The translations under genes were made by a program, and so were the position numbers. A stretch of 64,000 nt of DNA, taken from the NCBI RefSeq assembly GCF_007097395.1, contig NZ_VKDC01000008.1, positions 1 through 64,000 of the forward strand, given 5' to 3'. The DNA comes from Fulvivirga sp. M361 (GTDB taxonomy: Bacteria > Bacteroidota > Bacteroidia > Cytophagales > Cyclobacteriaceae). Shown here one piece after another: positions 1 through 64,000 of this stretch; position 1 is the first letter of the stretch; the number at the start of each line of letters is the position of its first letter. The notes beneath the pieces were generated by a model. That model made no database searches. It was not told where the DNA came from and worked only from the letters and a program-made list of their open reading frames with translations.

Positions 1-1
1 C

Positions 2-418
2 GACGCCAGTCAACTTGCTCGAACTGTAGTAGGGCTTGGTTTAATAGTTTCAACGTTTTTTATGAAAAATACTACCGAAACACATTTTTTTCAACTAATC
101 TATTACTTTTTTAACCCCGATAGACTTTATAGACAGACTCTAGCTAGCCATGAAAAGCCGGTGGAAGGGCTTTCTTCACCCGGACGAATTAGTATTTACC
201 CTAATCCTACCGAAAACAGTTTCATTAACATAGAATTTAGCGGATTGGAGGATAAAGCTGCACTGCAGATCTATACACTTCAGGGACGGTTAGTACGGGA
301 TGTAATTTTGACGAAGGCTAAGACGCTTATTGCACTGGACGACATTAAACCGGGTATTTATACGATGAGGATAATAGAGAAGACTGGCTCCGTTACGAAG
401 CAAATAGTAGTTAAATAA
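2..418 (+). CDS. C-terminal part of a T9SS-exported protein (5' end outside window)
   Basis: The reading frame is open from base 2 through the stop at 416-418, so this is probably the tail of a larger protein that starts left of the window; an internal ATG at 62 could also start a 118-residue protein. The last 75 residues form a type IX secretion type A sorting domain: ISIYPNPTENSFINIEF, then LQIYTLQGRLV, and a final GIYTMRIIEKTGSVTKQIVVK-like strand pattern. In this family the domain directs the cargo across the outer membrane through the T9SS, where it is cleaved off. The residues before it are not recognisable, so the cargo function cannot be stated. It converges on the next gene, with a hairpin between them. 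Confidence 0.7.
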   Translation, partial: DASQLARTVVGLGLIVSTFFMKNTTETHFFQLIYYFFNPDRLYRQTLASHEKPVEGLSSPGRISIYPNPTENSFINIEFSGLEDKAALQIYTLQGRLVRDVILTKAKTLIALDDIKPGIYTMRIIEKTGSVTKQIVVK

Positions 419-496
419 CATGAGCTGGGGACAACTGTTAATCACCCCTACCCTATGCAGTCACTATGACCCTATTTTATAAGTCTTTAAGTTGAC

Positions 497-539
497 AAAA
501 CCGTGGCAATCTCTTCGATGAAAGAATTGCCACGGTTTT
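497..539. terminator. Bidirectional intrinsic terminator
   Basis: A perfect 14-bp inverted repeat (AAAACCGTGGCAAT and its complement, 497-510 and 526-539) has a loop that itself contains short TCTT/AAGA complementarity. A-run and T-run flanks make it U-tailed in both directions. It sits between the converging genes ending at 418 and 558. Confidence 0.8.
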
Positions 540-557
540 ATCGCAAATTACTTTTAA

Positions 558-1586
558 CTAATCTTCAATTACCGGCCATTGGTTGTGATCATTAATAAAC
601 TTTTCAATGGGAGCGCTTTTGTAATCAGAGTTTTCATAACGCTCTTTTACACTTGAATGCACTAATGTTGGAATAACGTCAGGATCCGGAATTTCACGTA
701 TATACTTTCCTAAAAAACGCATAAACCCTTTGTATTCATCATGTTGTGTAGCTGTCGGATTCAATGTTGAAACGTACAAAAAGTCCTCGAAACTCAGGCC
801 TACTGATTGGGCTTCCTTCATTAGCCACGTCATAGGTATATCAGAAAGGTTAGTACCATCAGGATCATTTTCGTATCCTCCTCCTACATCAGTGTGAACC
901 CCGGCAAACCAGACTTGTTTTAAATCCACATTATCATTAGGCTGCCATATGGTAGGTTCAAAATCATCTCTTCTTTCATCCAGGGACAAAGCATGTCGCG
1001 CAGTAATAACGTTGCTCCCCAATTTATTGTCATAAAAACGATGTTGATCTTTTATTAACCCAAAAAATGAAAAGGGTAATCCCATGGCGCCTACGGTATC
1101 CCATACACCAATAAAAGTGATCATGCTACTGCCTTCAATAGCATATTGATTTCTCCAGTTCACGGAATAGTCACTCATAGGAATATATGCCGGATTTTTG
1201 TATAGTTCAAAGGCTTCTTCAATACGTCTGGATTCAGACCCTTTCAATATATTGCAATTATTTATTAAGCCACAAAGGCTCCTTACCGTATAAGCTCCAC
1301 GGCTAAAACCAAAGAGATATATTTCATCTCCCTGCTCATAATTATGCACCAGGAACCGATAGCCATCCATTACGTTTTTTTCAAGCCCGGCACCAAATCC
1401 ACCTCCGCTTAACTTATCGTGGTAAGAACCTATTCCCCAATCATAGAATACCACTTGTTTGATCCCTTCGGTATCTTTAGGGGCGATACCTCTTGCAAAC
1501 TTCAATACATTGGAGGGATGATCTTCTTCAATGTTCTCTTCCGGACGGTTCCAGGTACCATCGGCACAAATGATAATTCTTTTCAT
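558..1586 (-). CDS. DUF2235 alpha/beta-hydrolase (Tle1-like phospholipase fold)
   Basis: The 342-residue protein opens with MKRIIICADGTWNRP, the DUF2235 signature, and carries the nucleophile elbow GFSRGA (Ser95 in G-x-S-x-G), an Asp in GVWDTVGAMG (about 163) and a His in GVHTDVGGGY (about 231). These form the Ser-Asp-His set of Tle1-type lipases. No signal peptide or membrane segment is present, so it is a cytoplasmic protein unless delivered by another system. Family members include type VI phospholipase effectors, but many DUF2235 proteins stand alone, and there is no T6SS or immunity gene next to this one. Its substrate is therefore open. It is a single gene with its own terminator downstream. 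Confidence 0.85.
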   Translation of the reverse strand: MKRIIICADGTWNRPEENIEEDHPSNVLKFARGIAPKDTEGIKQVVFYDWGIGSYHDKLSGGGFGAGLEKNVMDGYRFLVHNYEQGDEIYLFGFSRGAYTVRSLCGLINNCNILKGSESRRIEEAFELYKNPAYIPMSDYSVNWRNQYAIEGSSMITFIGVWDTVGAMGLPFSFFGLIKDQHRFYDNKLGSNVITARHALSLDERRDDFEPTIWQPNDNVDLKQVWFAGVHTDVGGGYENDPDGTNLSDIPMTWLMKEAQSVGLSFEDFLYVSTLNPTATQHDEYKGFMRFLGKYIREIPDPDVIPTLVHSSVKERYENSDYKSAPIEKFINDHNQWPVIED

Positions 1587-2004
1587 GATGTTTAAGTTAG
1601 TTTCTGAACTATTTTGGGTTGTTTATATTTAGTCAATGTTAACATTCAAACTTACTTCTTGCAAGGTCTTCCTATTATGTTGTGAGGATGAGGAAGTGTT
1701 GTGTCCCACCTCATCTTCAGACAGTTTTTCAATATTAAATATTTCCGCTCTTCATCCCAACTGGCTTAATCTGTCATGGAAGTCTAACATACCAAACTGT
1801 TTGAAAACCGCCATTGGTTCGAAGTACTTATTGAAGTTCAACAAAGCAAGTTACCTGTGCTTGACGAAATAGTAATGAAGGCCTGAAATTTGCAAAGATT
1901 GGCAGAAACAGGTTAAACATTGCTTAACTTATTCCCGGATGGTTCTTTTCAACTTTCCAGGCCCTCTTCAAAAGAGCAGGAGAAAGTCAAAAGGTATTCA
2001 TACA
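1587..2004. other. Intergenic stretch, no supported gene
   Basis: About 420 bases lie between two minus-strand genes. A plus-strand frame of 78 codons (1636-1872) has no recognisable motif and Cys/Leu/Ser-rich composition unlike the neighbours. The opposite strand has only broken frames. It presumably contains the promoter of the DUF2235 gene near 1590-1630, but I see no clear promoter motif. Confidence 0.5.
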
Positions 2005-2661
2005 CTACAGAGTAGGTGTTGATCGATCACTGATCAGCATAGGTTCTTCCGGAGTGCCGTTCATAATAAAGTAGGGCTTTGAGTCATCCATAGGCTTTTG
2101 CCAAAATCCTTTGCCCGCTACAAAGATCCTCTCCCCTACCTCCAATATGCCTTCTTTGAAAATAAAGCGCTTATTGATCCCTAAAAAATTAGTGGCCTTT
2201 TCTCCATACTTCTCCAGGACCTTCATATGTGTGTGAGGAAGTTCATCAAATCGATTAAATTCCTCTACCAACTCTTTATGAAGTGATATTTCCTGGCACC
2301 TTGAAAGGATTTTGGCGGGATCGCCATTAACATCCACAATATAAAAAGCAACAGATTTCTTTTCCGTGATAAGTTCTGCTTCTACATCATCATAACTACT
2401 TGAAATCACCTGACTGACTTCAATTTGATAGGCTACACACTTCTTTCCTGAAATGGGAGCAACAAGTAAGTCATCCTGCTCTCTAATCTTTCCTTTGATC
2501 CGTACTTTTTGATCTTTTTTCGCATCACGGATAGCCACCCTTTGCACTGCCTCCAGCGAACGTAAGATACGCTCATCTCGTTTGAAGTGACGTGCTATCA
2601 GAAGAGAGACTACCGCTACAACCGGGAGTATAACAATTTCTAACCAATCCAGAATATCCAT
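2005..2661 (-). CDS. GIDE-domain membrane protein
   Basis: The 218-residue protein has one N-terminal membrane segment (about residues 8-24, ILPVVAVVSLLIARHFKRDE) with positive charges after it. It then has a domain with the pattern KVRIKGKI...APISGKKCVAYQIEV and, near the end, ILEVGERIFVAGKG. This order (an early VxGxI strand, a cysteine-containing ISGKxCVxY, and a late Gx-V-F-VxGxG) is that of the GIDE/MULAN domain found in bacterial membrane proteins of unknown role. The RING domain of the eukaryotic ubiquitin ligases is absent, so no ligase activity is implied. It is an orphan gene, 180 bases from the nitrate operon end. Confidence 0.7.
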   Translation of the reverse strand: MDILDWLEIVILPVVAVVSLLIARHFKRDERILRSLEAVQRVAIRDAKKDQKVRIKGKIREQDDLLVAPISGKKCVAYQIEVSQVISSSYDDVEAELITEKKSVAFYIVDVNGDPAKILSRCQEISLHKELVEEFNRFDELPHTHMKVLEKYGEKATNFLGINKRFIFKEGILEVGERIFVAGKGFWQKPMDDSKPYFIMNGTPEEPMLISDRSTPTL

Positions 2662-2841
2662 CCGTGTTCAAGCAATAGAATGTTACATCAAGTAAAACTA
2701 TATATTTTTACTTTCACCTTTCAAAAGATTTTGAGCATTGATATCCGTAAAGGCCAACCTCACCCCTGTATTTTCGTTTTTGATCGCTGAAATCTCAAAC
2801 CTACTCAGCATCGACAACCGTTTACTACAGCCATCCATCCC

Positions 2842-4299
2842 CTACTTCACCCGTTGAAAATTACTTTTAGGTGCATTACATAATGGACAGTGATACTGCT
2901 CAGGAAGCGCTTCAAAGGGTGTATTTTTAGCAATGTCCTGCGCCTCCTCTCCGAATTCCTGGTCGTATTGAGTAAGACAACTCTTACACTCATAAAGTAG
3001 TTTGAAACCAGGGAGCCGAACGTCGAGGTCCATGGGCTTATCCCCCGCGATGTACTCGTCAAGCTGCTCGTAATAGATGTGACTGAGCTCGATGAGTAGA
3101 GAGGCGATCACTTCCCTGGGCATATTTTCAGCATAGTATTGGTACTCCATCAGGTTAGGGTTGAAGTCACGGGAATAGAGGATGTTGTAGCTGTCCTCCT
3201 GTTCGGTGGATTTTTCAATGACGATAGAGGTGAAGGGTGTGATATCATGGGAGGTTTTTACGGTGAACGTTAGTCCGTAGGTACTGATGTCCTGTTGATC
3301 GAGGGTCCGGACAAGTTGTGTTTTTAGCTCCAGGGCTTCTTCGTCGAGGGCAGGCAGGTGCCAGTTGAGTTCCAAAGCGGAATGTCTGAGGTTCATACCA
3401 GCCTTACCCAACAGTTTCTCCCATCCTATGCGATCTGTTTCAAAAATATCTTTGATCACCAGTGATTTCCATGGGGTAAGGCTGATCTTACCTACCTCAG
3501 TCTGCAAACAGCGCTGACAGATATCTTTCAGGATGTTGAAGTTAAAATGGTTGTCTCTCCAATAGAGACCCAGCCAGTATTTACCATCTGGCATACGGTT
3601 GATCCCCTCGTAATAGGGAAAGTTGGTATCCGGGAAAATGAGCTCTTCGGTGACCGGTTGAGTGTAAGCATTGGTTTCTTCCAGCCGTTGGGTCACTTCC
3701 TGGTATGGGATGTTATTTTCCACAATATTCAGCTCCTCCAGATGGCGGGACACTTTAGCGATGTCTTCACCATAAATAAGCAGAGGTACCTGCCATGGAG
3801 CGGACTGTATTTCGTTAAACCTCAGGTAGAGGTACCAGAAGTTTTCAAGGTTAGCGGCAAGGAAGTTAATATTACCGGTAAAAAGAGGTACCAAACTCTG
3901 GGAAGGGTCTACAATATTTATCCTTAACCGCGGCCTGTAGCTAAAGCTTTCCAGTATGTAGTGGTATTCATCGGAGCCCAACCATTTTTTACTCGGTTGC
4001 AGGTCCAGCGATACATAGGAGCTGGATATATTTTGATAAACGAAATCGTTGACCTCGTACTCCATGTCAATGGCCCCAAAGGTTTTATTAAGCAGCTCAC
4101 CGTCTTTCTCAGTGGCCGGAAAAAGGATGTCCTGCCGTGAGCCAATATGGAGGTAACCGGCACCCAATCTCTCTGCAACATAGATGATCTTGAGCAGATC
4201 GCCAGGTGATATAATACCTCCTTTTACAAATACCCGAATAATATCTTTGAACTTTACAGGCTTGGAAGTGCTTTTTCTATCACGCATCAGTTTATTCAT
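2842..4299 (-). CDS. Rubredoxin protein with a degenerate nitrite/sulfite-reductase-like body
   Basis: The 485-residue protein ends in a rubredoxin domain: C438-x2-C441 and C471-x2-C474, with the conserved FEALPEQYHCPLCNAPKSNF segment. These cysteines bind one iron and carry one electron. The preceding 430 residues resemble the ferredoxin-like half-domains of nitrite/sulfite reductases (GGIISPGDLLKIIYVAERLG, then GSRQDILFPA). The C-x5-C and C-x3-C motifs that hold the 4Fe-4S/siroheme centre are missing, so it should not reduce nitrite. It overlaps the nitrate reductase by ATGA and is last in the operon. I infer an electron-transfer partner or scaffold for the nitrate reductase; that role is not proven by sequence. 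Confidence 0.75.
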   Translation of the reverse strand: MNKLMRDRKSTSKPVKFKDIIRVFVKGGIISPGDLLKIIYVAERLGAGYLHIGSRQDILFPATEKDGELLNKTFGAIDMEYEVNDFVYQNISSSYVSLDLQPSKKWLGSDEYHYILESFSYRPRLRINIVDPSQSLVPLFTGNINFLAANLENFWYLYLRFNEIQSAPWQVPLLIYGEDIAKVSRHLEELNIVENNIPYQEVTQRLEETNAYTQPVTEELIFPDTNFPYYEGINRMPDGKYWLGLYWRDNHFNFNILKDICQRCLQTEVGKISLTPWKSLVIKDIFETDRIGWEKLLGKAGMNLRHSALELNWHLPALDEEALELKTQLVRTLDQQDISTYGLTFTVKTSHDITPFTSIVIEKSTEQEDSYNILYSRDFNPNLMEYQYYAENMPREVIASLLIELSHIYYEQLDEYIAGDKPMDLDVRLPGFKLLYECKSCLTQYDQEFGEEAQDIAKNTPFEALPEQYHCPLCNAPKSNFQRVK

Positions 4300-7200
4300 G
4301 CAGTTACCGGCTCACTATTTTTATTCAATATACGTTGTATCTCTGACTTACAACTTCCACAGCCCAATCCAGCCCCTGTAGCCTGACAAACCTCATTCAA
4401 TGTGTGACTGCCTGACGCTATGGATGTGGTAATATTCCCCTCACCCACGTTGTTACAAGAGCATACCAACTTTCCGGATACTGGCACTATTTCTCCTCCG
4501 GACCGCAGCAGTTGCTTACGTTTTTCCGATAGTTCGACCTTGTTTTCTATCAGGTTTTTGAATTCTGCAAATTCAACTTTATCACCTATTAAGATGGCAC
4601 CTACCAGTTTATCTTTATAGATAATACATTTTTTATAATACAGCCTGGCTTTATCCAGGAAAATGATCTCATCGTACCCTCTGCTATTGGCAGGCGCCTC
4701 CACCATACCTATGGAACAAAGGTCTAAATGGGCAAATTTCAAAATATTCATGGGGATGGAGCCTCCGTAAACCGAAGAGAGGTCTCCGGCAATGAAACGG
4801 GCACAGCAGTCGGCTTGCTGTTCAGCGGCTGCGGTAATACCATTCATTTTCTGATTAAATTCTGCGATCTCACCCAGTGCAAAAATGTTTTCATCCTGTG
4901 TTTGAAGGTATTCATTGACCAGTACTCCACGGCCACACGCTAGTTTTGACGCTTTGGCAATTTCAATGTTCGGGCGTGTTCCTATGGCATAGACGATGGC
5001 ATCACAGTCCACCTCTTTTCCACTTTTAAGAAACACCTGCACCCCTCCCTCTTTTTCCGACTTTTCCACCGCAGTGACCTGGTCATTGGTAAACACAGAA
5101 ATGTCAAGATCTTCAACATACTCACGTAGCAAGGCACTCCCGATAGGGTCCAGCTGACGTTCCATAACGCGGGAACGAAGCTGCACTATCGTTACATCCA
5201 CATCTATTTCCTTAAGAGCGGCAGCTAGTTCCAATCCTAAAAGACCTCCTCCTACGATCACCACGTGCCCTTTGTTTTGGAGGGACTGCTTGAGTTCATC
5301 GGCATTTTTGCGGTCACGCATGGTAAAGACACCAGGTAGGTCGAGCAGCGTATCCGGAGGAACAAATGCCCTGCTACCGGTGGCCAATATCAGTTTATCG
5401 TAGGAGTGTATTTCTCCTTTTTGATCGGTAACCGTCTGTGTTTCCCGGTCAATACTTCCTATGGTATTGGACGTATAAAGATGTACATTCAGCGCTTCCA
5501 ACTCGCCATATTCAAATTTTAGCAGTTCTTCCCAGGATTTGTGTTCGTTGATGTAATCGGGCAAAAGTACGCGATTGTAAAACGGCCAGGGTTCTTTGGA
5601 AAATACCTGTAATTCATCCGTTGTGTTCATCGAACGGTAGGTTTGTATGAACCGGTAAGCCGCAGCACCGGCTCCTACGATCACGATCTTTTCTTTGGGT
5701 TTGGTATATTTCTCTACCTGTACCGCTGCAAATTTGAACCCGGGTTGTTTCGATTGTGGGTCTATAGAATTATCTGTCAAATTATTGGCACGGCTGAAGT
5801 CCTGCTCCAGTGTTTTGCCCCAGTGCATGGGTAAAAAAACCACTCCTTCTTTTATACCTTCAGATACTTTCGCGGTTACCCGAACCTCGCCACGGCCGTT
5901 GGTTACCACAACCGGATCTCCCTCTTTTACTTTCCGCTGAGTCGCGTCTTTCGGATGAATTTCCAGGAAGGGCACAGGCATATGGCTGTTCAGCTTGTTG
6001 ACCTTACCCGTTTTGGTCATAGTATGCCATTGGTCACGGATACGCCCGGTGGTCAATATCAGTGGTAAGTCCGGACTTATCTTATCGGTCAGGTTTTGCA
6101 GACCGCTGGTTTTGATCCGGGCCTTACCATTGGGCGTATAAAAGACTTTATCTGTAAAAAGGCGGGGCGTGCCGGAATGATCAGCTTCAGGCACCGGCCA
6201 TTGCAAGCTTCCTTCGGTTTTTAATCGCTGGTAATTCAATCCGGCAATATCGATGTTAGTACCTTTCGTCAGCTTGCAGTGTTCGGCATACACCTCAGCG
6301 ACGTTGTCATGATCAAATCCGTGATATCCCATGGCTTGTGCAAACCGGGTCAATATCTCTACATCCGGCAGGGCTTCCCCGGGTGGGTCCATCACTTTGC
6401 TTAAGTGGCTGATCCTCCGCTCTGAATTGGTCATGGTGCCTTCTTTTTCCAGCCAACCTGCTGCGGGCAGTACCAGGTCCGCATACTTAAGCGTATCGCT
6501 ACGGTTGGAGATATCCTGCACCACTACAAATTTTGCCATGGATAATGCTTCATCTACCAGCCGGGCGTTTGGCATACTCACAGAAGGGTTTGTACAGATG
6601 ATCCAGAGGGCCTTCATTTTACCTGTCTTTAGCGCCTCAAACATGGCAGTAGCTGTAAGCCCGGGTTTTTCATTGATCTTTTCTACTCCCCAGTAATCTG
6701 CCACCTCCTGTCGGTGGTCTGCGTTGAACAGGTCTTTATGTACGGCCAACAGGTTAGCCATGCCGCCTACTTCGCGTCCCCCCATCGCATTGGGTTGACC
6801 TGTCAGCGAAAAAGGACCGGAACCAGGTTTGCCAATTTGCCCGGTAACCAGGTTAAGGTTGAGCAAAGCCAGATTTTTGTTAACGCCATCGGTGCTTTGA
6901 TTCAGCCCCATCGCCCACATAGAAATAAAACCCCGGGCGCTACCAATGTATTTGGAGGCGGTGACAATATCGTCAACAGCTACTTGGCATATGGCAGCAG
7001 CCTCTTTAACTGACCTTTTCATTACCTCTTTACGATACAGCTCAAAGCCCTCGGTATGATCCCGGATGAATTTCTCATCGATCTGACCATTTTCTATCAA
7101 CAGCCGACCTATAGCATGCATGAGCACTACATCCGTCCCGGGCATAAGTTGAAGATGCAGATCAGCGATCCCACAGCTATCGGTCACCCTCGGGTCTGCC

Positions 7201-7811
7201 ACGATGACTTTGGTATCCGGGTTTTGCTCCTTGTGCTGTGCTAACCGACGAAAAAGGATTGGGTGACACCAGGCAGGATTGGCGCCGGCTATTAAAAAAC
7301 AATTGGCCAACTCTATATCTTCATAGGCAATGGGTACGGCATCCTCTCCCAGGGCTTGCTTATACCCCACCACGGCAGAACTCATACAGAGCCTCGAATT
7401 GGTATCAATGTTATTCGTACCGATCAGCCCTTTGACGAGTTTATTGACCAGGTAATATTCTTCGGTCAGACACTGTCCCGAAACGTAAAATCCGACAGAA
7501 TCCGGGCCATATTGTGCGATCAGTGTCTTAAAAACCGCTGCGGAACGAAAGATGGCTTGTTCCCAGCTTACTTTGCTCAATGGCTGAGACCTGCTTCCTC
7601 TCATTTGAGGATAAAGCAGTCGGTCACTTTTATCCATGACCGTGTAATGCAAATTCATCCCTTTAGAACAAAGCATTCCCCTGTTCACCGGATGGTCTTC
7701 ATCTCCCTTCAGGTCAATCTCCCCCCGTCGATTGACAGATACCTCCATTCCACATCCCACGCCACAGTACGAACAGGTGGTTTTTATACTTGCCTCAGTC
7801 TTTTCAGTCAT
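4296..7811 (-). CDS. Assimilatory nitrate reductase fused to FAD/[2Fe-2S] diaphorase
   Basis: The 1171-residue fusion starts with a molybdopterin oxidoreductase of the NasA/NarB type. An N-terminal 4Fe-4S motif (C13-x2-C16-x3-C20 and C48) is followed by the bis-MGD domains to about residue 690. A linker leads to a pyridine-nucleotide-disulfide-oxidoreductase module (VIVGAGAAAYR near 707, a second NAD-binding HVVIVGGGLLGLE, and an FAD site in FALGEIAEF). It ends in a BFD-like [2Fe-2S] domain with CSCNNV and GLGCGSCKSE (about 1110-1160). The diaphorase half resembles the N-terminal half of NirB. The likely reaction is NAD(P)H-dependent reduction of nitrate to nitrite in the cytoplasm in one polypeptide. 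It lies 63 bases after the transporter ATPase and overlaps the rubredoxin gene by four bases. Confidence 0.9.
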   Translation of the reverse strand: MTEKTEASIKTTCSYCGVGCGMEVSVNRRGEIDLKGDEDHPVNRGMLCSKGMNLHYTVMDKSDRLLYPQMRGSRSQPLSKVSWEQAIFRSAAVFKTLIAQYGPDSVGFYVSGQCLTEEYYLVNKLVKGLIGTNNIDTNSRLCMSSAVVGYKQALGEDAVPIAYEDIELANCFLIAGANPAWCHPILFRRLAQHKEQNPDTKVIVADPRVTDSCGIADLHLQLMPGTDVVLMHAIGRLLIENGQIDEKFIRDHTEGFELYRKEVMKRSVKEAAAICQVAVDDIVTASKYIGSARGFISMWAMGLNQSTDGVNKNLALLNLNLVTGQIGKPGSGPFSLTGQPNAMGGREVGGMANLLAVHKDLFNADHRQEVADYWGVEKINEKPGLTATAMFEALKTGKMKALWIICTNPSVSMPNARLVDEALSMAKFVVVQDISNRSDTLKYADLVLPAAGWLEKEGTMTNSERRISHLSKVMDPPGEALPDVEILTRFAQAMGYHGFDHDNVAEVYAEHCKLTKGTNIDIAGLNYQRLKTEGSLQWPVPEADHSGTPRLFTDKVFYTPNGKARIKTSGLQNLTDKISPDLPLILTTGRIRDQWHTMTKTGKVNKLNSHMPVPFLEIHPKDATQRKVKEGDPVVVTNGRGEVRVTAKVSEGIKEGVVFLPMHWGKTLEQDFSRANNLTDNSIDPQSKQPGFKFAAVQVEKYTKPKEKIVIVGAGAAAYRFIQTYRSMNTTDELQVFSKEPWPFYNRVLLPDYINEHKSWEELLKFEYGELEALNVHLYTSNTIGSIDRETQTVTDQKGEIHSYDKLILATGSRAFVPPDTLLDLPGVFTMRDRKNADELKQSLQNKGHVVIVGGGLLGLELAAALKEIDVDVTIVQLRSRVMERQLDPIGSALLREYVEDLDISVFTNDQVTAVEKSEKEGGVQVFLKSGKEVDCDAIVYAIGTRPNIEIAKASKLACGRGVLVNEYLQTQDENIFALGEIAEFNQKMNGITAAAEQQADCCARFIAGDLSSVYGGSIPMNILKFAHLDLCSIGMVEAPANSRGYDEIIFLDKARLYYKKCIIYKDKLVGAILIGDKVEFAEFKNLIENKVELSEKRKQLLRSGGEIVPVSGKLVCSCNNVGEGNITTSIASGSHTLNEVCQATGAGLGCGSCKSEIQRILNKNSEPVTA

Positions 7812-7874
7812 AAATTCTTTTTAACCATGCTACCTTGTTTCCCTTTTTTAGCAGCAATCACCATTCATTCATCA

Positions 7875-8708
7875 TCAGTGTTCCAGGAAATTGATCAGGT
7901 ATCCGCGATAATCGTAGTAATCGGGATGTTCCAGCACTTCGATACGGTTTCTGGGCCGCTCGAAAGGTATGATCAATTCATCCCCTATTTTAGCGCTCGG
8001 TCCGCTTGTCATCATGATCACACGGTCGGCCAGGAAAATGGATTCATCTACGTCATGTGTTACCATAACGGCCGTGATTTTTTCCCGCTGCCATACTTCC
8101 AATAATACATCCTGAAGTTCGCCCCTGGTCAGAGAGTCTAACATACCAAACGGTTCATCCAGCAATAGTACTTTTGGTTTGAGCGCAAATGCCCTGGCTA
8201 TGCCTACGCGCTGCTTCATTCCTTGTGACAGCTCGGTAGCGCGTTTGTCAAATGCATTGCCCAAACCCACTTTATCCAAATAATATTTACAGATTTCCAG
8301 TTTTTGCTTTTTTGTAGCATGAGGAAATACCTGCTTTACCCCTATCATTACATTTTGAAGGGTCGTAAGCCAGGGAAATAAACTCGGTGACTGAAATACC
8401 ACTGCACGGTCGGGGCCAGCGCCACGAATAGGCTCACCATCTACCCGAATATGGCCGCCACTCAGGTCATTCAGACCAGCTATCATGGAAAGTAATGTTG
8501 ATTTACCACAGCCTGAGTGACCAATAATGGAGATAAACTCACTTTCCCGGATAGTCAGCATCAGATCTTCCAGCACCACATAATCTCCCTTTGGCGTGGG
8601 ATATACCTTTTTGACACTGTCACAATCAAGCATGACAGGCATACCCTTTAACCGGTCTCTAACGATCAGGTCTTTCAGGTCCGTTTCTACTTTTTCAATC
8701 GTATTCAT
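7875..8708 (-). CDS. nrtD: Nitrate/nitrite ABC transporter ATPase (NrtD-like)
   Basis: The 277-residue ATPase has Walker A GHSGCGKSTLL, signature LSQGMKQRVGIARA, Walker B VLLLDEPFGMLD and the switch histidine in VMVTHDVDE. It belongs to the NrtCD/SsuB/TauB family that powers uptake of nitrate, sulfonates and similar anions. Nitrate is indicated by the nitrate reductase immediately downstream and the NrtA-like lipoprotein upstream. Two bases separate it from the other ATPase, so the two probably form a heterodimer with the permease. The signature Gln in place of the usual second Gly (LSQG) is common in this family. Confidence 0.85.
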   Translation of the reverse strand: MNTIEKVETDLKDLIVRDRLKGMPVMLDCDSVKKVYPTPKGDYVVLEDLMLTIRESEFISIIGHSGCGKSTLLSMIAGLNDLSGGHIRVDGEPIRGAGPDRAVVFQSPSLFPWLTTLQNVMIGVKQVFPHATKKQKLEICKYYLDKVGLGNAFDKRATELSQGMKQRVGIARAFALKPKVLLLDEPFGMLDSLTRGELQDVLLEVWQREKITAVMVTHDVDESIFLADRVIMMTSGPSAKIGDELIIPFERPRNRIEVLEHPDYYDYRGYLINFLEH

Positions 8709-8710
8709 CC

Positions 8711-9595
8711 CTAGAAATATTTAACTTTTTCGTTTGCTTTTTTCTTTCTGAAAGTGATCCGGCCGGGCATCACCGGTTTTAGGTCCGGTAGTTGGTAAGT
8801 AGTGCTGGTGTGCTGACTTCTACTGGCTCCTACCTCAATGAGATATTCCAGCACTTCATTACGCAGCTTTTTATATTCCGAATTATTATTGATATCCATG
8901 ATGTTTCTGGGACGGGCTATGTTAACGCTAAATTCCGGTCCCAAAGTAGCCCCCGGACCAATGGTCAGCGGGATAATCCTGTCTGCCATAATGATCCCTT
9001 CGTCCACGTCATTGGTAATGAGCAGGGCCGTTTTTTTGTCCTTACTCCAAATGTTGATGATCTCTTTCTGAAGTGTACCTCTGGTGAGGGCATCCAGTGC
9101 GCTAAGCGGCTCATCCATAAGAAGTACTTCGGGATTCATGGCCAGCGCTCTCGCCACTGAAACACGCTGCCGCATGCCACCGGATAATTCAGCAGGTCGC
9201 TTTTCTGCAGCCGGCGTAAGGCTTACCATATCTATGTATTTTCTGATGTGATTGTCCTTATCTTTTTTAGGCATTTCAGGAAACACTTCATCAACGGCCA
9301 GCTTTACATTCTGATAGACAGTGAGCCAGGGTAAAATGGAATAATTTTGAAAGATCACACCGCGGTCAGGCCCCGGGCCGGTGACCGGTTTACCTTTCAG
9401 CAACACCTGGCCCGAATCAGGGGATAACAAACCGTTGATCAGATTGATCAATGTGGTCTTTCCACTGCCTGTAAACCCAACAATGGCTACGAACTCTCCT
9501 TCATTCACACTGAGATTCACATCCGATAATACTTCCGTCTTCTGATACCCCGTACCATATGACTTACTGATATTTTTTAATTCCAGTATTGCCAT
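8711..9595 (-). CDS. nrtC: Nitrate/nitrite ABC transporter ATPase (NrtC-like, no solute domain)
   Basis: The 294-residue protein has Walker [12 protein letters not shown], signature [15 protein letters not shown] and Walker [13 protein letters not shown]. The usual His of the H-loop is replaced by Asn in [11 protein letters not shown], which suggests this subunit may be catalytically weaker than its partner. Cyanobacterial NrtC carries a C-terminal solute-binding domain. Here there is only a roughly 50-residue basic tail, so the regulatory domain is absent. It is one base from the permease gene, in the middle of the uptake operon. The paralogue next to it is clearly diverged, so this is an old duplication with subunit specialisation. 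Confidence 0.85.
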
Positions 9596-9596
9596 A

Positions 9597-10697
9597 TTAT
9601 GCTACCTCGGCTTTGTTGAAGGACATAAACTGCTGCAACACGACCATGATCCGGTCCAGTAAAAAACCAATGCCTCCTATCACGAACATAGCTACGATGA
9701 TCTTAGCGTTGGAGTCGTTGGCGCCGTTTTGGAATTCTTCCCAAACAAAAGACCCTAACCCGGGACTTTGGGCCAATAACTCTATGGCTATCAACACCAT
9801 CCAGGCCACAGACAGCGTGATCCGCATGCCCGTGAAAATGAGCGGAAAAGATGCCGGCAAAATCACTTTAAAAATATTCTGCCCTATGCTCAAACGTAAT
9901 ACTTTAGCTACATTGATGAAATCTTTGTCCACTGTAGCCACACCCATACTGGTATTGACCAATGTGGCCCACATGGCACAAAAAGCCACACTGATAAAGG
10001 AGATTACAAAAGACTTATCCATGTCCGGGTTTACGATAAGCGTTTTCACGATCATAAACACCAACAGCAACCAGACCACGGGAGAAACCGGCCTGAAGAT
10101 CTGTATGAGCCAATTCAGCGCTGTACGTAATGTACTGCTTAACCCCATGATGATACCCATGGGAATAGCAATGAGCACTGCCAGTAAAAATCCGGCAAAT
10201 ACCGTTTTTATGCTGGTACCGATCTGATCGAGAAAAGAAGGTCTGCCGGTATATTCTATTAAGGACAGTCCCTGAGCTTCTCTTTGCGCGTTAGTGGCAG
10301 ATACTTTCTGGCTGAAGGCCGCTTTCTTATCACTAATGTTAAGATGGTCCTGCCACAATGAAAGATAAGCACTATACACCTGCTGAGGGGAAGGCAACGT
10401 ATTGGGTTGACAGGACACATCCCCGGACGCGATACAAGCCCGCATATCGATAGCTGCTTGCTCTCCCTGATCAGCAAGTGCCTTTTCCACCCTGCGTTCC
10501 GTCTCGATGTTATACAGGTAACTGGCTGCGCCCTGCCATACCAGTATGAACAACATTATGGTGACTACCGGAAATACTGCTTTTTTGAAAAAAGCAATGG
10601 TATTTTTCCGGGGTTCTTCTTTGTAACATAACCTGATCAAAGGTTCCAGAAAGCCCAGCCCGATGAATCGTATTATACGTATTATCCTATCTTTCAT
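9597..10697 (-). CDS. nrtB: Nitrate ABC transporter permease (NrtB-like, long periplasmic loop)
   Basis: The 366-residue inner-membrane permease has a first membrane segment at about residues 40-60. A roughly 110-residue polar segment follows, then five or so further membrane segments. The ABC-coupling EAA loop is visible in the stretch around [14 protein letters not shown] followed by [15 protein letters not shown]. NrtB/SsuC permeases are usually near 250-280 residues. The extra length is mainly the segment between the first and second membrane helices, which contains a possible disulfide pair, C88 and C96 ([10 protein letters not shown]). It is inferred to be periplasmic and to contact the lipoprotein. 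The gene follows the solute-binding gene by 12 bases. Confidence 0.85.
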
Positions 10698-10709
10698 CTG
10701 TCTTAACGT

Positions 10710-12104
10710 TTAGTGGTCCTTATTGCCTATTTCAAAGCTTTGAATGTAGTCTAAAGGTTTTTTACCGTCGTATGTCTTTCCGTCAATGAAGTCTGTAGTG
10801 GCTGGTTTGTATCCATCGGTATCCGGCACATCGGTAGCATCAATATGGCCTTCTTTTACCAGCATATCCGCTGCTTTTTTCCAGATATCAGGGCGATAAA
10901 TGTCTTTGATGGTAGCATGATACCACTCTTCCGGTTTGCTTTCAGGGATCTGTCCCCATCTTCTCATTTGAGTCAGGAACCATATCCCGTCACTATAAAA
11001 GGGATAGGTGGCATGGTAACGGTAAAATACGTTAAAGTCAGGCATGGACCTTTTTTGCCCTTTTTCAAATTCGAACGTGCCGGTCATGGAGTTGGCGATA
11101 ACGACAGAGTCTGCTCCCACATATTCCGGCATGGAAAGTATGCCCACGGCTTTGGGCCTGTTGCCCGGCGTATCCAGCCACTTACCGGCACGGATCAGTG
11201 CTTTGGTAACGGCCACGGCTGTATTAGGATATTTTTCAACAAAGCTTTTGGTCATTACAAATACTTTTTCGGGATTGTTTTTCCAGATATCATAGTTCGT
11301 AGTTACCGGCACACCTATTCCTTTAAAAACAGCTTGCTGGTTCCAGGGCTCTCCCACACAATATCCATATATAGTACCTGCTTCAAGGGTAGCCGGCATC
11401 TGTGGCGGTGGTGTTACACTCAGCAAGACATCAGCATCTACCTGCCCCTGGATGTTTTCTTTTGTATAAAAACCAGGATGAATACCGGCCGCTGCCAGCC
11501 AGTAACGGATCTCATAATTATGGGTAGACACGGGAAATACCATGCCCATCTTGAAAGGCTTACCGTTGTTTTTGTACTCGTTCACTACCGGTGCCAGTGC
11601 ATCTGCAGTAATAGGATGTACCGGACTTCCATCTTCGCCAATGGGTACATTAGGTTTCATTTTAGCCCACACTTCATTAGAGACTGTGATACCGTTTCCA
11701 TTTAAATCCATTGAAAAAGGGGTCACTAATCCTGCCTGACGTCCGAAACCTGCCCCGGCGGCCACCGGCTGTCCGGCCAGCATATGTGAACCGTCCAGCT
11801 GCCCATCAATAACCCTGTCCAACACATTCTTCCAGTTGGATTGTGCTTCTATGGTAACAAACAGTCCTTCCTCTTCAAAGTAGCCGAGTTCTTTGGCTAT
11901 GGCCAGTGGCGCCATATCGGTAAGTTTAATAAAACCGAACGTCAGCTGTGGTTTTTCAATGGCTAACGTTGTAGCACTTAAGCCATCTGCCGGTTTGTCT
12001 GTGGCCTCGCTTTTGGCCCCTCCACCACACTGTGTGAATAAAACGACTGTGGCAGCCAATAGTACAAGGTGAATTCTTTTCATATTTATATTCATAGTTT
12101 TCAT
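10710..12104 (-). CDS. nrtA: NrtA/CmpA-family nitrate-binding lipoprotein
   Basis: The 464-residue protein has a lipoprotein signal peptide ending in LFTQC (Cys26). The mature part begins [23 protein letters not shown], typical of the NrtA/CmpA periplasmic-binding family, and continues with [15 protein letters not shown] and [13 protein letters not shown]. It should capture nitrate or nitrite in the periplasm and deliver it to the permease next door. CmpA homologues bind bicarbonate; the gene context decides for nitrate. Three ATGs lie close together at the N-terminus (12104, 12095, 12083) and all give a functional signal. It follows the porin by 17 bases in the same operon. Confidence 0.88.
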
Positions 12105-12121
12105 CTTTTAAATATTTCTGA

Positions 12122-13372
12122 TTATTGATCCGTACTGTCAAAAATGGAGGTCTTTAATGTAAGCTGTAACCACGCCCAGTTATTGGTCTCGTCAGATGAG
12201 CCTGTTTTAAACAATTCAAAGCTATCATCCGCAAAAAGCTGTGAATAGCCCACTTTTACATTGAATTCAGGGCTTACTTTCAGATCATAGATCAGGTCTA
12301 TTTCCGTACCCAGATAACCGTCAGCAGTTTCACCACTTTCCGCCACTTCATCGGTAAACTCCTGATTGGTGCTGAAATAGTGAATGTGTGTTAAGAGTTT
12401 GGATTTCTTGCCGGTTTTGAAGGCGGTCTTCACAAAAATGTCATTCAGCCCCATAGAAGGTTGCTCACCTACATAGAAGAAATCCATTAAGCCATAGAAC
12501 TTATGGTTGGTACCAAACTGCTGCTTCCAGGTTTCATTTTTATCTGCGGTGCTTTCATCATCACCGGATACCATTTCAACCCCGACAGTTATGGGTATGG
12601 AACCTGTTTTATAGGTACCACTAAGCGCCAACAATGATCCGCCAATGTCTGTACCAAGGAACTGGCCAAATTGGACATAGGCTGAAGCATCCAAGGTGAG
12701 CTTACCTCCGATTTTTAAAGTTGGAATGAATCCCAACGTTGTATAAGCATAATACTGGCCCGGATCAGTTTCAGTGACCACATTCGCACCCATTAGTGAG
12801 TATTTAAAATCTCCGGCTGAAGGACTATCAAACCACACATACTGGATGCTCTTGTTTCCCGCATCCCCGATATTCCCGTTGACTTCGTTGGTATGCCCTA
12901 CCTGGTTCAAGGTAAATCCGGCGTGGAGTGTAGCATCTCCCAACTTGAATTTACCGACAAAGGCATCATGCGAACGACCGGGTGCGGCCCAGGCCAGCGC
13001 ACCGAAAAAACGCTGGTCGCCATAAGAAATGGGCTGTCTTCCAAATTTTAATGTAAATGATCCGGAAATATCATATGCTGCCCATGCTTCGAATACTGAG
13101 ATAGAGCCCGAAGTGCTTGTTTGAGCTTGCTGTCCCCAGAAGTTGATATACTGAGGCGTGAACTTAAAAGTGAACTTATCTTTTTTGTATTGGAAATATA
13201 ACCGGGTACGCTGTTGTGTGGCCAGCCCCGGGGTATTATCTTCTCCTGAAAGACTGGAGTTGGTCCCGTTATAAAACTCTGTTCGTGGTCTCACTTCACC
13301 ACTTAACCTAAACTGCGCATAAGCTGGTGAAACACCTGACACCATCAGTAGTAAGTAAAGTATCTTTTTCAT
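12122..13372 (-). CDS. Alginate-export-family outer-membrane porin (probable nitrate entry channel)
   Basis: The 416-residue protein has a clear signal peptide (cleavage after PAYA, about residue 19). The mature part reads QFRLSGEVRPRTEFYNG and continues with alternating aromatic/polar strands such as FRFQYKKDKFTFKF-like segments, and ends in a strand. This is the alginate_exp (AlgE-like) beta-barrel family. Despite the family name, nothing around it makes or uses alginate. As first gene of the nitrate operon it is best read as the outer-membrane pore for nitrate. The name reflects fold, not substrate. The start follows the motif-rich regulatory region at 13402-13485. Confidence 0.8.
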   Translation of the reverse strand: MKKILYLLLMVSGVSPAYAQFRLSGEVRPRTEFYNGTNSSLSGEDNTPGLATQQRTRLYFQYKKDKFTFKFTPQYINFWGQQAQTSTSGSISVFEAWAAYDISGSFTLKFGRQPISYGDQRFFGALAWAAPGRSHDAFVGKFKLGDATLHAGFTLNQVGHTNEVNGNIGDAGNKSIQYVWFDSPSAGDFKYSLMGANVVTETDPGQYYAYTTLGFIPTLKIGGKLTLDASAYVQFGQFLGTDIGGSLLALSGTYKTGSIPITVGVEMVSGDDESTADKNETWKQQFGTNHKFYGLMDFFYVGEQPSMGLNDIFVKTAFKTGKKSKLLTHIHYFSTNQEFTDEVAESGETADGYLGTEIDLIYDLKVSPEFNVKVGYSQLFADDSFELFKTGSSDETNNWAWLQLTLKTSIFDSTDQ

Positions 13373-13709
13373 AAGCCTAAGTATTTAAATGTGTTATTTA
13401 CTTACGTAAATGAACGCATTAATTTAAGTAGTTGCAAATATTATTACGTAATTATACGTAATAATAATAGCCATTAATTACGTATTATACTTAGAATTAA
13501 TTTTAAGTAACGGAATCCTGGCAAAATATGGCTGTGCGTATAGGTTCTCCGCAAAGCAAGGAGGTACAAGGGACTTGCTAAACACAGTTTAAACCTTGCG
13601 TCTTTGCGTTTTCGCAAAACACCATGCTTTCTGATTTAACTCATAAAGAAGTCATTTGTAAATTTGCCGGCTGCCTGTTCGCCAATTACCGACCGTGCCC
13701 TGTACCCTG
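13373..13709. other. Intergenic region between regulator gene and nitrate operon
   Basis: Besides the palindrome cluster at its right-hand-operon end, the stretch 13520-13700 shows only a short hairpin (TTTGCG/CGCAAA, 13603-13618) about 90 bases after the regulator's stop. No open frame of note is present. Confidence 0.5.
13402..13485. promoter_or_regulatory. Cluster of TTACGTAA palindromes upstream of the nitrate uptake operon
   Basis: Four copies of the palindrome lie here: TTACGTAA at 13402-13409, TTACGTAA at 13444-13451, ATACGTAA at 13454-13461 and TTACGTAT at 13478-13485. The middle two are centred exactly 10 bp apart. The same tandem arrangement occurs before nirB. The response regulator gene nearby has a NarL/LuxR-type HTH, a family whose half-sites commonly start with TAC. 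I infer that these are its operators. On the minus strand a TATTTG element lies just downstream of the tandem pair, compatible with activation from an adjacent site. Confidence 0.65.
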
Positions 13710-14393
13710 CTATTGGAGAAACTCTTTCAATTCAGGCTCCTGGTCTATTTTATGAAGCAGTTCAACTATATTATTGACGTCAAGCTTTTTCATTATATTG
13801 AAACGGTGCGTTTCTACGGTACGGATGCTCTTGCTCAGATCATCGGCAATGGCTTTATTAGAAACCCCACGTGAAATCAGGGACAAGATCTGCCGCTCCC
13901 TTTTAGTGAGGTTGTAATCTACCTTTTTTTCTTCAGTCACCTGGCTTCTTGGCTCTTCCCGGATGGAAGACAAATACCTGGTCACCAAAATATTGGACAC
14001 ATCACCACTAAAATACTTATGCCCTTTGCAAACAGCATGTATGGCCTTTAGAAACTCGCCCTTGCCGGTATCCTTAAGCAAATAACCGTCAGCGCCACAG
14101 TCGATGGACTTGGTGATATACTCCTCATCATCATGCATGGTAAGCATAAGAACTTTCACCTTCGGGTAGCTGCGCTTGATCTTACTGGTCGTCTCTATAC
14201 CGTTTCCATTGGGCATGCGTATGTCCATAATTACTGCATCAGGCTGCTCTTTTTCTATGGTGAGAAAAGCTTCTTCACCATCCGAAGCTTCGGCTACTAC
14301 CTCAATATCTTCTTCTGTTTCCAACAGCAGCTTCAGACCGGTTCTAACAATTTCATGATCATCAGCTAATACGATCCTAATGACTTCACTCAT
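13710..14393 (-). CDS. NarL/LuxR-family response regulator (candidate nitrate regulator)
   Basis: The 227-residue protein has a receiver domain (acidic pair near residues 11-12, phospho-acceptor Asp in DAVIMDIRMP at about 56, Lys in LLKDTGKGE) and a C-terminal GerE-type HTH (LTKRERQILSLISRGVSNK, then TVETHRFNIMKKLDVN). It lies three bases after the histidine kinase, so the pair forms one system. The location between the two halves of the nitrate regulon, and the kinase's NarX-like input domain, point to control of nitrate/nitrite genes. The likely DNA target is the TTACGTAA palindrome set. The closest textbook equivalent is NarL, but orthology cannot be shown here. Confidence 0.85.
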   Translation of the reverse strand: MSEVIRIVLADDHEIVRTGLKLLLETEEDIEVVAEASDGEEAFLTIEKEQPDAVIMDIRMPNGNGIETTSKIKRSYPKVKVLMLTMHDDEEYITKSIDCGADGYLLKDTGKGEFLKAIHAVCKGHKYFSGDVSNILVTRYLSSIREEPRSQVTEEKKVDYNLTKRERQILSLISRGVSNKAIADDLSKSIRTVETHRFNIMKKLDVNNIVELLHKIDQEPELKEFLQ

Positions 14394-14396
14394 GCT

Positions 14397-16184
14397 TTAA
14401 TCCAAAGGTATAGTTATGGTAATCATGGTTCCCTCTTCTGGCTTAGTATTCAAATCAAACGTACCATTTATAAAGGCCGTGCGTTCTTTCATATTAAAAA
14501 TACCGTGACCGGAACTCTCAAAATAACCAGTTTTTTTCAATTTCTCATAGTCGAAGCCTTTGCCGTCGTCCTGTATGGTAATTTCTAATTCTCTGGGACT
14601 ATGAATCAGTTTAACATCTATAGAAGAAGCTTTTGCATATTTTATAGCATTGTTAATGGCTTCTTGAATGATTCGATAAATATTATTTTCAACATGACTC
14701 TCCAGGCGATTTACAAAACGGGTTTCATTAGTGAAAAATACCTTATTCCCAGACAGTTGACTTACTTCCTGACAAAATTTTGTGATGGCTGGAGTAATGC
14801 CAAAATCACTCAGGCTGGCCGGAGTCAGATTAAAGGATACTCTGCGGATCTCCCGTAAGATGCTTTTCATCAACTCCCGGGTATCTTCCAGCCTGCGCTT
14901 GGTATGAATGGAGCTTGATGGTGTAATCGCCTCCAGGTTCAATTTAAGCGCCGTAAGCATTTGACCTATCCCGTCATGGATCTCGCGGCCTAATCGCCAT
15001 CGCTCTTCTTCCTGACCTTCCAGGATCAAAACCGAACGGTACTGCTGTTCTTTCACCCGTTTCTCTATTTTCTCCCTGTTAATTTCGCGCGAGCGTATTT
15101 TTGCTTCTTTCAGTTCGGTAATGTCACGCGCCACCAGCTTATAGGTATAGCTCTCCCGGATCTTTACGGGTATAATGAACAGTTCAAGCCAGATGAAATC
15201 ACCGTCTTCATTGACCAATTTTATTTCACCTGACCACGGCCGGTGGTTTTTCAGGATTTTCATCAACCCTCCTGTAAATTCTTTTCTGTAGTCATTATCC
15301 AGCAGTAATTGCACAAAACTTTCCGGTGACTTCTCCCATTGCATTAGTACTTTAAACTTGTCTGAAACGGAGGTGAAGCTTCCCTTATCATCAATGGTGG
15401 CAAAAACCAGTGGAGCTTCAGGTTCATAACGAGTAGACTCCAGGTCCTGATAGGATTTTACCAGTTCTTCATACAACCTGCTCAACTCACCCGCCATACG
15501 GATAGAACCTTCTTCTGACTCCACCAATTCATCGACCGTTTGCCTCACATTACGCGCTATTGGCCTGAAAACAAATATCAGTTCTATCAAAATAATGGAA
15601 AGAGAAAGTATGAGAAGGGTGATCTCAATTTTACGTAGTTCTTTAACACGTGCGTTAGCTTCTTTATCATATTGGAATACGATAGCGTTCATCCCCCGCA
15701 GAAAGCTGTCCTCATGTGTCAGAATGGCTTGAATAGAAGTATCTAGGTCTGATCTGACCAAATCGTTTACTGGCAATTGAATGATCTTATGTGCATGAAA
15801 CACCATCTGGGTATAATGGTTTTCTATCTGCTTATACATCTTTAATACATCGGAAGAAGGCTTATCCTGAAGTCCCAGTTCTTCATTACCTTCCAGTAGT
15901 CCCCGGTGTGATTTTTCCCAAAGCGCTACAGTATTTTTGAGTTCTTTGACCTCCTGGCTATAGGAAATAGTATCTGATACCCTGCCGATTTTCAAGGCGA
16001 TCTTACTGATTTTCTGACTTAGCATTCGCTGCCTGCCCGCAACATTAATGGTGCGGGCATCATCTTGCTGGGTCCCTATGTAGTTCTGTACGACAAGCTG
16101 ACTTAGAATAATGCTCACCGCGATGCCTGACAATGCCAGAATGTAAAAAAGCCCTAGTTTGTCAAATTTTCGGTGCTTATTCAT
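14397..16184 (-). CDS. NarX-like histidine kinase with P-box-type sensor domain
   Basis: The 595-residue kinase has membrane helices at about 10-32 and 186-206. Between them is a four-helix periplasmic domain that starts ARTINVAGRQRMLSQKISK, which matches the nitrate-binding P-box helix of NarX/NarQ (PilJ-type domain). A PAS-like domain (about 255-370), a short coiled coil and the HisKA_3 core follow, with His near 401 in GREIHDGIGQMLTALK. The ATPase part has NAIKYAKAS, DDGKGFD and GHGIFNMKERT. It should autophosphorylate on sensing nitrate or nitrite and pass phosphate to the adjacent regulator. It probably belongs to the nirBD transcript, about 130 bases after nirD. Confidence 0.88.
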   Translation of the reverse strand: MNKHRKFDKLGLFYILALSGIAVSIILSQLVVQNYIGTQQDDARTINVAGRQRMLSQKISKIALKIGRVSDTISYSQEVKELKNTVALWEKSHRGLLEGNEELGLQDKPSSDVLKMYKQIENHYTQMVFHAHKIIQLPVNDLVRSDLDTSIQAILTHEDSFLRGMNAIVFQYDKEANARVKELRKIEITLLILSLSIILIELIFVFRPIARNVRQTVDELVESEEGSIRMAGELSRLYEELVKSYQDLESTRYEPEAPLVFATIDDKGSFTSVSDKFKVLMQWEKSPESFVQLLLDNDYRKEFTGGLMKILKNHRPWSGEIKLVNEDGDFIWLELFIIPVKIRESYTYKLVARDITELKEAKIRSREINREKIEKRVKEQQYRSVLILEGQEEERWRLGREIHDGIGQMLTALKLNLEAITPSSSIHTKRRLEDTRELMKSILREIRRVSFNLTPASLSDFGITPAITKFCQEVSQLSGNKVFFTNETRFVNRLESHVENNIYRIIQEAINNAIKYAKASSIDVKLIHSPRELEITIQDDGKGFDYEKLKKTGYFESSGHGIFNMKERTAFINGTFDLNTKPEEGTMITITIPLD

Positions 16185-16316
16185 GGATTATCTTTCCTTC
16201 TACAGATCAAGCCTGTAAATAGAGCAAAAGAATGGTAATATGGAAGCTGAAGTGTAATCTTCTGGTATTGCCGGACTTCTATAGCTCCACAAAAAACTGA
16301 ATACCCTTACATCTAA

Positions 16317-16700
16317 CTATCCTTTAAATCCAACATACACACACCCTTCCTCTACCTTTACCGGGTAAGTGGCAAGACTGCATTCATTACCATTCAGGTT
16401 TTCACCACTTTTCAGGGAAAATGTTTTTTTATGATATGGGCATGCTACTTTGGGTTCATTTTGTTGTGTACCGATCATGCCCCTGGAGAGGATCATTTGT
16501 TGCTTATGCGGACATACGTTTTGTGTGGCATACCACTCCTGCCTGCGACTGAAGTTAAAAACAGCTATCTGCATACCTTTGTATAAAACACAGGCACCAC
16601 CATTCACCGGAAAGTCCCCGATCTTAGCCACTTTATGCCATACTTTCACTTCTTCCAAAGCCACGGTTTCATATTGTATTATCTCTTCGCTTACATCCAT
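16317..16700 (-). CDS. nirD: Nitrite reductase small subunit, Rieske type
   Basis: The 127-residue protein has a complete Rieske [2Fe-2S] ligand set: C63-P-H65 and C87-P-Y-H90 in NVCPHKQQ and VACPYHKKTF. It is the NirD-type partner of NirB in cytoplasmic NADH-nitrite reductase. Having all four ligands is worth noting because some NirD proteins have lost them. It lies 43 bases after nirB in the same direction and should be cotranscribed. Size and position fit the family well. Confidence 0.9.
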   Translation of the reverse strand: MDVSEEIIQYETVALEEVKVWHKVAKIGDFPVNGGACVLYKGMQIAVFNFSRRQEWYATQNVCPHKQQMILSRGMIGTQQNEPKVACPYHKKTFSLKSGENLNGNECSLATYPVKVEEGCVYVGFKG

Positions 16701-16743
16701 TGTATTATCATTACCTGCTTTATCATTGAATTTTATTTAGCCA

Positions 16744-19236
16744 TCACCAGGCTGCCGGTACTTTCTGCCCCCGGATGCTGTCAAACTTCTGCGTAGGGTC
16801 ACCTGCATCGGTATTAATGAAATGGCTGAATTTGGCTTTTAAGGCATCGTTTTTCACTACTTCAGCCCATTCACAGCTATATGTGTCTACCAGGTACTGC
16901 ATTTCCTTCTCTAACTCCGCACCTATTCTAAGGCAGTCGTTCACAATCACATCTTTAACATAATCCAGTCCGCCTTCCAATTTATTTAACCAGGTAGCTG
17001 TTCTATTGAGGGGTTCAGCGGTTTTGATATAAAACATCAAAAACCTGTCAAGGTATTTGACACAGGTTTCTGAATCAAGGTCACCTGCCAGCAATTGTGC
17101 GTGCTGAGGGTTAGCGCCCCCGTTACCACAGATGTAGAGGTTCCAGCCCACTTCAGTAGCTATAATACCAAAATCCTTACTTTGGGCCTCAGCACACTCT
17201 CTGCGACAGCCGGAAACTCCTCCCTTCAATTTGTGTGGCGCTCGTAATCCTCGATAGCGGTTTTCCACTTCAATAGCAAAGGAAACAGAGTCATGCAATC
17301 CAAATCGACACCAGGCGGACCCCACACAGCTTTTTACTGTTCGTAGTGATTTTCCATAGGCATGCCCGCTCTCAAAACCAACGGCTATTAGTTCTTCCCA
17401 AATGGAAGGCAGGTCTTCCAACCGGGCACCAAACAGATCAATACGTTGCCCTCCGGTGATCTTGGAATAGAGGTTATACTTTTTAGCCACCTGACCCAGT
17501 ACAATGAGTTTCTCAGGGGTTATCTCCCCACCGGGTACACGAGGCACCACTGAATACGAGCCCCCTTTTTGAATATTTGCCAAAAACCGGTCATTAGTAT
17601 CCTGTATGGTATCCTGATTTACGATCAGATCATTCCAAATACTGGCTAACAGTGAGGCTACTGCCGGCTTACATACTTCACAGCCGTCTCCTTTACCGTA
17701 GCTGTCCAGCAAGTGATCGTATGTTTTAATTTCCTTTATCCTGATCAGGTCGTAAAGTTCCTGGCGCGTATAGTCCAGGTGCTCACAAATCACCTTTCTC
17801 ACCCTTTTACCCATTGCCGCCACGGTATCATGAAAAATATCCGCTACCATAGGACCACAAGCGCCACATCCTGTACCTGCTTTTGTACATGTTTTTACTG
17901 CCTTAAGGTCTTCAATCCTCTCTTCCCGGATCGCTTTAACGATATCTGCTTTCGTCACATCTTCACAAGAGCATACCTGCGCTGTATCAGGTAATGTAGT
18001 AATGGAGCCACCTCCTCCGCCTTCAGCACTGCGATCACCCAGGATGAGGTCTTCCGGATCGGGAGGAAGTACCGTACTATTGTTCATAATCTGCCAAAGC
18101 ATGTTGTATTCGCTTGTATCACCTACCAGTATTCCACCCAATAGCTGTTTTTTATCTCCGGAAATAGTGATCTTTTTATAAATTCCGGTACTTTCATTTT
18201 TGTAAACTACCGTTTTACACCCTTCCGTATCTCCCATAGCATCACCAAAACTTCCCACTTCTATCCCTATCAACTTAAGCTTGGTAGACATATCGCTTCC
18301 GTCAAAGACTTTGTCACCACTCGCTGTCAACTGTTGTGCTACTGATTCTGCCATATCATATCCCGGCGCCACCAGCCCATAGATCATGTTGTTAAACAAT
18401 GCCGCCTCACCTATCGCATAGATATTCGGATCATCTGTTTTTAGCTTCTCATTGACGATCACACCTCCACGCGGTCCTGTACTCAACCCACACGATGACG
18501 CCAATTCATCCCTTGGAACAATACCGCAAGAAATCACGAGCATATCTGTACTTAAATGTGTGTTATCAGAAAATGAAAGACAGTCCAGTGCGCCTTCACC
18601 TAGAAGGGCAGTAGTGTTTTTATTCAGGTGAATGGATAACCCAATATCTTCTAACTGGTTTTTCAAAATCTCAGCGCCTGTATCATCTAGCTGACGAGGC
18701 ATAAGCCGTGAAGCAAATTCTATCACATGGGTTTTTAGCCCCATATCCATTAACGCCTTTGCTGCTTCTAATCCCAGCAGTCCTCCCCCCAAAACGGCTG
18801 CGCTTTTTGCTTTGGTCCCATACGCCATGATATTGTTAAGGTCCTCGAGTGTCCTGTATACAAATACCCCTACTTTATTTACCCCATCGATCGGCGGAAC
18901 AAGCGGACTTGACCCGGTGGCAAGAATGAGTGTGTCATAATGCTCTTCATGCCCCAGGTGTGTGATGACTTTTTTCTGATTTCGATCAATGGTTACCACC
19001 AACTCCCCGGTTCGCAGGTCTATATGGTTTTCACGATACCAATTTGCAGGCGCCATGCTTAGCCTCTCGGCAGAAGGGTCCGTAAAATATTCACTTAAAT
19101 GGACCCGATCGTATGCAGGAACAGGCTCTTCTCCAAATACCACCAGCTGTATCTTATCTGCACCAGCTTTTAACCTGATCTTCTCACAGAATTTATACCC
19201 AACCATTCCATTTCCAATGACGACTACTTTTTCCAT
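16744..19236 (-). CDS. nirB: NADH-dependent nitrite reductase large subunit
   Basis: The 830-residue protein reduces nitrite to ammonium in the cytoplasm. Domains in order are: FAD/NAD(P)-binding module (VVIGNGMVGYKFCEKI at the N-terminus, AAVLGGGLLGLEAAKAL near 150); a BFD-like [2Fe-2S] domain (VCSCEDV and GTGCGACGP, about 425-475) followed by a second degenerate copy with GDGCEVCKP; then ferredoxin-like and siroheme/4Fe-4S domains with SCVGSAWC (C-x5-C) and SGCRRECAEA (C-x3-C). All cofactor ligands are intact, unlike in the rubredoxin protein at 2842-4299. Length matches canonical NirB. The promoter region carries four TTACGTAA-type sites and is shared with the divergent siroheme gene. Confidence 0.95.
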   Translation of the reverse strand: MEKVVVIGNGMVGYKFCEKIRLKAGADKIQLVVFGEEPVPAYDRVHLSEYFTDPSAERLSMAPANWYRENHIDLRTGELVVTIDRNQKKVITHLGHEEHYDTLILATGSSPLVPPIDGVNKVGVFVYRTLEDLNNIMAYGTKAKSAAVLGGGLLGLEAAKALMDMGLKTHVIEFASRLMPRQLDDTGAEILKNQLEDIGLSIHLNKNTTALLGEGALDCLSFSDNTHLSTDMLVISCGIVPRDELASSCGLSTGPRGGVIVNEKLKTDDPNIYAIGEAALFNNMIYGLVAPGYDMAESVAQQLTASGDKVFDGSDMSTKLKLIGIEVGSFGDAMGDTEGCKTVVYKNESTGIYKKITISGDKKQLLGGILVGDTSEYNMLWQIMNNSTVLPPDPEDLILGDRSAEGGGGGSITTLPDTAQVCSCEDVTKADIVKAIREERIEDLKAVKTCTKAGTGCGACGPMVADIFHDTVAAMGKRVRKVICEHLDYTRQELYDLIRIKEIKTYDHLLDSYGKGDGCEVCKPAVASLLASIWNDLIVNQDTIQDTNDRFLANIQKGGSYSVVPRVPGGEITPEKLIVLGQVAKKYNLYSKITGGQRIDLFGARLEDLPSIWEELIAVGFESGHAYGKSLRTVKSCVGSAWCRFGLHDSVSFAIEVENRYRGLRAPHKLKGGVSGCRRECAEAQSKDFGIIATEVGWNLYICGNGGANPQHAQLLAGDLDSETCVKYLDRFLMFYIKTAEPLNRTATWLNKLEGGLDYVKDVIVNDCLRIGAELEKEMQYLVDTYSCEWAEVVKNDALKAKFSHFINTDAGDPTQKFDSIRGQKVPAAW

Positions 19237-19246
19237 AGCTTTATTT

Positions 19247-19327
19247 TTACGTAAAATTACGTAATAATTTTTTAATTCAAACGAAAATATACGTAATTTG
19301 AATAAGTGAGAAACAAAAATTACGTAA
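19247..19327. promoter_or_regulatory. TTACGTAA palindrome cluster in the nirB / siroheme divergent promoter
   Basis: Sites are TTACGTAA at 19247-19254, TTACGTAA at 19257-19264, ATACGTAA at 19289-19296 and TTACGTAA at 19320-19327. The first two are centred exactly 10 bp apart, as in the uptake-operon promoter; the others follow at 32 and 31 bp (about three helical turns each). Position between divergent genes suggests that one regulator drives both nirB and the siroheme methyltransferase. Identity of the binding protein is inferred. Confidence 0.65.
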
Positions 19328-19329
19328 GA

Positions 19330-20103
19330 ATGGGAAAGTTATTATTAGTAGGCGCGGGTCCCGGAGACCCGGAATTAATTACTTTAAAGGCTATAAAGGC
19401 CTTGGAAATGGCTGATGTAGTACTTTATGATGCGCTTGCCAATGATGAACTACTGAATTATTGTCGAAAAGATTGCCATAAAGTATACGTAGGAAAGAAG
19501 GCCGGACTGCACGCTTACCAGCAGATATTCATCAATGATATGATGGTGGATTATGTACGGCAAAACAAAATAGTGGTCCGGTTAAAGGGTGGTGACCCTT
19601 TTATTTTGGGTCGGGGGCATGAAGAATTAGCCTATGCATGGGAACGGGGTATCGACGTTGAGGTAGTACCCGGGGTAAGTAGTGCACTGGCAGTTCCTAC
19701 CGCTCATCATATACCTTTGACAAAAAGAGGTGTGAACGAGAGTTTCTGGGTGGTGACCGGTACTACCATGAACGGTAGTTTTTCTAATGATCTGGCTTTT
19801 GCCGCCCGGTCTACAGCTACGGTGGTTATACTCATGGGTATGAAGAATTTAAGTAAAATCATATCCCTGTTCCAAACCCACAGAGGTAGTGAAGAATCCA
19901 TTGCTATCATCCAAAACGGTACACGACATAACGAAAAAGCAGTGATCGGCACCCTGAAATGCGTCGAACAAAGAGTATTGGAAAATGAAATGTCCAACCC
20001 CGCCATCATTGTCATTGGAGAAGTTGTTAAATACTGTTTATCAAGCCCTTGCCTTGAAAAACAGCTGAATTCAATTTATTCGGACTTAATGGTTAAAGTT
20101 TAG
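19330..20103 (+). CDS. cobA: Uroporphyrinogen-III C-methyltransferase (siroheme synthesis)
   Basis: The protein of about 257 residues starts MGKLLLVGAGPGDPELITL at the ATG at 19330. An in-frame GTG at 19306 would add eight residues but would place the palindromic site 19320-19327 inside the gene, so I prefer 19330. SAM-dependent uroporphyrinogen methylase motifs are all present: GAGPGDPELITLKA, LKGGDPFILGRGHEE, VPGVSSALAVPTAHHIPLT and VILMGMKNL. It makes precorrin-2, the precursor of the siroheme that NirB needs. It is the monofunctional form: the CysG-type dehydrogenase/ferrochelatase half is absent and must be encoded elsewhere. Divergent from nirB with a shared control region. Confidence 0.92.
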   Translation: MGKLLLVGAGPGDPELITLKAIKALEMADVVLYDALANDELLNYCRKDCHKVYVGKKAGLHAYQQIFINDMMVDYVRQNKIVVRLKGGDPFILGRGHEELAYAWERGIDVEVVPGVSSALAVPTAHHIPLTKRGVNESFWVVTGTTMNGSFSNDLAFAARSTATVVILMGMKNLSKIISLFQTHRGSEESIAIIQNGTRHNEKAVIGTLKCVEQRVLENEMSNPAIIVIGEVVKYCLSSPCLEKQLNSIYSDLMVKV

Positions 20104-20474
20104 GGCAATTCCATCTGGTTTGTAGAGGAGTTGACTTGATTTTTAGGTTTTAGGAATGAATGGTGAAAGGGTAAAATAAGATTGATACAATAATTGGTCA
20201 TAAGAGCAAAAGATCAATGGTGAGTCCCATTCAACACCACTTTAACAACATAGACCATTTACTTGTCAACCAATTAAAAAAAATGTGTTGATCCTTTCAC
20301 AGAAAAACTGCTAACATTGATCCTGGGAATACGTTTTAAAAAAGACTGTTGCCTATCACTCTTTATAATTAACAAACCGTTTTAGTACCAGTGGTGGGAA
20401 CAGATCAGGTTAAAATATGGTTTGCTTCAACATCAGGTATGATGTGAAATTTTAGTTCAAAGAGGGCACTAGCT
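20104..20474. other. Intergenic stretch of about 370 bases
   Basis: I see no open frame, tRNA or clear terminator. It is A+T-rich and likely holds the promoter of the DUF4202 gene, but no TAnnTTTG element is convincing. No TTACGTAA site is present. Confidence 0.4.
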
Positions 20475-21056
20475 ATGGTTAATAAGTTTAATCTGGTGAT
20501 TGATGAAATAGATGTTATAAACAGTCACGACCCTAATAGCGAGTATGTCATCCGGAAAAAAATACCTGCCGCATTGATTTACGGACATCGCATGACAGAG
20601 ACGTTGTACCAACTTGACCCCGAACCGGATGAACTTTTGGTCATAGCCGCTCGTGGACAACATATTAAAAGATGGTCTATTCCCAGGAGCAGTTATACGG
20701 CCGATCGTAAAGGTTATTTAAAGTGGCGGACGGAACTTATGATGATGCACGCCCGCACTGTTAAGGAAATAATGCTACGGAATGACTATACTCCCGAGGA
20801 AGCCGAAAAAACCAGTGACCTGATCCTGAAAAAAAAGATGAAGCAGGACCCGGAAGCACAACTACTGGAAGATGTAGTGTGCCTGGTCTTTTTGCAACAC
20901 TATTTTGAAGACTTTATTGAAAAACATAAGGAAGAGAAGGTTGTCTCAATTCTTCAAAAAACATGGGGCAAAATGAGTAGAAAAGGTCAGGAAACAGCAT
21001 TAAAGCTCAATCTTTCGCCAAAAGCGTCAAATTTAGTGGCCCAGGCATTAGCTTAG
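20475..21056 (+). CDS. DUF4202 family protein
   Basis: The 193-residue soluble, mostly helical protein has conserved-looking segments IYGHRMTETLYQLDP, IAARGQHIKRWSIPRSSY, LLEDVVCLVFLQHYFEDF and WGKMS. The His and Asp residues in the first (Arg-Gly-Gln-His) and third (Glu-Asp) segments recall metal-dependent HD-type phosphohydrolase layouts, but this is only a visual resemblance. DUF4202 genes often sit near nitrate/nitrite or siroheme genes in Bacteroidota and Proteobacteria, which fits here. The biochemical role is unknown. It lies 370 bases after the siroheme gene in the same direction. Confidence 0.75.
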   Translation: MVNKFNLVIDEIDVINSHDPNSEYVIRKKIPAALIYGHRMTETLYQLDPEPDELLVIAARGQHIKRWSIPRSSYTADRKGYLKWRTELMMMHARTVKEIMLRNDYTPEEAEKTSDLILKKKMKQDPEAQLLEDVVCLVFLQHYFEDFIEKHKEEKVVSILQKTWGKMSRKGQETALKLNLSPKASNLVAQALA

Positions 21057-21207
21057 CTCAAACCAGGCAACTCATTGGCCATCTTACACACTATACTCTC
21101 TTTAGATCAACTATCTAAGTTAAAAATTCTTGCTACCTCAAATCATTTCACTGTCTCCCGTGTTTATCATGGAGTTATTGAATTGATTCAAATTGAACTG
21201 CCTCAAT

Positions 21208-22107
21208 ATGCCAAGCAACTATGATCTACTTATCCGGCAATTGAAAAATGGGCTATTTTGTTTGGCACTAAGCTACTTTTTGGCCTGTACTAACGATGAG
21301 GAAATACCGGATATAACCAAAGCCCCACCGCAAACGGGCAACAACGCCATCATAGAAAAACTAAGGACCGACTACAACCTGATGGCAGAAGAACAGATAG
21401 CTGTAAGTAACGATGAAACTGTATATGCTCAATTCACTGATCCGGTGACCCGGTATGCACACGGTATTCTGGGTGATCAAATAGAAGCCAGTAGACTAGT
21501 GGTAGTCGTCAACGGCGCTTTTCATGAGATCGCTTTAGATAATGAATACGTTTTTGAGGATATCAGACCCAGACTGTTTGATGTGGACAGTGATGGTGAA
21601 TTGGAGTTTATTACTATCCGAACCCACATACATGAAGGGGCCGGGATTGTGATCTATAAGGTAGTTGATAACCAACTCGAAGAGTTCGCATATGTCAACG
21701 AGATCGGAACACCGAATCGATGGTTGAATATTGTGACCATTTATGACCTGGACCAGGATGGCATTGTAGAACTGGCATGGATCCAAACACCTCACATTGG
21801 AGGCATCCTCAAGGTAGCAAAAATACGTGATGGAAAGCTTTTACCTACAGATGAAGCTAGTCAATACAGTAATCATGCGATTGGAGAAACCAATTTATGC
21901 CTCTCTGAACTTATTCAGGTAGGTGAGCAATCTATATTTTATGTACCTGCACAAAACAGGGAAGGTATAACGGGATTTTTTTATAAAGATCTGAAGTTGA
22001 ATATCCACGAAGAGGTCTCGATTAACGTTGATTTTTCCAAAGACCTGATGTCACAATACAACTTTCAGAAGATAGTTCGTACGGAGGACAATTGCATAAA
22101 CCCTTGA
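21208..22107 (+). CDS. Putative lipoprotein with FG-GAP/VCBS-like repeats
   Basis: I chose the ATG at 21208 over the upstream TTG at 21193. The protein then begins MPSNYDLLIRQLKNG, a short hydrophobic stretch and a lipobox-like YFLAC, suggesting a lipid-anchored envelope protein of about 299 residues. Two calcium-type DxDxDG motifs (FDVDSDGELEF and YDLDQDGIVELAW) are spaced about 55 residues apart, as in VCBS/FG-GAP beta-propeller repeats. The family is not recognised beyond that. It converges tightly (7 bases) on the comM gene. Confidence 0.6.
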   Translation: MPSNYDLLIRQLKNGLFCLALSYFLACTNDEEIPDITKAPPQTGNNAIIEKLRTDYNLMAEEQIAVSNDETVYAQFTDPVTRYAHGILGDQIEASRLVVVVNGAFHEIALDNEYVFEDIRPRLFDVDSDGELEFITIRTHIHEGAGIVIYKVVDNQLEEFAYVNEIGTPNRWLNIVTIYDLDQDGIVELAWIQTPHIGGILKVAKIRDGKLLPTDEASQYSNHAIGETNLCLSELIQVGEQSIFYVPAQNREGITGFFYKDLKLNIHEEVSINVDFSKDLMSQYNFQKIVRTEDNCINP

Positions 22108-22114
22108 CTGTTGC

Positions 22115-23653
22115 TTATCCGGCCCACCCTTCTCTATCCAGGCTGCGGTATTGAATGGCTTCGGCCAAATGCTCTATTTTTATTTCTTCTGAACCCGCCA
22201 GGTCGGCTATGGTACGTGATACTTTCAGAATACGGTCATAAGCCCTGGCAGAAAGGCCCAATCTTTCCATAGCAGTTTTGAGCAGGGTTTTCCCTGCATC
22301 GTTAATCTGGCATATCTTTTTGACCATTTGTGCGGGCATCATAGCATTACAATGCAGCGAAGCATCTTTGACAAATCGCCTGGATTGTACCTCCCGGGCG
22401 GTAATCACCCGGTCGCGGATCTCCTCACTACTTTCCGTCTTCATCGTTCCTGTCATCTCATCAAAGGAGACCGGTGTCACTTCTACATGCAAATCTATTC
22501 TGTCAAGTAATGGTCCACTTACTTTGCTCAGGTAACGTTGTACTACTCCCGGTCCACATACGCATTCTTTTTCAGGGTGATTGTAATAACCACACGGACA
22601 GGGATTCATACTGGCGATAAGCATAAAATTTGCCGGATAATCATGTGATACTTTTGCCCTGGAAATCGTCACCTTTCTCTCTTCCATGGGCTGCCGCATT
22701 ACTTCCAATACTGTCCGTTTAAATTCGGGAAGTTCATCTAAAAACAGAACCCCATTATGCGATAAAGAGATCTCACCGGGCTGCGGGTTTCCTCCACCCC
22801 CTACCAGCGCCACGTCGCTTATGGTATGATGCGGGCTACGAAAGGGACGCGTAGAGATAAGCGATGCTTTAACATCTAACTTTCCAGCCACAGAATGGAT
22901 CTTAGTAGTTTCAAGCGCTTCATAGAGTGATAACGGCGGCAGAATACTGGACAGCCTCTTGGCAAGCATTGTTTTACCGGCCCCCGGAGGTCCTATCATA
23001 ATCACATTATGCCCTCCTGCAGCGGCTATCTCCATAGCCCGTTTGATATTATCCTGCCCCTGAACGTCGGAAAAGTCAACGCCATAATTGTTTAATTCCG
23101 TCATAAATACATCGCGTGTATCCACTTCAAGAGGCTTGATCTCCTGATTTCCTTCAAAAAAGTCTAATGCTTCCTGCATTGTTTCTACTCCTATGATGTC
23201 CAGGTCATTGACAATTGCCGCCTCAGTAGCATTTTCTTTCGGGAGTACGAAGCCCTTAAATTTGTTTTTACGCGCTTCTATGGCAATGGGTAACACTCCT
23301 TTAATGGGTCGTAACTCTCCATCCAGTGAAAGCTCACCCATTACCAGGTAATCTTTCATGGTGTCACATTTGAACTGCCCGGAGGCCTGCAGCACACTTA
23401 ACGCTATGGGCAGGTCATAGGCGCTGCCCTCTTTTTTGATGTCTGCAGGAGCCAGGTTGACCACCACTTTCTGACGTGGCATACGGTGTCCATAGTGTTT
23501 TATAGCTGACTCTACACGATGGGCACTTTCTTTGACCGCACTATCCGGTAGCCCGCTCATCCAGAACTTGGTACCCTGTACTACTGTCACCTCTATGGTA
23601 ATGATCTTAGCATCCACTCCGAAAACAGCAGCTCCGAAATTCTTAGCTACCAT
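22115..23653 (-). CDS. comM: YifB/ComM-family Mg-chelatase-like AAA+ ATPase
   Basis: The 512-residue protein has an N-terminal Lon-protease-like ChlI domain (GLPDSAVKESAHRVESA). A Mg-chelatase AAA+ core follows with Walker A MIGPPGAGKTMLAKRL, Walker B GVLFLDELPEF and sensor region LIASMNPCPCGYY. A C-terminal Mg_chelatase_C domain has GLSARAYDRILKVSRTIADL. ComM is a branch-migration helicase that helps integrate incoming single-stranded DNA during natural transformation. A cysteine-rich insert (CPCGYYNHPEKECVCG) is normal for the family. Its stop codon follows the 1-base-overlapping gmhA gene. Confidence 0.93.
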   Translation of the reverse strand: MVAKNFGAAVFGVDAKIITIEVTVVQGTKFWMSGLPDSAVKESAHRVESAIKHYGHRMPRQKVVVNLAPADIKKEGSAYDLPIALSVLQASGQFKCDTMKDYLVMGELSLDGELRPIKGVLPIAIEARKNKFKGFVLPKENATEAAIVNDLDIIGVETMQEALDFFEGNQEIKPLEVDTRDVFMTELNNYGVDFSDVQGQDNIKRAMEIAAAGGHNVIMIGPPGAGKTMLAKRLSSILPPLSLYEALETTKIHSVAGKLDVKASLISTRPFRSPHHTISDVALVGGGGNPQPGEISLSHNGVLFLDELPEFKRTVLEVMRQPMEERKVTISRAKVSHDYPANFMLIASMNPCPCGYYNHPEKECVCGPGVVQRYLSKVSGPLLDRIDLHVEVTPVSFDEMTGTMKTESSEEIRDRVITAREVQSRRFVKDASLHCNAMMPAQMVKKICQINDAGKTLLKTAMERLGLSARAYDRILKVSRTIADLAGSEEIKIEHLAEAIQYRSLDREGWAG

Positions 23654-24231
23654 TAAACCGTGAGCTTTTCTATTAGCAGTATTAAAATATGGATGACCTT
23701 AATGTGTATTTCCTGGATACGATCAGCATAACCATAGTGAGGTACGCAAATCTCTACATCCGCCATACCTATCATTTGACCGCCCCCGTTACCTGTGAGC
23801 ACCACCACTTTGGCACCCTTCTTTTTAGCCTCCTTGATCGCCTCTAAAATATTTTTTGAATTTCCACTGGTACTGATACATAATATAACATCTTTTTCAG
23901 TGGCCACCGCCTTGATAAACCTGGAAAAAACATAATTGAAACCGTAGTCATTCCCGACGCAGGACATATGGCTGGGTTCAGCTATGGAGATGGCCGGGAG
24001 TGGCTCTCTTTCATCACGAAAACGTCCGGTCAGCTCTTCTGCAAAATGCATCGCATCACAGTGTGACCCACCATTGCCACAGGAAATGGCTTTTCCGCCG
24101 TTTTTAAAGGAATCAACAAAAAGTTGTGCCGCTTTATCTATGTTGGTCATGCAGGTAGCATCCGAAAGCACTTTATCTAATACATCGGACGCATGAAGCA
24201 GCTCCTGCTTAATGAGTTGTTGGTTGTTCAT
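23653..24231 (-). CDS. gmhA: Phosphoheptose isomerase
   Basis: The 192-residue SIS-domain protein has [35 protein letters not shown] and VLTGNGGG, all hallmarks of GmhA. It converts sedoheptulose 7-phosphate to D-glycero-D-manno-heptose 7-phosphate in heptose synthesis for lipopolysaccharide. His and Glu residues in [12 protein letters not shown] are the metal/catalytic set of the family. It overlaps comM by one base and is 12 bases downstream of a small membrane protein gene; no other heptose gene is in the window. Confidence 0.92.
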
Positions 24232-24243
24232 AAAGGTATTATC

Positions 24244-24588
24244 TTATTCTGTCACTCCATCATCGGAGGCTGGGGTATTCTTTTCTGATGATCCGTCTTT
24301 GGTAGCTTCCTGAAGGTCAAACATTTTAGCTTTATATGAATTTGCCTCTTGCCGTAATTTTGAAGCTTCTTTTTTGGCATTTCTGCCCGTTAAATTCATA
24401 AGTATCATATTGACTCCAAACAATATGAAACCAAAAATTGACGCGTATATCATCCAATCTATGTGCCCGCGCATCCATAAAAGGAATTCAAAATCTTCAG
24501 AACGATAATTTACATATATAGAAGTCACCAGAAGGCCAAAATGGAAAAGGAAATACGTAAGAAAAAATATAGACTTTGGATTTTTCAT
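24244..24588 (-). CDS. Small two-helix membrane protein with coiled-coil tail
   Basis: The 114-residue protein has two membrane segments (about 8-25 and 46-66). A charged helical tail follows (NAKKEASKLRQEANSYKAKMFDLQEA) that should form a coiled coil in the cytoplasm, then an acidic, disordered end. It has the layout of LapA-like membrane proteins but I do not recognise the family with confidence. It lies between the MsbA-like exporter and gmhA on the same strand, so an envelope role is likely. Confidence 0.7.
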   Translation of the reverse strand: MKNPKSIFFLTYFLFHFGLLVTSIYVNYRSEDFEFLLWMRGHIDWMIYASIFGFILFGVNMILMNLTGRNAKKEASKLRQEANSYKAKMFDLQEATKDGSSEKNTPASDDGVTE

Positions 24589-24648
24589 CTTTGGCTTCTA
24601 TCAATTAAGATGGGTATGGAACATGAGAATTAAAACTACAAAAATTAA

Positions 24649-26472
24649 TCAAGTATTCTGCATAGCGCTCAACTTTTTGTAAAGCCCGCCCTTTTCAAGC
24701 AATTCATCATGTTTCCCTCGTTCAAGGATCTCTCCATTTTGGATAACTACAATTTCATCAGCATGTTGTATCGTACTCAGGCGATGTGCAATCACGATGG
24801 AAGTTCGGTTTTGCATGAGGTTAAAAAGTGCTTGCTGTACCAGCATTTCAGATTCAGAATCGAGTGCTGAGGTAGCTTCATCAAGGAGCAATATGGGTGG
24901 GTTTTTCATGACTGCGCGTGCAATACTAAGTCGCTGACGTTGCCCCCCCGAAAGTTTCATACCCCTATCACCAATATTAGTATGATATCCCTGCTCTAAC
25001 TCAATAACAAAATCATGCGCGTTAGCTACTTTAGCTGCTTTTATCACATCTTCTTCGCGAGCGCTTTCTATACCGAAAGCAATATTATTAAATACAGTAT
25101 CATTAAAAAGGATAGATTCCTGGGTGACAATCCCCATCTGTTGCCTTACAGAATCCACCTTGCAATCCACTAAGGGTATATTATCAATCTTTATGGCACC
25201 TGAGACAGGGTCATAAAAACGCGGGATCAGATCTACCAATGTAGATTTACCTCCCCCGGACGGCCCTACCAATGCCACTGTGGTCCCCTTTTTGATTTTT
25301 AAGTTTATGTTTTTGAGTACCCTCTCTTTATCATAAGCAAAGGACACATTTTCAAATTCAATGGCCTCATGAAATCCGTCCAGTTCAACAGCCCCTACCT
25401 TATCCCTGATAGCTGGTACCGCGTCAATAATGGAGAAAATACGTTCTCCTGAGGCAATTCCTTTCTGTACGCTGGATATACCCTGTGCAAAGGCTTTTGC
25501 CGGGGATATGATTTGAGCAAAAATAGCCAGGTAAGCAATAAATTGTGCCGCATCCAGGGACGACTGGTCGCTCAACACTAAAGAGCCTCCAAAATAGAGT
25601 ATTAAACTAACGATAGCTATACCAATAAACTCGGAAATGGGAGACCCTAACTCTTTTCGATAGCTATAGGATAGGTTTACTTTTCTATAGAAATTCGTTT
25701 CTTCATCTACCTTTTTATTTACGTATTCACGGGCATTAAAAGCTTTAATGATACGCATCCCTCCTAATGTCTCATCCAATATATTAAGTATCCTGCCCAA
25801 TGATTCCTGGCTGAGAATGGCCTTTTTCTTTAGCTTTTTAACAATATACCCCAATGCACCACCTGCTGTAGGCAAAACCAACAGTGTGAAAAATGTAAGT
25901 TTCACCGAAAGCATAAACAGAACAATGAAGAAAATAACGATCTGCACCGGCTCTCTGAATAACGCCTTAGGGCTACCTAAAACAGACACTTCCAACTCGA
26001 GCACATCGGTAGTACTTCTTGAAATGAGGTCTCCCTTACGCTCATTGGAAAAGAAGCCCAGATGCATGCTCGAAATTTTTTTGTAAATGGCCATGCGCAG
26101 GTATTTTACTGCATCCAGTTTGATCCTGGCGCTAATGACAGCCGCTAAGTAACGAAACAGATTAGTGAGCAATACAGACACCAATACTATCAGGCATACG
26201 AAAACAAGTGCCTGCTCCTCCCCCTGGTGTTTTATGATGTATGAAAAGTAATAGTTGAAATAGTTCGTTACGTAATCAATACTAAATTCAAAGCCGGCTG
26301 GTTCTGCAAAAACAGTATCCGGAGTAAGTTTAAAAAGTACATTGAGAAGTGGGATCAACAGCGCAACATTGAATGCACTGAATATTACGCTGAGCAATAC
26401 AAAAGCAACATACTGCGGCACAAAAAGGCGTAGTTTTTTGGCATATCCGAATACCCGAAAAAATGTTTTCAT
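24649..26472 (-). CDS. MsbA-type ABC exporter (fused membrane and ATPase domains)
   Basis: The 607-residue half-transporter has a six-helix ABC_membrane domain in the first 330 residues, with a long periplasmic first loop (about 40-90). The ATPase domain has Walker A VGPSGGGKSTLVDLIP, signature LSGGQRQRLSIARAV, Walker B ILLLDEATSALD and H-loop VIAHRLSTI. It probably acts as a homodimer in the inner membrane. MsbA-type lipid A flipping is the default reading, and heptose/gmhA next door is consistent with that. Multidrug or lipid export by the same fold cannot be excluded. Confidence 0.88.
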   Translation of the reverse strand: MKTFFRVFGYAKKLRLFVPQYVAFVLLSVIFSAFNVALLIPLLNVLFKLTPDTVFAEPAGFEFSIDYVTNYFNYYFSYIIKHQGEEQALVFVCLIVLVSVLLTNLFRYLAAVISARIKLDAVKYLRMAIYKKISSMHLGFFSNERKGDLISRSTTDVLELEVSVLGSPKALFREPVQIVIFFIVLFMLSVKLTFFTLLVLPTAGGALGYIVKKLKKKAILSQESLGRILNILDETLGGMRIIKAFNAREYVNKKVDEETNFYRKVNLSYSYRKELGSPISEFIGIAIVSLILYFGGSLVLSDQSSLDAAQFIAYLAIFAQIISPAKAFAQGISSVQKGIASGERIFSIIDAVPAIRDKVGAVELDGFHEAIEFENVSFAYDKERVLKNINLKIKKGTTVALVGPSGGGKSTLVDLIPRFYDPVSGAIKIDNIPLVDCKVDSVRQQMGIVTQESILFNDTVFNNIAFGIESAREEDVIKAAKVANAHDFVIELEQGYHTNIGDRGMKLSGGQRQRLSIARAVMKNPPILLLDEATSALDSESEMLVQQALFNLMQNRTSIVIAHRLSTIQHADEIVVIQNGEILERGKHDELLEKGGLYKKLSAMQNT

Positions 26473-26502
26473 TGCTATAGCTTACAAATTAAAAGTATTC
26501 AC

Positions 26503-28200
26503 TTAAAACTCGTTCAATCGTTGCGGAATATTCCAGCGAAGAACCAGTGAAGTGAAATTGGTGTCATTAGAAAGTGCAGACAGGGCACTTTCTTCTTTTC
26601 TGTAAATATGTTTAAGGTCTATAAAAAAATTATGTTTCCAGTGATAGCTGATGGTAAGATCTCCATAAATCAAGTTGGTGTCCACTCCTTGGGCTATTTC
26701 ATTACCAAATTCCTGTTCACGGGTATCATTTTGAAGTAAAATATTCGCTCCCCAATTGGAGCCGGTAGTGTCTGCACCATAATTGGCGTACATAAGTTTC
26801 GCAGATAGGAATACTTTATCCATGGGTTGATACCTGACTATCCCTATAAGCTCATTAAAATTAGCGCCTAAAGGGTGTGCTAAAGATTGACGATAATGGG
26901 AGTAACTACCAAACGGTGTACCATGTGAATAAGCATATGGACGAGCCACATTAACCTCTCCTTGCAGATCAAGATTGTTAATACCAAAAGCATCCACATA
27001 TTCACCTCCAAGCTGAAAAGCCCACTTATTGCCCCACCAACCGGTACCTTCTCTTAAATTGTCCAGCAGGAATTCATCAAACACCAATTGACCGTAAATA
27101 GAAATGTTTTTTATAGCTAACCACTTAAAATCTGCTCCTACCAGTACATTGTCAGAACTTCCGTTTTGTTGTTCAATGGCCCGGTAGAAAATCACAGGGT
27201 TGAGGTACTTGAGTTCAAAAGCATTGTTAGATGCAGAATCGGTATTGCTGAAGATCACAGATTCAAAAATCCCGATATTAAGTTTTTTGCCAATATTCAA
27301 GCTTAAATGATGCAATGCCATATATTTATCCGGGAACCGGGTACTGCCTGAAAGGCCGCTTGGCGTACCAAATACATCCGCAGTCATTTGGGTGAAAAGG
27401 TTCGTATAGTTAAACTTCCACACTTTTGTATTAAGCTTCAGAAATAAGTAAGCCGGTGCATAATCAGAAAGTATCAGCGAACGGTAGCCATTCCCTACCG
27501 TAAAACGATCATGACCAAATTGAACATTAATATGTTTGCTGGCATTGAAACTTAAATAGCCACGTGCTGTGAAAAAATCAGCACCGTTATCTTCATACCC
27601 TTTCCAGAAACCTTCGTGGGGTACTACCAGTGTAGAGTCCCGACGTTGTCGAACATATAATGGGTGTACAAGCTGATTTTCACCAATGAAGGAGTAAAAC
27701 CCAACTTTATTATCCACCATACCACGAACTTCCACTCCACGGGTATTGATAAACGTATTGGCATTGTCGGCGCTTTCTCTACCCGCTGATAAATGCAGGA
27801 CAGGATTTACATGGAGATCAAAGTCATCGACCGACACATTATATAAATCGGACTTTACTTTATAGAAATGCTTTAAAAAAGGCTTCCGGGAATCATTTAT
27901 GTCCTTTTTTGACCATTCCCAGCTATCATTTCTCAGGTAGTTAAAATTAAACCGGTCCTGCTTTGAAAGTGTCGAAAACTCACCGGCTATTGTATCCGCA
28001 AAAGCTGCTATGTCCTCTCTTTGATAGGCTTTCCAGGAACTATGGAAATAAGGGTTAACACGGCCTGACTTGATCTCATATCTGTCTATCAAATGGTAAT
28101 AATCATCATTCAACGGCGCATTGACACTTTGCGCTTCCACTGAAAACGTAATATAACACAGTAAAAATGACAAACATCCCGCTAAACGACCTATCTTCAT
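26503..28200 (-). CDS. RemB-like / Wzi-type outer-membrane beta-barrel protein
   Basis: The 565-residue protein has a signal peptide (cleavage after VEAQ, about residue 24). The N-terminal region LNDDYYHLIDRYEIKSG and YFHSSWKAYQREDI resembles the Wzi capsule-assembly family. A barrel of amphipathic strands follows to the C-terminal LVLRWNIPQRLNEF. Flavobacterial members include RemB, a mobile surface protein involved in gliding. Surface polysaccharide binding is the shared theme. Gliding in this organism is an inference. It is 30 bases upstream of the MsbA-like gene and oriented with it. Confidence 0.65.
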   Translation of the reverse strand: MKIGRLAGCLSFLLCYITFSVEAQSVNAPLNDDYYHLIDRYEIKSGRVNPYFHSSWKAYQREDIAAFADTIAGEFSTLSKQDRFNFNYLRNDSWEWSKKDINDSRKPFLKHFYKVKSDLYNVSVDDFDLHVNPVLHLSAGRESADNANTFINTRGVEVRGMVDNKVGFYSFIGENQLVHPLYVRQRRDSTLVVPHEGFWKGYEDNGADFFTARGYLSFNASKHINVQFGHDRFTVGNGYRSLILSDYAPAYLFLKLNTKVWKFNYTNLFTQMTADVFGTPSGLSGSTRFPDKYMALHHLSLNIGKKLNIGIFESVIFSNTDSASNNAFELKYLNPVIFYRAIEQQNGSSDNVLVGADFKWLAIKNISIYGQLVFDEFLLDNLREGTGWWGNKWAFQLGGEYVDAFGINNLDLQGEVNVARPYAYSHGTPFGSYSHYRQSLAHPLGANFNELIGIVRYQPMDKVFLSAKLMYANYGADTTGSNWGANILLQNDTREQEFGNEIAQGVDTNLIYGDLTISYHWKHNFFIDLKHIYRKEESALSALSNDTNFTSLVLRWNIPQRLNEF

Positions 28201-28236
28201 GAGCGCAAAATAAAGGAAAAAATGTTTAAGTCCTGA

Positions 28237-28267
28237 TTTGTAACTGACGGATTAATATGTAACTTTG
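28237..28267 (+). promoter_or_regulatory. Bacteroidota-type promoter for L31
   Basis: The -33 element TTTG (28237-28240) is followed by exactly 19 bases and the -7 element TAACTTTG (28260-28267), matching the TTG-N19-TAnnTTTG consensus. The L31 ATG is at 28309, leaving a leader of about 35 bases. Confidence 0.8.
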
Positions 28268-28308
28268 CATTCCTTTTGGAGATAGTAAAAGAATAAAGCA
28301 TTACTAAG

Positions 28309-28551
28309 ATGAGAAAAGATATCCACCCAGAATATAGAGAAGTAGTATTTCAGGACAGTTCCAGTGACTTCTCATTCATCACCAGGTCTACTATGACTTC
28401 TGAGGATACCATTAAATGGGAAGACGGAAATGAATATCCTTTAATCAAAATAGAGGTTTCTTCAGCTTCACATCCTTTTTATACTGGCAAGAAACTATTT
28501 GTTGATACTGCCGGTAGAGTAGAGAAATTCAACAGAAAATATAAGAAATAG
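28309..28551 (+). CDS. rpmE2: 50S ribosomal protein L31, type B
   Basis: The 80-residue protein starts [20 protein letters not shown] and ends [16 protein letters not shown], as in type B L31. The zinc-binding cysteines of the type A form are absent, which marks it as the zinc-independent version. It binds the large subunit near the central protuberance. A consensus promoter and a strong terminator flank it, so it is a single-gene transcript. Confidence 0.95.
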
Positions 28552-28575
28552 GTACAGTTCGTAAAACTGTTATTC

Positions 28576-28611
28576 AAGAAGCCGTTTCTCTGAGAGACGG
28601 CTTCTTTTTTT
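28576..28611 (+). terminator. Intrinsic terminator of the L31 gene
   Basis: A 10-bp stem (AAGAAGCCGT at 28576-28585 with ACGGCTTCTT at 28597-28606) has an extra paired interior, and a run of seven T starts at 28605. It lies 25 bases after the L31 stop codon. Confidence 0.9.
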
Positions 28612-28629
28612 ATACGCATTTATTAAAGA

Positions 28630-31347
28630 TCAGCTATTTGTTTTAAACCTCCTGAGCTGATACGTGAAGGAGAACATCCAGTATTGTTCCAGTACCAATG
28701 ATCTTGTTTCTCCCAGGTAAGCAGAAGTTACCTGCTGCGTGATACTTTGGTTTTGTCCAAGGATATCAAATACTCTTATCGTTAGCTCTCCCCTGTCATT
28801 TTTAAGGAATTTCTTCGCCACACTGGCATTCCACAAGGCATAATCCGTATCAAATTCCTCTGAGATACCTCTGTAGATCTGATAATTTATATCACTGCGA
28901 AAAACAAATCCCTTGAACAGGATCAGGTTCAGTTTCCCTGATATTGTCTGGGTAGTATACCGGTTATTACTATTGGAGCGTACTGTATTCTCTACACGAT
29001 TTAAACTCGTGCCATAGGACAAGTTGAAATCCACATTTTGACTTATATTACTTGCCATGACAAGGCGAGCATTCCCGTTGTACGTTTCTGAAATGTTTTC
29101 AAGCCCGTTAACAATGCCCGGGGACCGAATAAAACCAACACCGATATCAGCACTCATATTGAGTTTTAAAGGCGCAATTACAAAGCTGTAGGTAGTATTA
29201 TTTTGTAAATTCCAATATCCATCTATGTTCAGAGGTTGTGAGATCTGGCCTCCCCTGGGTAACACTATATCACCAGTGATCACCGAATCTGAAGATGCTG
29301 TGAAAGTGGCATTTGTAATAAAATCCGAGGTATTACTTATTCTGATAAAATTGGATAAAGACCTGTTTTTATCAACATTTGTACGTCTTAGCCGAGCAAA
29401 TAGCTGATGTGTATAGCTTTGTTCCAGATCAGCATTACCGACGGAATAAAACAGGGGATTACTGTTGTCCACCACTTGTTGTAATTGATTGGATGAAGGT
29501 GTACCTACCTGGGTATTGTATCTTACAAACAGGTTTGTATTATCTCCAAGTTGCATTCTGGTTGAGACGGATGGTAGTAGCTTAACAAACGAATTAGATG
29601 TTTTATCCAAGGTTGGAAAGACCTGCTCATTATCCAGAGTGGCATATTGTAAGGCAAGTTCAACAGAATAAAATTGACTAAAAGTCCGTTTTCCCAGGTT
29701 AACGGAAGGGCGATGAACGGTGAGTGTACTGTTAAACCTATTCGAAAGATCTTCACGTTCCTGAAATTCATCTCCTACTGCAGTAGTCTCAAGTGTAATA
29801 ATATCAGAAGTACGATCACTTTGCTCCAGAACATAACTAAACTGAAGTTGTGAGCTTGAACCCACCGGCTCGATATATGTCAGTTCACTCCGGTATGTAT
29901 GATTATCAATTTCACTCAGATAAAGGAAGGATGAATCCGATGCGAGGTCTTGAAATGTATTTTCTCTGTCAGAATCACTTATAGTAGACCTTACATTAAA
30001 AAGTAGCGAACGCCCCAGTTTTTCAAATTTATGCCTGAAAAGCAAATCACCATTCAGCCTGACCCCTGAATTATCGCCTGAATAGTTGTTTTGCGTTTGA
30101 TTCAAAAGTTGACCGCCAAGAGTAGTTTGCCCATTTGTAATGTCCAGAGACTCATTATCCTGGATAGTAGCTGAAGGGGTAAAAACCATTGAGTTTTGCT
30201 CGTCAAAGTTATATTCAAGCCGCGCATTGAACCTGTGATTTTTGTTAACAGAGTTTGACACCGAGTTTTCGGTGTAAAATTGGCTGCCCTGACCCAAAAA
30301 TGTTTCCCTGTCACTATCCGTCTCATTATCCAATTCTGCCCGATCATAGAAATAACTGGATTCAAGCTTCCATTTGTCTTTTTTCTGATTGGAGTAGTTA
30401 AGCCCGAAACTCTCTGTCTGCGTAATCCCTATGGGAACCTCTGCCCCTCCTCCCAGAAATCGATTTCCACCCCTTCGGCCCGAACGTACTCCGGTAATAT
30501 CACTGTCTGAAAAATTCTTTTTGTTAATGTTATTTGACATTCCCAACACGCTCAATTGTCTATCATTTTTAAAGTCATTGATGTTTCCTTCTAACAGGTA
30601 TCGACTGTCAGTCCCTATACCGGAATAAAACTTCCCAAACTGGCCGGACCGCTTGTCTTCTTTGGTCACCACATTCATGGTTTTCGTAGTATTACCGTCA
30701 TCAAACCCTGTAAACTGTGATCTCTCGCTTTGCTGGTCAAAGACCTCGACCTGGTTGACCACCTCGGCCGGAATGGTATTAAGCGCCAACAAAGGATCCT
30801 GACCAAAAAACCTCTTGCCATCCAGCAACACCTGTTGTACACTTTCACCATTGGCTTCCACACCGGTGTCACTCACCGTAATTCCAGGCATTTTACTCAC
30901 CAGGTCTGCAACCGAGGCATCCGGGTTAGTTGCAAAGGCGTCAGCCCGGTATAGCGTGGTATCTCCTTTTTGTTCTACAGGAATGACCTGCCCTGTGATT
31001 TCCACTTCTTTCAGGATTTTTGTATCCTCTTCCAACCCTATCACACCGATACTCACATCTTGTGTTAGTCTGATTATCTGTGTATGCGGTTTGTAATTTA
31101 CTGTTTGAATTTTTAACCTGTAAAATGCGCGGGAAGCATCCGGAATCAAAAATTCACCATTCACGTCGCTAATCGCAAATCGGGAGGCTGTGGAATCTTT
31201 AATGTTTATGAGCAGGATGTTAGCTCCAACCACGCCTTCTTTCGTTGTTTTATCAACGACCTTTCCATTAAATTTAATGCTTTGTGCATTAGCTGCCTGA
31301 ACCAACAAACTGCCTAATAAAAACAGCAAAAGCTTTTTCATGTACAC
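28630..31347 (-). CDS. TonB-receptor-like outer-membrane beta-barrel protein
   Basis: The 905-residue protein has a signal peptide (after NAQS) and an N-terminal carboxypeptidase-regulatory-like domain (INFNGKVVDKTTKEGVVGANI-type segment, about residues 20-105). A plug-like domain follows (AFATNPDASVADLVSKMPGI, then QQVLLDGKRFFGQDP), and then a large barrel of the OMP_b-brl_3 type. It is a receptor or channel of unknown ligand. A TonB box is not obvious. It follows, after one base, a small Spy/CpxP-like gene on the same strand, so it may need that chaperone for envelope folding. Confidence 0.82.
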   Translation of the reverse strand: MYMKKLLLFLLGSLLVQAANAQSIKFNGKVVDKTTKEGVVGANILLINIKDSTASRFAISDVNGEFLIPDASRAFYRLKIQTVNYKPHTQIIRLTQDVSIGVIGLEEDTKILKEVEITGQVIPVEQKGDTTLYRADAFATNPDASVADLVSKMPGITVSDTGVEANGESVQQVLLDGKRFFGQDPLLALNTIPAEVVNQVEVFDQQSERSQFTGFDDGNTTKTMNVVTKEDKRSGQFGKFYSGIGTDSRYLLEGNINDFKNDRQLSVLGMSNNINKKNFSDSDITGVRSGRRGGNRFLGGGAEVPIGITQTESFGLNYSNQKKDKWKLESSYFYDRAELDNETDSDRETFLGQGSQFYTENSVSNSVNKNHRFNARLEYNFDEQNSMVFTPSATIQDNESLDITNGQTTLGGQLLNQTQNNYSGDNSGVRLNGDLLFRHKFEKLGRSLLFNVRSTISDSDRENTFQDLASDSSFLYLSEIDNHTYRSELTYIEPVGSSSQLQFSYVLEQSDRTSDIITLETTAVGDEFQEREDLSNRFNSTLTVHRPSVNLGKRTFSQFYSVELALQYATLDNEQVFPTLDKTSNSFVKLLPSVSTRMQLGDNTNLFVRYNTQVGTPSSNQLQQVVDNSNPLFYSVGNADLEQSYTHQLFARLRRTNVDKNRSLSNFIRISNTSDFITNATFTASSDSVITGDIVLPRGGQISQPLNIDGYWNLQNNTTYSFVIAPLKLNMSADIGVGFIRSPGIVNGLENISETYNGNARLVMASNISQNVDFNLSYGTSLNRVENTVRSNSNNRYTTQTISGKLNLILFKGFVFRSDINYQIYRGISEEFDTDYALWNASVAKKFLKNDRGELTIRVFDILGQNQSITQQVTSAYLGETRSLVLEQYWMFSFTYQLRRFKTNS

Positions 31348-31348
31348 T

Positions 31349-31777
31349 TTAATTATCCTCTATATTTACCGAATCTTTACTACTGGATTGTACACGTTGC
31401 CGTCTCTGCTTACGCTCGCTTTCTACTATTGAGAGATAGATGTTATATTGATCTTCATCCAACACATCTTTCATCAACAAGTCTTTTTCCTCTCTCAATG
31501 CCTGCATTTTCGGACGCATTTCAGAAAAGCTTCTTGTCCTTCTTGCTTCTTCCAGGGTTTCTTTAAATGTGGCACCAAACTCATCATAAATACCGTTTAA
31601 CAGCAATAGCTGATCTTCCGACAGGTCATCAATTTTGGCAATAACATTTTCTTTCTCCCTTAAGATCATCTCTTCCGGATTGAAATTACCCCTTCTGCCT
31701 CCACCACGGGGCTGAGCCAATGAATACGTCAGGCAACCTAGTACCATGACCAAAAGAATTGTGCGCTTTGTGTTCAT
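31349..31777 (-). CDS. Small periplasmic Spy/CpxP-like protein
   Basis: I chose the ATG at 31777 (MNTKRTILLVMVLGCLTYSLAQ), which starts the signal peptide directly; an upstream ATG at 31795 adds six residues. The mature part is helical, with a Gly/Arg-rich start (PRGGGRRGNFNPEEM) and a repeated Leu/Asp/Glu pattern (LSEDQLLLLNGIYDEFGATF, then LDEDQYNIYLSIVESERKQRR), as in LTxxQ-family periplasmic proteins. That family includes Spy, a folding chaperone. It precedes the outer-membrane barrel gene by one base, so a chaperone role for it is plausible. Confidence 0.6.
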   Translation of the reverse strand: MNTKRTILLVMVLGCLTYSLAQPRGGGRRGNFNPEEMILREKENVIAKIDDLSEDQLLLLNGIYDEFGATFKETLEEARRTRSFSEMRPKMQALREEKDLLMKDVLDEDQYNIYLSIVESERKQRRQRVQSSSKDSVNIEDN

Positions 31778-32007
31778 ACTACTGTTAGACGCCATGTATC
31801 AGAGAAACTTGCGCTTCATTTCCATTTTTTTTCAACTATTTTATTTGCAAATAAATCATCAGCAATTGATCCCTTTCCAAACGGCTGATTCACTGAAATT
31901 TATCAATAAATCACACTTTACATGGGCATAAGGACCAGTAAGCGCTATACCTGGTGTTATTATATTTTTAAGTCATTTTATAGATGACAAACACCCCTTC
32001 AAAGTGC

Positions 32008-32015
32008 TATATTTG
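32008..32015 (+). promoter_or_regulatory. -7 promoter element before copper-related genes
   Basis: TATATTTG fits the TAnnTTTG consensus and lies 21 bases upstream of the start of the small Cys-containing gene. No matching -33 TTG at 19 bases was found, so this is only half a promoter. Confidence 0.45.
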
Positions 32016-32035
32016 CATGGAAGTGATACAATGAT

Positions 32036-32422
32036 TTGAAGCAGGTTTTATCCATCGCGCTACTTTTGGTTTTACTCACCCCAACATTGAGTAAAATCAG
32101 CATTTTGGTTGATTTTAAAATTAACCAAGACTTTATTTACGAGATCTTATGTATCAATAAGCAAAGTGATATCACGGTTTGCGGAGGTCAATGTTACCTG
32201 GCAAAAAAGTTAAACGGGGTGGAAGAAACCGATCAAAAACGAGTACCGCAAGGGATACAGGAAAAATCCGAAATACTTGTATTTGTTAAGCTTGTCAATT
32301 GGTTTTCCGAAGACAGACTTCAAACCGCCTCATCGGTAAAACTTCGAACGTACCGACAATCTCTTTATTCAACTTCTTTTATTAAGAGCATCTTCCATCC
32401 GCCGGAGTTCCCTGTGATTTAA
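32036..32422 (+). CDS. Small exported Cys-motif protein ahead of a copper receptor
   Basis: The only in-frame start before a stop is TTG at 32036, giving 128 residues. It has a hydrophobic N-terminus (QVLSIALLLVLLTPTL) that acts as signal or anchor. A cysteine motif follows at C39, C49 and C53 (LCINKQSDITVCGGQCYLAKKL). Related small proteins with a C-x(n)-CxGxCyL motif are commonly found just upstream of TonB receptors for copper in Bacteroidota. I infer a metal-binding or thiol role in copper handling. It is 102 bases from the receptor gene and reads in the same direction. Confidence 0.6.
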   Translation: MKQVLSIALLLVLLTPTLSKISILVDFKINQDFIYEILCINKQSDITVCGGQCYLAKKLNGVEETDQKRVPQGIQEKSEILVFVKLVNWFSEDRLQTASSVKLRTYRQSLYSTSFIKSIFHPPEFPVI

Positions 32423-32524
32423 TCTGGTTTTGCTCAGGCAAAATATTTTTATGGCTTGTATCAAATACAAGCTCCGTTTCGCCATGCTTATGGCAAACGC
32501 TTCCACCATTAAAAAATCACACGT

Positions 32525-34780
32525 ATGACTTTTAATAAATTTTTAATGTGCCTGCTCATTGTTTGGCTGTGCACTACAACGCTATCCGCTCAAAAGGCCG
32601 GGCATGTAAAACTGCTGGATGAAGTTACCTTCGCACCAATCGTGGGAGCTATATTTCTATATGATACTCAATCCGGCATCTCTAATGAGCAAGGTACTAT
32701 CGAGTTCATTTATACAGAAGGCAGCACTATGAAGTTATCACATGTTAACTATGGCAAATGGCAGTTGGACGATCTTCAGGTAAAGGACATGATCCAACAG
32801 CAACAGCATTATCGTGAGAGCATCCCTCTTCAACTATATCCTGTTACCATTATTGCTGTTAAGTCTAAAGAAATCCCTTCAGACAAACTTCAAATTGATT
32901 ACCAGGACAGGATGGCCCATGATGGCGCCACCTTACTCAATCAGACTCCTGCGATCAACAGTATTCGAAAAAGCGGGAACTATGGGTTTGACCCTGTTTT
33001 TAGAGGTTTTAAATATGACCAGCTCAATATAGTAATGAATGGAGCTCAAAGTGCCACGGCAGCCTGCCCTAACCGTATGGACCCACCCACCAGCCAGATG
33101 GTACCCAATATGACGGACAGGATCGAAATACTTAAAGGCCCGCATGCACTACGCTATGGAGCAGGTTTTGGAGGAACAATAAATTTCGTTTCTTCCAAAC
33201 CACGTTTTTCAGAACAATCTACCACGTATGGAAGGCTGTCCGGGGGGTATGAAAGTAACAGCAATATATTCCGAAGCGAAGCGATAATAGGGTTTAGCGG
33301 CCAAAAATATGACGCAGGAGTTTTTAGTTCCTGGTCGCAGGGAAATGATTATACTGCTGGAAACGACAGTAAGGTACAAGCTGATTTTTCAAGAGGAAGT
33401 TTTGGTGCAAACCTCGGGCTGAGACTGACTGATCGTCAACAACTACAAGTATTAGCCATTTACAACCTGGCCCGGGATGCGGACTTCCCGGCCTTACCCA
33501 TGGACCTGCGCGAAGACGACACCTGGATGTTTAACGCCCGGCATGAAATAAGCATTAATAAAGGCCGCCTTACCTCCTGGAATACCACCGTGTTTGGATC
33601 ATTTGTCGATCACTTAATGAACAATTTTTTAAACCCCCTGGACCCTCGAATGGTCAATGCCGAAACCCTGGCTACTACTTATAATTTCGGTGGACGAACG
33701 GAAGCAAAATGGCAATACAAATACGGTATATTGTTTACAGGTGCCGATCTAAGAGTAGAAGGAGCAGAAGGCACCCGGGTACGTGAATTTTTAATGGGAC
33801 CTAATGCCGGAAATACTTTAGAAGATAATGCCTGGCAAAATGGTCGTATCAGTAAAACAGGACTCTTTGCGGAATACAATTTCAATAAATACGCCTATAG
33901 ATTTGTTTTTTCAGGAAGGCTGGAGCTTAACAACGCCGACATTTCTGACCCCAGGCCGGAGTTCACCCAGATCTATGCGGAAACCCAGGAAACCCGTATA
34001 AACCCCAGTTTCAGTCTCGGGGTCTCACGAGATTTAAAAAAAAATACCGCAATAGGGTTATGGATGGGACGTACCGAGCGTAGTGGAAGCTTAACAGAAC
34101 GTTTTATCAATTATTTCCCCGTAGGACAGGACCCATTCGAGATGTTGGGTAACCCGGACATAAAGCCTGAAACAAATAATCAGGTGGATCTGAATTTCAC
34201 TTGGAGTACAAATAAAACTGCTTTGAACGTTGATGTATTTGCCTCCTACCTTCAGGATTTCATTTCCTCGGTAATTGATACTACCTTAAGTCCGCGCCTG
34301 CCTAATAGTCCGGGTGTTCGTCAATTTGTTAACATTGATGAAGCCTTTAAAACAGGCTTTGAAATAAACTGGACCCAAGACCTTTTAAAAGGTCTGCAAC
34401 ATCAATTAGGGATCGCTTATACTTATGCCCAGGACCTTGAAAGAGATGAGCCTTTACCAGAGATCGCTCCCCTAGATTTCAGATATACTCTTCGAGGTAA
34501 CTACCTAAAAAATAAATTACAGACAGAGCTAATTTTCCGGCATGTATTAGAACAATCGCGAATTGCTACAGAGTTCGGCGAAACGGTTAGTCCTGAGTTT
34601 TCTCTTCTGGACGTAAAAGTATATTACAAGGTATCTGATACTTTCAAATTAAGTACCGGAATAAACAATATTATGGATGAAAATTATTATGAACATCTTA
34701 ACCGTTCGGTAAGGGGGGCAGGTGGCCCTATTTTTGCGCAGGGCAGAAATTTCTTTGCATCTTTTAATCTTAAATTCTAG
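32525..34780 (+). CDS. OprC/NosA-like TonB-dependent copper receptor
   Basis: The 751-residue protein has a signal peptide (after LSAQ). An N-terminal carboxypeptidase-regulatory-like domain is followed by a plug with AACPNRMDPPTSQM (residues about 180-192) and IEILKGPHALRYGAGFGGTINF. A C-terminal 22-strand barrel ends in FASFNLKF. The CPNRMDPPT segment is the signature of TonB-dependent copper receptors. In Pseudomonas OprC the Cys and Met of its CxxxM motif bind copper; here they are C181 and M185. It should import copper across the outer membrane with TonB energy. No copper enzyme gene is adjacent. Confidence 0.85.
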   Translation: MTFNKFLMCLLIVWLCTTTLSAQKAGHVKLLDEVTFAPIVGAIFLYDTQSGISNEQGTIEFIYTEGSTMKLSHVNYGKWQLDDLQVKDMIQQQQHYRESIPLQLYPVTIIAVKSKEIPSDKLQIDYQDRMAHDGATLLNQTPAINSIRKSGNYGFDPVFRGFKYDQLNIVMNGAQSATAACPNRMDPPTSQMVPNMTDRIEILKGPHALRYGAGFGGTINFVSSKPRFSEQSTTYGRLSGGYESNSNIFRSEAIIGFSGQKYDAGVFSSWSQGNDYTAGNDSKVQADFSRGSFGANLGLRLTDRQQLQVLAIYNLARDADFPALPMDLREDDTWMFNARHEISINKGRLTSWNTTVFGSFVDHLMNNFLNPLDPRMVNAETLATTYNFGGRTEAKWQYKYGILFTGADLRVEGAEGTRVREFLMGPNAGNTLEDNAWQNGRISKTGLFAEYNFNKYAYRFVFSGRLELNNADISDPRPEFTQIYAETQETRINPSFSLGVSRDLKKNTAIGLWMGRTERSGSLTERFINYFPVGQDPFEMLGNPDIKPETNNQVDLNFTWSTNKTALNVDVFASYLQDFISSVIDTTLSPRLPNSPGVRQFVNIDEAFKTGFEINWTQDLLKGLQHQLGIAYTYAQDLERDEPLPEIAPLDFRYTLRGNYLKNKLQTELIFRHVLEQSRIATEFGETVSPEFSLLDVKVYYKVSDTFKLSTGINNIMDENYYEHLNRSVRGAGGPIFAQGRNFFASFNLKF

Positions 34781-34834
34781 TGTTACCAGTGAATATTTGT
34801 TGGTTTGCAGGTATTTTATTTTGATAATTGAAAA

Positions 34835-34858
34835 AGGGGATGAACAGATCCATCCCCT
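34835..34858. terminator. Hairpin after the copper receptor
   Basis: AGGGGATG (34835-34842) pairs with CATCCCCT (34851-34858). The A-run lies on the left, so a U-tail is present only in the minus-strand sense. It may still end plus-strand transcripts from the receptor gene, but this is weak. Confidence 0.35.
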
Positions 34859-34929
34859 AAATCCGGATTGACTTATAATTCTGATGTTTTTATCATCAAC
34901 ATGTGATAATATATAATATTTTTGCTCCA

Positions 34930-36117
34930 GTGCATATTCATTTATTTGACGAAAAAACCGTACGCCAAAAGCTACTTCCACTTACGTATACACGTCCGGT
35001 GGCTGAAATCAGGGTGGGCATACTTACCATAGCAGAGAAGTGGCAAAAATGGCTTAAAAAACCTGTGTTTTATCAAACAGAGGAGTATCTTGCCAACGCC
35101 TTCCCCTCTCATAAAACAACTGAAAAGCTCTTTATTAATGGGGCAGTTTGCCCTAATAATGAACTAATTACACAAATAGAGCACCTTCAGGCAGGGCAAG
35201 CTTTATACTATGATAATATACTTATAGCAGGTAAAAATGAAGGTTCGACCGATCTGTCCAGATTAAAAAAAATTGTATTTGAAAGCCATCTCAATATCAT
35301 AGATGAGCGCTGGAAAATATTTAAACTAAATGCTGCGGAGATCAAATCGGATTTTGGTCTTATCACGGCAGGCAGGACATCGGCTGCATTGACTGACCCT
35401 CATACCATTGTTTATGGAAAAGAAAATTTGTTCATCGAGGAAGGAGCCGTGGTAAAGGCAGCTATTATTAATGCAGAAAAAGGACCGGTATACCTGGGAA
35501 AAAACACCCAGGTCCTTGAGGGGGCGATCATCAAAGGCTCATTTGCCCTTTGTGAAGGTTCTACTGTGAATATAGGAGGAAAAATGAGGGGTGACACAAC
35601 TGTCGGCCCCTATTCCAAAGTAGGTGGCGAAGTGAGTAATTCTGTAATTTTTGGCTATTCTAATAAGGGCCACGAAGGCTATCTTGGAAACTCGGTACTT
35701 GGCGAATGGTGTAACTTAGGCGCTGACACGAACACTTCCAACCTTAGAAATGACTACGGCAATGTGAAAGTCTGGAGCTACTTAGACAATGGTTTTCAAG
35801 ATAGTGGTCAGGAGTTCTGCGGCCTGGTAATGGGTGACCATTCTAAATGCGGGATTAACACCATGTTCAATACCGGTACAGTGGTAGGTGTTTCAGCGAA
35901 CATTTTTGGAGCCGGTTTCCCCAGAAACTTTGTCCCTTCTTTTTCCTGGGGAGGGTCCGCCGGGTTCCTTACCTACCGGCTGGATAAGGCGCTCGATGTG
36001 GCCAAAAAAGTGCAGGAACGCAGACGTAAAGATCTCAATAATACAGATCAATCCATTTTAAAAGAGGTATTCAGGCAATCGGCACAATACCGCATTTGGG
36101 AGAAACAGGAGGCATGA
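34930..36117 (+). CDS. GlmU-like putative sugar nucleotidyltransferase
   Basis: Homologues start near HIHLFDEKTVRQKLLPLTYTRP, so I use the GTG at 34930 over an upstream ATG at 34903. The N-terminal half resembles a nucleotidyltransferase (LLPLTYTRPVAEIRVGI, then GKENLFIEEGAVVKAAI). The C-terminal half is a left-handed beta-helix with hexapeptide-like repeats (GGKMRGDTTVGPYSKVGGEV, NSVIFGYSNKGHEGYLGNSV). It probably activates a sugar phosphate, but substrate and reaction are unconfirmed. The stop overlaps the holB start by ATGA. Confidence 0.7.
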   Translation: MHIHLFDEKTVRQKLLPLTYTRPVAEIRVGILTIAEKWQKWLKKPVFYQTEEYLANAFPSHKTTEKLFINGAVCPNNELITQIEHLQAGQALYYDNILIAGKNEGSTDLSRLKKIVFESHLNIIDERWKIFKLNAAEIKSDFGLITAGRTSAALTDPHTIVYGKENLFIEEGAVVKAAIINAEKGPVYLGKNTQVLEGAIIKGSFALCEGSTVNIGGKMRGDTTVGPYSKVGGEVSNSVIFGYSNKGHEGYLGNSVLGEWCNLGADTNTSNLRNDYGNVKVWSYLDNGFQDSGQEFCGLVMGDHSKCGINTMFNTGTVVGVSANIFGAGFPRNFVPSFSWGGSAGFLTYRLDKALDVAKKVQERRRKDLNNTDQSILKEVFRQSAQYRIWEKQEA

Positions 36118-37232
36118 GGTTTAGCGATATCACCGGACTTTCAGACGTAAAAGAGAAGTTGATCAACTCAGTAAAAAATGATCATGTAGCGCACGCACAA
36201 CTATTTTTAGGTAAGGCAGGCAGCCCAAACCTGCCTATGGCGCTGGCCTACGCTGCTTATCTGAACTGTGAGCAGCCGGGAGAAAGCGATGCCTGCGGAA
36301 ACTGTCCGGCCTGCGTGAAAAATCATAAATCCATCCATCCTGACGTACATTTCGTTTTCCCGGTAAGCCCCACAAAAAACATTACCGGTAAAGATGTCAT
36401 TTCCACCAACTTCCTGAAGACATGGCGTGAATTCCTCACCTCTTCCCCTTTTGGCAAACTGGAACAATGGGCAGCACACTATGGAGGAGAAGACAAACAG
36501 GCCAATATTTCAAAAGAGGAAAGCAGGCAGATCATCAAAAACCTGAGCTTAAAAGCCTTTGAAGGGAGGTATAAGGTCATGATCATATGGCTACCTGAAT
36601 ACATGCACCCTTCATCGGCCAATGGCATTCTGAAGATATTAGAGGAGCCGCCGGAAAGAACCATTTTCCTGTTGGTGTCAAACGACGCTGAAAAGCTGCT
36701 GGCCACGATCCTGTCAAGGACACAGATCATTACAATACCTGGTTTTTCGGATGATGAACTGGTCACTATCCTTACTGAAAAACATGAAGTGCCCAAAGAG
36801 CAGGCACAGCGTTTTGCACATCTCGCTGATGGTGATCTGACCCTGGCGCTTAGACTGGTAAATAATGTAGAAGATGATAACCACCAGTGGTTTGCCGCCT
36901 GGATGCGTGACTGTTTTAAAAGAGACTTCACCTCGATGGTACAAAAATCAGACACTTTTCATGGCATGAACAAAGTGGCACAAAAAAGCTTACTGGCCTA
37001 TGGCACTAACATGATGCGAGAAGCACTAATAAGGCAAATGGCACCTGAATTGGTGCGGGTCAACGGCCAGGAAAATCAGTTTATTGAAAACTTTAGTAAA
37101 GTGATAGATGAAGAAAAAGTAAGGGCCATCACACCCCTTTTGAACGAAGCGCAATTTCACCTCGAACGTAACGCAAGCGCCCGCATCACTTTTCTTGACC
37201 TTTCACTACAAATCTCGCGGATCATCAAATGA
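36114..37232 (+). CDS. holB: DNA polymerase III delta-prime subunit
   Basis: I start at the ATG at 36114 because it overlaps the previous stop as ATGA; an upstream ATG at 36096 would give MGETGG. The 372-residue clamp-loader subunit has a degenerate P-loop (FLGKAGSPNLPMAL), a zinc-finger cysteine set (C52, C61, C64, C67 in the ACGNCPACVKNHKSIHPD region) and SRC-like motif LSRTQIITIPGF. It also has the typical ILKILEEPPERTIFLLVSN. It assists loading of the sliding clamp at the replication fork. It overlaps hemC by four bases. Confidence 0.92.
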   Translation: MRFSDITGLSDVKEKLINSVKNDHVAHAQLFLGKAGSPNLPMALAYAAYLNCEQPGESDACGNCPACVKNHKSIHPDVHFVFPVSPTKNITGKDVISTNFLKTWREFLTSSPFGKLEQWAAHYGGEDKQANISKEESRQIIKNLSLKAFEGRYKVMIIWLPEYMHPSSANGILKILEEPPERTIFLLVSNDAEKLLATILSRTQIITIPGFSDDELVTILTEKHEVPKEQAQRFAHLADGDLTLALRLVNNVEDDNHQWFAAWMRDCFKRDFTSMVQKSDTFHGMNKVAQKSLLAYGTNMMREALIRQMAPELVRVNGQENQFIENFSKVIDEEKVRAITPLLNEAQFHLERNASARITFLDLSLQISRIIK

Positions 37233-38155
37233 CAGAACCGATAAAAATAGGCACACGAGGCAGTAAATTAGCTTTATGGCAGGCGCATTATGTAGCTGAC
37301 AAACTAAATGCCACTGGTATTGATACCGAAATTGTCACTATAGAAACTCGTGGTGATAAAATATTGGATGTATCCATCGCCAAAATAGGTAGTAAAGGTG
37401 TGTTCACGGAAGAAATAGAGGACCAGTTGAAAGAGGGAAATATTGATATAGCCGTCCACAGCGCCAAAGACATGCAATCTGAGCTACCGGAAGGGTTCGA
37501 GTTAATTGCTTTCACAGAGCGTGAAAAAGTAAACGACGTACTGGTCAGCGAAAATAGGTCGCTTAGCCTCAACGATCAGGAGCTAATCGTGGGTACTTCC
37601 TCTACACGACGGGTGGCAGTACTCAAGCACCTGTACCCACATGTAAAAACAGTGGCCGTGAGAGGTAACCTACAAACACGCATAGCTAAGATGAAGGAAG
37701 GAGCATGCGACGCATTAATGCTGGCGTATGCCGGAATGTACCGTATGGGATATGGTGACCTGATTGTGGCAGAACTACCCCTGACAGATTTCATCCCTGC
37801 CGTCGGGCAGGGAAGTGTAGCTATAGAATGTGCTTTGGAACTGGCTGAACCAAAAAAAGCAGCTATTACCCATGCACTGAACCACTCCATAACGGCCTCA
37901 CGCCTGAACTGTGAACGTGCTTTTTTACGCGAGCTACAGGGAGGGTGCAGTATCCCTGTTTTTGGATTGGCACATGTTATGGAAGATCAGATCAAGATAG
38001 AAGGCGGTATTATCAACCTGGAAGGTACTGAAGTGATCAGAAAAACCAGGTCCGGAAATATAAAAGACGCTAAACACATAGGCAGTGACCTGGCGAAGGA
38101 AGTGCTGAAAGCCGGAGGGGACAGGATACTGGCGGATATCAAAAGTAAACTTTAA
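37229..38155 (+). CDS. hemC: Hydroxymethylbilane synthase (porphobilinogen deaminase)
   Basis: The 308-residue enzyme of tetrapyrrole synthesis has IGTRGSKLALWQAHYV at the N-terminus, the conserved STRRVAVLKHLYPH and VRGNLQTRIAKM, and the dipyrromethane-cofactor cysteine in LQGGCSIPVFGLA. It converts porphobilinogen to hydroxymethylbilane, the step before the uroporphyrinogen III used for siroheme and heme. It overlaps holB by four bases. Feeding the siroheme branch of the nitrite regulon is plausible but the gene is not near it. Confidence 0.96.
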   Translation: MTEPIKIGTRGSKLALWQAHYVADKLNATGIDTEIVTIETRGDKILDVSIAKIGSKGVFTEEIEDQLKEGNIDIAVHSAKDMQSELPEGFELIAFTEREKVNDVLVSENRSLSLNDQELIVGTSSTRRVAVLKHLYPHVKTVAVRGNLQTRIAKMKEGACDALMLAYAGMYRMGYGDLIVAELPLTDFIPAVGQGSVAIECALELAEPKKAAITHALNHSITASRLNCERAFLRELQGGCSIPVFGLAHVMEDQIKIEGGIINLEGTEVIRKTRSGNIKDAKHIGSDLAKEVLKAGGDRILADIKSKL

Positions 38156-38180
38156 GAACCAACCACCAGACTTAAAAAAT

Positions 38181-39041
38181 ATGAAAAAGCTATTCTTAGG
38201 CATTGCATTAGGCACATTATTCCTGTCTTGTGCCACTGACAAAGACTACCTGATCACTATTAAAACGGACCATGGCGACATGAAGGCCATCCTTTACGAT
38301 CAAACGCCGAAACACAAAGAGAATTTCCTCAAACTGGCAAAAGAAGGTTTTTTTGACAGCACCCTTTTCCATCGTGTTATCAAAGATTTTATGATCCAGG
38401 GGGGTGACCCTAACTCAAAAAACAGCGCGCCGGGGTCACCGTTGGGTAATGGAGGCCCCGGTTACACGGTACCCGCCGAATTCAATAAGGAGCTTTTTCA
38501 TGAAAAGGGAGCACTGTCCGCTGCACGCCAGGGAGACCGTACCAACCCCAAAAAAGAAAGTAGCGGCAGCCAGTTTTACATCGTTCAGGGGAAGAAATGG
38601 ACAGAAAAAGAACTCTTGACCGATGAAAATAAATTGAACGCCGCCGTACAGCAGTTGGTGGGCCGTAGTGACCAGGATTCCATTCGTCAGCTACTGATGA
38701 ATATCTACCAAACGGAAGGGCCACAGGCCTATGGCAAGAAAATCATAGAAATGAAAGATTATGTGGCCAAGGTGATGCAGGTGAATGTGGATAAAACCAC
38801 TACTCCTGAACGACTAAAGACCTATACTGCTGTGGGAGGCGCACCACATCTTGATGATCAATATACGGTATTTGGTAAAGTGATAGAAGGCCTGGAAGTA
38901 ATCGACAAGATCGCTGACCAGCCTACCAACAGAAGGGATCGTCCGGAAGAAAATATTATGATGATGGTGGAAGTAGAAGAACTGACTAAAAAGAAGATCA
39001 CTAAACTTTATGGGTATGAATACCCGGAAGAAAAAAAGTAG
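38181..39041 (+). CDS. Cyclophilin-type peptidyl-prolyl isomerase lipoprotein with insertion
   Basis: The 286-residue protein has a lipoprotein signal (LFLSC, Cys17). The cyclophilin core is recognisable as VIKDFMIQGGDPN, GGPGYTVPAEFN, GALSAARQGDRTNP, SGSQFYIVQGKKW and DQYTVFGKVIEGLEVID. Between the QFYIV and QYTVFGKV strands is an extra stretch of about 70 residues (LLTDENKLNAAVQQLVGRSD onwards) not seen in minimal cyclophilins. It probably sits in the periplasm, anchored to a membrane, and helps fold exported proteins. The gene follows hemC by 25 bases. Confidence 0.88.
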   Translation: MKKLFLGIALGTLFLSCATDKDYLITIKTDHGDMKAILYDQTPKHKENFLKLAKEGFFDSTLFHRVIKDFMIQGGDPNSKNSAPGSPLGNGGPGYTVPAEFNKELFHEKGALSAARQGDRTNPKKESSGSQFYIVQGKKWTEKELLTDENKLNAAVQQLVGRSDQDSIRQLLMNIYQTEGPQAYGKKIIEMKDYVAKVMQVNVDKTTTPERLKTYTAVGGAPHLDDQYTVFGKVIEGLEVIDKIADQPTNRRDRPEENIMMMVEVEELTKKKITKLYGYEYPEEKK

Positions 39042-39078
39042 TTTCAAGCATTGTACCAAACCCTGGAGATTTACATAA

Positions 39079-39876
39079 GTGCTTAAGTTCATCATCCATG
39101 GAATAGCTATCGCCTTTTTAACAGTGCTCACTCAAGTAGGGGGCATTGTTTATCTGATCGTTTTAGCGCTCTCGAACCGTTATCAACTCAACCTACTCAA
39201 ATCTTCGGGGTTATTTCTAGGTACATATATGGTAGTATGTTTACTCATCCTCCCGTTCCTGGCCCCAATGTTCGGCCGGGTGGCGCTTCCTGTAACGGGA
39301 AACCTTAAACCGCTGAACTATATTACCTGCCTTCTGAACAGGCACTATGTCAGGACAGAGCTCAGGGAACAATTAGTAGGTGTGTCCGACCGGATAAATA
39401 AGCAATTTGAAGGAACCAAAACCAATTACCTGGATGCTAATTTTCCATTTTACGATGGCTTTCCCCTTTTTCCCCATTTAAGTCATAATGACGGCAGAAA
39501 GGTAGACATCGCTTTTTATTATACTAACCAAGAGACTAAAGCCTATTCAAATTCAGCCCCTTCGTTTATTGGCTATGGTATTTATGAAGGACCGGCAGCT
39601 AATGAAACTAATTACCCAAAACAATGCGCCGACAAAGGGTATTGGCAATATGGCTTTTTGAATTACCTGATACCCCACTGGAAAGCAGATAAATTTTCCG
39701 TGGATGTGAAAAGGACCGGAACACTTATTCGTTCATTAGCTACTGACCAGCGAACTTCAAAGATCTTTCTTGAGCCACATTTAAAACAACGGTGGAAACT
39801 CGGTGGCTATAATAAAATAAGGTTTCATGGATGCCAGGCTGTAAGGCATGACGATCATATTCATTTACAACTATGA
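39079..39876 (+). CDS. Membrane protein with a LAS-family peptidase-like domain
   Basis: The 265-residue protein starts at GTG 39079. It has two N-terminal membrane segments (about 8-30 and 46-66) and a soluble domain with the H-x6-D pattern at H136-D143 (HNDGRKVDIAF) and a terminal HxH (DDHIHLQL, H260/H262). This is the metal-ligand layout of LAS-type (lysostaphin, D-Ala-D-Ala, sonic hedgehog) peptidases such as MepA. A cell-wall endopeptidase is therefore possible. I cannot name the family with certainty. It overlaps the next gene by four bases. Confidence 0.6.
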   Translation: MLKFIIHGIAIAFLTVLTQVGGIVYLIVLALSNRYQLNLLKSSGLFLGTYMVVCLLILPFLAPMFGRVALPVTGNLKPLNYITCLLNRHYVRTELREQLVGVSDRINKQFEGTKTNYLDANFPFYDGFPLFPHLSHNDGRKVDIAFYYTNQETKAYSNSAPSFIGYGIYEGPAANETNYPKQCADKGYWQYGFLNYLIPHWKADKFSVDVKRTGTLIRSLATDQRTSKIFLEPHLKQRWKLGGYNKIRFHGCQAVRHDDHIHLQL

Positions 39877-40772
39877 AAATACTAATAACAGGCTCCAATG
39901 GCCTTTTAGGGCAGAAACTTGTGGACCTCTTAAGCGTAAACAAAGCGGTAGAGGTAATAGCCACAGCACGTCATAAGAACCGTTTACCGGAGCATTGGGA
40001 GGGTTACACGTTTGCCGAAATGGACATTACTGATCCAACACAAACCGACGACGTGATCGCTCGTTATCAACCGGATTGTATTATTCATGGCGCCGCCATG
40101 ACCCAGGTAGATGACTGCGAACTCAATCAAGAGGAATGCTGGAAACAGAATGTCACTGCTGTAGAGTACCTCATCCATGCCGCCCAGGGCATAAATGCCC
40201 ATTTCATTTATGTATCCACGGATTTTATTTTCGATGGTCAAAAAGGACCTCTTGATGAAAGTGCTGTGCCGAACCCCATCAACTATTACGGCGAGTCGAA
40301 GCAGGAAGCAGAAAGGCTTGTTCAGCAAAGCGGACTGGACTATGCTATTATAAGAACAGTGCTGGTATATGGCATTACCCATGACATGAGCCGGTCCAAT
40401 ATTGTACTTTGGGTAAAGAACAGTCTCGAATCAGGTAAATCCATCCAGGTAGTCAATGACCAATGGAGAACGCCTACACTGGCCGAAGACCTGGCCATGG
40501 GATGCTACCTGGCGGCTCACCATAAGGCTTGTGGCATTTACCACATCAGTAGTGATGAAATGCTTACTCCTTATGACATTGCCATGAAAACGGCCCATTT
40601 CTTCCAACTGGATGCTTCGCTCATTAACAAAACCGATGGTTCCCGGTTTACACAGCCTGCCAAAAGGCCACCTAAGACAGGGTTTATCATTAAAAAAGCC
40701 AGAAAAGACCTGGGGTTTGCCCCTCATACTTTTAATGAAGGGCTGGCGCTAATGGCCAAACAAATGAGATAA
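39873..40772 (+). CDS. RmlD-like NAD(P)-dependent sugar reductase
   Basis: The 299-residue SDR protein has the Rossmann motif ITGSNGLLGQKLVDLL, a Thr/Ser-Tyr-x3-Lys catalytic set (YVSTDFIFDG and YYGESKQEAE) and a substrate half with VVNDQWRTPTLAEDLA. It is in the dTDP-4-dehydrorhamnose reductase family, which makes deoxysugar nucleotides. No rfbABC genes are next to it, so the actual substrate is not fixed. The start overlaps the previous stop by four bases. Confidence 0.8.
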   Translation: MKILITGSNGLLGQKLVDLLSVNKAVEVIATARHKNRLPEHWEGYTFAEMDITDPTQTDDVIARYQPDCIIHGAAMTQVDDCELNQEECWKQNVTAVEYLIHAAQGINAHFIYVSTDFIFDGQKGPLDESAVPNPINYYGESKQEAERLVQQSGLDYAIIRTVLVYGITHDMSRSNIVLWVKNSLESGKSIQVVNDQWRTPTLAEDLAMGCYLAAHHKACGIYHISSDEMLTPYDIAMKTAHFFQLDASLINKTDGSRFTQPAKRPPKTGFIIKKARKDLGFAPHTFNEGLALMAKQMR

Positions 40773-40786
40773 TTCATATCATTTTT

Positions 40787-41338
40787 CTAATCCATCCTAA
40801 CCAGCAAATCAGTCCATTCTTCATGATCCGCCAGAGATTGGCCGGATAGCTCGACTGGCTTTTCCTGAGGTTTCTTATTTTCCTGGTGAACAGATAAATA
40901 TACAGGTACCTCAACGATACGCTCTAAAAACACCGTATCAGCTCTTTGTACTATAAAAACGGTATCTACCACCGGTTCGGCAGCGATGGTCACAGTTTTT
41001 TGTACGATCACTTGTCTTTCAGGCACGGCAAAGAACACCACAAAGATCCCCATGATCAATAGCAGAACTCCTATGTAAGCTGGCATTTTATAGTTCAGCA
41101 CACGGACCCATAACGGTTTGTGTTTTGATTTCATCCGGGTCACCAGCGACTGCCTGACATGGGCACTAACAGCCATTTTTTCCTCACGGGCCGCAGTTTT
41201 CACTATGTGGCTTAACGGATGAAACACTTCTTCTCCACCTAATTCAGCTTCTACCCACTCTCTTTCTTCAGCAGTGAGCTCATCATATCGCTTGGTAGTC
41301 AGAAGGTGGTCCAGTTTTTCAGAATGTTTATTTTCCAT
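40787..41338 (-). CDS. Probable anti-sigma factor (membrane-anchored)
   Basis: The 183-residue protein has a soluble acidic N-terminus (LTAEEREWVEAELGGEE) and one membrane segment at about 88-107 (MPAYIGVLLLIMGIFVVFF). A periplasmic tail of charged, repetitive character follows. The gene starts inside the sigma factor's last codons (11-base overlap), the usual arrangement for an anti-sigma partner. No zinc-binding HxxxCxxC motif of the ZAS type is visible, so it is a divergent form. Confidence 0.65.
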   Translation of the reverse strand: MENKHSEKLDHLLTTKRYDELTAEEREWVEAELGGEEVFHPLSHIVKTAAREEKMAVSAHVRQSLVTRMKSKHKPLWVRVLNYKMPAYIGVLLLIMGIFVVFFAVPERQVIVQKTVTIAAEPVVDTVFIVQRADTVFLERIVEVPVYLSVHQENKKPQEKPVELSGQSLADHEEWTDLLVRMD

Positions 41339-41933
41339 TTTCTTTCATCATTACGTTTTGATCTGCACTCATAGACTTTAATAGCCGTTTTTTTATATAA
41401 TGCAACCTGGATTTAATGGTCCCCTCGGATGTTTCAAAAACGGCCGCCAGCTCTTTGATAGAAAGCTGTTGCTGATATCGCAGTAAAAATAGTTGCCGCC
41501 TGTCTTCTTCCAGGTCATTCAGCCTATGATGTAGCTCATCTTTTAGTATTTTTTCATCCATTTTTTGATCGACGTCAGGATGATGTACATGATTCCCATT
41601 CAGTTGGTCCCGGTAATCCATTTCAAACTGCCTTTTTCGATAAGCATTCTTACACATATTGGACGCCACCTGAAACAACCACGGTGCAAGAGCCCGGTCG
41701 GCGTTATACACGTCCGGCCTTTCGATGATCCTGGTAAATAAGTCATGGACAAAGTCTTCAGCCATCGTATCATCTGACCATAGCATTCTGTAGAAAAAAG
41801 CCTTCATCCTACCTGCATACCTGTCGTATACGACTTCAAACGCACGATGGTCCCCGTTTTTCACCAAGACCATCAATTGCTCATCTGATTTGTTTTTATA
41901 GGATTTAAAAAGTCTCAACAAGTTACTCTTCAA
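41328..41933 (-). CDS. ECF-type RNA polymerase sigma factor
   Basis: The 201-residue protein has region 2 (AFEVVYDRYAGRMKAFFYRML, then DLFTRIIERPDVY and ALAPWLFQVASNMCKNAYRK) and region 4 (LRYQQQLSIKELAAVFETSE, GTIKSRLHYIKKRLL). It should direct polymerase to a specialised promoter set when released by the adjacent anti-sigma protein. It overlaps both its upstream and downstream neighbours by 11 bases, so it is strictly co-translated with them. Confidence 0.92.
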   Translation of the reverse strand: MKSNLLRLFKSYKNKSDEQLMVLVKNGDHRAFEVVYDRYAGRMKAFFYRMLWSDDTMAEDFVHDLFTRIIERPDVYNADRALAPWLFQVASNMCKNAYRKRQFEMDYRDQLNGNHVHHPDVDQKMDEKILKDELHHRLNDLEEDRRQLFLLRYQQQLSIKELAAVFETSEGTIKSRLHYIKKRLLKSMSADQNVMMKENGK

Positions 41934-43932
41934 TTACCTCCATAAATGGTCTGAATCCCACCGTTATATCCGAGCCTTCGTAAGTATTAACGCTGGTTAT
42001 CGTACTTTCATCTGGCACATGGTTCCAACTGCCGCCCATGGCTTTCCCGTCTTCATCAATCATCTCCCCGACATTTCCTATGACATCAAATAACCCCAAC
42101 TCATTGGGAAAATAGGTTCCAGTCGGGGACATAAGTGACCACCCGTCCCCTTTAATTCCGATTGGGCACAGGATCTCTTCAGGTGCTTTTATATTGGCCA
42201 GATAACAGTCCTTATGGTTGATAATGCTATTTCTTAACTCAAAGTCGCGCATACCCCATGGGTAACTTACAGTAAAATCCGCCAGGTCACGCAAAGCCCT
42301 GGATTTCTTTTTACCATCTGCGCCCGGATACACATTGACTATATTCTCCCGTAAGTTCCATGATGTAAATTCTTTATACCCCAGTGCGGCCATCGTCCAT
42401 TCTTTTTGGGTAGGGAGTCTGAAACGCACTCGTTTGTATGCTCTGTCAGCTTGTTGATTGTACTGAAAAGTAAGCCATTGGCAATATGCCTTAGCGGCTT
42501 CAAAGGTCATGTCGATAGCCGGATACCTCCAAACGTCATCCATTTTGGACTTCGAAACCCTGGCAGCCTGGGCATTTACCGGGCTATAGTGATACCCGCT
42601 AAGAAACGTACCTGTAAATTCATCATACTTTGACAGATCGGCCTTTGACTTTTCGTACAGTTCGGTGTAACCGTTCTGCCGTAAATAATCCAGGAAAAAC
42701 CAATACTCTTTGTTGGTCAACTCCATTTGTGAGGCATAGAGATTGCCTTTAATCCTCATCATACTTCTGTCCAACTCCTTAATATCTAATTTCACAGGTT
42801 TGAAACGCACGTTCTTCTTATCACTACGGCTATCCAGAAGCATGGTCACACGATTTTTTATTTGAGACCGGTCTGCCAGTGTAAGTATCATATCCTGCCA
42901 TTTTTGTGCATATTCAGCGTTGCCTGTATTGTCATAGTATTCTTTGAGTAAGAAGAATGGAAGGATGTAATTTGCCTCATACACTTTTCCCGTAGCTGTT
43001 TTAGGCTCTCCATTCAGGTCTAAGGTCAAATAATCAATCAGAAACCGGGTTTCAATATTCTCTTTAAGCATCTTATAGTGATCGAATACCTTTTCACTAT
43101 GAAGAGAGGTAAGACCTACCACATAAAGCCTTTCCTCCATACCATTGACCTGATCATTAGGTAGTGTGAGTGCGTAAAAAAAGTTGTCATCAGGATTTAA
43201 ACCCGGTAACCTGCTGATAAACTCTCTGTATGCCGTTGATGTTACTTTTTCTTTCCCATTCAGCTGATTCTCCATCATCCAATGGGTCAGGTAATCAGGG
43301 TTTTTGGCCAGGTCAATATCTAATACTCTCACATCCTGGCGTACCTTCAGTACATCCTGAAGAAGCCAGACGGGCACCGTGGCCGTTTCTCCCTGAACTA
43401 CCAGTATACCTTTATCTCCTACTGACATCAGTTCATTGTATGAATAATTTAATAAACTAGGATAGATAACTTTTCTATCGGACAGTTCTTCTAACAGTTT
43501 TTTTCTTTGAGGCCGGTCTCCAAGCACTTCAGCCATTAGAATACGCTCTGATAATAACTTCTCAGTGTCCGGAGCTTTCTGTATTGCCAAACTCAATTCT
43601 TCTATACCTTCGTCACTCCATCCAAGCATTTGAGACCTGGCATAATGCGCTTCATGGGTGTTTTCAAATTTCAGACTTATCTCGCCTGCCACAGCTGACA
43701 GTTCCTGTGCTGTGGCCCCGGCATATTGCATGGCTTTAAAGTATTCCAGCCAGCCCATTCTATCCTCAGGCTTTTCAGCAAGGTAGGATTGCCAGGACCG
43801 CACTTTTTCCTCATACCAGTCACGCGCCTGGATCTCGGTTAACTTGGAAGGTATATTTTTCGGCCGTTCGACGGTTGCGGCTACCAGCGAACCTATGGGG
43901 ACAAACAAGGCAATGATCAGTTTTAATAGCAT
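41923..43932 (-). CDS. SUMF1/formylglycine-enzyme-domain secreted protein
   Basis: The 669-residue protein has a signal peptide (IALFVPIGSLVAA) and an unrecognised 370-residue N-terminal region with short TPR-like repeats (WLEYFKAMQYAGATAQELSA). A C-terminal SUMF1/FGE-sulfatase domain follows (NKEYWFFLDYLR, WRYPAIDMTFEAAKAYCQWL, FRLPTQKEWTMAALGYKE, LGLFDVIGNVGEMIDE). That fold occurs in formylglycine-generating enzymes and in GldJ/GldK-type gliding lipoproteins. No Cys pair of a true FGE is evident, so a structural role is likelier. It overlaps the sigma factor gene by 11 bases and is first in the operon. Confidence 0.75.
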   Translation of the reverse strand: MLLKLIIALFVPIGSLVAATVERPKNIPSKLTEIQARDWYEEKVRSWQSYLAEKPEDRMGWLEYFKAMQYAGATAQELSAVAGEISLKFENTHEAHYARSQMLGWSDEGIEELSLAIQKAPDTEKLLSERILMAEVLGDRPQRKKLLEELSDRKVIYPSLLNYSYNELMSVGDKGILVVQGETATVPVWLLQDVLKVRQDVRVLDIDLAKNPDYLTHWMMENQLNGKEKVTSTAYREFISRLPGLNPDDNFFYALTLPNDQVNGMEERLYVVGLTSLHSEKVFDHYKMLKENIETRFLIDYLTLDLNGEPKTATGKVYEANYILPFFLLKEYYDNTGNAEYAQKWQDMILTLADRSQIKNRVTMLLDSRSDKKNVRFKPVKLDIKELDRSMMRIKGNLYASQMELTNKEYWFFLDYLRQNGYTELYEKSKADLSKYDEFTGTFLSGYHYSPVNAQAARVSKSKMDDVWRYPAIDMTFEAAKAYCQWLTFQYNQQADRAYKRVRFRLPTQKEWTMAALGYKEFTSWNLRENIVNVYPGADGKKKSRALRDLADFTVSYPWGMRDFELRNSIINHKDCYLANIKAPEEILCPIGIKGDGWSLMSPTGTYFPNELGLFDVIGNVGEMIDEDGKAMGGSWNHVPDESTITSVNTYEGSDITVGFRPFMEVIEE

Positions 43933-44243
43933 AGTGCAATATTTTGTGAATGACTGTGTGAATCACTAAGTAGTACACTTGAAGAACATCGGGGTTCAAT
44001 CACAGCTCATTTTTTTCAATGCTGTGCATGACAGCCGATGATACCCGCCATTCCAAAGAAGAAATAAGCAATACTTCAGGCCGCTGTCATTACATGCCAT
44101 CCAGTCAAAATCTTTAAATATGGAAACTACTGTTGATGAAAACCCGGCATTTCATTGACAACTCATATTTTGCCTTAAAGTGAGTTATACTACTTGGGTA
44201 TGGCAATAATTAGTTACTCTCTAAGATCAGGAAATCCGTTATT
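43933..44243. other. Intergenic stretch of about 310 bases
   Basis: No open frame, tRNA or clear hairpin is seen. It must hold the promoter of the SUMF1-sigma-anti-sigma operon and possibly a terminator for the transporter operon; neither is evident by eye. Confidence 0.4.
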
Positions 44244-44351
44244 TCACTCTTTCTCGCGTTCTTTTTTGATAGCCTGGCTTAAAAAGAAGATAAAGCCTCC
44301 AACGACTACTCCTAAAATAAATACCATTGCGAAGATGGATGAAAGACTCAT
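44244..44351 (-). CDS. MetS-family small subunit of an NSS transporter
   Basis: This 35-residue gene was found by reading the strand directly after the transporter. Its start overlaps the transporter stop as ATGA. The peptide starts MSLSSIFAMVFILGVVVGGF and ends FFLSQAIKKEREKE, a single membrane helix followed by a charged tail. It matches the MetS small subunit that accompanies MetP-type sodium-dependent amino-acid transporters and supports their activity. Start at 44351, stop TGA at 44244-44246. Confidence 0.85.
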   Translation of the reverse strand: MSLSSIFAMVFILGVVVGGFIFFLSQAIKKEREKE

Positions 44352-45856
44352 ACTGTTTTCTTTACAAATGTTCTGTACAGGTATCGGTTGGTGAATATCC
44401 CTACCAGCAATACTACCACCCATTGGGTTACAATAGAAGCATTGCTATAGACGTCAAATACATTCCAGTTGCCTTCAGCGTCCCACCATGGATAGGATGA
44501 ATACCCCTGGCTCATCCACCAATAGACCAGGAAAACACCCAGGCCGACATTAAAGATCAACGCCCAGCTGAAATACTGTGTAGGAATGGAAAAATCAGAA
44601 TCCGTGTCTATAAACTCTTTTTTGAATTTACCCGGACCATATTTTAGTACGGCAATTATGATTAACAAGCCCGTAACAATAAGCCCAATACCCCATACCC
44701 AGTCCTGGTTATTAAAAAAGTCAAGGGAGTAAGCGGAAGGCAAGCCAAAAATGACACAAAATATTCCAGCCCGGATCGCTGCGGACTTCCTGGTAAATCC
44801 CATGTCATGTAAATTACTGATGAACAATTCAAGCATAGGAAGCAGAGAACTGAAAGCGGCCATAAAAAACGCTAAAAAGAACACTACAGAAAGTATGGCT
44901 CCGCCTGTAAACGTTGAAAACAGCCTGGGAATGATGGTAAATGTCAAGGCCTGGTTCCCACTTTGAAGGAACGAAATAGCCTCCGCATCACTCGCAGATA
45001 ACGCAAATACAGCCGGCAATATGGCCATGCCCGCCATAAGAGAAGCGGTATTATTGCCGAACCCGCCTATAAATGTATTGAGTACCACATCTTCCTTTTT
45101 CCTGGAATACGACGAAATGGTAATGATCAGTCCCCATCCGGCACCGGTAGACCATGCGGACTGCGACAACGCTTCTATCCATATCGTAGGGTCGGAAAAC
45201 TGGTTGAAATCTACAGAAAACATATACTCCAGCCCTTTGAAGCCATTTTCCATACTCAGGGACAAAGCTGTGATAATAACAAGTAAGCCGAATAAGCTTG
45301 GTATCAATACTTTATTGGCCTTTTCCAGTCCTTTTTGGATGCCTTTTATCAGTACTACGATCCCTATGATAACAGCTACGGAGAAAAGTATAACAGTCAA
45401 ATGACTCCCATTGGAAATACTCTGCCAGTACTCATTAAGGTACTCCGGGTTCTTTTCGAGGCGTCCGGCAATGGTTGGTGTCCCTGCCATGAAAGAATAC
45501 AGGTTTTCCAGCGACAGCCCCAGGTAACGTAAGGCCCAACCGGTAACTACCGAATAATAAAAGGCAATACCCAGCGTACATGCGGTAATGAAAAAACCAC
45601 CCCAGGCCATTTTTTTTCCGGCAAGCTGGCTAAAACCACCAATTACACCCTGGTGATATTTCTTTCCAATAGAAAACTCAGCCATCATCAGAGGAATGGA
45701 CCATACCAAAAGGAAGAAGATCCACAATAGTAGGAAAGCGCCTCCGTACTGCCCGGCCAGCCGGGGAAATCTCCACAGGTTACCAGCGCCTATGGCCATT
45801 CCTAAAGAAGCAAGGATAATTCCCCACCGGTTACTAAATTCCTCCGTTTTACGCAC
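44348..45856 (-). CDS. Sodium-dependent NSS-family transporter
   Basis: The 502-residue protein has about 12 membrane segments. It opens RWGIILASLGMAIGAGNLWRFPRLAGQYGGAF, the helix-1 signature of neurotransmitter:sodium symporters. Further signatures are LSQSAWSTGAGWGLIITISSY and FSSLLPMLELF. The start is GTG (VRKTEEF); upstream in-frame sequence is stopped. Bacterial members import amino acids such as methionine or alanine; the MetS-like peptide next to it points to the MetP subgroup. The two genes are translationally coupled. Confidence 0.9.
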   Translation of the reverse strand: MRKTEEFSNRWGIILASLGMAIGAGNLWRFPRLAGQYGGAFLLLWIFFLLVWSIPLMMAEFSIGKKYHQGVIGGFSQLAGKKMAWGGFFITACTLGIAFYYSVVTGWALRYLGLSLENLYSFMAGTPTIAGRLEKNPEYLNEYWQSISNGSHLTVILFSVAVIIGIVVLIKGIQKGLEKANKVLIPSLFGLLVIITALSLSMENGFKGLEYMFSVDFNQFSDPTIWIEALSQSAWSTGAGWGLIITISSYSRKKEDVVLNTFIGGFGNNTASLMAGMAILPAVFALSASDAEAISFLQSGNQALTFTIIPRLFSTFTGGAILSVVFFLAFFMAAFSSLLPMLELFISNLHDMGFTRKSAAIRAGIFCVIFGLPSAYSLDFFNNQDWVWGIGLIVTGLLIIIAVLKYGPGKFKKEFIDTDSDFSIPTQYFSWALIFNVGLGVFLVYWWMSQGYSSYPWWDAEGNWNVFDVYSNASIVTQWVVVLLVGIFTNRYLYRTFVKKTV

Positions 45857-45945
45857 TACTCTTTTAAGTTGGCGTTAATGATAGAGAAAAAAAAGCAAAC
45901 GAACGAATTGGAAAGTGTTAATCAAATGTAATGTCCTGGAACGAC

Positions 45946-47553
45946 CTAGTCAAAAAGCTCGTGTATGGGTTGCCCCGTAACGCCATTAGGTAATTTGATC
46001 TCAAGCATCATAGAAAGCGTAGGTACAATATCTGTAATAGGATGATATTTAACCGAAGATCCTTGTTTGATCCCTGCTCCGTACCAAAGCATAGGTACAT
46101 GTGTATCGTAGCTGTAAGGCGAACCATGTGAAGTACCCACTTTACGACTTGTCGCTAACCATCCGGGACGTAGCGCGTACAATACGTCGCCTGAACGGCT
46201 TTGATTATATCCTCTTACCATCATTCCTTTTACTCCGGAGGTGTTAAAATCCATAGTTCTAAGTGTTGAAGCTGCATAGCACTCTGCCACGCCTTCTATA
46301 CTTATCAGGAATTCAACCAGTTCTTCCTGTACATCACTCAAAGAGAGTCCCTTAGACCTTACCTGATCCCTGTTCAGAAAAAGTTGATTATTACTGATGG
46401 TCTCTACCCAGTCAGCATCTTCATATTTCTGATCCATAAATGCCTCAACCAGCTTTTTAACGTCTATTTGAAAATATCCGGATTGTACTTTGTTATCTAT
46501 CAAGAACTGAGGCACATCTACTACAGCATGATCAGCGGTTAGAAATACGGTGTAGTTTCCTTCACCTACTTTCTGATCCAGTGCCTTGAGCAAAGCACTA
46601 ATATTTTTATCCAGCCGAAGATAAGTATCTTCTACTTCCACTGAATTAGGCCCAAATTGATGACCGATGTAATCGGTAGAAGAATAACTAATGGCCAGAA
46701 AATCGGTATAATCTCCCTGTCCTAATTGTTCTCCATCCACGGCAGCCAGGGCAGCCTCGGTAAGAAAATCATTACCAAACGGACTGGAAGGCAAACGAGC
46801 ATATTTCTTATCCCCGGGTAACTTTGACATATCATATGGAAACACCGGATCTTTGTCTCCTGATCTCACCTCATAAGGGGCATCATCAGGGCCGCTGGCT
46901 GTGTAGGTAGCCAGGTCATAAAGGGTAGACCAGGTTTGTTTCATGTAGCGGTCTGCTAATTTCTTTTTATTGAATTTTTGTACCCACTCCGGCAGTTCTT
47001 CATGATAGTAGGTACTGGTTATAAAGCCTCCGGTAGTATTGTCATACCAGTAAGCCTCTCCTGTATGGCCTGCCGGAAATATAGCTCCACGGTCTTTAAT
47101 AGAAAGTCCAACTACTTTGGATCGCATCTGGTTTGAAAATCGCAGTTCGTCCGTAATGGAGGTTACCAGCATATTTTTTGGTGACATCTCGCCTTTATCG
47201 GAACTACTACCTACGGTTTGTACACTTTTATCTGAGGCGCAATAAACGCCATCTTTTGACACGTGATCATACCAGCTATTGGCAATTACGCCGTGAATGG
47301 CTGGTGTAGTACCTGTATAAACAGAGGTATGCCCAGGCCCTGTGTAGGTCGGGACGTAATTAAAATGAGCATTTTTGAAGTGATAACCTTCTTTCATCAA
47401 CCGGTTAAAACCACCCTCTTCAAAGCGCTCGCCAAAACGCCAGAGGTACTCCTGCCGCATTTGGTCCACAATAATTCCTACAACAAGCCTGGGCTGTTGT
47501 GCAAATGATAAGGTAGTAATAAATAGGCCTATAACAACACTAAATGCTCTCAT
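45946..47553 (-). CDS. pafA: PafA-type alkaline phosphatase
   Basis: I use the ATG at 47553 (MRAFSVVIGLFITTLSFAQ) because the longer frame needs TTG at 47580, which overlaps the -7 promoter element. The mature enzyme (about 515 residues) has LVVGIIVDQMRQEYLWRF, the Thr nucleophile in PTYTGPGHTS (Thr71), Asn92 in HGVIANSWYD, and the K153/R155 pair in SIKDRGAIF, which is the PafA set. Metal ligands appear in STDYIGHQFGP and FLTADHAVVD. It is an exported phosphomonoesterase that frees phosphate. Confidence 0.9.
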   Translation of the reverse strand: MRAFSVVIGLFITTLSFAQQPRLVVGIIVDQMRQEYLWRFGERFEEGGFNRLMKEGYHFKNAHFNYVPTYTGPGHTSVYTGTTPAIHGVIANSWYDHVSKDGVYCASDKSVQTVGSSSDKGEMSPKNMLVTSITDELRFSNQMRSKVVGLSIKDRGAIFPAGHTGEAYWYDNTTGGFITSTYYHEELPEWVQKFNKKKLADRYMKQTWSTLYDLATYTASGPDDAPYEVRSGDKDPVFPYDMSKLPGDKKYARLPSSPFGNDFLTEAALAAVDGEQLGQGDYTDFLAISYSSTDYIGHQFGPNSVEVEDTYLRLDKNISALLKALDQKVGEGNYTVFLTADHAVVDVPQFLIDNKVQSGYFQIDVKKLVEAFMDQKYEDADWVETISNNQLFLNRDQVRSKGLSLSDVQEELVEFLISIEGVAECYAASTLRTMDFNTSGVKGMMVRGYNQSRSGDVLYALRPGWLATSRKVGTSHGSPYSYDTHVPMLWYGAGIKQGSSVKYHPITDIVPTLSMMLEIKLPNGVTGQPIHELFD

Positions 47554-47577
47554 TGATTTGGGATGAATTTTAAAACG

Positions 47578-47585
47578 CAAATTTA
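47578..47585 (-). promoter_or_regulatory. -7 element before pafA
   Basis: Read on the minus strand this is TAAATTTG, fitting TAnnTTTG. Transcription would begin about 7 bases further on, leaving a short leader before the ATG at 47553. No -33 TTG is found at 19 bases (one lies at 23). Confidence 0.5.
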
Positions 47586-47630
47586 ATGATAAGTGGTTTA
47601 AATCGAATCAACCAGCATATTAATTGTAAG

Positions 47631-50213
47631 TTACCGATCGCAATAGATCAGGTCATAATCTTCTGCTTCCAGCGCCTGTTTTCTAATGACTTTACCAGCC
47701 TGATCATAATAGATCACTACGTAAAACTCTGCTTCCTCAATGTGTGTTTCGGTAAAATAGACCGGTAATCCGGGCTTACCGATATTCACGACATCATTGA
47801 ATGACAGTGGGATCACCTCCCCTTTTTGACTACTGATCACACCATAGCCATTTTCTCCGAGGGCAATGATAATGATCTCTTCATCTGTCTGCTCCGTATA
47901 GCTAAAAGATTTTAATGATTGGCCAAGCGGTACCTGATTTTTAAGGTCGTAAAAATCCCATCCGTCGTTTTGACGGACCAAGGCTGCGGTATCATTCCAA
48001 TAGACCACTTCATTGTAGATAAACTTAGAAAGCGGTTCTCCTTTCCTATCCACTAACCCTACTTTACCCTCTTTTCGTGCTACGAACGTACGGACATTAT
48101 ATTTTTCAAGTGCCTTATCGTATTGAGGAGGTACCAGCACCGTATCACGTTCTGAAAATAATCCGAACTTTTTGTTTTTGAGTAGGGACACGTAACTGTC
48201 TTTATAACTGCCAATGGCATCATATTCTGCCGACAATAATTTTCCATGCATGGAATAAAGTCCTTTTTTATTCTTTTTTGAGACAATAAGATATTCTCCT
48301 ATGGCAAACGCATCATCGTATTTACCTGAAAGAATGTTATTACCCAATTCATTGAGCACTTCTGTGGAGCGCTCGGAAGTGACCTGAACGAATTCTGCAG
48401 CTCCGGATGAAGATAAAACAGCAGTACGACTCTGCTGATCAAGCACAATACTTGCTGTGTTCCTACTGTACAAAAAAGTACTGTCCTGCCGGTATCCTAA
48501 AGCAAAATGGTGCCCCAAAAGCACTAAAGAATCGAGCGCTTTGGCTACCTCTACGTAATTGGCTGCTTTGAGTAAGGTCCATAGTGTATCCTGTTTTACC
48601 GCCAGATATGAGGTATTGTGATCTACCTGGTCATATCCGGGGGGATAGATCGTTTCAAATGCATCATTCAATACCTGGTAAGCGCCTTTTTTTTCTACCA
48701 GGTAGCCATAGGGTAAAAAACTGATCTCTTGCTTCTCGTAGGGGATCAGCTCGTTGAGTTGTTCATCATATACCCCTTCACCATAACCGGACTGTAGCCA
48801 GAGCTTACCTTCTTCCAGCAGCTCATAATCCGTAAACAGCATTTGAAAGCGCAGTGCGCCGTTATCAGCAGCATCAATAATCTCACTGCTGATCTTCACG
48901 TCCAGTAACTTCCCTTTTTTGAAAAGCAAAAATTCTCCCAGTTGAAAAATATCGTCAAACCTTTGCTCTGTCAATACAATTCCGCTCATAGTCATCAGGT
49001 CCCAGGCACCCTTATAGTGGTATGCTATGAACTTCCCATTTAATACCTTCACATCCTGGAAACCGCGGTCTGTCAGCTTCATTCCCGATTTGTGCACCAG
49101 GTGATACAGACCATTTCCTCCTGACTTTAACCATCCATAGCCCAGGTCCGTCACCTCTTTGGCGTAGGGCGCTATGACGCTTCCGTCTTTTGCCACCACC
49201 TTTTGACCTGCATGAATGAAATCATTTTCTACCAACCCGCACAAATGGTCTTCGCTGACTTGCGAAAACCGGGCGGTCAACACTTCCAGCCCTCTCAGAT
49301 CCATAAAACCATATTCCCGTTTTTCTAAGAAGGTGATCAGCGGCTTGTCAAGATCTGATAACGCCTTGAGCGAATCCGCAAGAAAACGCTGGGGATAGGT
49401 ACCGACTTTCCCCTGTTCTTTTAATAAATGGAAAAGAAAGTTTTTCGCCTGGAGGGCCTTTTTGCTGTCCGGGTACTGATCAGCAAACTGGGTATAGCCT
49501 TTTACGGTGTTAGGCGCTGTCATTACCTCGTAGATCTTACGTTCTGCCTCTTCCCTGTAAGGCGTGGTGGGATGTTGTTTCAGAAACTTTTGGTAGCTCA
49601 CCATCTTACCATCTGCCGTACTCTTATCGAAATAAAGCTTTTCATAACGCTCCTTAGCCTGTTTGTATTGAACAGCTTTGGGATATTTTTTCATAAACGC
49701 CAGGTACGACTGGTAGGTATTCATACGCACTGCTTCTTCAAAAGCATGGAGGTCACGTTCCGTTATGGCCCGCGATTCAAACCGAGACTTTGGGAAATGA
49801 CTTAAAAAGGAAAGGTAGGCCTCTTCTGAATTTTCCTGCACTGCCCTGGCAAAGCCTGCACTATCTATCTGTAGTTTCAGCGTTTCCATAGCAATGGGCC
49901 CCGCACCTATTTTGGAGAGTTTATCACGCTCTTTGGAATCAAGCCCTGTAAAGTAGTCTTTGGCTACGTTTACATACTGAAGCGCTGAATCGATGTTTAG
50001 CAAATGATAGTCCGGGTGAAAATACAGCAGCGCTTTCAGATGATAAGCTCCCGGATAAGTACTGTCTTTGTCCAGCGACTTATGGATAATGGCTTCCATT
50101 TTGTCCAACTGACCGGTCGCATGGAATTTCAGTCCACGTTTTACCAGTCCAGCCTGTCCGTAAGCAGTAACAGCCAACGCAAGAAAACTTATGATTACGA
50201 CAACCCGACCCAT
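47631..50213 (-). CDS. Exported WG-repeat protein with TPR-like N-terminus
   Basis: I use the ATG at 50213 (MGRVVVIISFLALAVTAYGQ), which starts a clean signal peptide; the frame could extend to TTG at 50255. Of the about 860 residues, the first 270 hold helical repeats of the form YLxFxKKYPKAxQYKQAKERY (for example SYLAFMKKYPKAVQYKQA). The rest is a set of WG-like repeats with strands such as GLVDRKGEPLSKFIYNEV and YGVISSQKGEVIPLSFNDV. These should form a periplasmic or surface scaffold. Function is unknown. Confidence 0.75.
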   Translation of the reverse strand: MGRVVVIISFLALAVTAYGQAGLVKRGLKFHATGQLDKMEAIIHKSLDKDSTYPGAYHLKALLYFHPDYHLLNIDSALQYVNVAKDYFTGLDSKERDKLSKIGAGPIAMETLKLQIDSAGFARAVQENSEEAYLSFLSHFPKSRFESRAITERDLHAFEEAVRMNTYQSYLAFMKKYPKAVQYKQAKERYEKLYFDKSTADGKMVSYQKFLKQHPTTPYREEAERKIYEVMTAPNTVKGYTQFADQYPDSKKALQAKNFLFHLLKEQGKVGTYPQRFLADSLKALSDLDKPLITFLEKREYGFMDLRGLEVLTARFSQVSEDHLCGLVENDFIHAGQKVVAKDGSVIAPYAKEVTDLGYGWLKSGGNGLYHLVHKSGMKLTDRGFQDVKVLNGKFIAYHYKGAWDLMTMSGIVLTEQRFDDIFQLGEFLLFKKGKLLDVKISSEIIDAADNGALRFQMLFTDYELLEEGKLWLQSGYGEGVYDEQLNELIPYEKQEISFLPYGYLVEKKGAYQVLNDAFETIYPPGYDQVDHNTSYLAVKQDTLWTLLKAANYVEVAKALDSLVLLGHHFALGYRQDSTFLYSRNTASIVLDQQSRTAVLSSSGAAEFVQVTSERSTEVLNELGNNILSGKYDDAFAIGEYLIVSKKNKKGLYSMHGKLLSAEYDAIGSYKDSYVSLLKNKKFGLFSERDTVLVPPQYDKALEKYNVRTFVARKEGKVGLVDRKGEPLSKFIYNEVVYWNDTAALVRQNDGWDFYDLKNQVPLGQSLKSFSYTEQTDEEIIIIALGENGYGVISSQKGEVIPLSFNDVVNIGKPGLPVYFTETHIEEAEFYVVIYYDQAGKVIRKQALEAEDYDLIYCDR

Positions 50214-50404
50214 AAACCTTTTAAAATCCCGGCAATAATATGCAATAAACCGCAATGGAGTAAGCGAATGGAAATTTAATGAGAGGGCCTGTTGCGCTCT
50301 TTTCTAAATAATCCTTAATATTGCAATCCGTTTGGGAATGCTTCCTATTGGGGTAAGCATTTTAGAACACCAAGTAGCTCAGACAGTTGAGCAAAATAAG
50401 GCCT

Positions 50405-50479
50405 CGGGATGTGGCGCAGCCCGGTTAGCGCACCACGTTAGGGACGTGGGGGCCGCTGGTTCGAATCCAGTCATCCCGA
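50405..50479 (+). tRNA. tRNA-Pro (anticodon AGG)
   Basis: A full cloverleaf is seen: acceptor CGGGATG/CATCCCG (50405-50411 with 50472-50478), D-stem GCGC/GCGC, anticodon stem CCACG/CGTGG with loop TTAGGGA, T-stem closing loop TTCGAAT, and discriminator A at 50479. The first pair is C1-G72, typical of proline tRNA, and G follows the anticodon. The anticodon reads AGG. CCA is not encoded. The A at position 34 is unusual for a bacterial proline tRNA. Confidence 0.93.
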
Positions 50480-50483
50480 CATT

Positions 50484-50512
50484 GCCTGAATCGTTATGAT
50501 TCAGGCTTTTTT
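50484..50512 (+). terminator. Intrinsic terminator after tRNA-Pro
   Basis: GCCTGAATC (50484-50492) pairs perfectly with GATTCAGGC (50498-50506) over a 5-base loop, followed by six T. It starts five bases after the tRNA end. Confidence 0.92.
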
Positions 50513-50619
50513 GTTTGAATTCGCAAGAAATTGAGCCCAGAGCCTTGTTTTTATCAACACTATTCACTGTAGTTAAAACATTTTTGAATCCGATAAAAAA
50601 TCCCTTGGATTAAAATTCA

Positions 50620-50774
50620 CCTGGTGCGCATATAGTGATAGCGTTATGCGTGATGAATAATCTAAGGTTACAATCCGGGCTTTATCCCATCGAAAAATTT
50701 AATAAGATGCACCGTGAACTCATGCACTGTTAAAAGTTCAGCGTTCCGTACTTGGGACGCTGAACAGGGAAAAC
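50620..50774 (+). repeat. Dispersed repeat, copy A
   Basis: This is one of four related copies (others near 52473, 52678 and 54615) of a roughly 160-bp element. Shared landmarks in order are a GCGCAT...TAGCG start, TTTATCCCATCGAAAAATTT, AATAAGATGCACC, GTGAACTCATGCA and a closing hairpin (GTTCAGCGT/ACGCTGAAC, 50736-50765). It lies just left of the hipB operators. The reverse strand does not hold a conserved frame across copies, so it looks noncoding. No transposase is nearby. Confidence 0.7.
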
Positions 50775-50822
50775 CGTTACATGTCATTCAAAAATTCGGG
50801 TAAACTTTATTGATTTCTCAAC

Positions 50823-50840
50823 TATATGTCATCGCATATA
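50823..50840. promoter_or_regulatory. Candidate HipB operator 1
   Basis: TATATG-N6-CATATA, equivalent to TATAT-N8-ATATA. The 5-8-5 layout equals the TATCC-N8-GGATA operators of the E. coli HipB family. It is the first of three with starts exactly 40 bases apart. Confidence 0.7.
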
Positions 50841-50862
50841 AAAAAGTCTTCTAAAACCAAAT

Positions 50863-50880
50863 TATATCTAATTGCATATA
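50863..50880. promoter_or_regulatory. Candidate HipB operator 2
   Basis: TATATC-N6-CATATA, 40 bases after operator 1; the left half-site has one change at its sixth base. Confidence 0.7.
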
Positions 50881-50902
50881 AATTGGTACATTCGCTTATT
50901 AT

Positions 50903-50920
50903 TATATTCAAATGCATATA
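50903..50920. promoter_or_regulatory. Candidate HipB operator 3
   Basis: TATATT-N6-CATATA, 40 bases after operator 2. It ends one base before the ATG at 50921, so occupancy would block the start region of hipB. Confidence 0.7.
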
Positions 50921-51130
50921 ATGAAGCAATTAGCAGAGTTTGTCAAAGAACGGAGAAGAGAAGTTAATCTGACGCAAGAAGAATTTGCGGAACGATCAGG
51001 AGTTGCACTAACCGTAATACGCAAAATCGAACAGGGTAAAACGAATCTGAATATGGACAAGGTTAACTTAGTTCTTCAAATGTTTGGACATGAATTGGCC
51101 CCTGTTAGCCGTAAAGATCTGAATGAATGA
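50921..51130 (+). CDS. hipB: HipB-like antitoxin repressor
   Basis: I prefer the ATG at 50921 (69 residues) over an in-frame ATG at 50912 that lies inside operator 3. The protein is a single Xre-type HTH: FVKERRREVNLTQEEFAERS, GVALTVIRKIEQGKTN and LVLQMFGHELAPV. It should bind the three upstream palindromes and repress the operon, and may sequester the toxin. It overlaps the next gene by four bases (ATGA). Confidence 0.88.
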   Translation: MKQLAEFVKERRREVNLTQEEFAERSGVALTVIRKIEQGKTNLNMDKVNLVLQMFGHELAPVSRKDLNE

Positions 51131-51462
51131 GACAGGGAAAGGTTTTTTACAAAGATCATTTGGCCGGTATCATTACGGAAACGAATGAGGGCGAATATGT
51201 ATTTCAGTATGATAATCAATATGTCAAAGATCATCCGAATGACTTTATCACGTTCACTATGCCTGTTACAGATAAACCATATACCGAAAAGAGACTCTTT
51301 CCTTTTTTTGAAGGATTGATCCCCGAAGGATGGTTGTTAGACATAGCTTCTGAAAACTGGAGGATCAATAAAAATGATCGTATGGGGTTACTTCTCGCCT
51401 GTTGTCAGAATTGTATCGGTGCTGTGAGTGTAGAACCAAATGCAGAAGAAGATGAAGCATAG
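51127..51462 (+). CDS. hipS: HipS-like protein (HipA N-terminal subdomain alone)
   Basis: The 111-residue protein matches the first subdomain of HipA (KVFYKDHLAGIITETNEG, GEYVFQYDNQYV, FPFFEGLIPEGWLLDIASE, IGAVSVEP) but stops before the kinase core. In the three-gene HipBST systems described in enteropathogenic E. coli this part is a separate protein that acts as the antitoxin. Here it is likewise a separate gene between hipB and the kinase, overlapping both (4 bases and about 11-23 bases). This is either the HipBST type or an independent split. Confidence 0.85.
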   Translation: MRQGKVFYKDHLAGIITETNEGEYVFQYDNQYVKDHPNDFITFTMPVTDKPYTEKRLFPFFEGLIPEGWLLDIASENWRINKNDRMGLLLACCQNCIGAVSVEPNAEEDEA

Positions 51463-52399
51463 ATGTCTATACTGCTACAAACCAATTGAAGGCCAACTGG
51501 ACTTTCACGAGAAGTGTTCAATAGAGTTCTTTGGAACACCAACACCGCCTAAAATAGAATATTCGCTCGATCAAATGGATGAGTTAGCGAAAAATATAGT
51601 GGAACGAAGCATTGCTGTCCCTGGTGTTCAGCCAAAATTATCTATGTCCTTAGTCAAAGACACTATTGAGAATCCCGATACGCGGCTGACTGTGGTTGGT
51701 ACATTAGGTGGGCAATATATTTTTAAACCTCCTTCTGACAAATTTCCCGAGATGCCCGAAAACGAACATGTAACAATGCGAATGGCAGAGTCTTATGGAA
51801 TTCGAGTAGTACCATCTTCATTGATTCGATTATTATCCGGAGAACTGTCCTATATAACAAAACGAGTTGATCGTAAAGAAACCGGAGAAAAGATCCACAT
51901 GCTTGATATGTTTCAAATCACGGAAGCATTTGATAAGTATAAAGGTTCTTTGGAGAAAGTAGGAAAAGCATTGGACAGCTATTCGAGTAACACTTTGCTT
52001 GATAAGACCTTTTACTTTGACTTAGTTCTTTTCTCATTTCTTACCGGAAATAATGATATGCATTTGAAGAACTTCTCTATGATCGAAAATCTTTCTGGTT
52101 GGGTGTTGTCTCCTGCCTACGATCTCTTAAACGTTGCGATTGTCTTCCCAGAAGATACCGAAGAACTTGCATTGACATTAGTTGGGAAGAAAAAGAAGCT
52201 GAAGCGAGAACATTTTGAACATTTAGGAGAAGGACTGGGATTGACTTCTAAACAGATAAAAGGGGCTTTCAATCGAGTGATAAATAATAAATCAAAAGCA
52301 TTCGATTGGATTGATCGATCATTCCTGTCAAATGATATGAAAAATTCTTATAAAGAAGTACTTGAGGGAAAATATAAACAATTAGGGCTAAAAGAATAA
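51440..52399 (+). CDS. hipT: HipT-like serine/threonine kinase toxin
   Basis: The 319-residue kinase core of the HipA family has a zinc-ribbon-like start (C9-x2-C12, H23-x2-C26 in RCLYCYKP and DFHEKC). A nucleotide loop PGVQPKLSMS (about 61-70) follows, then an ATP-site lysine in QYIFKPP (K96), the catalytic LTGNNDMHLKNFSM (D206, N211) and the metal Asp in SPAYDLLN (D228). HipA-type toxins phosphorylate aminoacyl-tRNA synthetases and halt translation; the target here is unknown. An ATG at 51452 (MKHRC) is an equally good start. Confidence 0.88.
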   Translation: MQKKMKHRCLYCYKPIEGQLDFHEKCSIEFFGTPTPPKIEYSLDQMDELAKNIVERSIAVPGVQPKLSMSLVKDTIENPDTRLTVVGTLGGQYIFKPPSDKFPEMPENEHVTMRMAESYGIRVVPSSLIRLLSGELSYITKRVDRKETGEKIHMLDMFQITEAFDKYKGSLEKVGKALDSYSSNTLLDKTFYFDLVLFSFLTGNNDMHLKNFSMIENLSGWVLSPAYDLLNVAIVFPEDTEELALTLVGKKKKLKREHFEHLGEGLGLTSKQIKGAFNRVINNKSKAFDWIDRSFLSNDMKNSYKEVLEGKYKQLGLKE

Positions 52400-52472
52400 A
52401 GTGACACACAATAACAATAATGGTAGCCGTTGCACATAAGCCTCTAAAATCATTTTTTTTTTAATAAAGACA

Positions 52473-52627
52473 ACGCACTTGGTGCGCATTTAGCGAAAGC
52501 GTAATGCGTGCTGATCTTGAAACAGGATTGCAATACGGGCCTTATCCCATCGAAAAATTTAATAAGATGTACTGTGAACTCATGCATAAAGTTCAGCGTC
52601 CCGTACTGGAGACGCTGAACAGGGGAA
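52473..52627 (+). repeat. Dispersed repeat, copy B
   Basis: Same orientation as copy A, so A and B flank the hip operon as direct repeats. It carries TTATCCCATCGAAAAATTT, AATAAGATGTAC and the closing hairpin GTTCAGCGTC/GACGCTGAAC (52591-52620). Confidence 0.7.
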
Positions 52628-52677
52628 ATTTTATACAAAGATCTTGACAGTCTATTAAACAAATAACTATTGTCAAC

Positions 52678-52755
52678 TAACGCAAATATAGCGAAAGTAT
52701 CATGCCTGTTGATTTTGGAATAGGTTGTAATCCAAGCTTTATCACATTGGCAGAT
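52678..52755 (+). repeat. Dispersed repeat, copy C (truncated)
   Basis: Only the first half is recognisable (TATAGCGAAAGT, TTGATTTTGGAATAGG, AGCTTTATCACAT); the hairpin end is missing. It is a degraded copy. Confidence 0.5.
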
Positions 52756-53061
52756 TGTTGTTACTTATATACACTTTGAGTTTATCTGAACTAATATATA
52801 TCATGCGTTTCGCATCAGTAACGTATAATTTCAGCTCATGTCGTATTAAGCACATTGTATTAACATCGTATATGGTAAAAATGCCGCTAAGAAAGTTTTG
52901 TGCTGTTAACAGACTACAGCTTGAGGGATTTTTGGACTTGTGAGACGTGTCGCATTCTGAAACTTTGGAAGCACCGGCAGACTTCACTACATTAGTGCCA
53001 TTTACCAGGTGTGAGCACACACCTTATACATGGACGTTAGTTTGAATTATCATAGACAAAA

Positions 53062-53511
53062 ATGAACATAAAACCGATTCTTGTATCATTTATACTTACT
53101 GCACTAATCGGCTGTTCGGACAAATACAGTCGAGTAGACGACGAAAAGTTTGTAGGAACCTGGCGATTGGAGGGCCGTTCAATGTTTGATGGAATAACAA
53201 TTGAAATCGCCAGAAACGATAATGGTGAACTAATTGGACGTATACAAAAGTTGAATGATAATAAGTATATCCAAATGTTTGCGAATATAGGAGACACATG
53301 GGTGTCAGACATTTCAAGAAACTCAAACTTTCAGTTTCGTATGACTGAAAAGAAAATAGCACGTGAGCTTTTTGGGCTTTATGGTCTGAGTTCATCAACT
53401 GAGTTTAAGGTTGAATTTATTAACGAGAATACAATCGGTTTATCAACTGGTGGCGACCCAACAGAATCGTCTGTAAGATATGTACGTAAGGACGAAACTC
53501 AGGCGGATTGA
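53062..53511 (+). CDS. Hypothetical lipoprotein in the accessory island
   Basis: The 149-residue protein has a lipoprotein signal (LTALIGC, Cys18). The mature domain begins DEKFVGTWRLEGRSMFDGI and looks like a small beta-barrel or lipocalin-like fold (FVGTWRLEG is reminiscent), ending TESSVRYVRKDE. The family is not recognised. It starts about 23 bases after the TGGACGTTAG sequence near 53030. A+T-rich codon use differs from the core genes nearby. Confidence 0.6.
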   Translation: MNIKPILVSFILTALIGCSDKYSRVDDEKFVGTWRLEGRSMFDGITIEIARNDNGELIGRIQKLNDNKYIQMFANIGDTWVSDISRNSNFQFRMTEKKIARELFGLYGLSSSTEFKVEFINENTIGLSTGGDPTESSVRYVRKDETQAD

Positions 53512-53650
53512 GCAGACGGCTGATAGCCAATCGACCAATAGTATGCCTCTAAAAATAATATTCAAAACCGCTAGATTGTGGGTAATAAAATAGTTCAGAG
53601 GCACATGCCATATCTGGACGTTAGCTTTAAGGCAAATACTTATGGGATAC

Positions 53651-54532
53651 ATGGGGTTTGGAATGCGAAAAGAGGTTTACACAAGGAAACCCAAAGAAGC
53701 TTTCAAAAGATTAAAGCAAATACATGGCGAAACGCCCAAAAAAGAGAAAGGATTAAAGGACTCTGAATATCTTGAGCTCAAACAACACAGAAAATCTGGC
53801 TTTCGACATTTTTATCAGTCTAGAGTTTTCATGTTTCTTTTAAGTGTCTTAATCACTGTCGCGCTATTTGGTTTATTATGGCAGTTCATCCTTTCTAATT
53901 ATTATCTAGACTACCAGCGGTCACAGTTTGAACAAAGTGGCATAAATGATTATTATGAGTCAAAACGACTTCAATTAGCCACTATTCAACCTTTCTTTAG
54001 TAAAAGGCGTAACAAACTAAAATCTGTTTACAATGGTTTCCTTGAACATCAAACGATTAAAATAAAATCGGCCGATGTACGACATTCTTATAACATTGAC
54101 TCGATAAGAAGGGTGAAATTTAATACCGACTGGACCGATAAAAAATGTACCATCAATCAGAATAACCTGAACGTTTCTGGTAAAGGTTTTATTAGTACAA
54201 CTTATCCCGACAAATGGATACTTGATATATTAATTTCAAATTCCAACCCAATTAACTCCTCCACTCTCAAATATTTAGAAACTGATTGGAATGAACTAGA
54301 AAGAATATTGCATATTCTAAAAGAAAATGACTGGACAATATCTACTCATGAGAATTATATCAGTATCCATTATGAGCATCCACTATTTGAAAATTACAAC
54401 ATAATTTTTGCAGACTACTTGCCACAAGAGATCTCTAAACAATGGAATATAAAAGGCTATATAATGAAATCAGGTATTATTCTAAAAGGTGAAGTATATT
54501 GGACAAGATTAGAAAAATTACCCAAAAGCTAA
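53651..54532 (+). CDS. Hypothetical single-pass membrane protein in the accessory island
   Basis: I use the ATG at 53651 (MGFGMRKEVYTRKPKEAF), as similar Bacteroidota proteins start with MGFG; another ATG precedes it at 53642. The cytoplasmic basic stretch (about 60 residues) is followed by one membrane helix (VFMFLLSVLITVALFGLLWQ) and a 220-residue external domain of mixed strand/helix, ending GEVYWTRLEKLPKS. No known domain is recognised. It also follows a TGGACGTTAG sequence (about 53613-53622) after a small palindrome. Confidence 0.55.
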   Translation: MGFGMRKEVYTRKPKEAFKRLKQIHGETPKKEKGLKDSEYLELKQHRKSGFRHFYQSRVFMFLLSVLITVALFGLLWQFILSNYYLDYQRSQFEQSGINDYYESKRLQLATIQPFFSKRRNKLKSVYNGFLEHQTIKIKSADVRHSYNIDSIRRVKFNTDWTDKKCTINQNNLNVSGKGFISTTYPDKWILDILISNSNPINSSTLKYLETDWNELERILHILKENDWTISTHENYISIHYEHPLFENYNIIFADYLPQEISKQWNIKGYIMKSGIILKGEVYWTRLEKLPKS

Positions 54533-54953
54533 TCATGTAATCATGTAGACAGTTCTGCCAGCAGAAACTGACGACGTGAACCTCACAAACCATCGTACGT
54601 ACTTAGCAACGTGAACTCTCAATTAGCGCGATTATAGCGAAAGTGCCATAAGTGCTGATCTTGCAATAGGATTTCTAATCTGAGCTTGATCACATCGAAA
54701 AATTCAATAAGATGCACCATGAACTCATACATTGTCAAAAGTTCAGCCTCCCATACCGGAGACGCTGAATAGGGGAAAGGACATAATTCCGGCAAAACCA
54801 CTGAAACATACACTCAGGCCGGCAACAGATATGAATTCCATTAAAAATCCATTAGATTGAGGTCCTGATGAAATAAATGTAAACACCACATTGTGGTGTA
54901 GAGCCAATGGTCAACAGCAAGCTGAGAACAACATTATATACACAAAATATTGA
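54533..54953. other. Repeat-rich intergenic region at the island's right end
   Basis: It contains repeat copy D (54615-54778), an A+T-rich 30-bp segment at 54831-54860 similar to one at 50584-50612, and a small hairpin ACACCAC/GTGGTGT at about 54882-54898. No gene is supported. Confidence 0.5.
54615..54778 (+). repeat. Dispersed repeat, copy D
   Basis: Full-length, same orientation as A and B: ATTATAGCGAAAGT, TGCTGATCTTG, CACATCGAAAAATTCAATAA and the closing hairpin at 54741-54770, with a few changes in the loop. Confidence 0.65.
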
Positions 54954-55352
54954 ATGGCAGGAGAAACTGACTTAAAAAAATTAATCAGAGGAATGACCCC
55001 AAAACTAAACGAAGGGGAATATATATTTTCTACGGTAACAAGTTTAAATAAAATCAACCGGGAGGATACACTTTGTGAATTCAAAGAAAAGGAAGGGACA
55101 ACGATTGTTATCGATAAAGAAAAGGCAGACGAATTAAATCTGAAGTATGAATACATTGCCTCATGGATAACCCTTATGGTCCATTCATCTCTTGATGCCG
55201 TTGGTCTGACAGCACTATTTTCAACCGAATTAGCGAAAAATAATATTAGCTGTAATGTTATCGCAGGATATTATCACGATCATATTTTTGTAGATAAAAA
55301 AGATGCTGATAAAGCGATTAACGTTTTGACAAAACTCTCAGCAGAGAAATAA
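54954..55352 (+). CDS. ACT-domain (DUF2241-type) protein
   Basis: The 132-residue protein begins [20 protein letters not shown]. Its two halves ([18 protein letters not shown], then [20 protein letters not shown] and [19 protein letters not shown]) match the small ACT-like domain family found in bacteria. The family may bind an amino acid as ligand. It lies directly after the island and opposes the hybrid regulator gene. Confidence 0.8.
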
Positions 55353-55482
55353 TAAAACCTGTTGTTAACCAAGGTGATCTTTGCACAAACCCACTTAACG
55401 CCTGCTTGGCAAAATCATCATGTATACTGTGGTAACCAATATCCCGAACATGTGTAAGAAATCCTACTTTAACTGAAGCATT

Positions 55483-58400
55483 TCAAAGCTCCTGGATTTT
55501 AATACCTTCTACAACAGAAGCATTAGCATTTCGATATGCGGAAGGCGTCATGCCAAGCTGTTCTTTGAAACACTTTCGGAAATACTTCAAATCAGAAAAA
55601 TCAAGACTAAAGGCCACTTCAGAGACTGAGTAATCGTCACTTATGAGAAGCTCAGCCGCACGTTTGATCTTCACTTTTCTTATGAACATTTGAATGGAGT
55701 CCCCCGTAAGCATTTTGATCTTCCTGTAAAGAGATGTCTGGCTTAGTCCCAACTCTCTGCACAAATCCGGAACATTGAACTGTGAAGTATCCAGCAAGTC
55801 AAGTATAACTGCTTGAACCTTTAAAATAAACTTGACTTCTTTAGGTGAAGCCTGATCCACATTTTCCAGCTCAACGCCCGATTGGTATCTTAGTTTGATC
55901 AGTTTTCTATTATTGAGAATAGCATTTACCCGAACGATCAGCAATTCAGAGTTGAAAGGTTTGGTGATATAATCATCCGCGCCAAACTCATAGCCCTTTA
56001 TCTTGGATTCATCCGAGTTCTTTGCTGTTAAAAGGATCACCGGAATATGACTGGTAGCCATGGTATTTTTGACCGCCTTACAGAACTCCAGCCCATCCAT
56101 ATCCGGCATCATCCAGTCAGATATGACCAGATCAGGTGCGCTTTTTATGGCCAGATCCAGGGCATCTCTACCATTCGCAGCCCTCAAAACTTTAAAGCCT
56201 GAAGAGAACAGCATACTTATGTAAGAAGTTATATCCGGGTTATCATCCACGATCAGGATAACCTTATCTGAATCAGTGATGGTCTGACCCTGGTCTGAAA
56301 GTCCTTCACTGCGAGTTAAAATGGTTTCATTCGTTTCTTCCTGCTTCATCTCCACAAACCGTACATGGTCCTTATCCAGCAGGTGTTGTTTATCCTTGGG
56401 TAAATGGATCAGGAATTGTGTCCCTTGGCCTTCTTTACTCTTTAATGCTATTTTACCTCCATGCAATTCAACAAAGTTTTTACATAAGGCCAGTCCTATA
56501 CCTGTACCTCCTTTTCCAGCCGAGTTTTCTGTCTGATAAAAAGGGGTAAAGATCTTCTCAATCTCTTTCTCCGATATTCCTACACCTTCATCTTTAACCT
56601 CTATTATGATATGGTCCTGTTCGTGCAGCACACCAAATTTTATGGTCTGCCCCTTCCCGGAAAATTTAATGGCATTGGACAGAAGGTTATTCATAATGAT
56701 CTGTATCTTCTCAATATCGACCCAGGCGTACAAGTCAGTCTCACAATAAAATCCAAACTTCATCTCTTGCTTTTTTGCGAGGTATGCAAAGCTTTCTGCT
56801 TCCTCCTGTGCAAGGATATTCAAATCGTGATAGCCAAGGTTCAGTAGTGTTTTGTTCGTTTCCATCTTCCGGAACTCAAGAATTTTACCGATAAATCGCA
56901 GTAGCACATTGGTATTCTTCCTGATCAGATATAAGTAAGGCAGATATTCTTTATCCTTGGTTTTTTTGATCAGATCATTAACAGGGCCCTGAATGAGGGT
57001 TAAGGGTGTTTTGAGCTCGTGTGAAAAATTAGTATAAAACCTTAATTTCTCTTTCATATCCCTTGATTCCTTAAGCCTTAGTTCTTTTTCAAAAGCCAGT
57101 TTTTCCCTTAGAACAAGCCTGCTGTTGTTGAATTTAATGAGCCTCCAAAGGGTTAATAAAATAAGTGCTGTAAACAAGCAGTAAGCCTGCCATGTTTTCC
57201 AAAGAGGGGGGGTAATGGTAATGTTCAGTTGTTTGATCACTGAAGTTTTGTCCCTGTATTTTATCTGAAACCGGTAATTCCCCGGGGGAACATTTCTGTA
57301 GACGGCAGTATTGAAATCTCGGATCCACTGCCACTCCTCGTCATAACCTTCCAATTTGTATTCCAGCTCATTCTGCATTCCGCTGTAAAAGCCAGGGATC
57401 ATAAAGTCTACAGAAAAAAAGTTATCATCATACGCCAGCCGGACCCCCTTGGTCAGGAAGATACTCTCTCCGTCAGGGAATACTTCCGAATTGATCGGGT
57501 TCACTTTTTTGTTCAGGATCCTGAACTCATTAAAAACAACATCAGGGTATGAACTTTTTTCCAATATTTTATGGGGATAGAAGATGTTCATGCCAAAGAT
57601 CCCTCCCACTACGATGTAGCCCTCTTTCGACAGGAAAATGGACCCTTGATTGAACTGGCCTTTTTGAAACCCGTCTTTGTGATCAAAGTCTTTCATATTA
57701 TGCGTTTCAGGATTATAACTGATCACGCCATTGTTGGTAGAAAGCCACAAATTGTTCTGATCATCCTTTACTATTCCCTGTACAGTGCTGTTCTTGAAAG
57801 TCTCATGAATATCTTCAGCAGAGAAGGTCAGCTTTTTCGTATCAAAGGAAATGAGTCCATCTTGTTTTGTGCCCAGCCAAAGTATATTCCCGTCTTTACA
57901 CATATCCAGAACATTGTAAATATTATTGCTGTTATCCCACTGATAGACAGCTAAGCTATCTTTGGCCGGATCAAAATATACCACTCCCCTTCCAAAAGTT
58001 CCCATCCATAATTCATCTTTTTCCGTGCCCGATATGGCCCGGATATCCAGATCATAAACGCCTGATTGCCTGGTGAGTCGCTCATTTTTTTCATCAAAGT
58101 AATACAGCCCTCCCCAGTTGGTGCCTGCATAAATTGTATTAGAAGGAGATTCATAAAGGCAGCGAATATCGTTTACCGTCAATTCAGAATCAGCACTACC
58201 TGTTCGAAACGATTGCACCTTCCCGGTTCGCCGGTCATACACGTACAGTCCATTTTGGTAAGTTCCTATCCAAACACGGGACTTATGATCTTCCAAAACA
58301 CATAAAACAGCTTTATTCTGAAGCTGAGGCACGTCCAGGTCCATTACTTCTCCTTTTTTGGAGTCGTATAGGTTCAGTCCCTTCCCATCGGTACCCACCC

Positions 58401-59541
58401 AGATCAAACCTTCTGACGACTCGGCGACCCCCCATACATTCTGATAATTTATGGTGTTCAAACTATTCGGAAGATGGGTAATGGTCTGCACCTTTACTCC
58501 TTCAGGATCGAACACATTTATCCCTCCGTTATGCGTTCCCAGCCACAGCAGTCCGGTCCTGTCAGTAAATGTTTTGCTGATCGTCCGGTGGGAAATACTG
58601 TTATCGTTGATAGATGGCAAAAAGTGCATAACTGCCGCCTTCCCCTCAGCATAGGCGGACATTTCAAATCCAAAAAGCCCGTTCTGCCGGGTCCCCATCC
58701 ACAAATAATTGTTGTGGTCCAGACTCATGCTGAGGTAATCATCAGCCGGTAACTGATCCGGCAACGCCCTGACAATGCCATAGCTGTCGTTTTCCTCCTT
58801 TTGTATCAGATACGGACCATTATCAGTACCCACCCAGACACGTTCCTCTTTGTCGGCAAAAATTTCATAGATACGGGTTTTACGCTGACCATAAATCTCT
58901 TCAGGCCTGAAATAGGTGAAGGTGTTATCCTCCAGGTTCATACCCAACACTCCGTTTTCCCAATAGGTCATCCAAAGTACATCGCCGGCAATGGTCATAT
59001 TGGTGATCCGATAGTGGTAAGGGTCAGTATCGTTTCTATGACCATAAAGAGGCAGAAAATTAATAGTGTCATTAGCGATGCGCCATAATCCTCCGTCCTG
59101 TTTATCGACATAGCATACACCGCCAGTACAGAACATAGCCTGGGTGGCTTCATGGATCTTGTCAGGGGCGAATCGCACAATAGCGTCATTTTCATAACTA
59201 TATTTCCCTATTCCTGCCTGTGTCAGTATCCAGAGGTCATTTCTTTCATCTACATACAGGCCATTGATGTGATTGTTGGGTAAAGAATTATTGTTGTGGC
59301 TTTCTTTCACAAACTTTTGGAAGCCATCATCCCCCAGGTAACGGAACAAGCCGTCTTCGGTTCCCACCCAGATATGACCCAACGTATCCTGAATAATATC
59401 ATTGATAATATTGTTGGTAAGTCCTTCCTCTTCTGCTAAACGATTGAATTTATGCTGTTTGAAAAGGGCATGTTCCTGACACCATATACCGGTCCGGAAC
59501 AATAAGACATTAAAAAATAGAATGGGTATCCACTTTCTCAT
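55483..59541 (-). CDS. Hybrid two-component regulator (HTCS) of a polysaccharide locus
   Basis: The 1352-residue protein has a signal peptide and about 14 propeller repeats of the form I-x-DxxGxxWVGT (for example DTLGHIWVGTEDGLF). A Y_Y_Y domain, a membrane helix near 787-805 and the HisKA with FSHELKTPLTLIQGP (His about 841) come next, then ATPase motifs (NAIKFSGKG, DEGVGIS, GTGIGLAL). A receiver (DDNPDITS at about 1095, Asp about 1143 in LVISDWMMPDMDG) and a C-terminal AraC-type HTH (CRELGLSQTSLYRKIK, LDFSDLKYFRKCFKEQLGMT) complete it. It senses an oligosaccharide outside the inner membrane and activates the adjacent glycoside hydrolases. Confidence 0.93.
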   Translation of the reverse strand: MRKWIPILFFNVLLFRTGIWCQEHALFKQHKFNRLAEEEGLTNNIINDIIQDTLGHIWVGTEDGLFRYLGDDGFQKFVKESHNNNSLPNNHINGLYVDERNDLWILTQAGIGKYSYENDAIVRFAPDKIHEATQAMFCTGGVCYVDKQDGGLWRIANDTINFLPLYGHRNDTDPYHYRITNMTIAGDVLWMTYWENGVLGMNLEDNTFTYFRPEEIYGQRKTRIYEIFADKEERVWVGTDNGPYLIQKEENDSYGIVRALPDQLPADDYLSMSLDHNNYLWMGTRQNGLFGFEMSAYAEGKAAVMHFLPSINDNSISHRTISKTFTDRTGLLWLGTHNGGINVFDPEGVKVQTITHLPNSLNTINYQNVWGVAESSEGLIWVGTDGKGLNLYDSKKGEVMDLDVPQLQNKAVLCVLEDHKSRVWIGTYQNGLYVYDRRTGKVQSFRTGSADSELTVNDIRCLYESPSNTIYAGTNWGGLYYFDEKNERLTRQSGVYDLDIRAISGTEKDELWMGTFGRGVVYFDPAKDSLAVYQWDNSNNIYNVLDMCKDGNILWLGTKQDGLISFDTKKLTFSAEDIHETFKNSTVQGIVKDDQNNLWLSTNNGVISYNPETHNMKDFDHKDGFQKGQFNQGSIFLSKEGYIVVGGIFGMNIFYPHKILEKSSYPDVVFNEFRILNKKVNPINSEVFPDGESIFLTKGVRLAYDDNFFSVDFMIPGFYSGMQNELEYKLEGYDEEWQWIRDFNTAVYRNVPPGNYRFQIKYRDKTSVIKQLNITITPPLWKTWQAYCLFTALILLTLWRLIKFNNSRLVLREKLAFEKELRLKESRDMKEKLRFYTNFSHELKTPLTLIQGPVNDLIKKTKDKEYLPYLYLIRKNTNVLLRFIGKILEFRKMETNKTLLNLGYHDLNILAQEEAESFAYLAKKQEMKFGFYCETDLYAWVDIEKIQIIMNNLLSNAIKFSGKGQTIKFGVLHEQDHIIIEVKDEGVGISEKEIEKIFTPFYQTENSAGKGGTGIGLALCKNFVELHGGKIALKSKEGQGTQFLIHLPKDKQHLLDKDHVRFVEMKQEETNETILTRSEGLSDQGQTITDSDKVILIVDDNPDITSYISMLFSSGFKVLRAANGRDALDLAIKSAPDLVISDWMMPDMDGLEFCKAVKNTMATSHIPVILLTAKNSDESKIKGYEFGADDYITKPFNSELLIVRVNAILNNRKLIKLRYQSGVELENVDQASPKEVKFILKVQAVILDLLDTSQFNVPDLCRELGLSQTSLYRKIKMLTGDSIQMFIRKVKIKRAAELLISDDYSVSEVAFSLDFSDLKYFRKCFKEQLGMTPSAYRNANASVVEGIKIQEL

Positions 59542-59547
59542 ACACGT

Positions 59548-61140
59548 CTACCTATGCACTACACAAGTTACAAAAGATCTTTCGGGTACTTCGATAAGCT
59601 CATTTAGATTTCTCTCTCCTTTATACGCCAGATTATCGCCTTCTTTGGCTGAAGTTTGATAAACCTCAACTATCTTAAAATCAAAAGGTAAGCCTGAAAT
59701 TTTAATGCTCTTTTCCCTATTGCTCTGATTGACTAAAACGAGTACATATTCCTCATCCCCCTGGTACGCTGAGATCAGAAGTTCAGTAATGCTTAGCACC
59801 TTACTAAGGCCGTCAGATCTGGAAGTACCTATTCTGATCATACCAGGCCTCACAAACCTTGAATAGTGCCCCAACGCCCAGAGCATTTTAGACTCATATA
59901 TATTTCCTCCGGACTTACTATGATCAATATATACCAAACCATCCTTATAATCATAAGGACTCACCGCCAGCCACCACTGCCACGCAGCAGCGTGGGCAAA
60001 AACGAGGTCTGCATGGATGACACGGGCCATGTAAAGCGCAGGTTCCATCCCCAGATCACGTCCGTTTCCTTCTATTTCGTCATTGTTCTCGAGAAGGGTA
60101 TACTCACTCATCCAATACTCCAGGCCAGAATAACTGCGAACCTTGTTATGAAGTGCCTGTCTGTGGTCAATGAGCTGTTCGACACCCCATGTAGTGAAAT
60201 AGCTATGGCCGGCTATCTTTTTGGCTACCGTGTTCAGGTTGCCAATATAAAACTCAGACGACATGTCAAAAAAAGCGCTCACCTGATCATCTCTGTTGGA
60301 ATCTCCCAATTCCTTATATAAAAAATCGATCTGGCCGGCTTCTGTCACCTCAATTTTGGAAGTGATATTATTGGCAATAAAAGTGCTGTCAAGCGTTCGT
60401 ACCATTTGAGCAATTTCATGATTATTCCACGGCGAACCTTCCTGTCCACAGCATTTCCATTCCCATTGAGGTTCATTGAATGGGCTGATATAATCAAAAG
60501 TAACCCCGGTCTCAGTAGCAACACCTTTTACCACATTACTTAAAAATTCAGCAAATTTTCCATAATTCTCTTTACTTAGATTAGCCGACTTCCCATCTTC
60601 AGACCATGCTTTTCCATTTCTGGTAAACACCACCGGAGGGCTGTTTACAAAACCGGTAAAAGTCTCAACACCTCGTGCTTTTGCCTCGCGCAAAAACCAT
60701 AATTGACCGCTCTGTCTGGTCCAGTCATAGGTCTCATTTCCATCTATAAAACTCTCTGCTCTCCGCCATTCATCTTCGATCTTACTTCCTGCTCCCTGCG
60801 CTGCACTACCCCCGCCAATATTGAATCTCCACGCAGTAAGACCTATTCCTTTTGGGCTTCCGTCTTGGGCATTCTCCGTGCTGAAGAGAAGCTCGGCTAT
60901 TTGCTTTCTGCTGGATTCGGGCCAAAATTTACCTACAAATTGAGCAGACCAGGCATCGGAAGCCCCAAAATTGCGGATCGTCTGAAAGGTGGCCGTGGTG
61001 TCCAGGCTAATGGTTATGAACTTAGCGGTATCAGCTACATCCGGTGGTACATTGGAATCTTTAATTCCGGAATCATCTCCGCATGCGGTTACGCAACAAA
61101 GGAACATTATCCCGTAAAACAACATTATTCTTGTCATCAT
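59548..61140 (-). CDS. GH30 family glycoside hydrolase lipoprotein
   Basis: I start at the ATG at 61140 (MMTRIMLFYGIMFLCCVTAC), which opens a lipoprotein signal with a lipobox Cys; the frame could extend to 61182. The (beta/alpha)8 part has FRNFGASDAWSAQF, ISPFNEPQWEWKC (acid/base Glu near 221) and LEYWMSEYTLLE (nucleophile Glu near 347), then a C-terminal beta domain. GH30 enzymes split beta-1,6-glucans, galactans, xylans or act as beta-glucosidases; the subfamily cannot be fixed by eye. Located 6 bases upstream of the regulator gene. Confidence 0.85.
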   Translation of the reverse strand: MMTRIMLFYGIMFLCCVTACGDDSGIKDSNVPPDVADTAKFITISLDTTATFQTIRNFGASDAWSAQFVGKFWPESSRKQIAELLFSTENAQDGSPKGIGLTAWRFNIGGGSAAQGAGSKIEDEWRRAESFIDGNETYDWTRQSGQLWFLREAKARGVETFTGFVNSPPVVFTRNGKAWSEDGKSANLSKENYGKFAEFLSNVVKGVATETGVTFDYISPFNEPQWEWKCCGQEGSPWNNHEIAQMVRTLDSTFIANNITSKIEVTEAGQIDFLYKELGDSNRDDQVSAFFDMSSEFYIGNLNTVAKKIAGHSYFTTWGVEQLIDHRQALHNKVRSYSGLEYWMSEYTLLENNDEIEGNGRDLGMEPALYMARVIHADLVFAHAAAWQWWLAVSPYDYKDGLVYIDHSKSGGNIYESKMLWALGHYSRFVRPGMIRIGTSRSDGLSKVLSITELLISAYQGDEEYVLVLVNQSNREKSIKISGLPFDFKIVEVYQTSAKEGDNLAYKGERNLNELIEVPERSFVTCVVHR

Positions 61141-61435
61141 AAATGTCTTTTTGTAGTCCTTATCTACTTCTCTGTTTGCCATAAGCAGGAAAGGACCACT
61201 GCTTTTATTAAGATTATGCCTATTTTTAAATAATTGAAAATCAAATATATATGTCTGAATTTGGCCATACAGAACTCATTGTTAATAATAATACCAATGG
61301 CTCAGAAAGAGCTTGTTTTGAATGATACCCGAGGATAAAGGAAACACTATTTCCGGACAAAACAGGGGTTACTATTATGCATAAACAGGGGGATAAAGAC
61401 TAAATTCATAGATCCAATAGGTAATCCGTTAAAAG

Positions 61436-61455
61436 GCTGCCCCCGAAAGGGCAGC
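61436..61455 (-). terminator. Terminator-like hairpin after the GH16 gene
   Basis: GCTGCCC (61436-61442) pairs with GGGCAGC (61449-61455), with four T following on the minus strand. It lies about 60 bases past the GH16 stop. Confidence 0.5.
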
Positions 61456-61486
61456 TTTCAAAATTTGTGTGTAGCATCCTATTGGT

Positions 61487-61508
61487 GACGGTTTTTATAA
61501 AAACCGTC
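61487..61508. promoter_or_regulatory. Perfect 22-bp palindrome after the GH16 gene
   Basis: GACGGTTTTT-AT-AAAAACCGTC, a perfect inverted repeat with no loop. It may be a regulator site or a hairpin at the transcript end; nothing in the sequence decides between these. Confidence 0.4.
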
Positions 61509-61516
61509 AACTGATC

Positions 61517-62392
61517 CTACCACATTCTCAGTCGGTCAACATGGACCCAGTCAACGTGCATGTAAGTATCTCCTCCCGGCCCGTTATTACCGGACGACCC
61601 TTCCATCTGCAGGTTAAGGATAACCCACAGGTCTTTATTGGCAAAATTAGTACCCCTATGCTGTGCCTTCCAAACACCATCTATGTAATAATGAAGATCC
61701 ACATCATTACCATCTTTTCTCATCCACATTTTGTAAGTATGGTAAGCGGTTGGTGTAGCAATCCAGGTCTCCTGCCCTTCCCAGGCCAGGTCATAGGTAT
61801 TTTGCCGGCAATAGTTGCTACCTACGAATTCCATAATGTCGCTCTCTGCATCCCAGGGACCATCATGTGTGAGCCAGAAGGCAGGCCATATTCCCGGGCC
61901 GGTATTCGTAGCCACTCTGACCTGGGCGCTCCATTCCGGAAACTGATCCGTAACCCGTACTTTGTTTTTGGCATGGATGGCTCCTGAATGATATCGGATG
62001 GGCAACCATGGGTCATGAGAGCTGTTACCTTCATTCCAATTGATCCTGGAGGCTTTCAATACCAGGTATCCCGACCCGCTTTTGTAAATATGATTATGGT
62101 CGGTAGGGCTTCCATACATACGGGCAGAGCCATTGTGGTCGCTGCCCCAGGGGTACAGGTAATTCCACGTATTGTGAAAACCGCTGTAACCGGAACCATC
62201 AAAACCATCCCAAATAACGGTTTCCCAACTTCCCGAAGCAGCAGTTGACGGAGTTGCTGTGGACTCATCACCCGCTGCTGTCGTTAAAGGTTCCACAGCC
62301 GGTACGGCAGAGGGTTCAAGTGTATTCTCATTACAGCCAAAAAAGCAGGCGCTTAAAGTGGCATACATAATAGCAATAATTATCTTTTTCAT
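61517..62392 (-). CDS. GH16 family glycoside hydrolase lipoprotein
   Basis: I start at the ATG at 62392 (MKKIIIAIMYATLSACFFGC), which opens a lipoprotein signal; the frame reaches 62464. After a Thr/Ser-rich linker the beta-jelly-roll domain starts at WETVIWDGFDGSGY and contains the catalytic ExDxxE in AESDIMEFVG (near residue 184), plus PGIWPAFWL. GH16 enzymes hydrolyse beta-1,3/1,4-glucans, agars, carrageenans and porphyrans. The substrate here is not determined. It is the upstream partner of the GH30 gene, 334 bases apart. Confidence 0.88.
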   Translation of the reverse strand: MKKIIIAIMYATLSACFFGCNENTLEPSAVPAVEPLTTAAGDESTATPSTAASGSWETVIWDGFDGSGYSGFHNTWNYLYPWGSDHNGSARMYGSPTDHNHIYKSGSGYLVLKASRINWNEGNSSHDPWLPIRYHSGAIHAKNKVRVTDQFPEWSAQVRVATNTGPGIWPAFWLTHDGPWDAESDIMEFVGSNYCRQNTYDLAWEGQETWIATPTAYHTYKMWMRKDGNDVDLHYYIDGVWKAQHRGTNFANKDLWVILNLQMEGSSGNNGPGGDTYMHVDWVHVDRLRMW

Positions 62393-62853
62393 GTTGGTAT
62401 TTGTTTTGGTTATAAAAGATTTGCACGATCTACTGTTCTTCTTAAAAAAAATCAAACGTTCCACCCATCGCCATGAAGATCGTTATCTCCTGACAGGAAT
62501 GATTTCAGGTGTAGTGAACACCTGAATTTTTAGGAGCGTTTTAGTGAGCATCGTTCAGTGCGTAATTCACCGTTGTGATTGAAATAACGCCATATTTTTT
62601 CAATTCAATGGGGGAACTATTAATCCGAATTCGGGGATAAACGGGTGTTGAAAGGTATTTTTTATTGTTACTTCTTTTTCATTGATAATGGCGTGATGAA
62701 AAGTATGTTGAAATTCACTTTTATCATTCTGTTATCACCATTTCAGGTATTCTTTAAAAATCGTAGAACGGGCTCTAATCCCTAAAAGAACAGGGCGCGT
62801 ATTACACCGGGAAATGACGCCCAGTCTCTGAACTCCGGATTATTGCTGCGAAA
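62393..62853. other. Intergenic upstream of GH16
   Basis: It shows a hairpin (TTCAGGTGT/ACACCTGAA at 62504-62526) followed by five T on the plus strand, where no plus-strand gene precedes it. It also has a spaced inverted repeat (ACGCCAT at about 62587 and ATGGCGT at about 62688). This is the likely site of control by the hybrid regulator, without direct proof. No gene is supported. Confidence 0.4.
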
Positions 62854-64000
62854 CTATTGTTTTATCAGTTTCCTGATCCGTAATCCTGTGGACGATTGTA
62901 TTCTTACCATGTAAACACCTGTACTCAGATGACGTACATCAATAGATGTATCCATAGCATGGTTTTCATAAAATCCAACAGAGGTGCCGCTTGCATCGAG
63001 AATCTCAACATTTGAATTATTCATTAAGGTCATGCCCTGATCCTTAAAAGACAATTCCCCCTTCACCGGATTGGGGAAAAACAATACATCTCTGACATTT
63101 TCAGGGTCAATAGATAGTACAACGGAGGGCGCTTTGTAAAATTCAATTTCTGCTACCGTACCATAACTATTGTCAGGAGACAGGTACCTGACATAACGAT
63201 ACTCCTTCAAAATATCCGTACTGATACACTGCCAGTCATCCCCGCTGATGTGGTCAATGGTATAAAGGCCCGTAGCTTCATCAAAGCCCGCTGAATTTGA
63301 GGCCTGGAACTTACCTCCGATCATTTTGTCTGATTCATGCGCACGTGGGTGAAACCGTAATGCGCTGATTTTATTCTTAGCCCCGAGATCATAACCAATC
63401 CAGTGGCCATCCGCCGTTCCCGCTTCAAAATAGGTGCCGACGGATCCATCAAAAGCTTTTCCTGTCACGTTTTCATCTATGACCGAACTGATCAAAGATC
63501 CTGTCAATACCTCATCGCTATAATAACACATGGATCCCGGCGATACGATAACGTCCAGCTCTGCCAGGGATGACCATGGATTTTCATCAAATCCTGAAAG
63601 GGCATCAAAACGTATGTATCTGCCTTCTTTGGGACTAATGGTCACTTCTTTTTCGGAACGGGACAGTGTGAAGTTGTTTGACGAGACAGGGTTACCCCAG
63701 TTTTCCGGTTGCTTACTTATGTACAGATCATATCGCTTCACCATTCCGTTTGAATTGCCGTCCTGACGTGGAAGAAGCCTTAGTTTTTCAATGGTATAAT
63801 TAGCCCCCAGATCAATTTGGAACTGATGAGGGTGGGAAGGCCAATGGTCTTTCCAATCAGAATGCCAGAAGGTGAGTGGGTCGTTGTCATAAACATTCTC
63901 TGCCATACTACCATCAAACGCCTCCTCACTACTCACATACTCTAAGGTCCATTGCCGCTTATCTATCGCCTGGGGATCTGTATAATCATTCCAGTTACCG
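62854..64000 (-). CDS. C-terminal part of a discoidin-domain T9SS-exported protein
   Basis: The frame is open past a GTG at 63936 to the window edge, so the N-terminus is missing; the preceding codons read YTDPQAIDKRQWTLEYVSSE. Two F5/8-type-C (discoidin) domains are seen, about residues 1-135 of the visible part (DGSMAENVYDNDPLTFWHSD, QFQIDLGANYTIEKLRLLPR) and 150-270 (ITGKAFDGSVGTYFEAG-type, GYDLGAKNKISALRFHPRA). A type IX sorting domain ends it (FFPNPVKGELSFKD, GVYMVRIQSSTGLRIRKLIKQ). It likely carries a catalytic domain upstream of the window and binds glycans at the surface. Confidence 0.85.
   Translation of the reverse strand, partial: GNWNDYTDPQAIDKRQWTLEYVSSEEAFDGSMAENVYDNDPLTFWHSDWKDHWPSHPHQFQIDLGANYTIEKLRLLPRQDGNSNGMVKRYDLYISKQPENWGNPVSSNNFTLSRSEKEVTISPKEGRYIRFDALSGFDENPWSSLAELDVIVSPGSMCYYSDEVLTGSLISSVIDENVTGKAFDGSVGTYFEAGTADGHWIGYDLGAKNKISALRFHPRAHESDKMIGGKFQASNSAGFDEATGLYTIDHISGDDWQCISTDILKEYRYVRYLSPDNSYGTVAEIEFYKAPSVVLSIDPENVRDVLFFPNPVKGELSFKDQGMTLMNNSNVEILDASGTSVGFYENHAMDTSIDVRHLSTGVYMVRIQSSTGLRIRKLIKQ

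Follow-up and report, generated by a model that had tools for sequence, protein, structure and literature searches.

Promoters and genes of the nitrate locus

Two intergenic strips in a nitrate locus of Fulvivirga sp. M361 carry the same short palindromic repeats, which raises the question of what the unit of this signal is and which protein reads it. The following genes were assigned in the window, that is, the whole stretch of 64,000 nucleotides analysed.

4296–7811, minus strand: fusion of a molybdopterin oxidoreductase with a flavin/NAD module (nitrate reductase, Nas; domain match)
7875–8708, minus strand: nitrate ABC ATPase (profile match)
8711–9595, minus strand: nitrate ABC ATPase (profile match)
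9597–10697, minus strand: nitrate-type ABC permease (profile match below the curated cut-off)
10710–12104, minus strand: NMT1_2-type substrate-binding protein, NrtA-like (profile and domain match)
12122–13372, minus strand: porin-like protein with Alginate_exp domain, encoded at the head of the uptake operon (domain match)
13710–14393, minus strand: NarL-family response regulator (narRR), proposed reader of the operators (Response_reg 108.7 bits, GerE 64.5 bits)
14397–16184, minus strand: sensor kinase (narHK) with PilJ nitrate-type sensor, PAS, HisKA_3 and HATPase (domain search)
16317–16700, minus strand: nirD, nitrite reductase small subunit (profile match)
16744–19236, minus strand: nirB, nitrite reductase large subunit (profile match)
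19306–20103, plus strand: uroporphyrinogen-III C-methyltransferase (sirohaem; profile match), the true start of which is by inspection probably the ATG at 19330

The NarX/NarL-like pair that the first-pass annotation had placed between both promoters was found there, and by its sensor and predicted domains it is the narHK/narRR pair of Bacteroidetes. Both Response_reg and GerE matches of narRR are above cut-off, and this combination of receiver and GerE/LuxR-type helix-turn-helix (HTH) puts it in the NarL/FixJ family; the HTH helices span residues 179–186 and 190–203 in its structure model. The protein is not a NarL equivalog, as it scored 159.1 bits with the NCBIfam NarL model (cut-off 250) and 197.2 with the MctR model (cut-off 300). 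The Pfam matches of narHK were PilJ (53.8 bits), PAS_9, HisKA_3 and HATPase only, with no HAMP or GAF. Its P-box motif G-x-x-R is present as GRQR at 50–53, and the sensor matched McpN with an E value of 4.2e-4.

The candidate elements in the two strips, listed without strand, are as follows.

13403–13408: lone TACGTA in the uptake promoter, at a distance of 42 bp from the pair
13445–13460: candidate operator of the nitrate uptake/reductase operon, TACGTA-ATTA-TACGTA, located upstream of it
13479–13484: another lone TACGTA in the uptake promoter (sequence match)
13503–13510: TTAAGTAA, variant half-site (one-mismatch octamer)
19248–19263: candidate operator TACGTA-AAAT-TACGTA, located between the divergent nirB and sirohaem genes at 12 bp upstream of the start codon of nirB and conserved in nirB promoters
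19290–19295: lone TACGTA at 32 bp, or some three helical turns, from the pair, with 10.5-bp phasing
19321–19326: single TACGTA element adjoining the start of the uroporphyrinogen methyltransferase gene

The paired repeat as the probable operator unit

The octamer TTACGTAA was found at six positions in the window (13402, 13444, 19247, 19257, 19320 and 26268) against 0.93 expected, a number reached in 1 of 100 shuffles, and its one-mismatch copies at 13454, 13478, 13503 and 19289 lie in the same two intergenic strips. Together the strips hold nine exact or one-mismatch copies, or eight without TTAAGTAA at 13503, which agrees with the eight reported in the first-pass annotation. The pairs it had described as centred 10 bp apart in each promoter (13444/13454 and 19247/19257) have exactly that spacing, and the copy at 26268 is in coding DNA as it had said, inside the ORF 24649–26472. 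One-mismatch octamers in the whole window numbered 29 against 26.2 expected; the count is therefore ordinary and the clustering unusual. The hexamer TACGTA occurs 20 times in the window, of which eight are in the nitrate promoter strips, four in 13373–13709 (13403, 13445, 13455 and 13479) and four in the 93-bp strip 19237–19329 (19248, 19258, 19290 and 19321).

The genome of 8.13 Mb contains 101 copies of TTACGTAA, and 14 of the first 15 examined are inside ORFs. Taken by itself, then, the octamer shows no preference for nitrogen genes. In contrast, TAMGTAWWWWTACKTA, the pair with an A/T spacer, occurs twice in the genome, once at each of the nitrate promoters. Thus the proposal that the repeat would concentrate at such promoters stood for the spaced pair and failed for the octamer, and the view of one operator shared by both promoters was upheld. 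The spacing of four is also preferred, as 34 nirB promoters contained 57 GTA-N4-TAC sites against 2 with N3 and 5 with N5. Among 18 variant pairs other than TACGTA/TACGTA, 16 kept the inner GTA and TAC, one was reversed and one direct; the flanks of 81 GTA-N4-TAC sites likewise speak against invariant outer TAC...GTA ends. A complete NarL-like site in each octamer, for which the excess over shuffles in the window would speak, is made very improbable by the genomic copies within ORFs, the N4 preference and the inner triplets conserved in the variants. The unit is instead a 16-bp inverted repeat, TAmGTA-N4-TACkTA, a predicted operator more specific than the octamer noticed first.

A NarL 7-2-7 reading was favoured at first since TACGTAA-nn-TTACGTA has that length, and it was overturned by these variants. 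The argument that the octamer is two TAC-starting NarL half-sites head to head failed likewise, as the invariant triplets are the inner ones. NtcA sites have the form GTA-N8-TAC; this spacing was found in 3 of 34 promoters against 2.8 expected, and NtcA was set aside. Four more exact TACGTA-N4-TACGTA pairs of the same genome (L016–L019) have GGCA or CCCT spacers on one strand; L017 and L018 are copies of a longer repeat, and L016 and L019 have a common stretch of only 22 bp. As their spacers are not A/T, these pairs were treated as presumably unrelated to the nitrate operator. A three-element pattern, poorly set and therefore of little weight, was matched in 2 of 17 genomes, and scanning the uptake promoter for sigma-70 sites yielded 1 match against 1.4 in shuffles, an uninformative result.

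Co-occurrence of the operator with the kinase/regulator pair

The core MGTA-N4-TACK was present before nirB in 34 of 34 loci with an orthologous kinase/regulator pair in their genome stretch (0.56 expected) and in 1 of 49 loci without it, so the conservation in orthologous promoters that the first-pass annotation had called for was borne out. The exception, L126, has a class-2 pair (described below) elsewhere in its genome. TACGTA was found in none of the 49 control nirB promoters. Counted by genus, operator and regulator co-occurred in 19 of 19; the species are related and this co-occurrence partly follows the tree. The proposed tie to the system's own two-component pair was thus supported, as the core follows the pair at nirB and the site is rare elsewhere. 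Chance clustering of an A/T-rich palindrome, with which the modest octamer excess in the window would be compatible, is contradicted by this conservation, the rarity of the pair, the agreement across genera and the TACGTA-free control promoters, and can hardly be entertained.

A search of 12 genomes that carry the regulator gave 38 sites, of which 36 stand before nirB, nitrate porin/ABC, narK/nas or CRP-type genes; the reversed-pattern control gave six sites in these genomes. The other two of the 38 are at G002:C69 (L216, within an ORF) and G003:C175 (L217). All 54 sites of 25 named loci lie outside ORFs and 53 were assignable; they include MoaD/MoaE/MoaA genes (four Echinicola loci) and hemA genes, which are cofactor genes of both reductases. 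Relatives outside the 12 genomes gave 14 scattered matches in 21 genomes, 10 of them tested for the regulator.

These counts depend on the following assignments. L041 (G039) and L045 (G045), at first taken to lack the regulator, were moved to class 2 once their operons had been read; L139 was placed in class 2 by tblastn and contributes no regulator row. L100, on a short contig, was excluded from the classes and has its regulator elsewhere in its genome. The pair of L034 (G002) is on another contig and that of L042 (G050) about 29 kb from nirB. G001, G003 and G021 were counted once, as L065, L061 and L063. L090 and L132, where the edge of the locus encodes a 45–46% regulator whose helix differs, were kept among the 49 controls. 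The control-genome regulator search, which did not include L107 and scored at most 59 candidates per genome, gave matches at E 1e-40 in 9 of 49 genomes searched, that of L100 included. The matches in G065 (L100) and G098 (L126) were class-1-like and class 2, respectively, and the others were different paralogues where the helix was read.

A second operator class and the probable identity of the reader

A sister branch, named class 2, has changed recognition-helix residues, and in its nine nirB promoters TACGTA was found in none and AGTA-N4-TACT in seven, L094 and L045 being the loci without it. The class-2 operator retains the GTA-N4-TAC core, and the outer letters are TAC/TAA in one class and TTGA in the other. 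Residues 188, 194, 195, 198 and 200 of the recognition helix are replaced uniformly between the classes, positions that we take to map onto the DNA-contacting residues of NarL. The operator class also goes with the presence or absence of the kinase PAS domain; the class-2 kinase of L220 has PilJ, HisKA_3 and HATPase and no PAS match. The class-2 motif GAGTAWWWWTACTC was found at 11 places in nine class-2 genomes against 10 for the reversed control and is not enriched in number; five of the 11 are at nirB, one at narK, one before a glutamate-synthase-like gene and four elsewhere. Four other genomes gave one place, within an ORF.

Two genomes without nirB retain TACGTA arrays together with an orphan regulator, and in a Fulvivirga-like lineage without nirB the predicted operators of this orphan crowd an S9 oligopeptidase promoter. 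We somewhat favour a natural specificity switch, in which regulator and nitrate promoters would have been rewritten together, along with an orphan nitrate regulator put to new use.

The motif follows the regulator, because the two co-occur at nirB, the operator changes in the sister branch and the orphan regulator keeps its arrays. Another DNA-binding protein, for example of CRP/FNR type, might instead read the repeats and leave the two-component pair as an operon passenger; this was considered, since a CRP-type gene adjoins the uptake operon in G001, G014, G021 and G033. A close copy of this gene (65–100% identity) is confined to these four of 16 genomes, with next-best matches of at most 37% identity. 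Among 12 genomes in which the motif occurs as exact A/T-spaced pairs, three (G003, G010 and G029) gave no CRP-type match at E 1e-20. The CRP-type gene itself carries the operator, and both the orphan's arrays where nirB is lost and the change of motif letters with the regulator's helix argue against such a reader. A CRP/FNR operator was rejected, the reader gene not being present wherever the motif is, and a reader of this kind appears quite improbable. The protein that docks at the paired signal is very probably the cell's own nitrate-sensing regulator.

Proposed mechanism and meaning

Sequence comparison establishes the paired operator motif and shows that it is specific within the genome, conserved among relatives and found together with the regulator. 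We consider it highly likely that the repeats are operators of the locus's own nitrate-sensing system, narHK/narRR. In this proposal narHK would bind periplasmic nitrate through its PilJ-type P-box and phosphorylate narRR, a dimer of which would bind TAmGTA-N4-TACkTA with half-sites one helical turn apart. Single elements 31–33 and 41–43 bp away fall on the same helix face and are likely bound co-operatively. Most likely narRR switches on nirBD-narHK-narRR, which would be self-amplifying, as well as the sirohaem gene and the nitrate porin/ABC/reductase operon.

The sign of this control is probably activation. Repression by narRR, relieved or imposed by nitrate, would suit an operator near the start codon, as in the window and some relatives; we hold it to be unlikely, as the operator stands anywhere between about 12 and about 150 bp before nirB across relatives, several phased elements are found upstream, and two-component systems of this kind usually activate themselves in response to nitrate.

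Nitrate sensors have been named in Bacteroidota, yet searchable papers gave no operator for them. From such a conserved site the regulon can be predicted by sequence, with nitrate and nitrite reductase and uptake genes, joined in some genomes by those for molybdenum cofactor and haem; the site also supplies a probe that binding tests can use directly. With only a few matched helix changes, the two operator classes form a compact natural system and open the question of how a NarL-family regulator and its promoters shift DNA specificity together.

Comparison with known systems

The narHK/narRR proteins of Bacteroidetes are a known nitrate-sensing two-component family encoded beside nitrate genes, and their review describes the same gene pair, with a NarX-type sensor that lacks HAMP and GAF and has a PAS domain in one clade but not in a second, corresponding to class 1 and class 2 here (PMC8199190). 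The words "promoter", "operator" and "DNA-binding" are absent from the text of that review (PMC8199190), and no published operator for narHK/narRR was found in the open-licence PubMed Central literature. The protein family had been described before; what is new is its operator, in two classes.

The PilJ domain of McpN (6GCV) has in common with narHK the stretch INVAG-QRMLSQK and G-x-x-R; McpN is a nitrate chemoreceptor, whereas narHK is a kinase (PMC6381276). E. coli NarX-NarL belongs to the same regulator family, and its 16-bp inverted repeat is bound by a dimer, whereas binding is predicted here; the 7-2-7 site TACCCCTAAAGGGGTA keeps TAC/GTA at its outer ends, in contrast to the invariant inner GTA-N4-TAC kept by 16 of 18 variant pairs here (PMC4549865). 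The closest architecture is the 7-4-7 palindrome of SsrB, also of the NarL family, with inverted half-sites and a 4-bp spacer; in SsrB sites half-site orientation matters and single half-sites can act (PMC2837388). The SsrB DNA-binding domain (2jpc) is among the best solved-structure matches of narRR. The repeat described here is likewise inverted with a 4-bp spacer, its half-site letters and regulon are unrelated to those given for SsrB (PMC2837388), and the two systems thus work alike only.

Nitrate locus and its promoters

The window belongs to an 8.13-Mb assembly that is 97.55% complete, and its nitrate locus and neighbourhood contain the following features.

Minus strand: nirB, nirD, sensor kinase (narHK) and NarL-family regulator (narRR), in this order
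Minus strand, beyond a 337-bp gap: porin-like protein, nitrate-type ABC transporter, and molybdopterin oxidoreductase with a fused flavin module
Divergent from nirB: uroporphyrinogen methyltransferase gene
558-1586, minus strand: gene product whose catalytic domain is Tle1-like (T6SS phospholipase; 278 bits)
2842-4299, minus strand: nitrite/sulfite reductase half-domain protein with C-terminal rubredoxin, adjoining the nitrate reductase; its relatives sit after nas in loci L176 and L218

TACGTA occurs four times in the 337-bp gap and four times in the 93-bp divergent strip, and in each region two copies lie exactly 10 bp apart, as the first-pass annotation had described for both nitrate promoters. 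That annotation had also taken the TACGTA-containing octamer as the unit and suggested asking whether it is concentrated at nitrogen genes, which it is not: TTACGTAA by itself has 101 copies in the genome, and of the 15 retrieved first, 14 were inside ORFs. The unit of signal is the pair and not the single octamer. TACGTA-N4-TACGTA was found 6 times in this genome against 1 for the reversed control. Its A/T-spaced form is confined to the two nitrate promoters (1 for the reversed control), and the relaxed form TAMGTAWWWWTACKTA is still found only twice, at the same promoters (again 1 for the reversed control). Two unrelated intergenic places of this genome (L016:1497-1518 and L019:1497-1518) are identical over 22 bp around TACGTAGGCATACGTA and may be sites for a different regulator.

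Conservation and geometry of the operator

The 300 bp before nirB were compared in 93 loci (80 named loci and 13 from the window's genome and relatives; L100, on a short contig, was excluded). The 34 class-1 loci are those whose genome has the class-1 kinase and regulator; both genes are in the stretch with nirB except for L034 and L042, where these are elsewhere in the genome. The core MGTA-N4-TACK was found in all 34 class-1 nirB promoters (0.56 expected from shuffles), TACGTA in 33 (3.2 expected) and the exact TACGTA pair in 25 (0.01 expected); the species being related, these counts are not independent events, and by genus the core was present in 19 of 19. Conservation in related genomes, one check set by the annotation, was seen. 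Among 49 loci without the kinase/regulator pair nearby, TACGTA was found in no nirB promoter and the core in one, L126, whose genome holds a class-2 pair elsewhere. The close relative G030 is the informative case: nirB, nirD, porin, narK and nas are all kept, but that stretch has no kinase/regulator pair, the regulator search at E 1e-60 gave no match, and the operator is absent genome-wide. The nitrate locus of L064 (PBTY01000003.1), a contig labelled Rickettsiales, is Marinoscillum-like; the bin is probably mislabelled, because its regulator groups with Marinoscillum.

The N4 spacer is strongly preferred in the 34 class-1 promoters (57 sites vs 2 for N3 and 5 for N5). When GTA-N4-TAC was used as anchor in 25 loci, 81 intergenic sites were found vs 113 in ORFs, the ORF DNA being ten times longer, and one flank of the intergenic sites read T.85 A.81 C.62/A.30, the other G.67/T.25 T.90 A.90. 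Variant pairs (not TACGTA/TACGTA) in nirB promoters had TAAGTA or TACGTA left and TACGTA or TACTTA right in 16 of 18, the others being one reversed and one direct (13 and 2 by genus). TACGTA-to-TACGTA distances cluster at 10, 31-33, 41-43, 63-65 and about 73 bp, with a periodicity of 10.5 bp (R 0.76, n 107, kinship uncorrected).

Genes behind the operator

Twelve genomes with the regulator hold 38 TAMGTAWWWWTACKTA sites, of which 36 stand before nirB, porin/nrtA, narK/nas or a CRP-type gene, and the reversed control was found 6 times in them; the site counts of four further nirB-bearing genomes were 0, 3, 1 and 0, and no site lay at nirB. The 25 named loci hold 54 TAMGTA-N4-TACKTA sites, all of them in the 47 kb not covered by ORFs of at least 80 residues, with none within 485 kb of ORFs. 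Of these, 47 are followed within 450 bp by a nirB, methyltransferase, porin, CRP-type, narK, nas or kinase match. Four, all in Echinicola, stand ahead of a group of ThiS-family, MoaE and MoaA genes, with family searches on one of the four, L067; of the last three, one precedes hemA, one a narK truncated by the end of the contig stretch, and one, in L113, no assigned gene. Molybdenum cofactor and haem are needed by nitrate and nitrite reductases. The sites lie before nirB, uptake, cofactor and other genes; one operator thus precedes unrelated genes of one pathway, for which single-promoter inheritance cannot account.

In G001, G014, G021 and G033 (L172, L173, L174 and L190) the nitrate porin/ABC operon is preceded by a CRP-type gene; the product of this gene starts with a cysteine-rich stretch (CxxCHxxxC), and its own promoter has the operator in three of the four. 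The relative G025 has four scattered TACGTATAAATACGTA copies. The one site of the class-2 genome G045, which is among the four further nirB-bearing genomes, TAAGTAAAATTACTTA (L224:2185-2200), is upstream of nosZ with one short ORF between.

narRR as candidate reader of the operator

Two observations beyond co-occurrence single out narRR as the candidate reader: an orphan narRR keeps a TACGTA array, and helix and operator both differ in class 2. Genomes G006 and G007 lack true nirB (best matches partial, E 1e-24 to 1e-26) and retain a regulator whose recognition helix is that of class 1, without neighbouring kinase or nirB. The strip of about 475 bp from this orphan to an S9 prolyl-oligopeptidase gene holds 7 TACGTA in each (L235:7281-7754, G006; L236:10555-11029, G007), and G006's only TAMGTAWWWWTACKTA and one of G007's two lie beside the regulator. 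They count as one case because both have the same arrangement.

A single branch (100/98) splits the class-2 regulators, 8 rows covering 9 loci, from class 1, and the two classes differ at residues 188 (K/L), 194 (E/D), 195 (T/N), 198 (F/A) and 200 (I/M), uniform in class 2 and nearly uniform in class 1; the second HTH helix spans residues 190-203 (AlphaFold2 model, mean pLDDT 85.6). None of the nine class-2 nirB promoters has TACGTA, and seven have AGTA-N4-TACT, five as GAGTA-N4-TACTC. This form is also found before a narK in L245 and before a glutamate-synthase-like gene (GATase_2) in L244, but by number is not enriched in those genomes (11 vs 10 for the reversed control). In the tree, which is midpoint-rooted and so gives no direction of change, the class-1 rows closest to class 2 are L087 and G050, the latter already with F198A. 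The evidence throughout is comparative, and from it we infer binding, phosphorylation, co-operativity and activation.

Sensor kinase and comparison with known systems

A PilJ domain was recognised in the kinase (53.8 bits), which aligns with nitrate-bound McpN over INVAG-QRMLSQK (E 4.2e-4). Its residues 50-53, GRQR, fit the G-x-x-R nitrate motif described in PMC8199190. Class-2 kinases (475-504 residues) carry the same box, and the one scanned, L220, has PilJ and no PAS hit. Short ORF calls for the kinase occurred in several class-1 loci (L067, L071, L076 and G033).

The names narHK and narRR for these Bacteroidetes genes, with and without PAS, are already used in PMC8199190, and no operator for them was found in the literature searched. 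The octamer had been read as NarL-like half-sites head to head; the regulator is indeed of the NarL family, but the architecture of the operator is closer to the 7-4-7 palindrome of SsrB than to the 7-2-7 of NarL.
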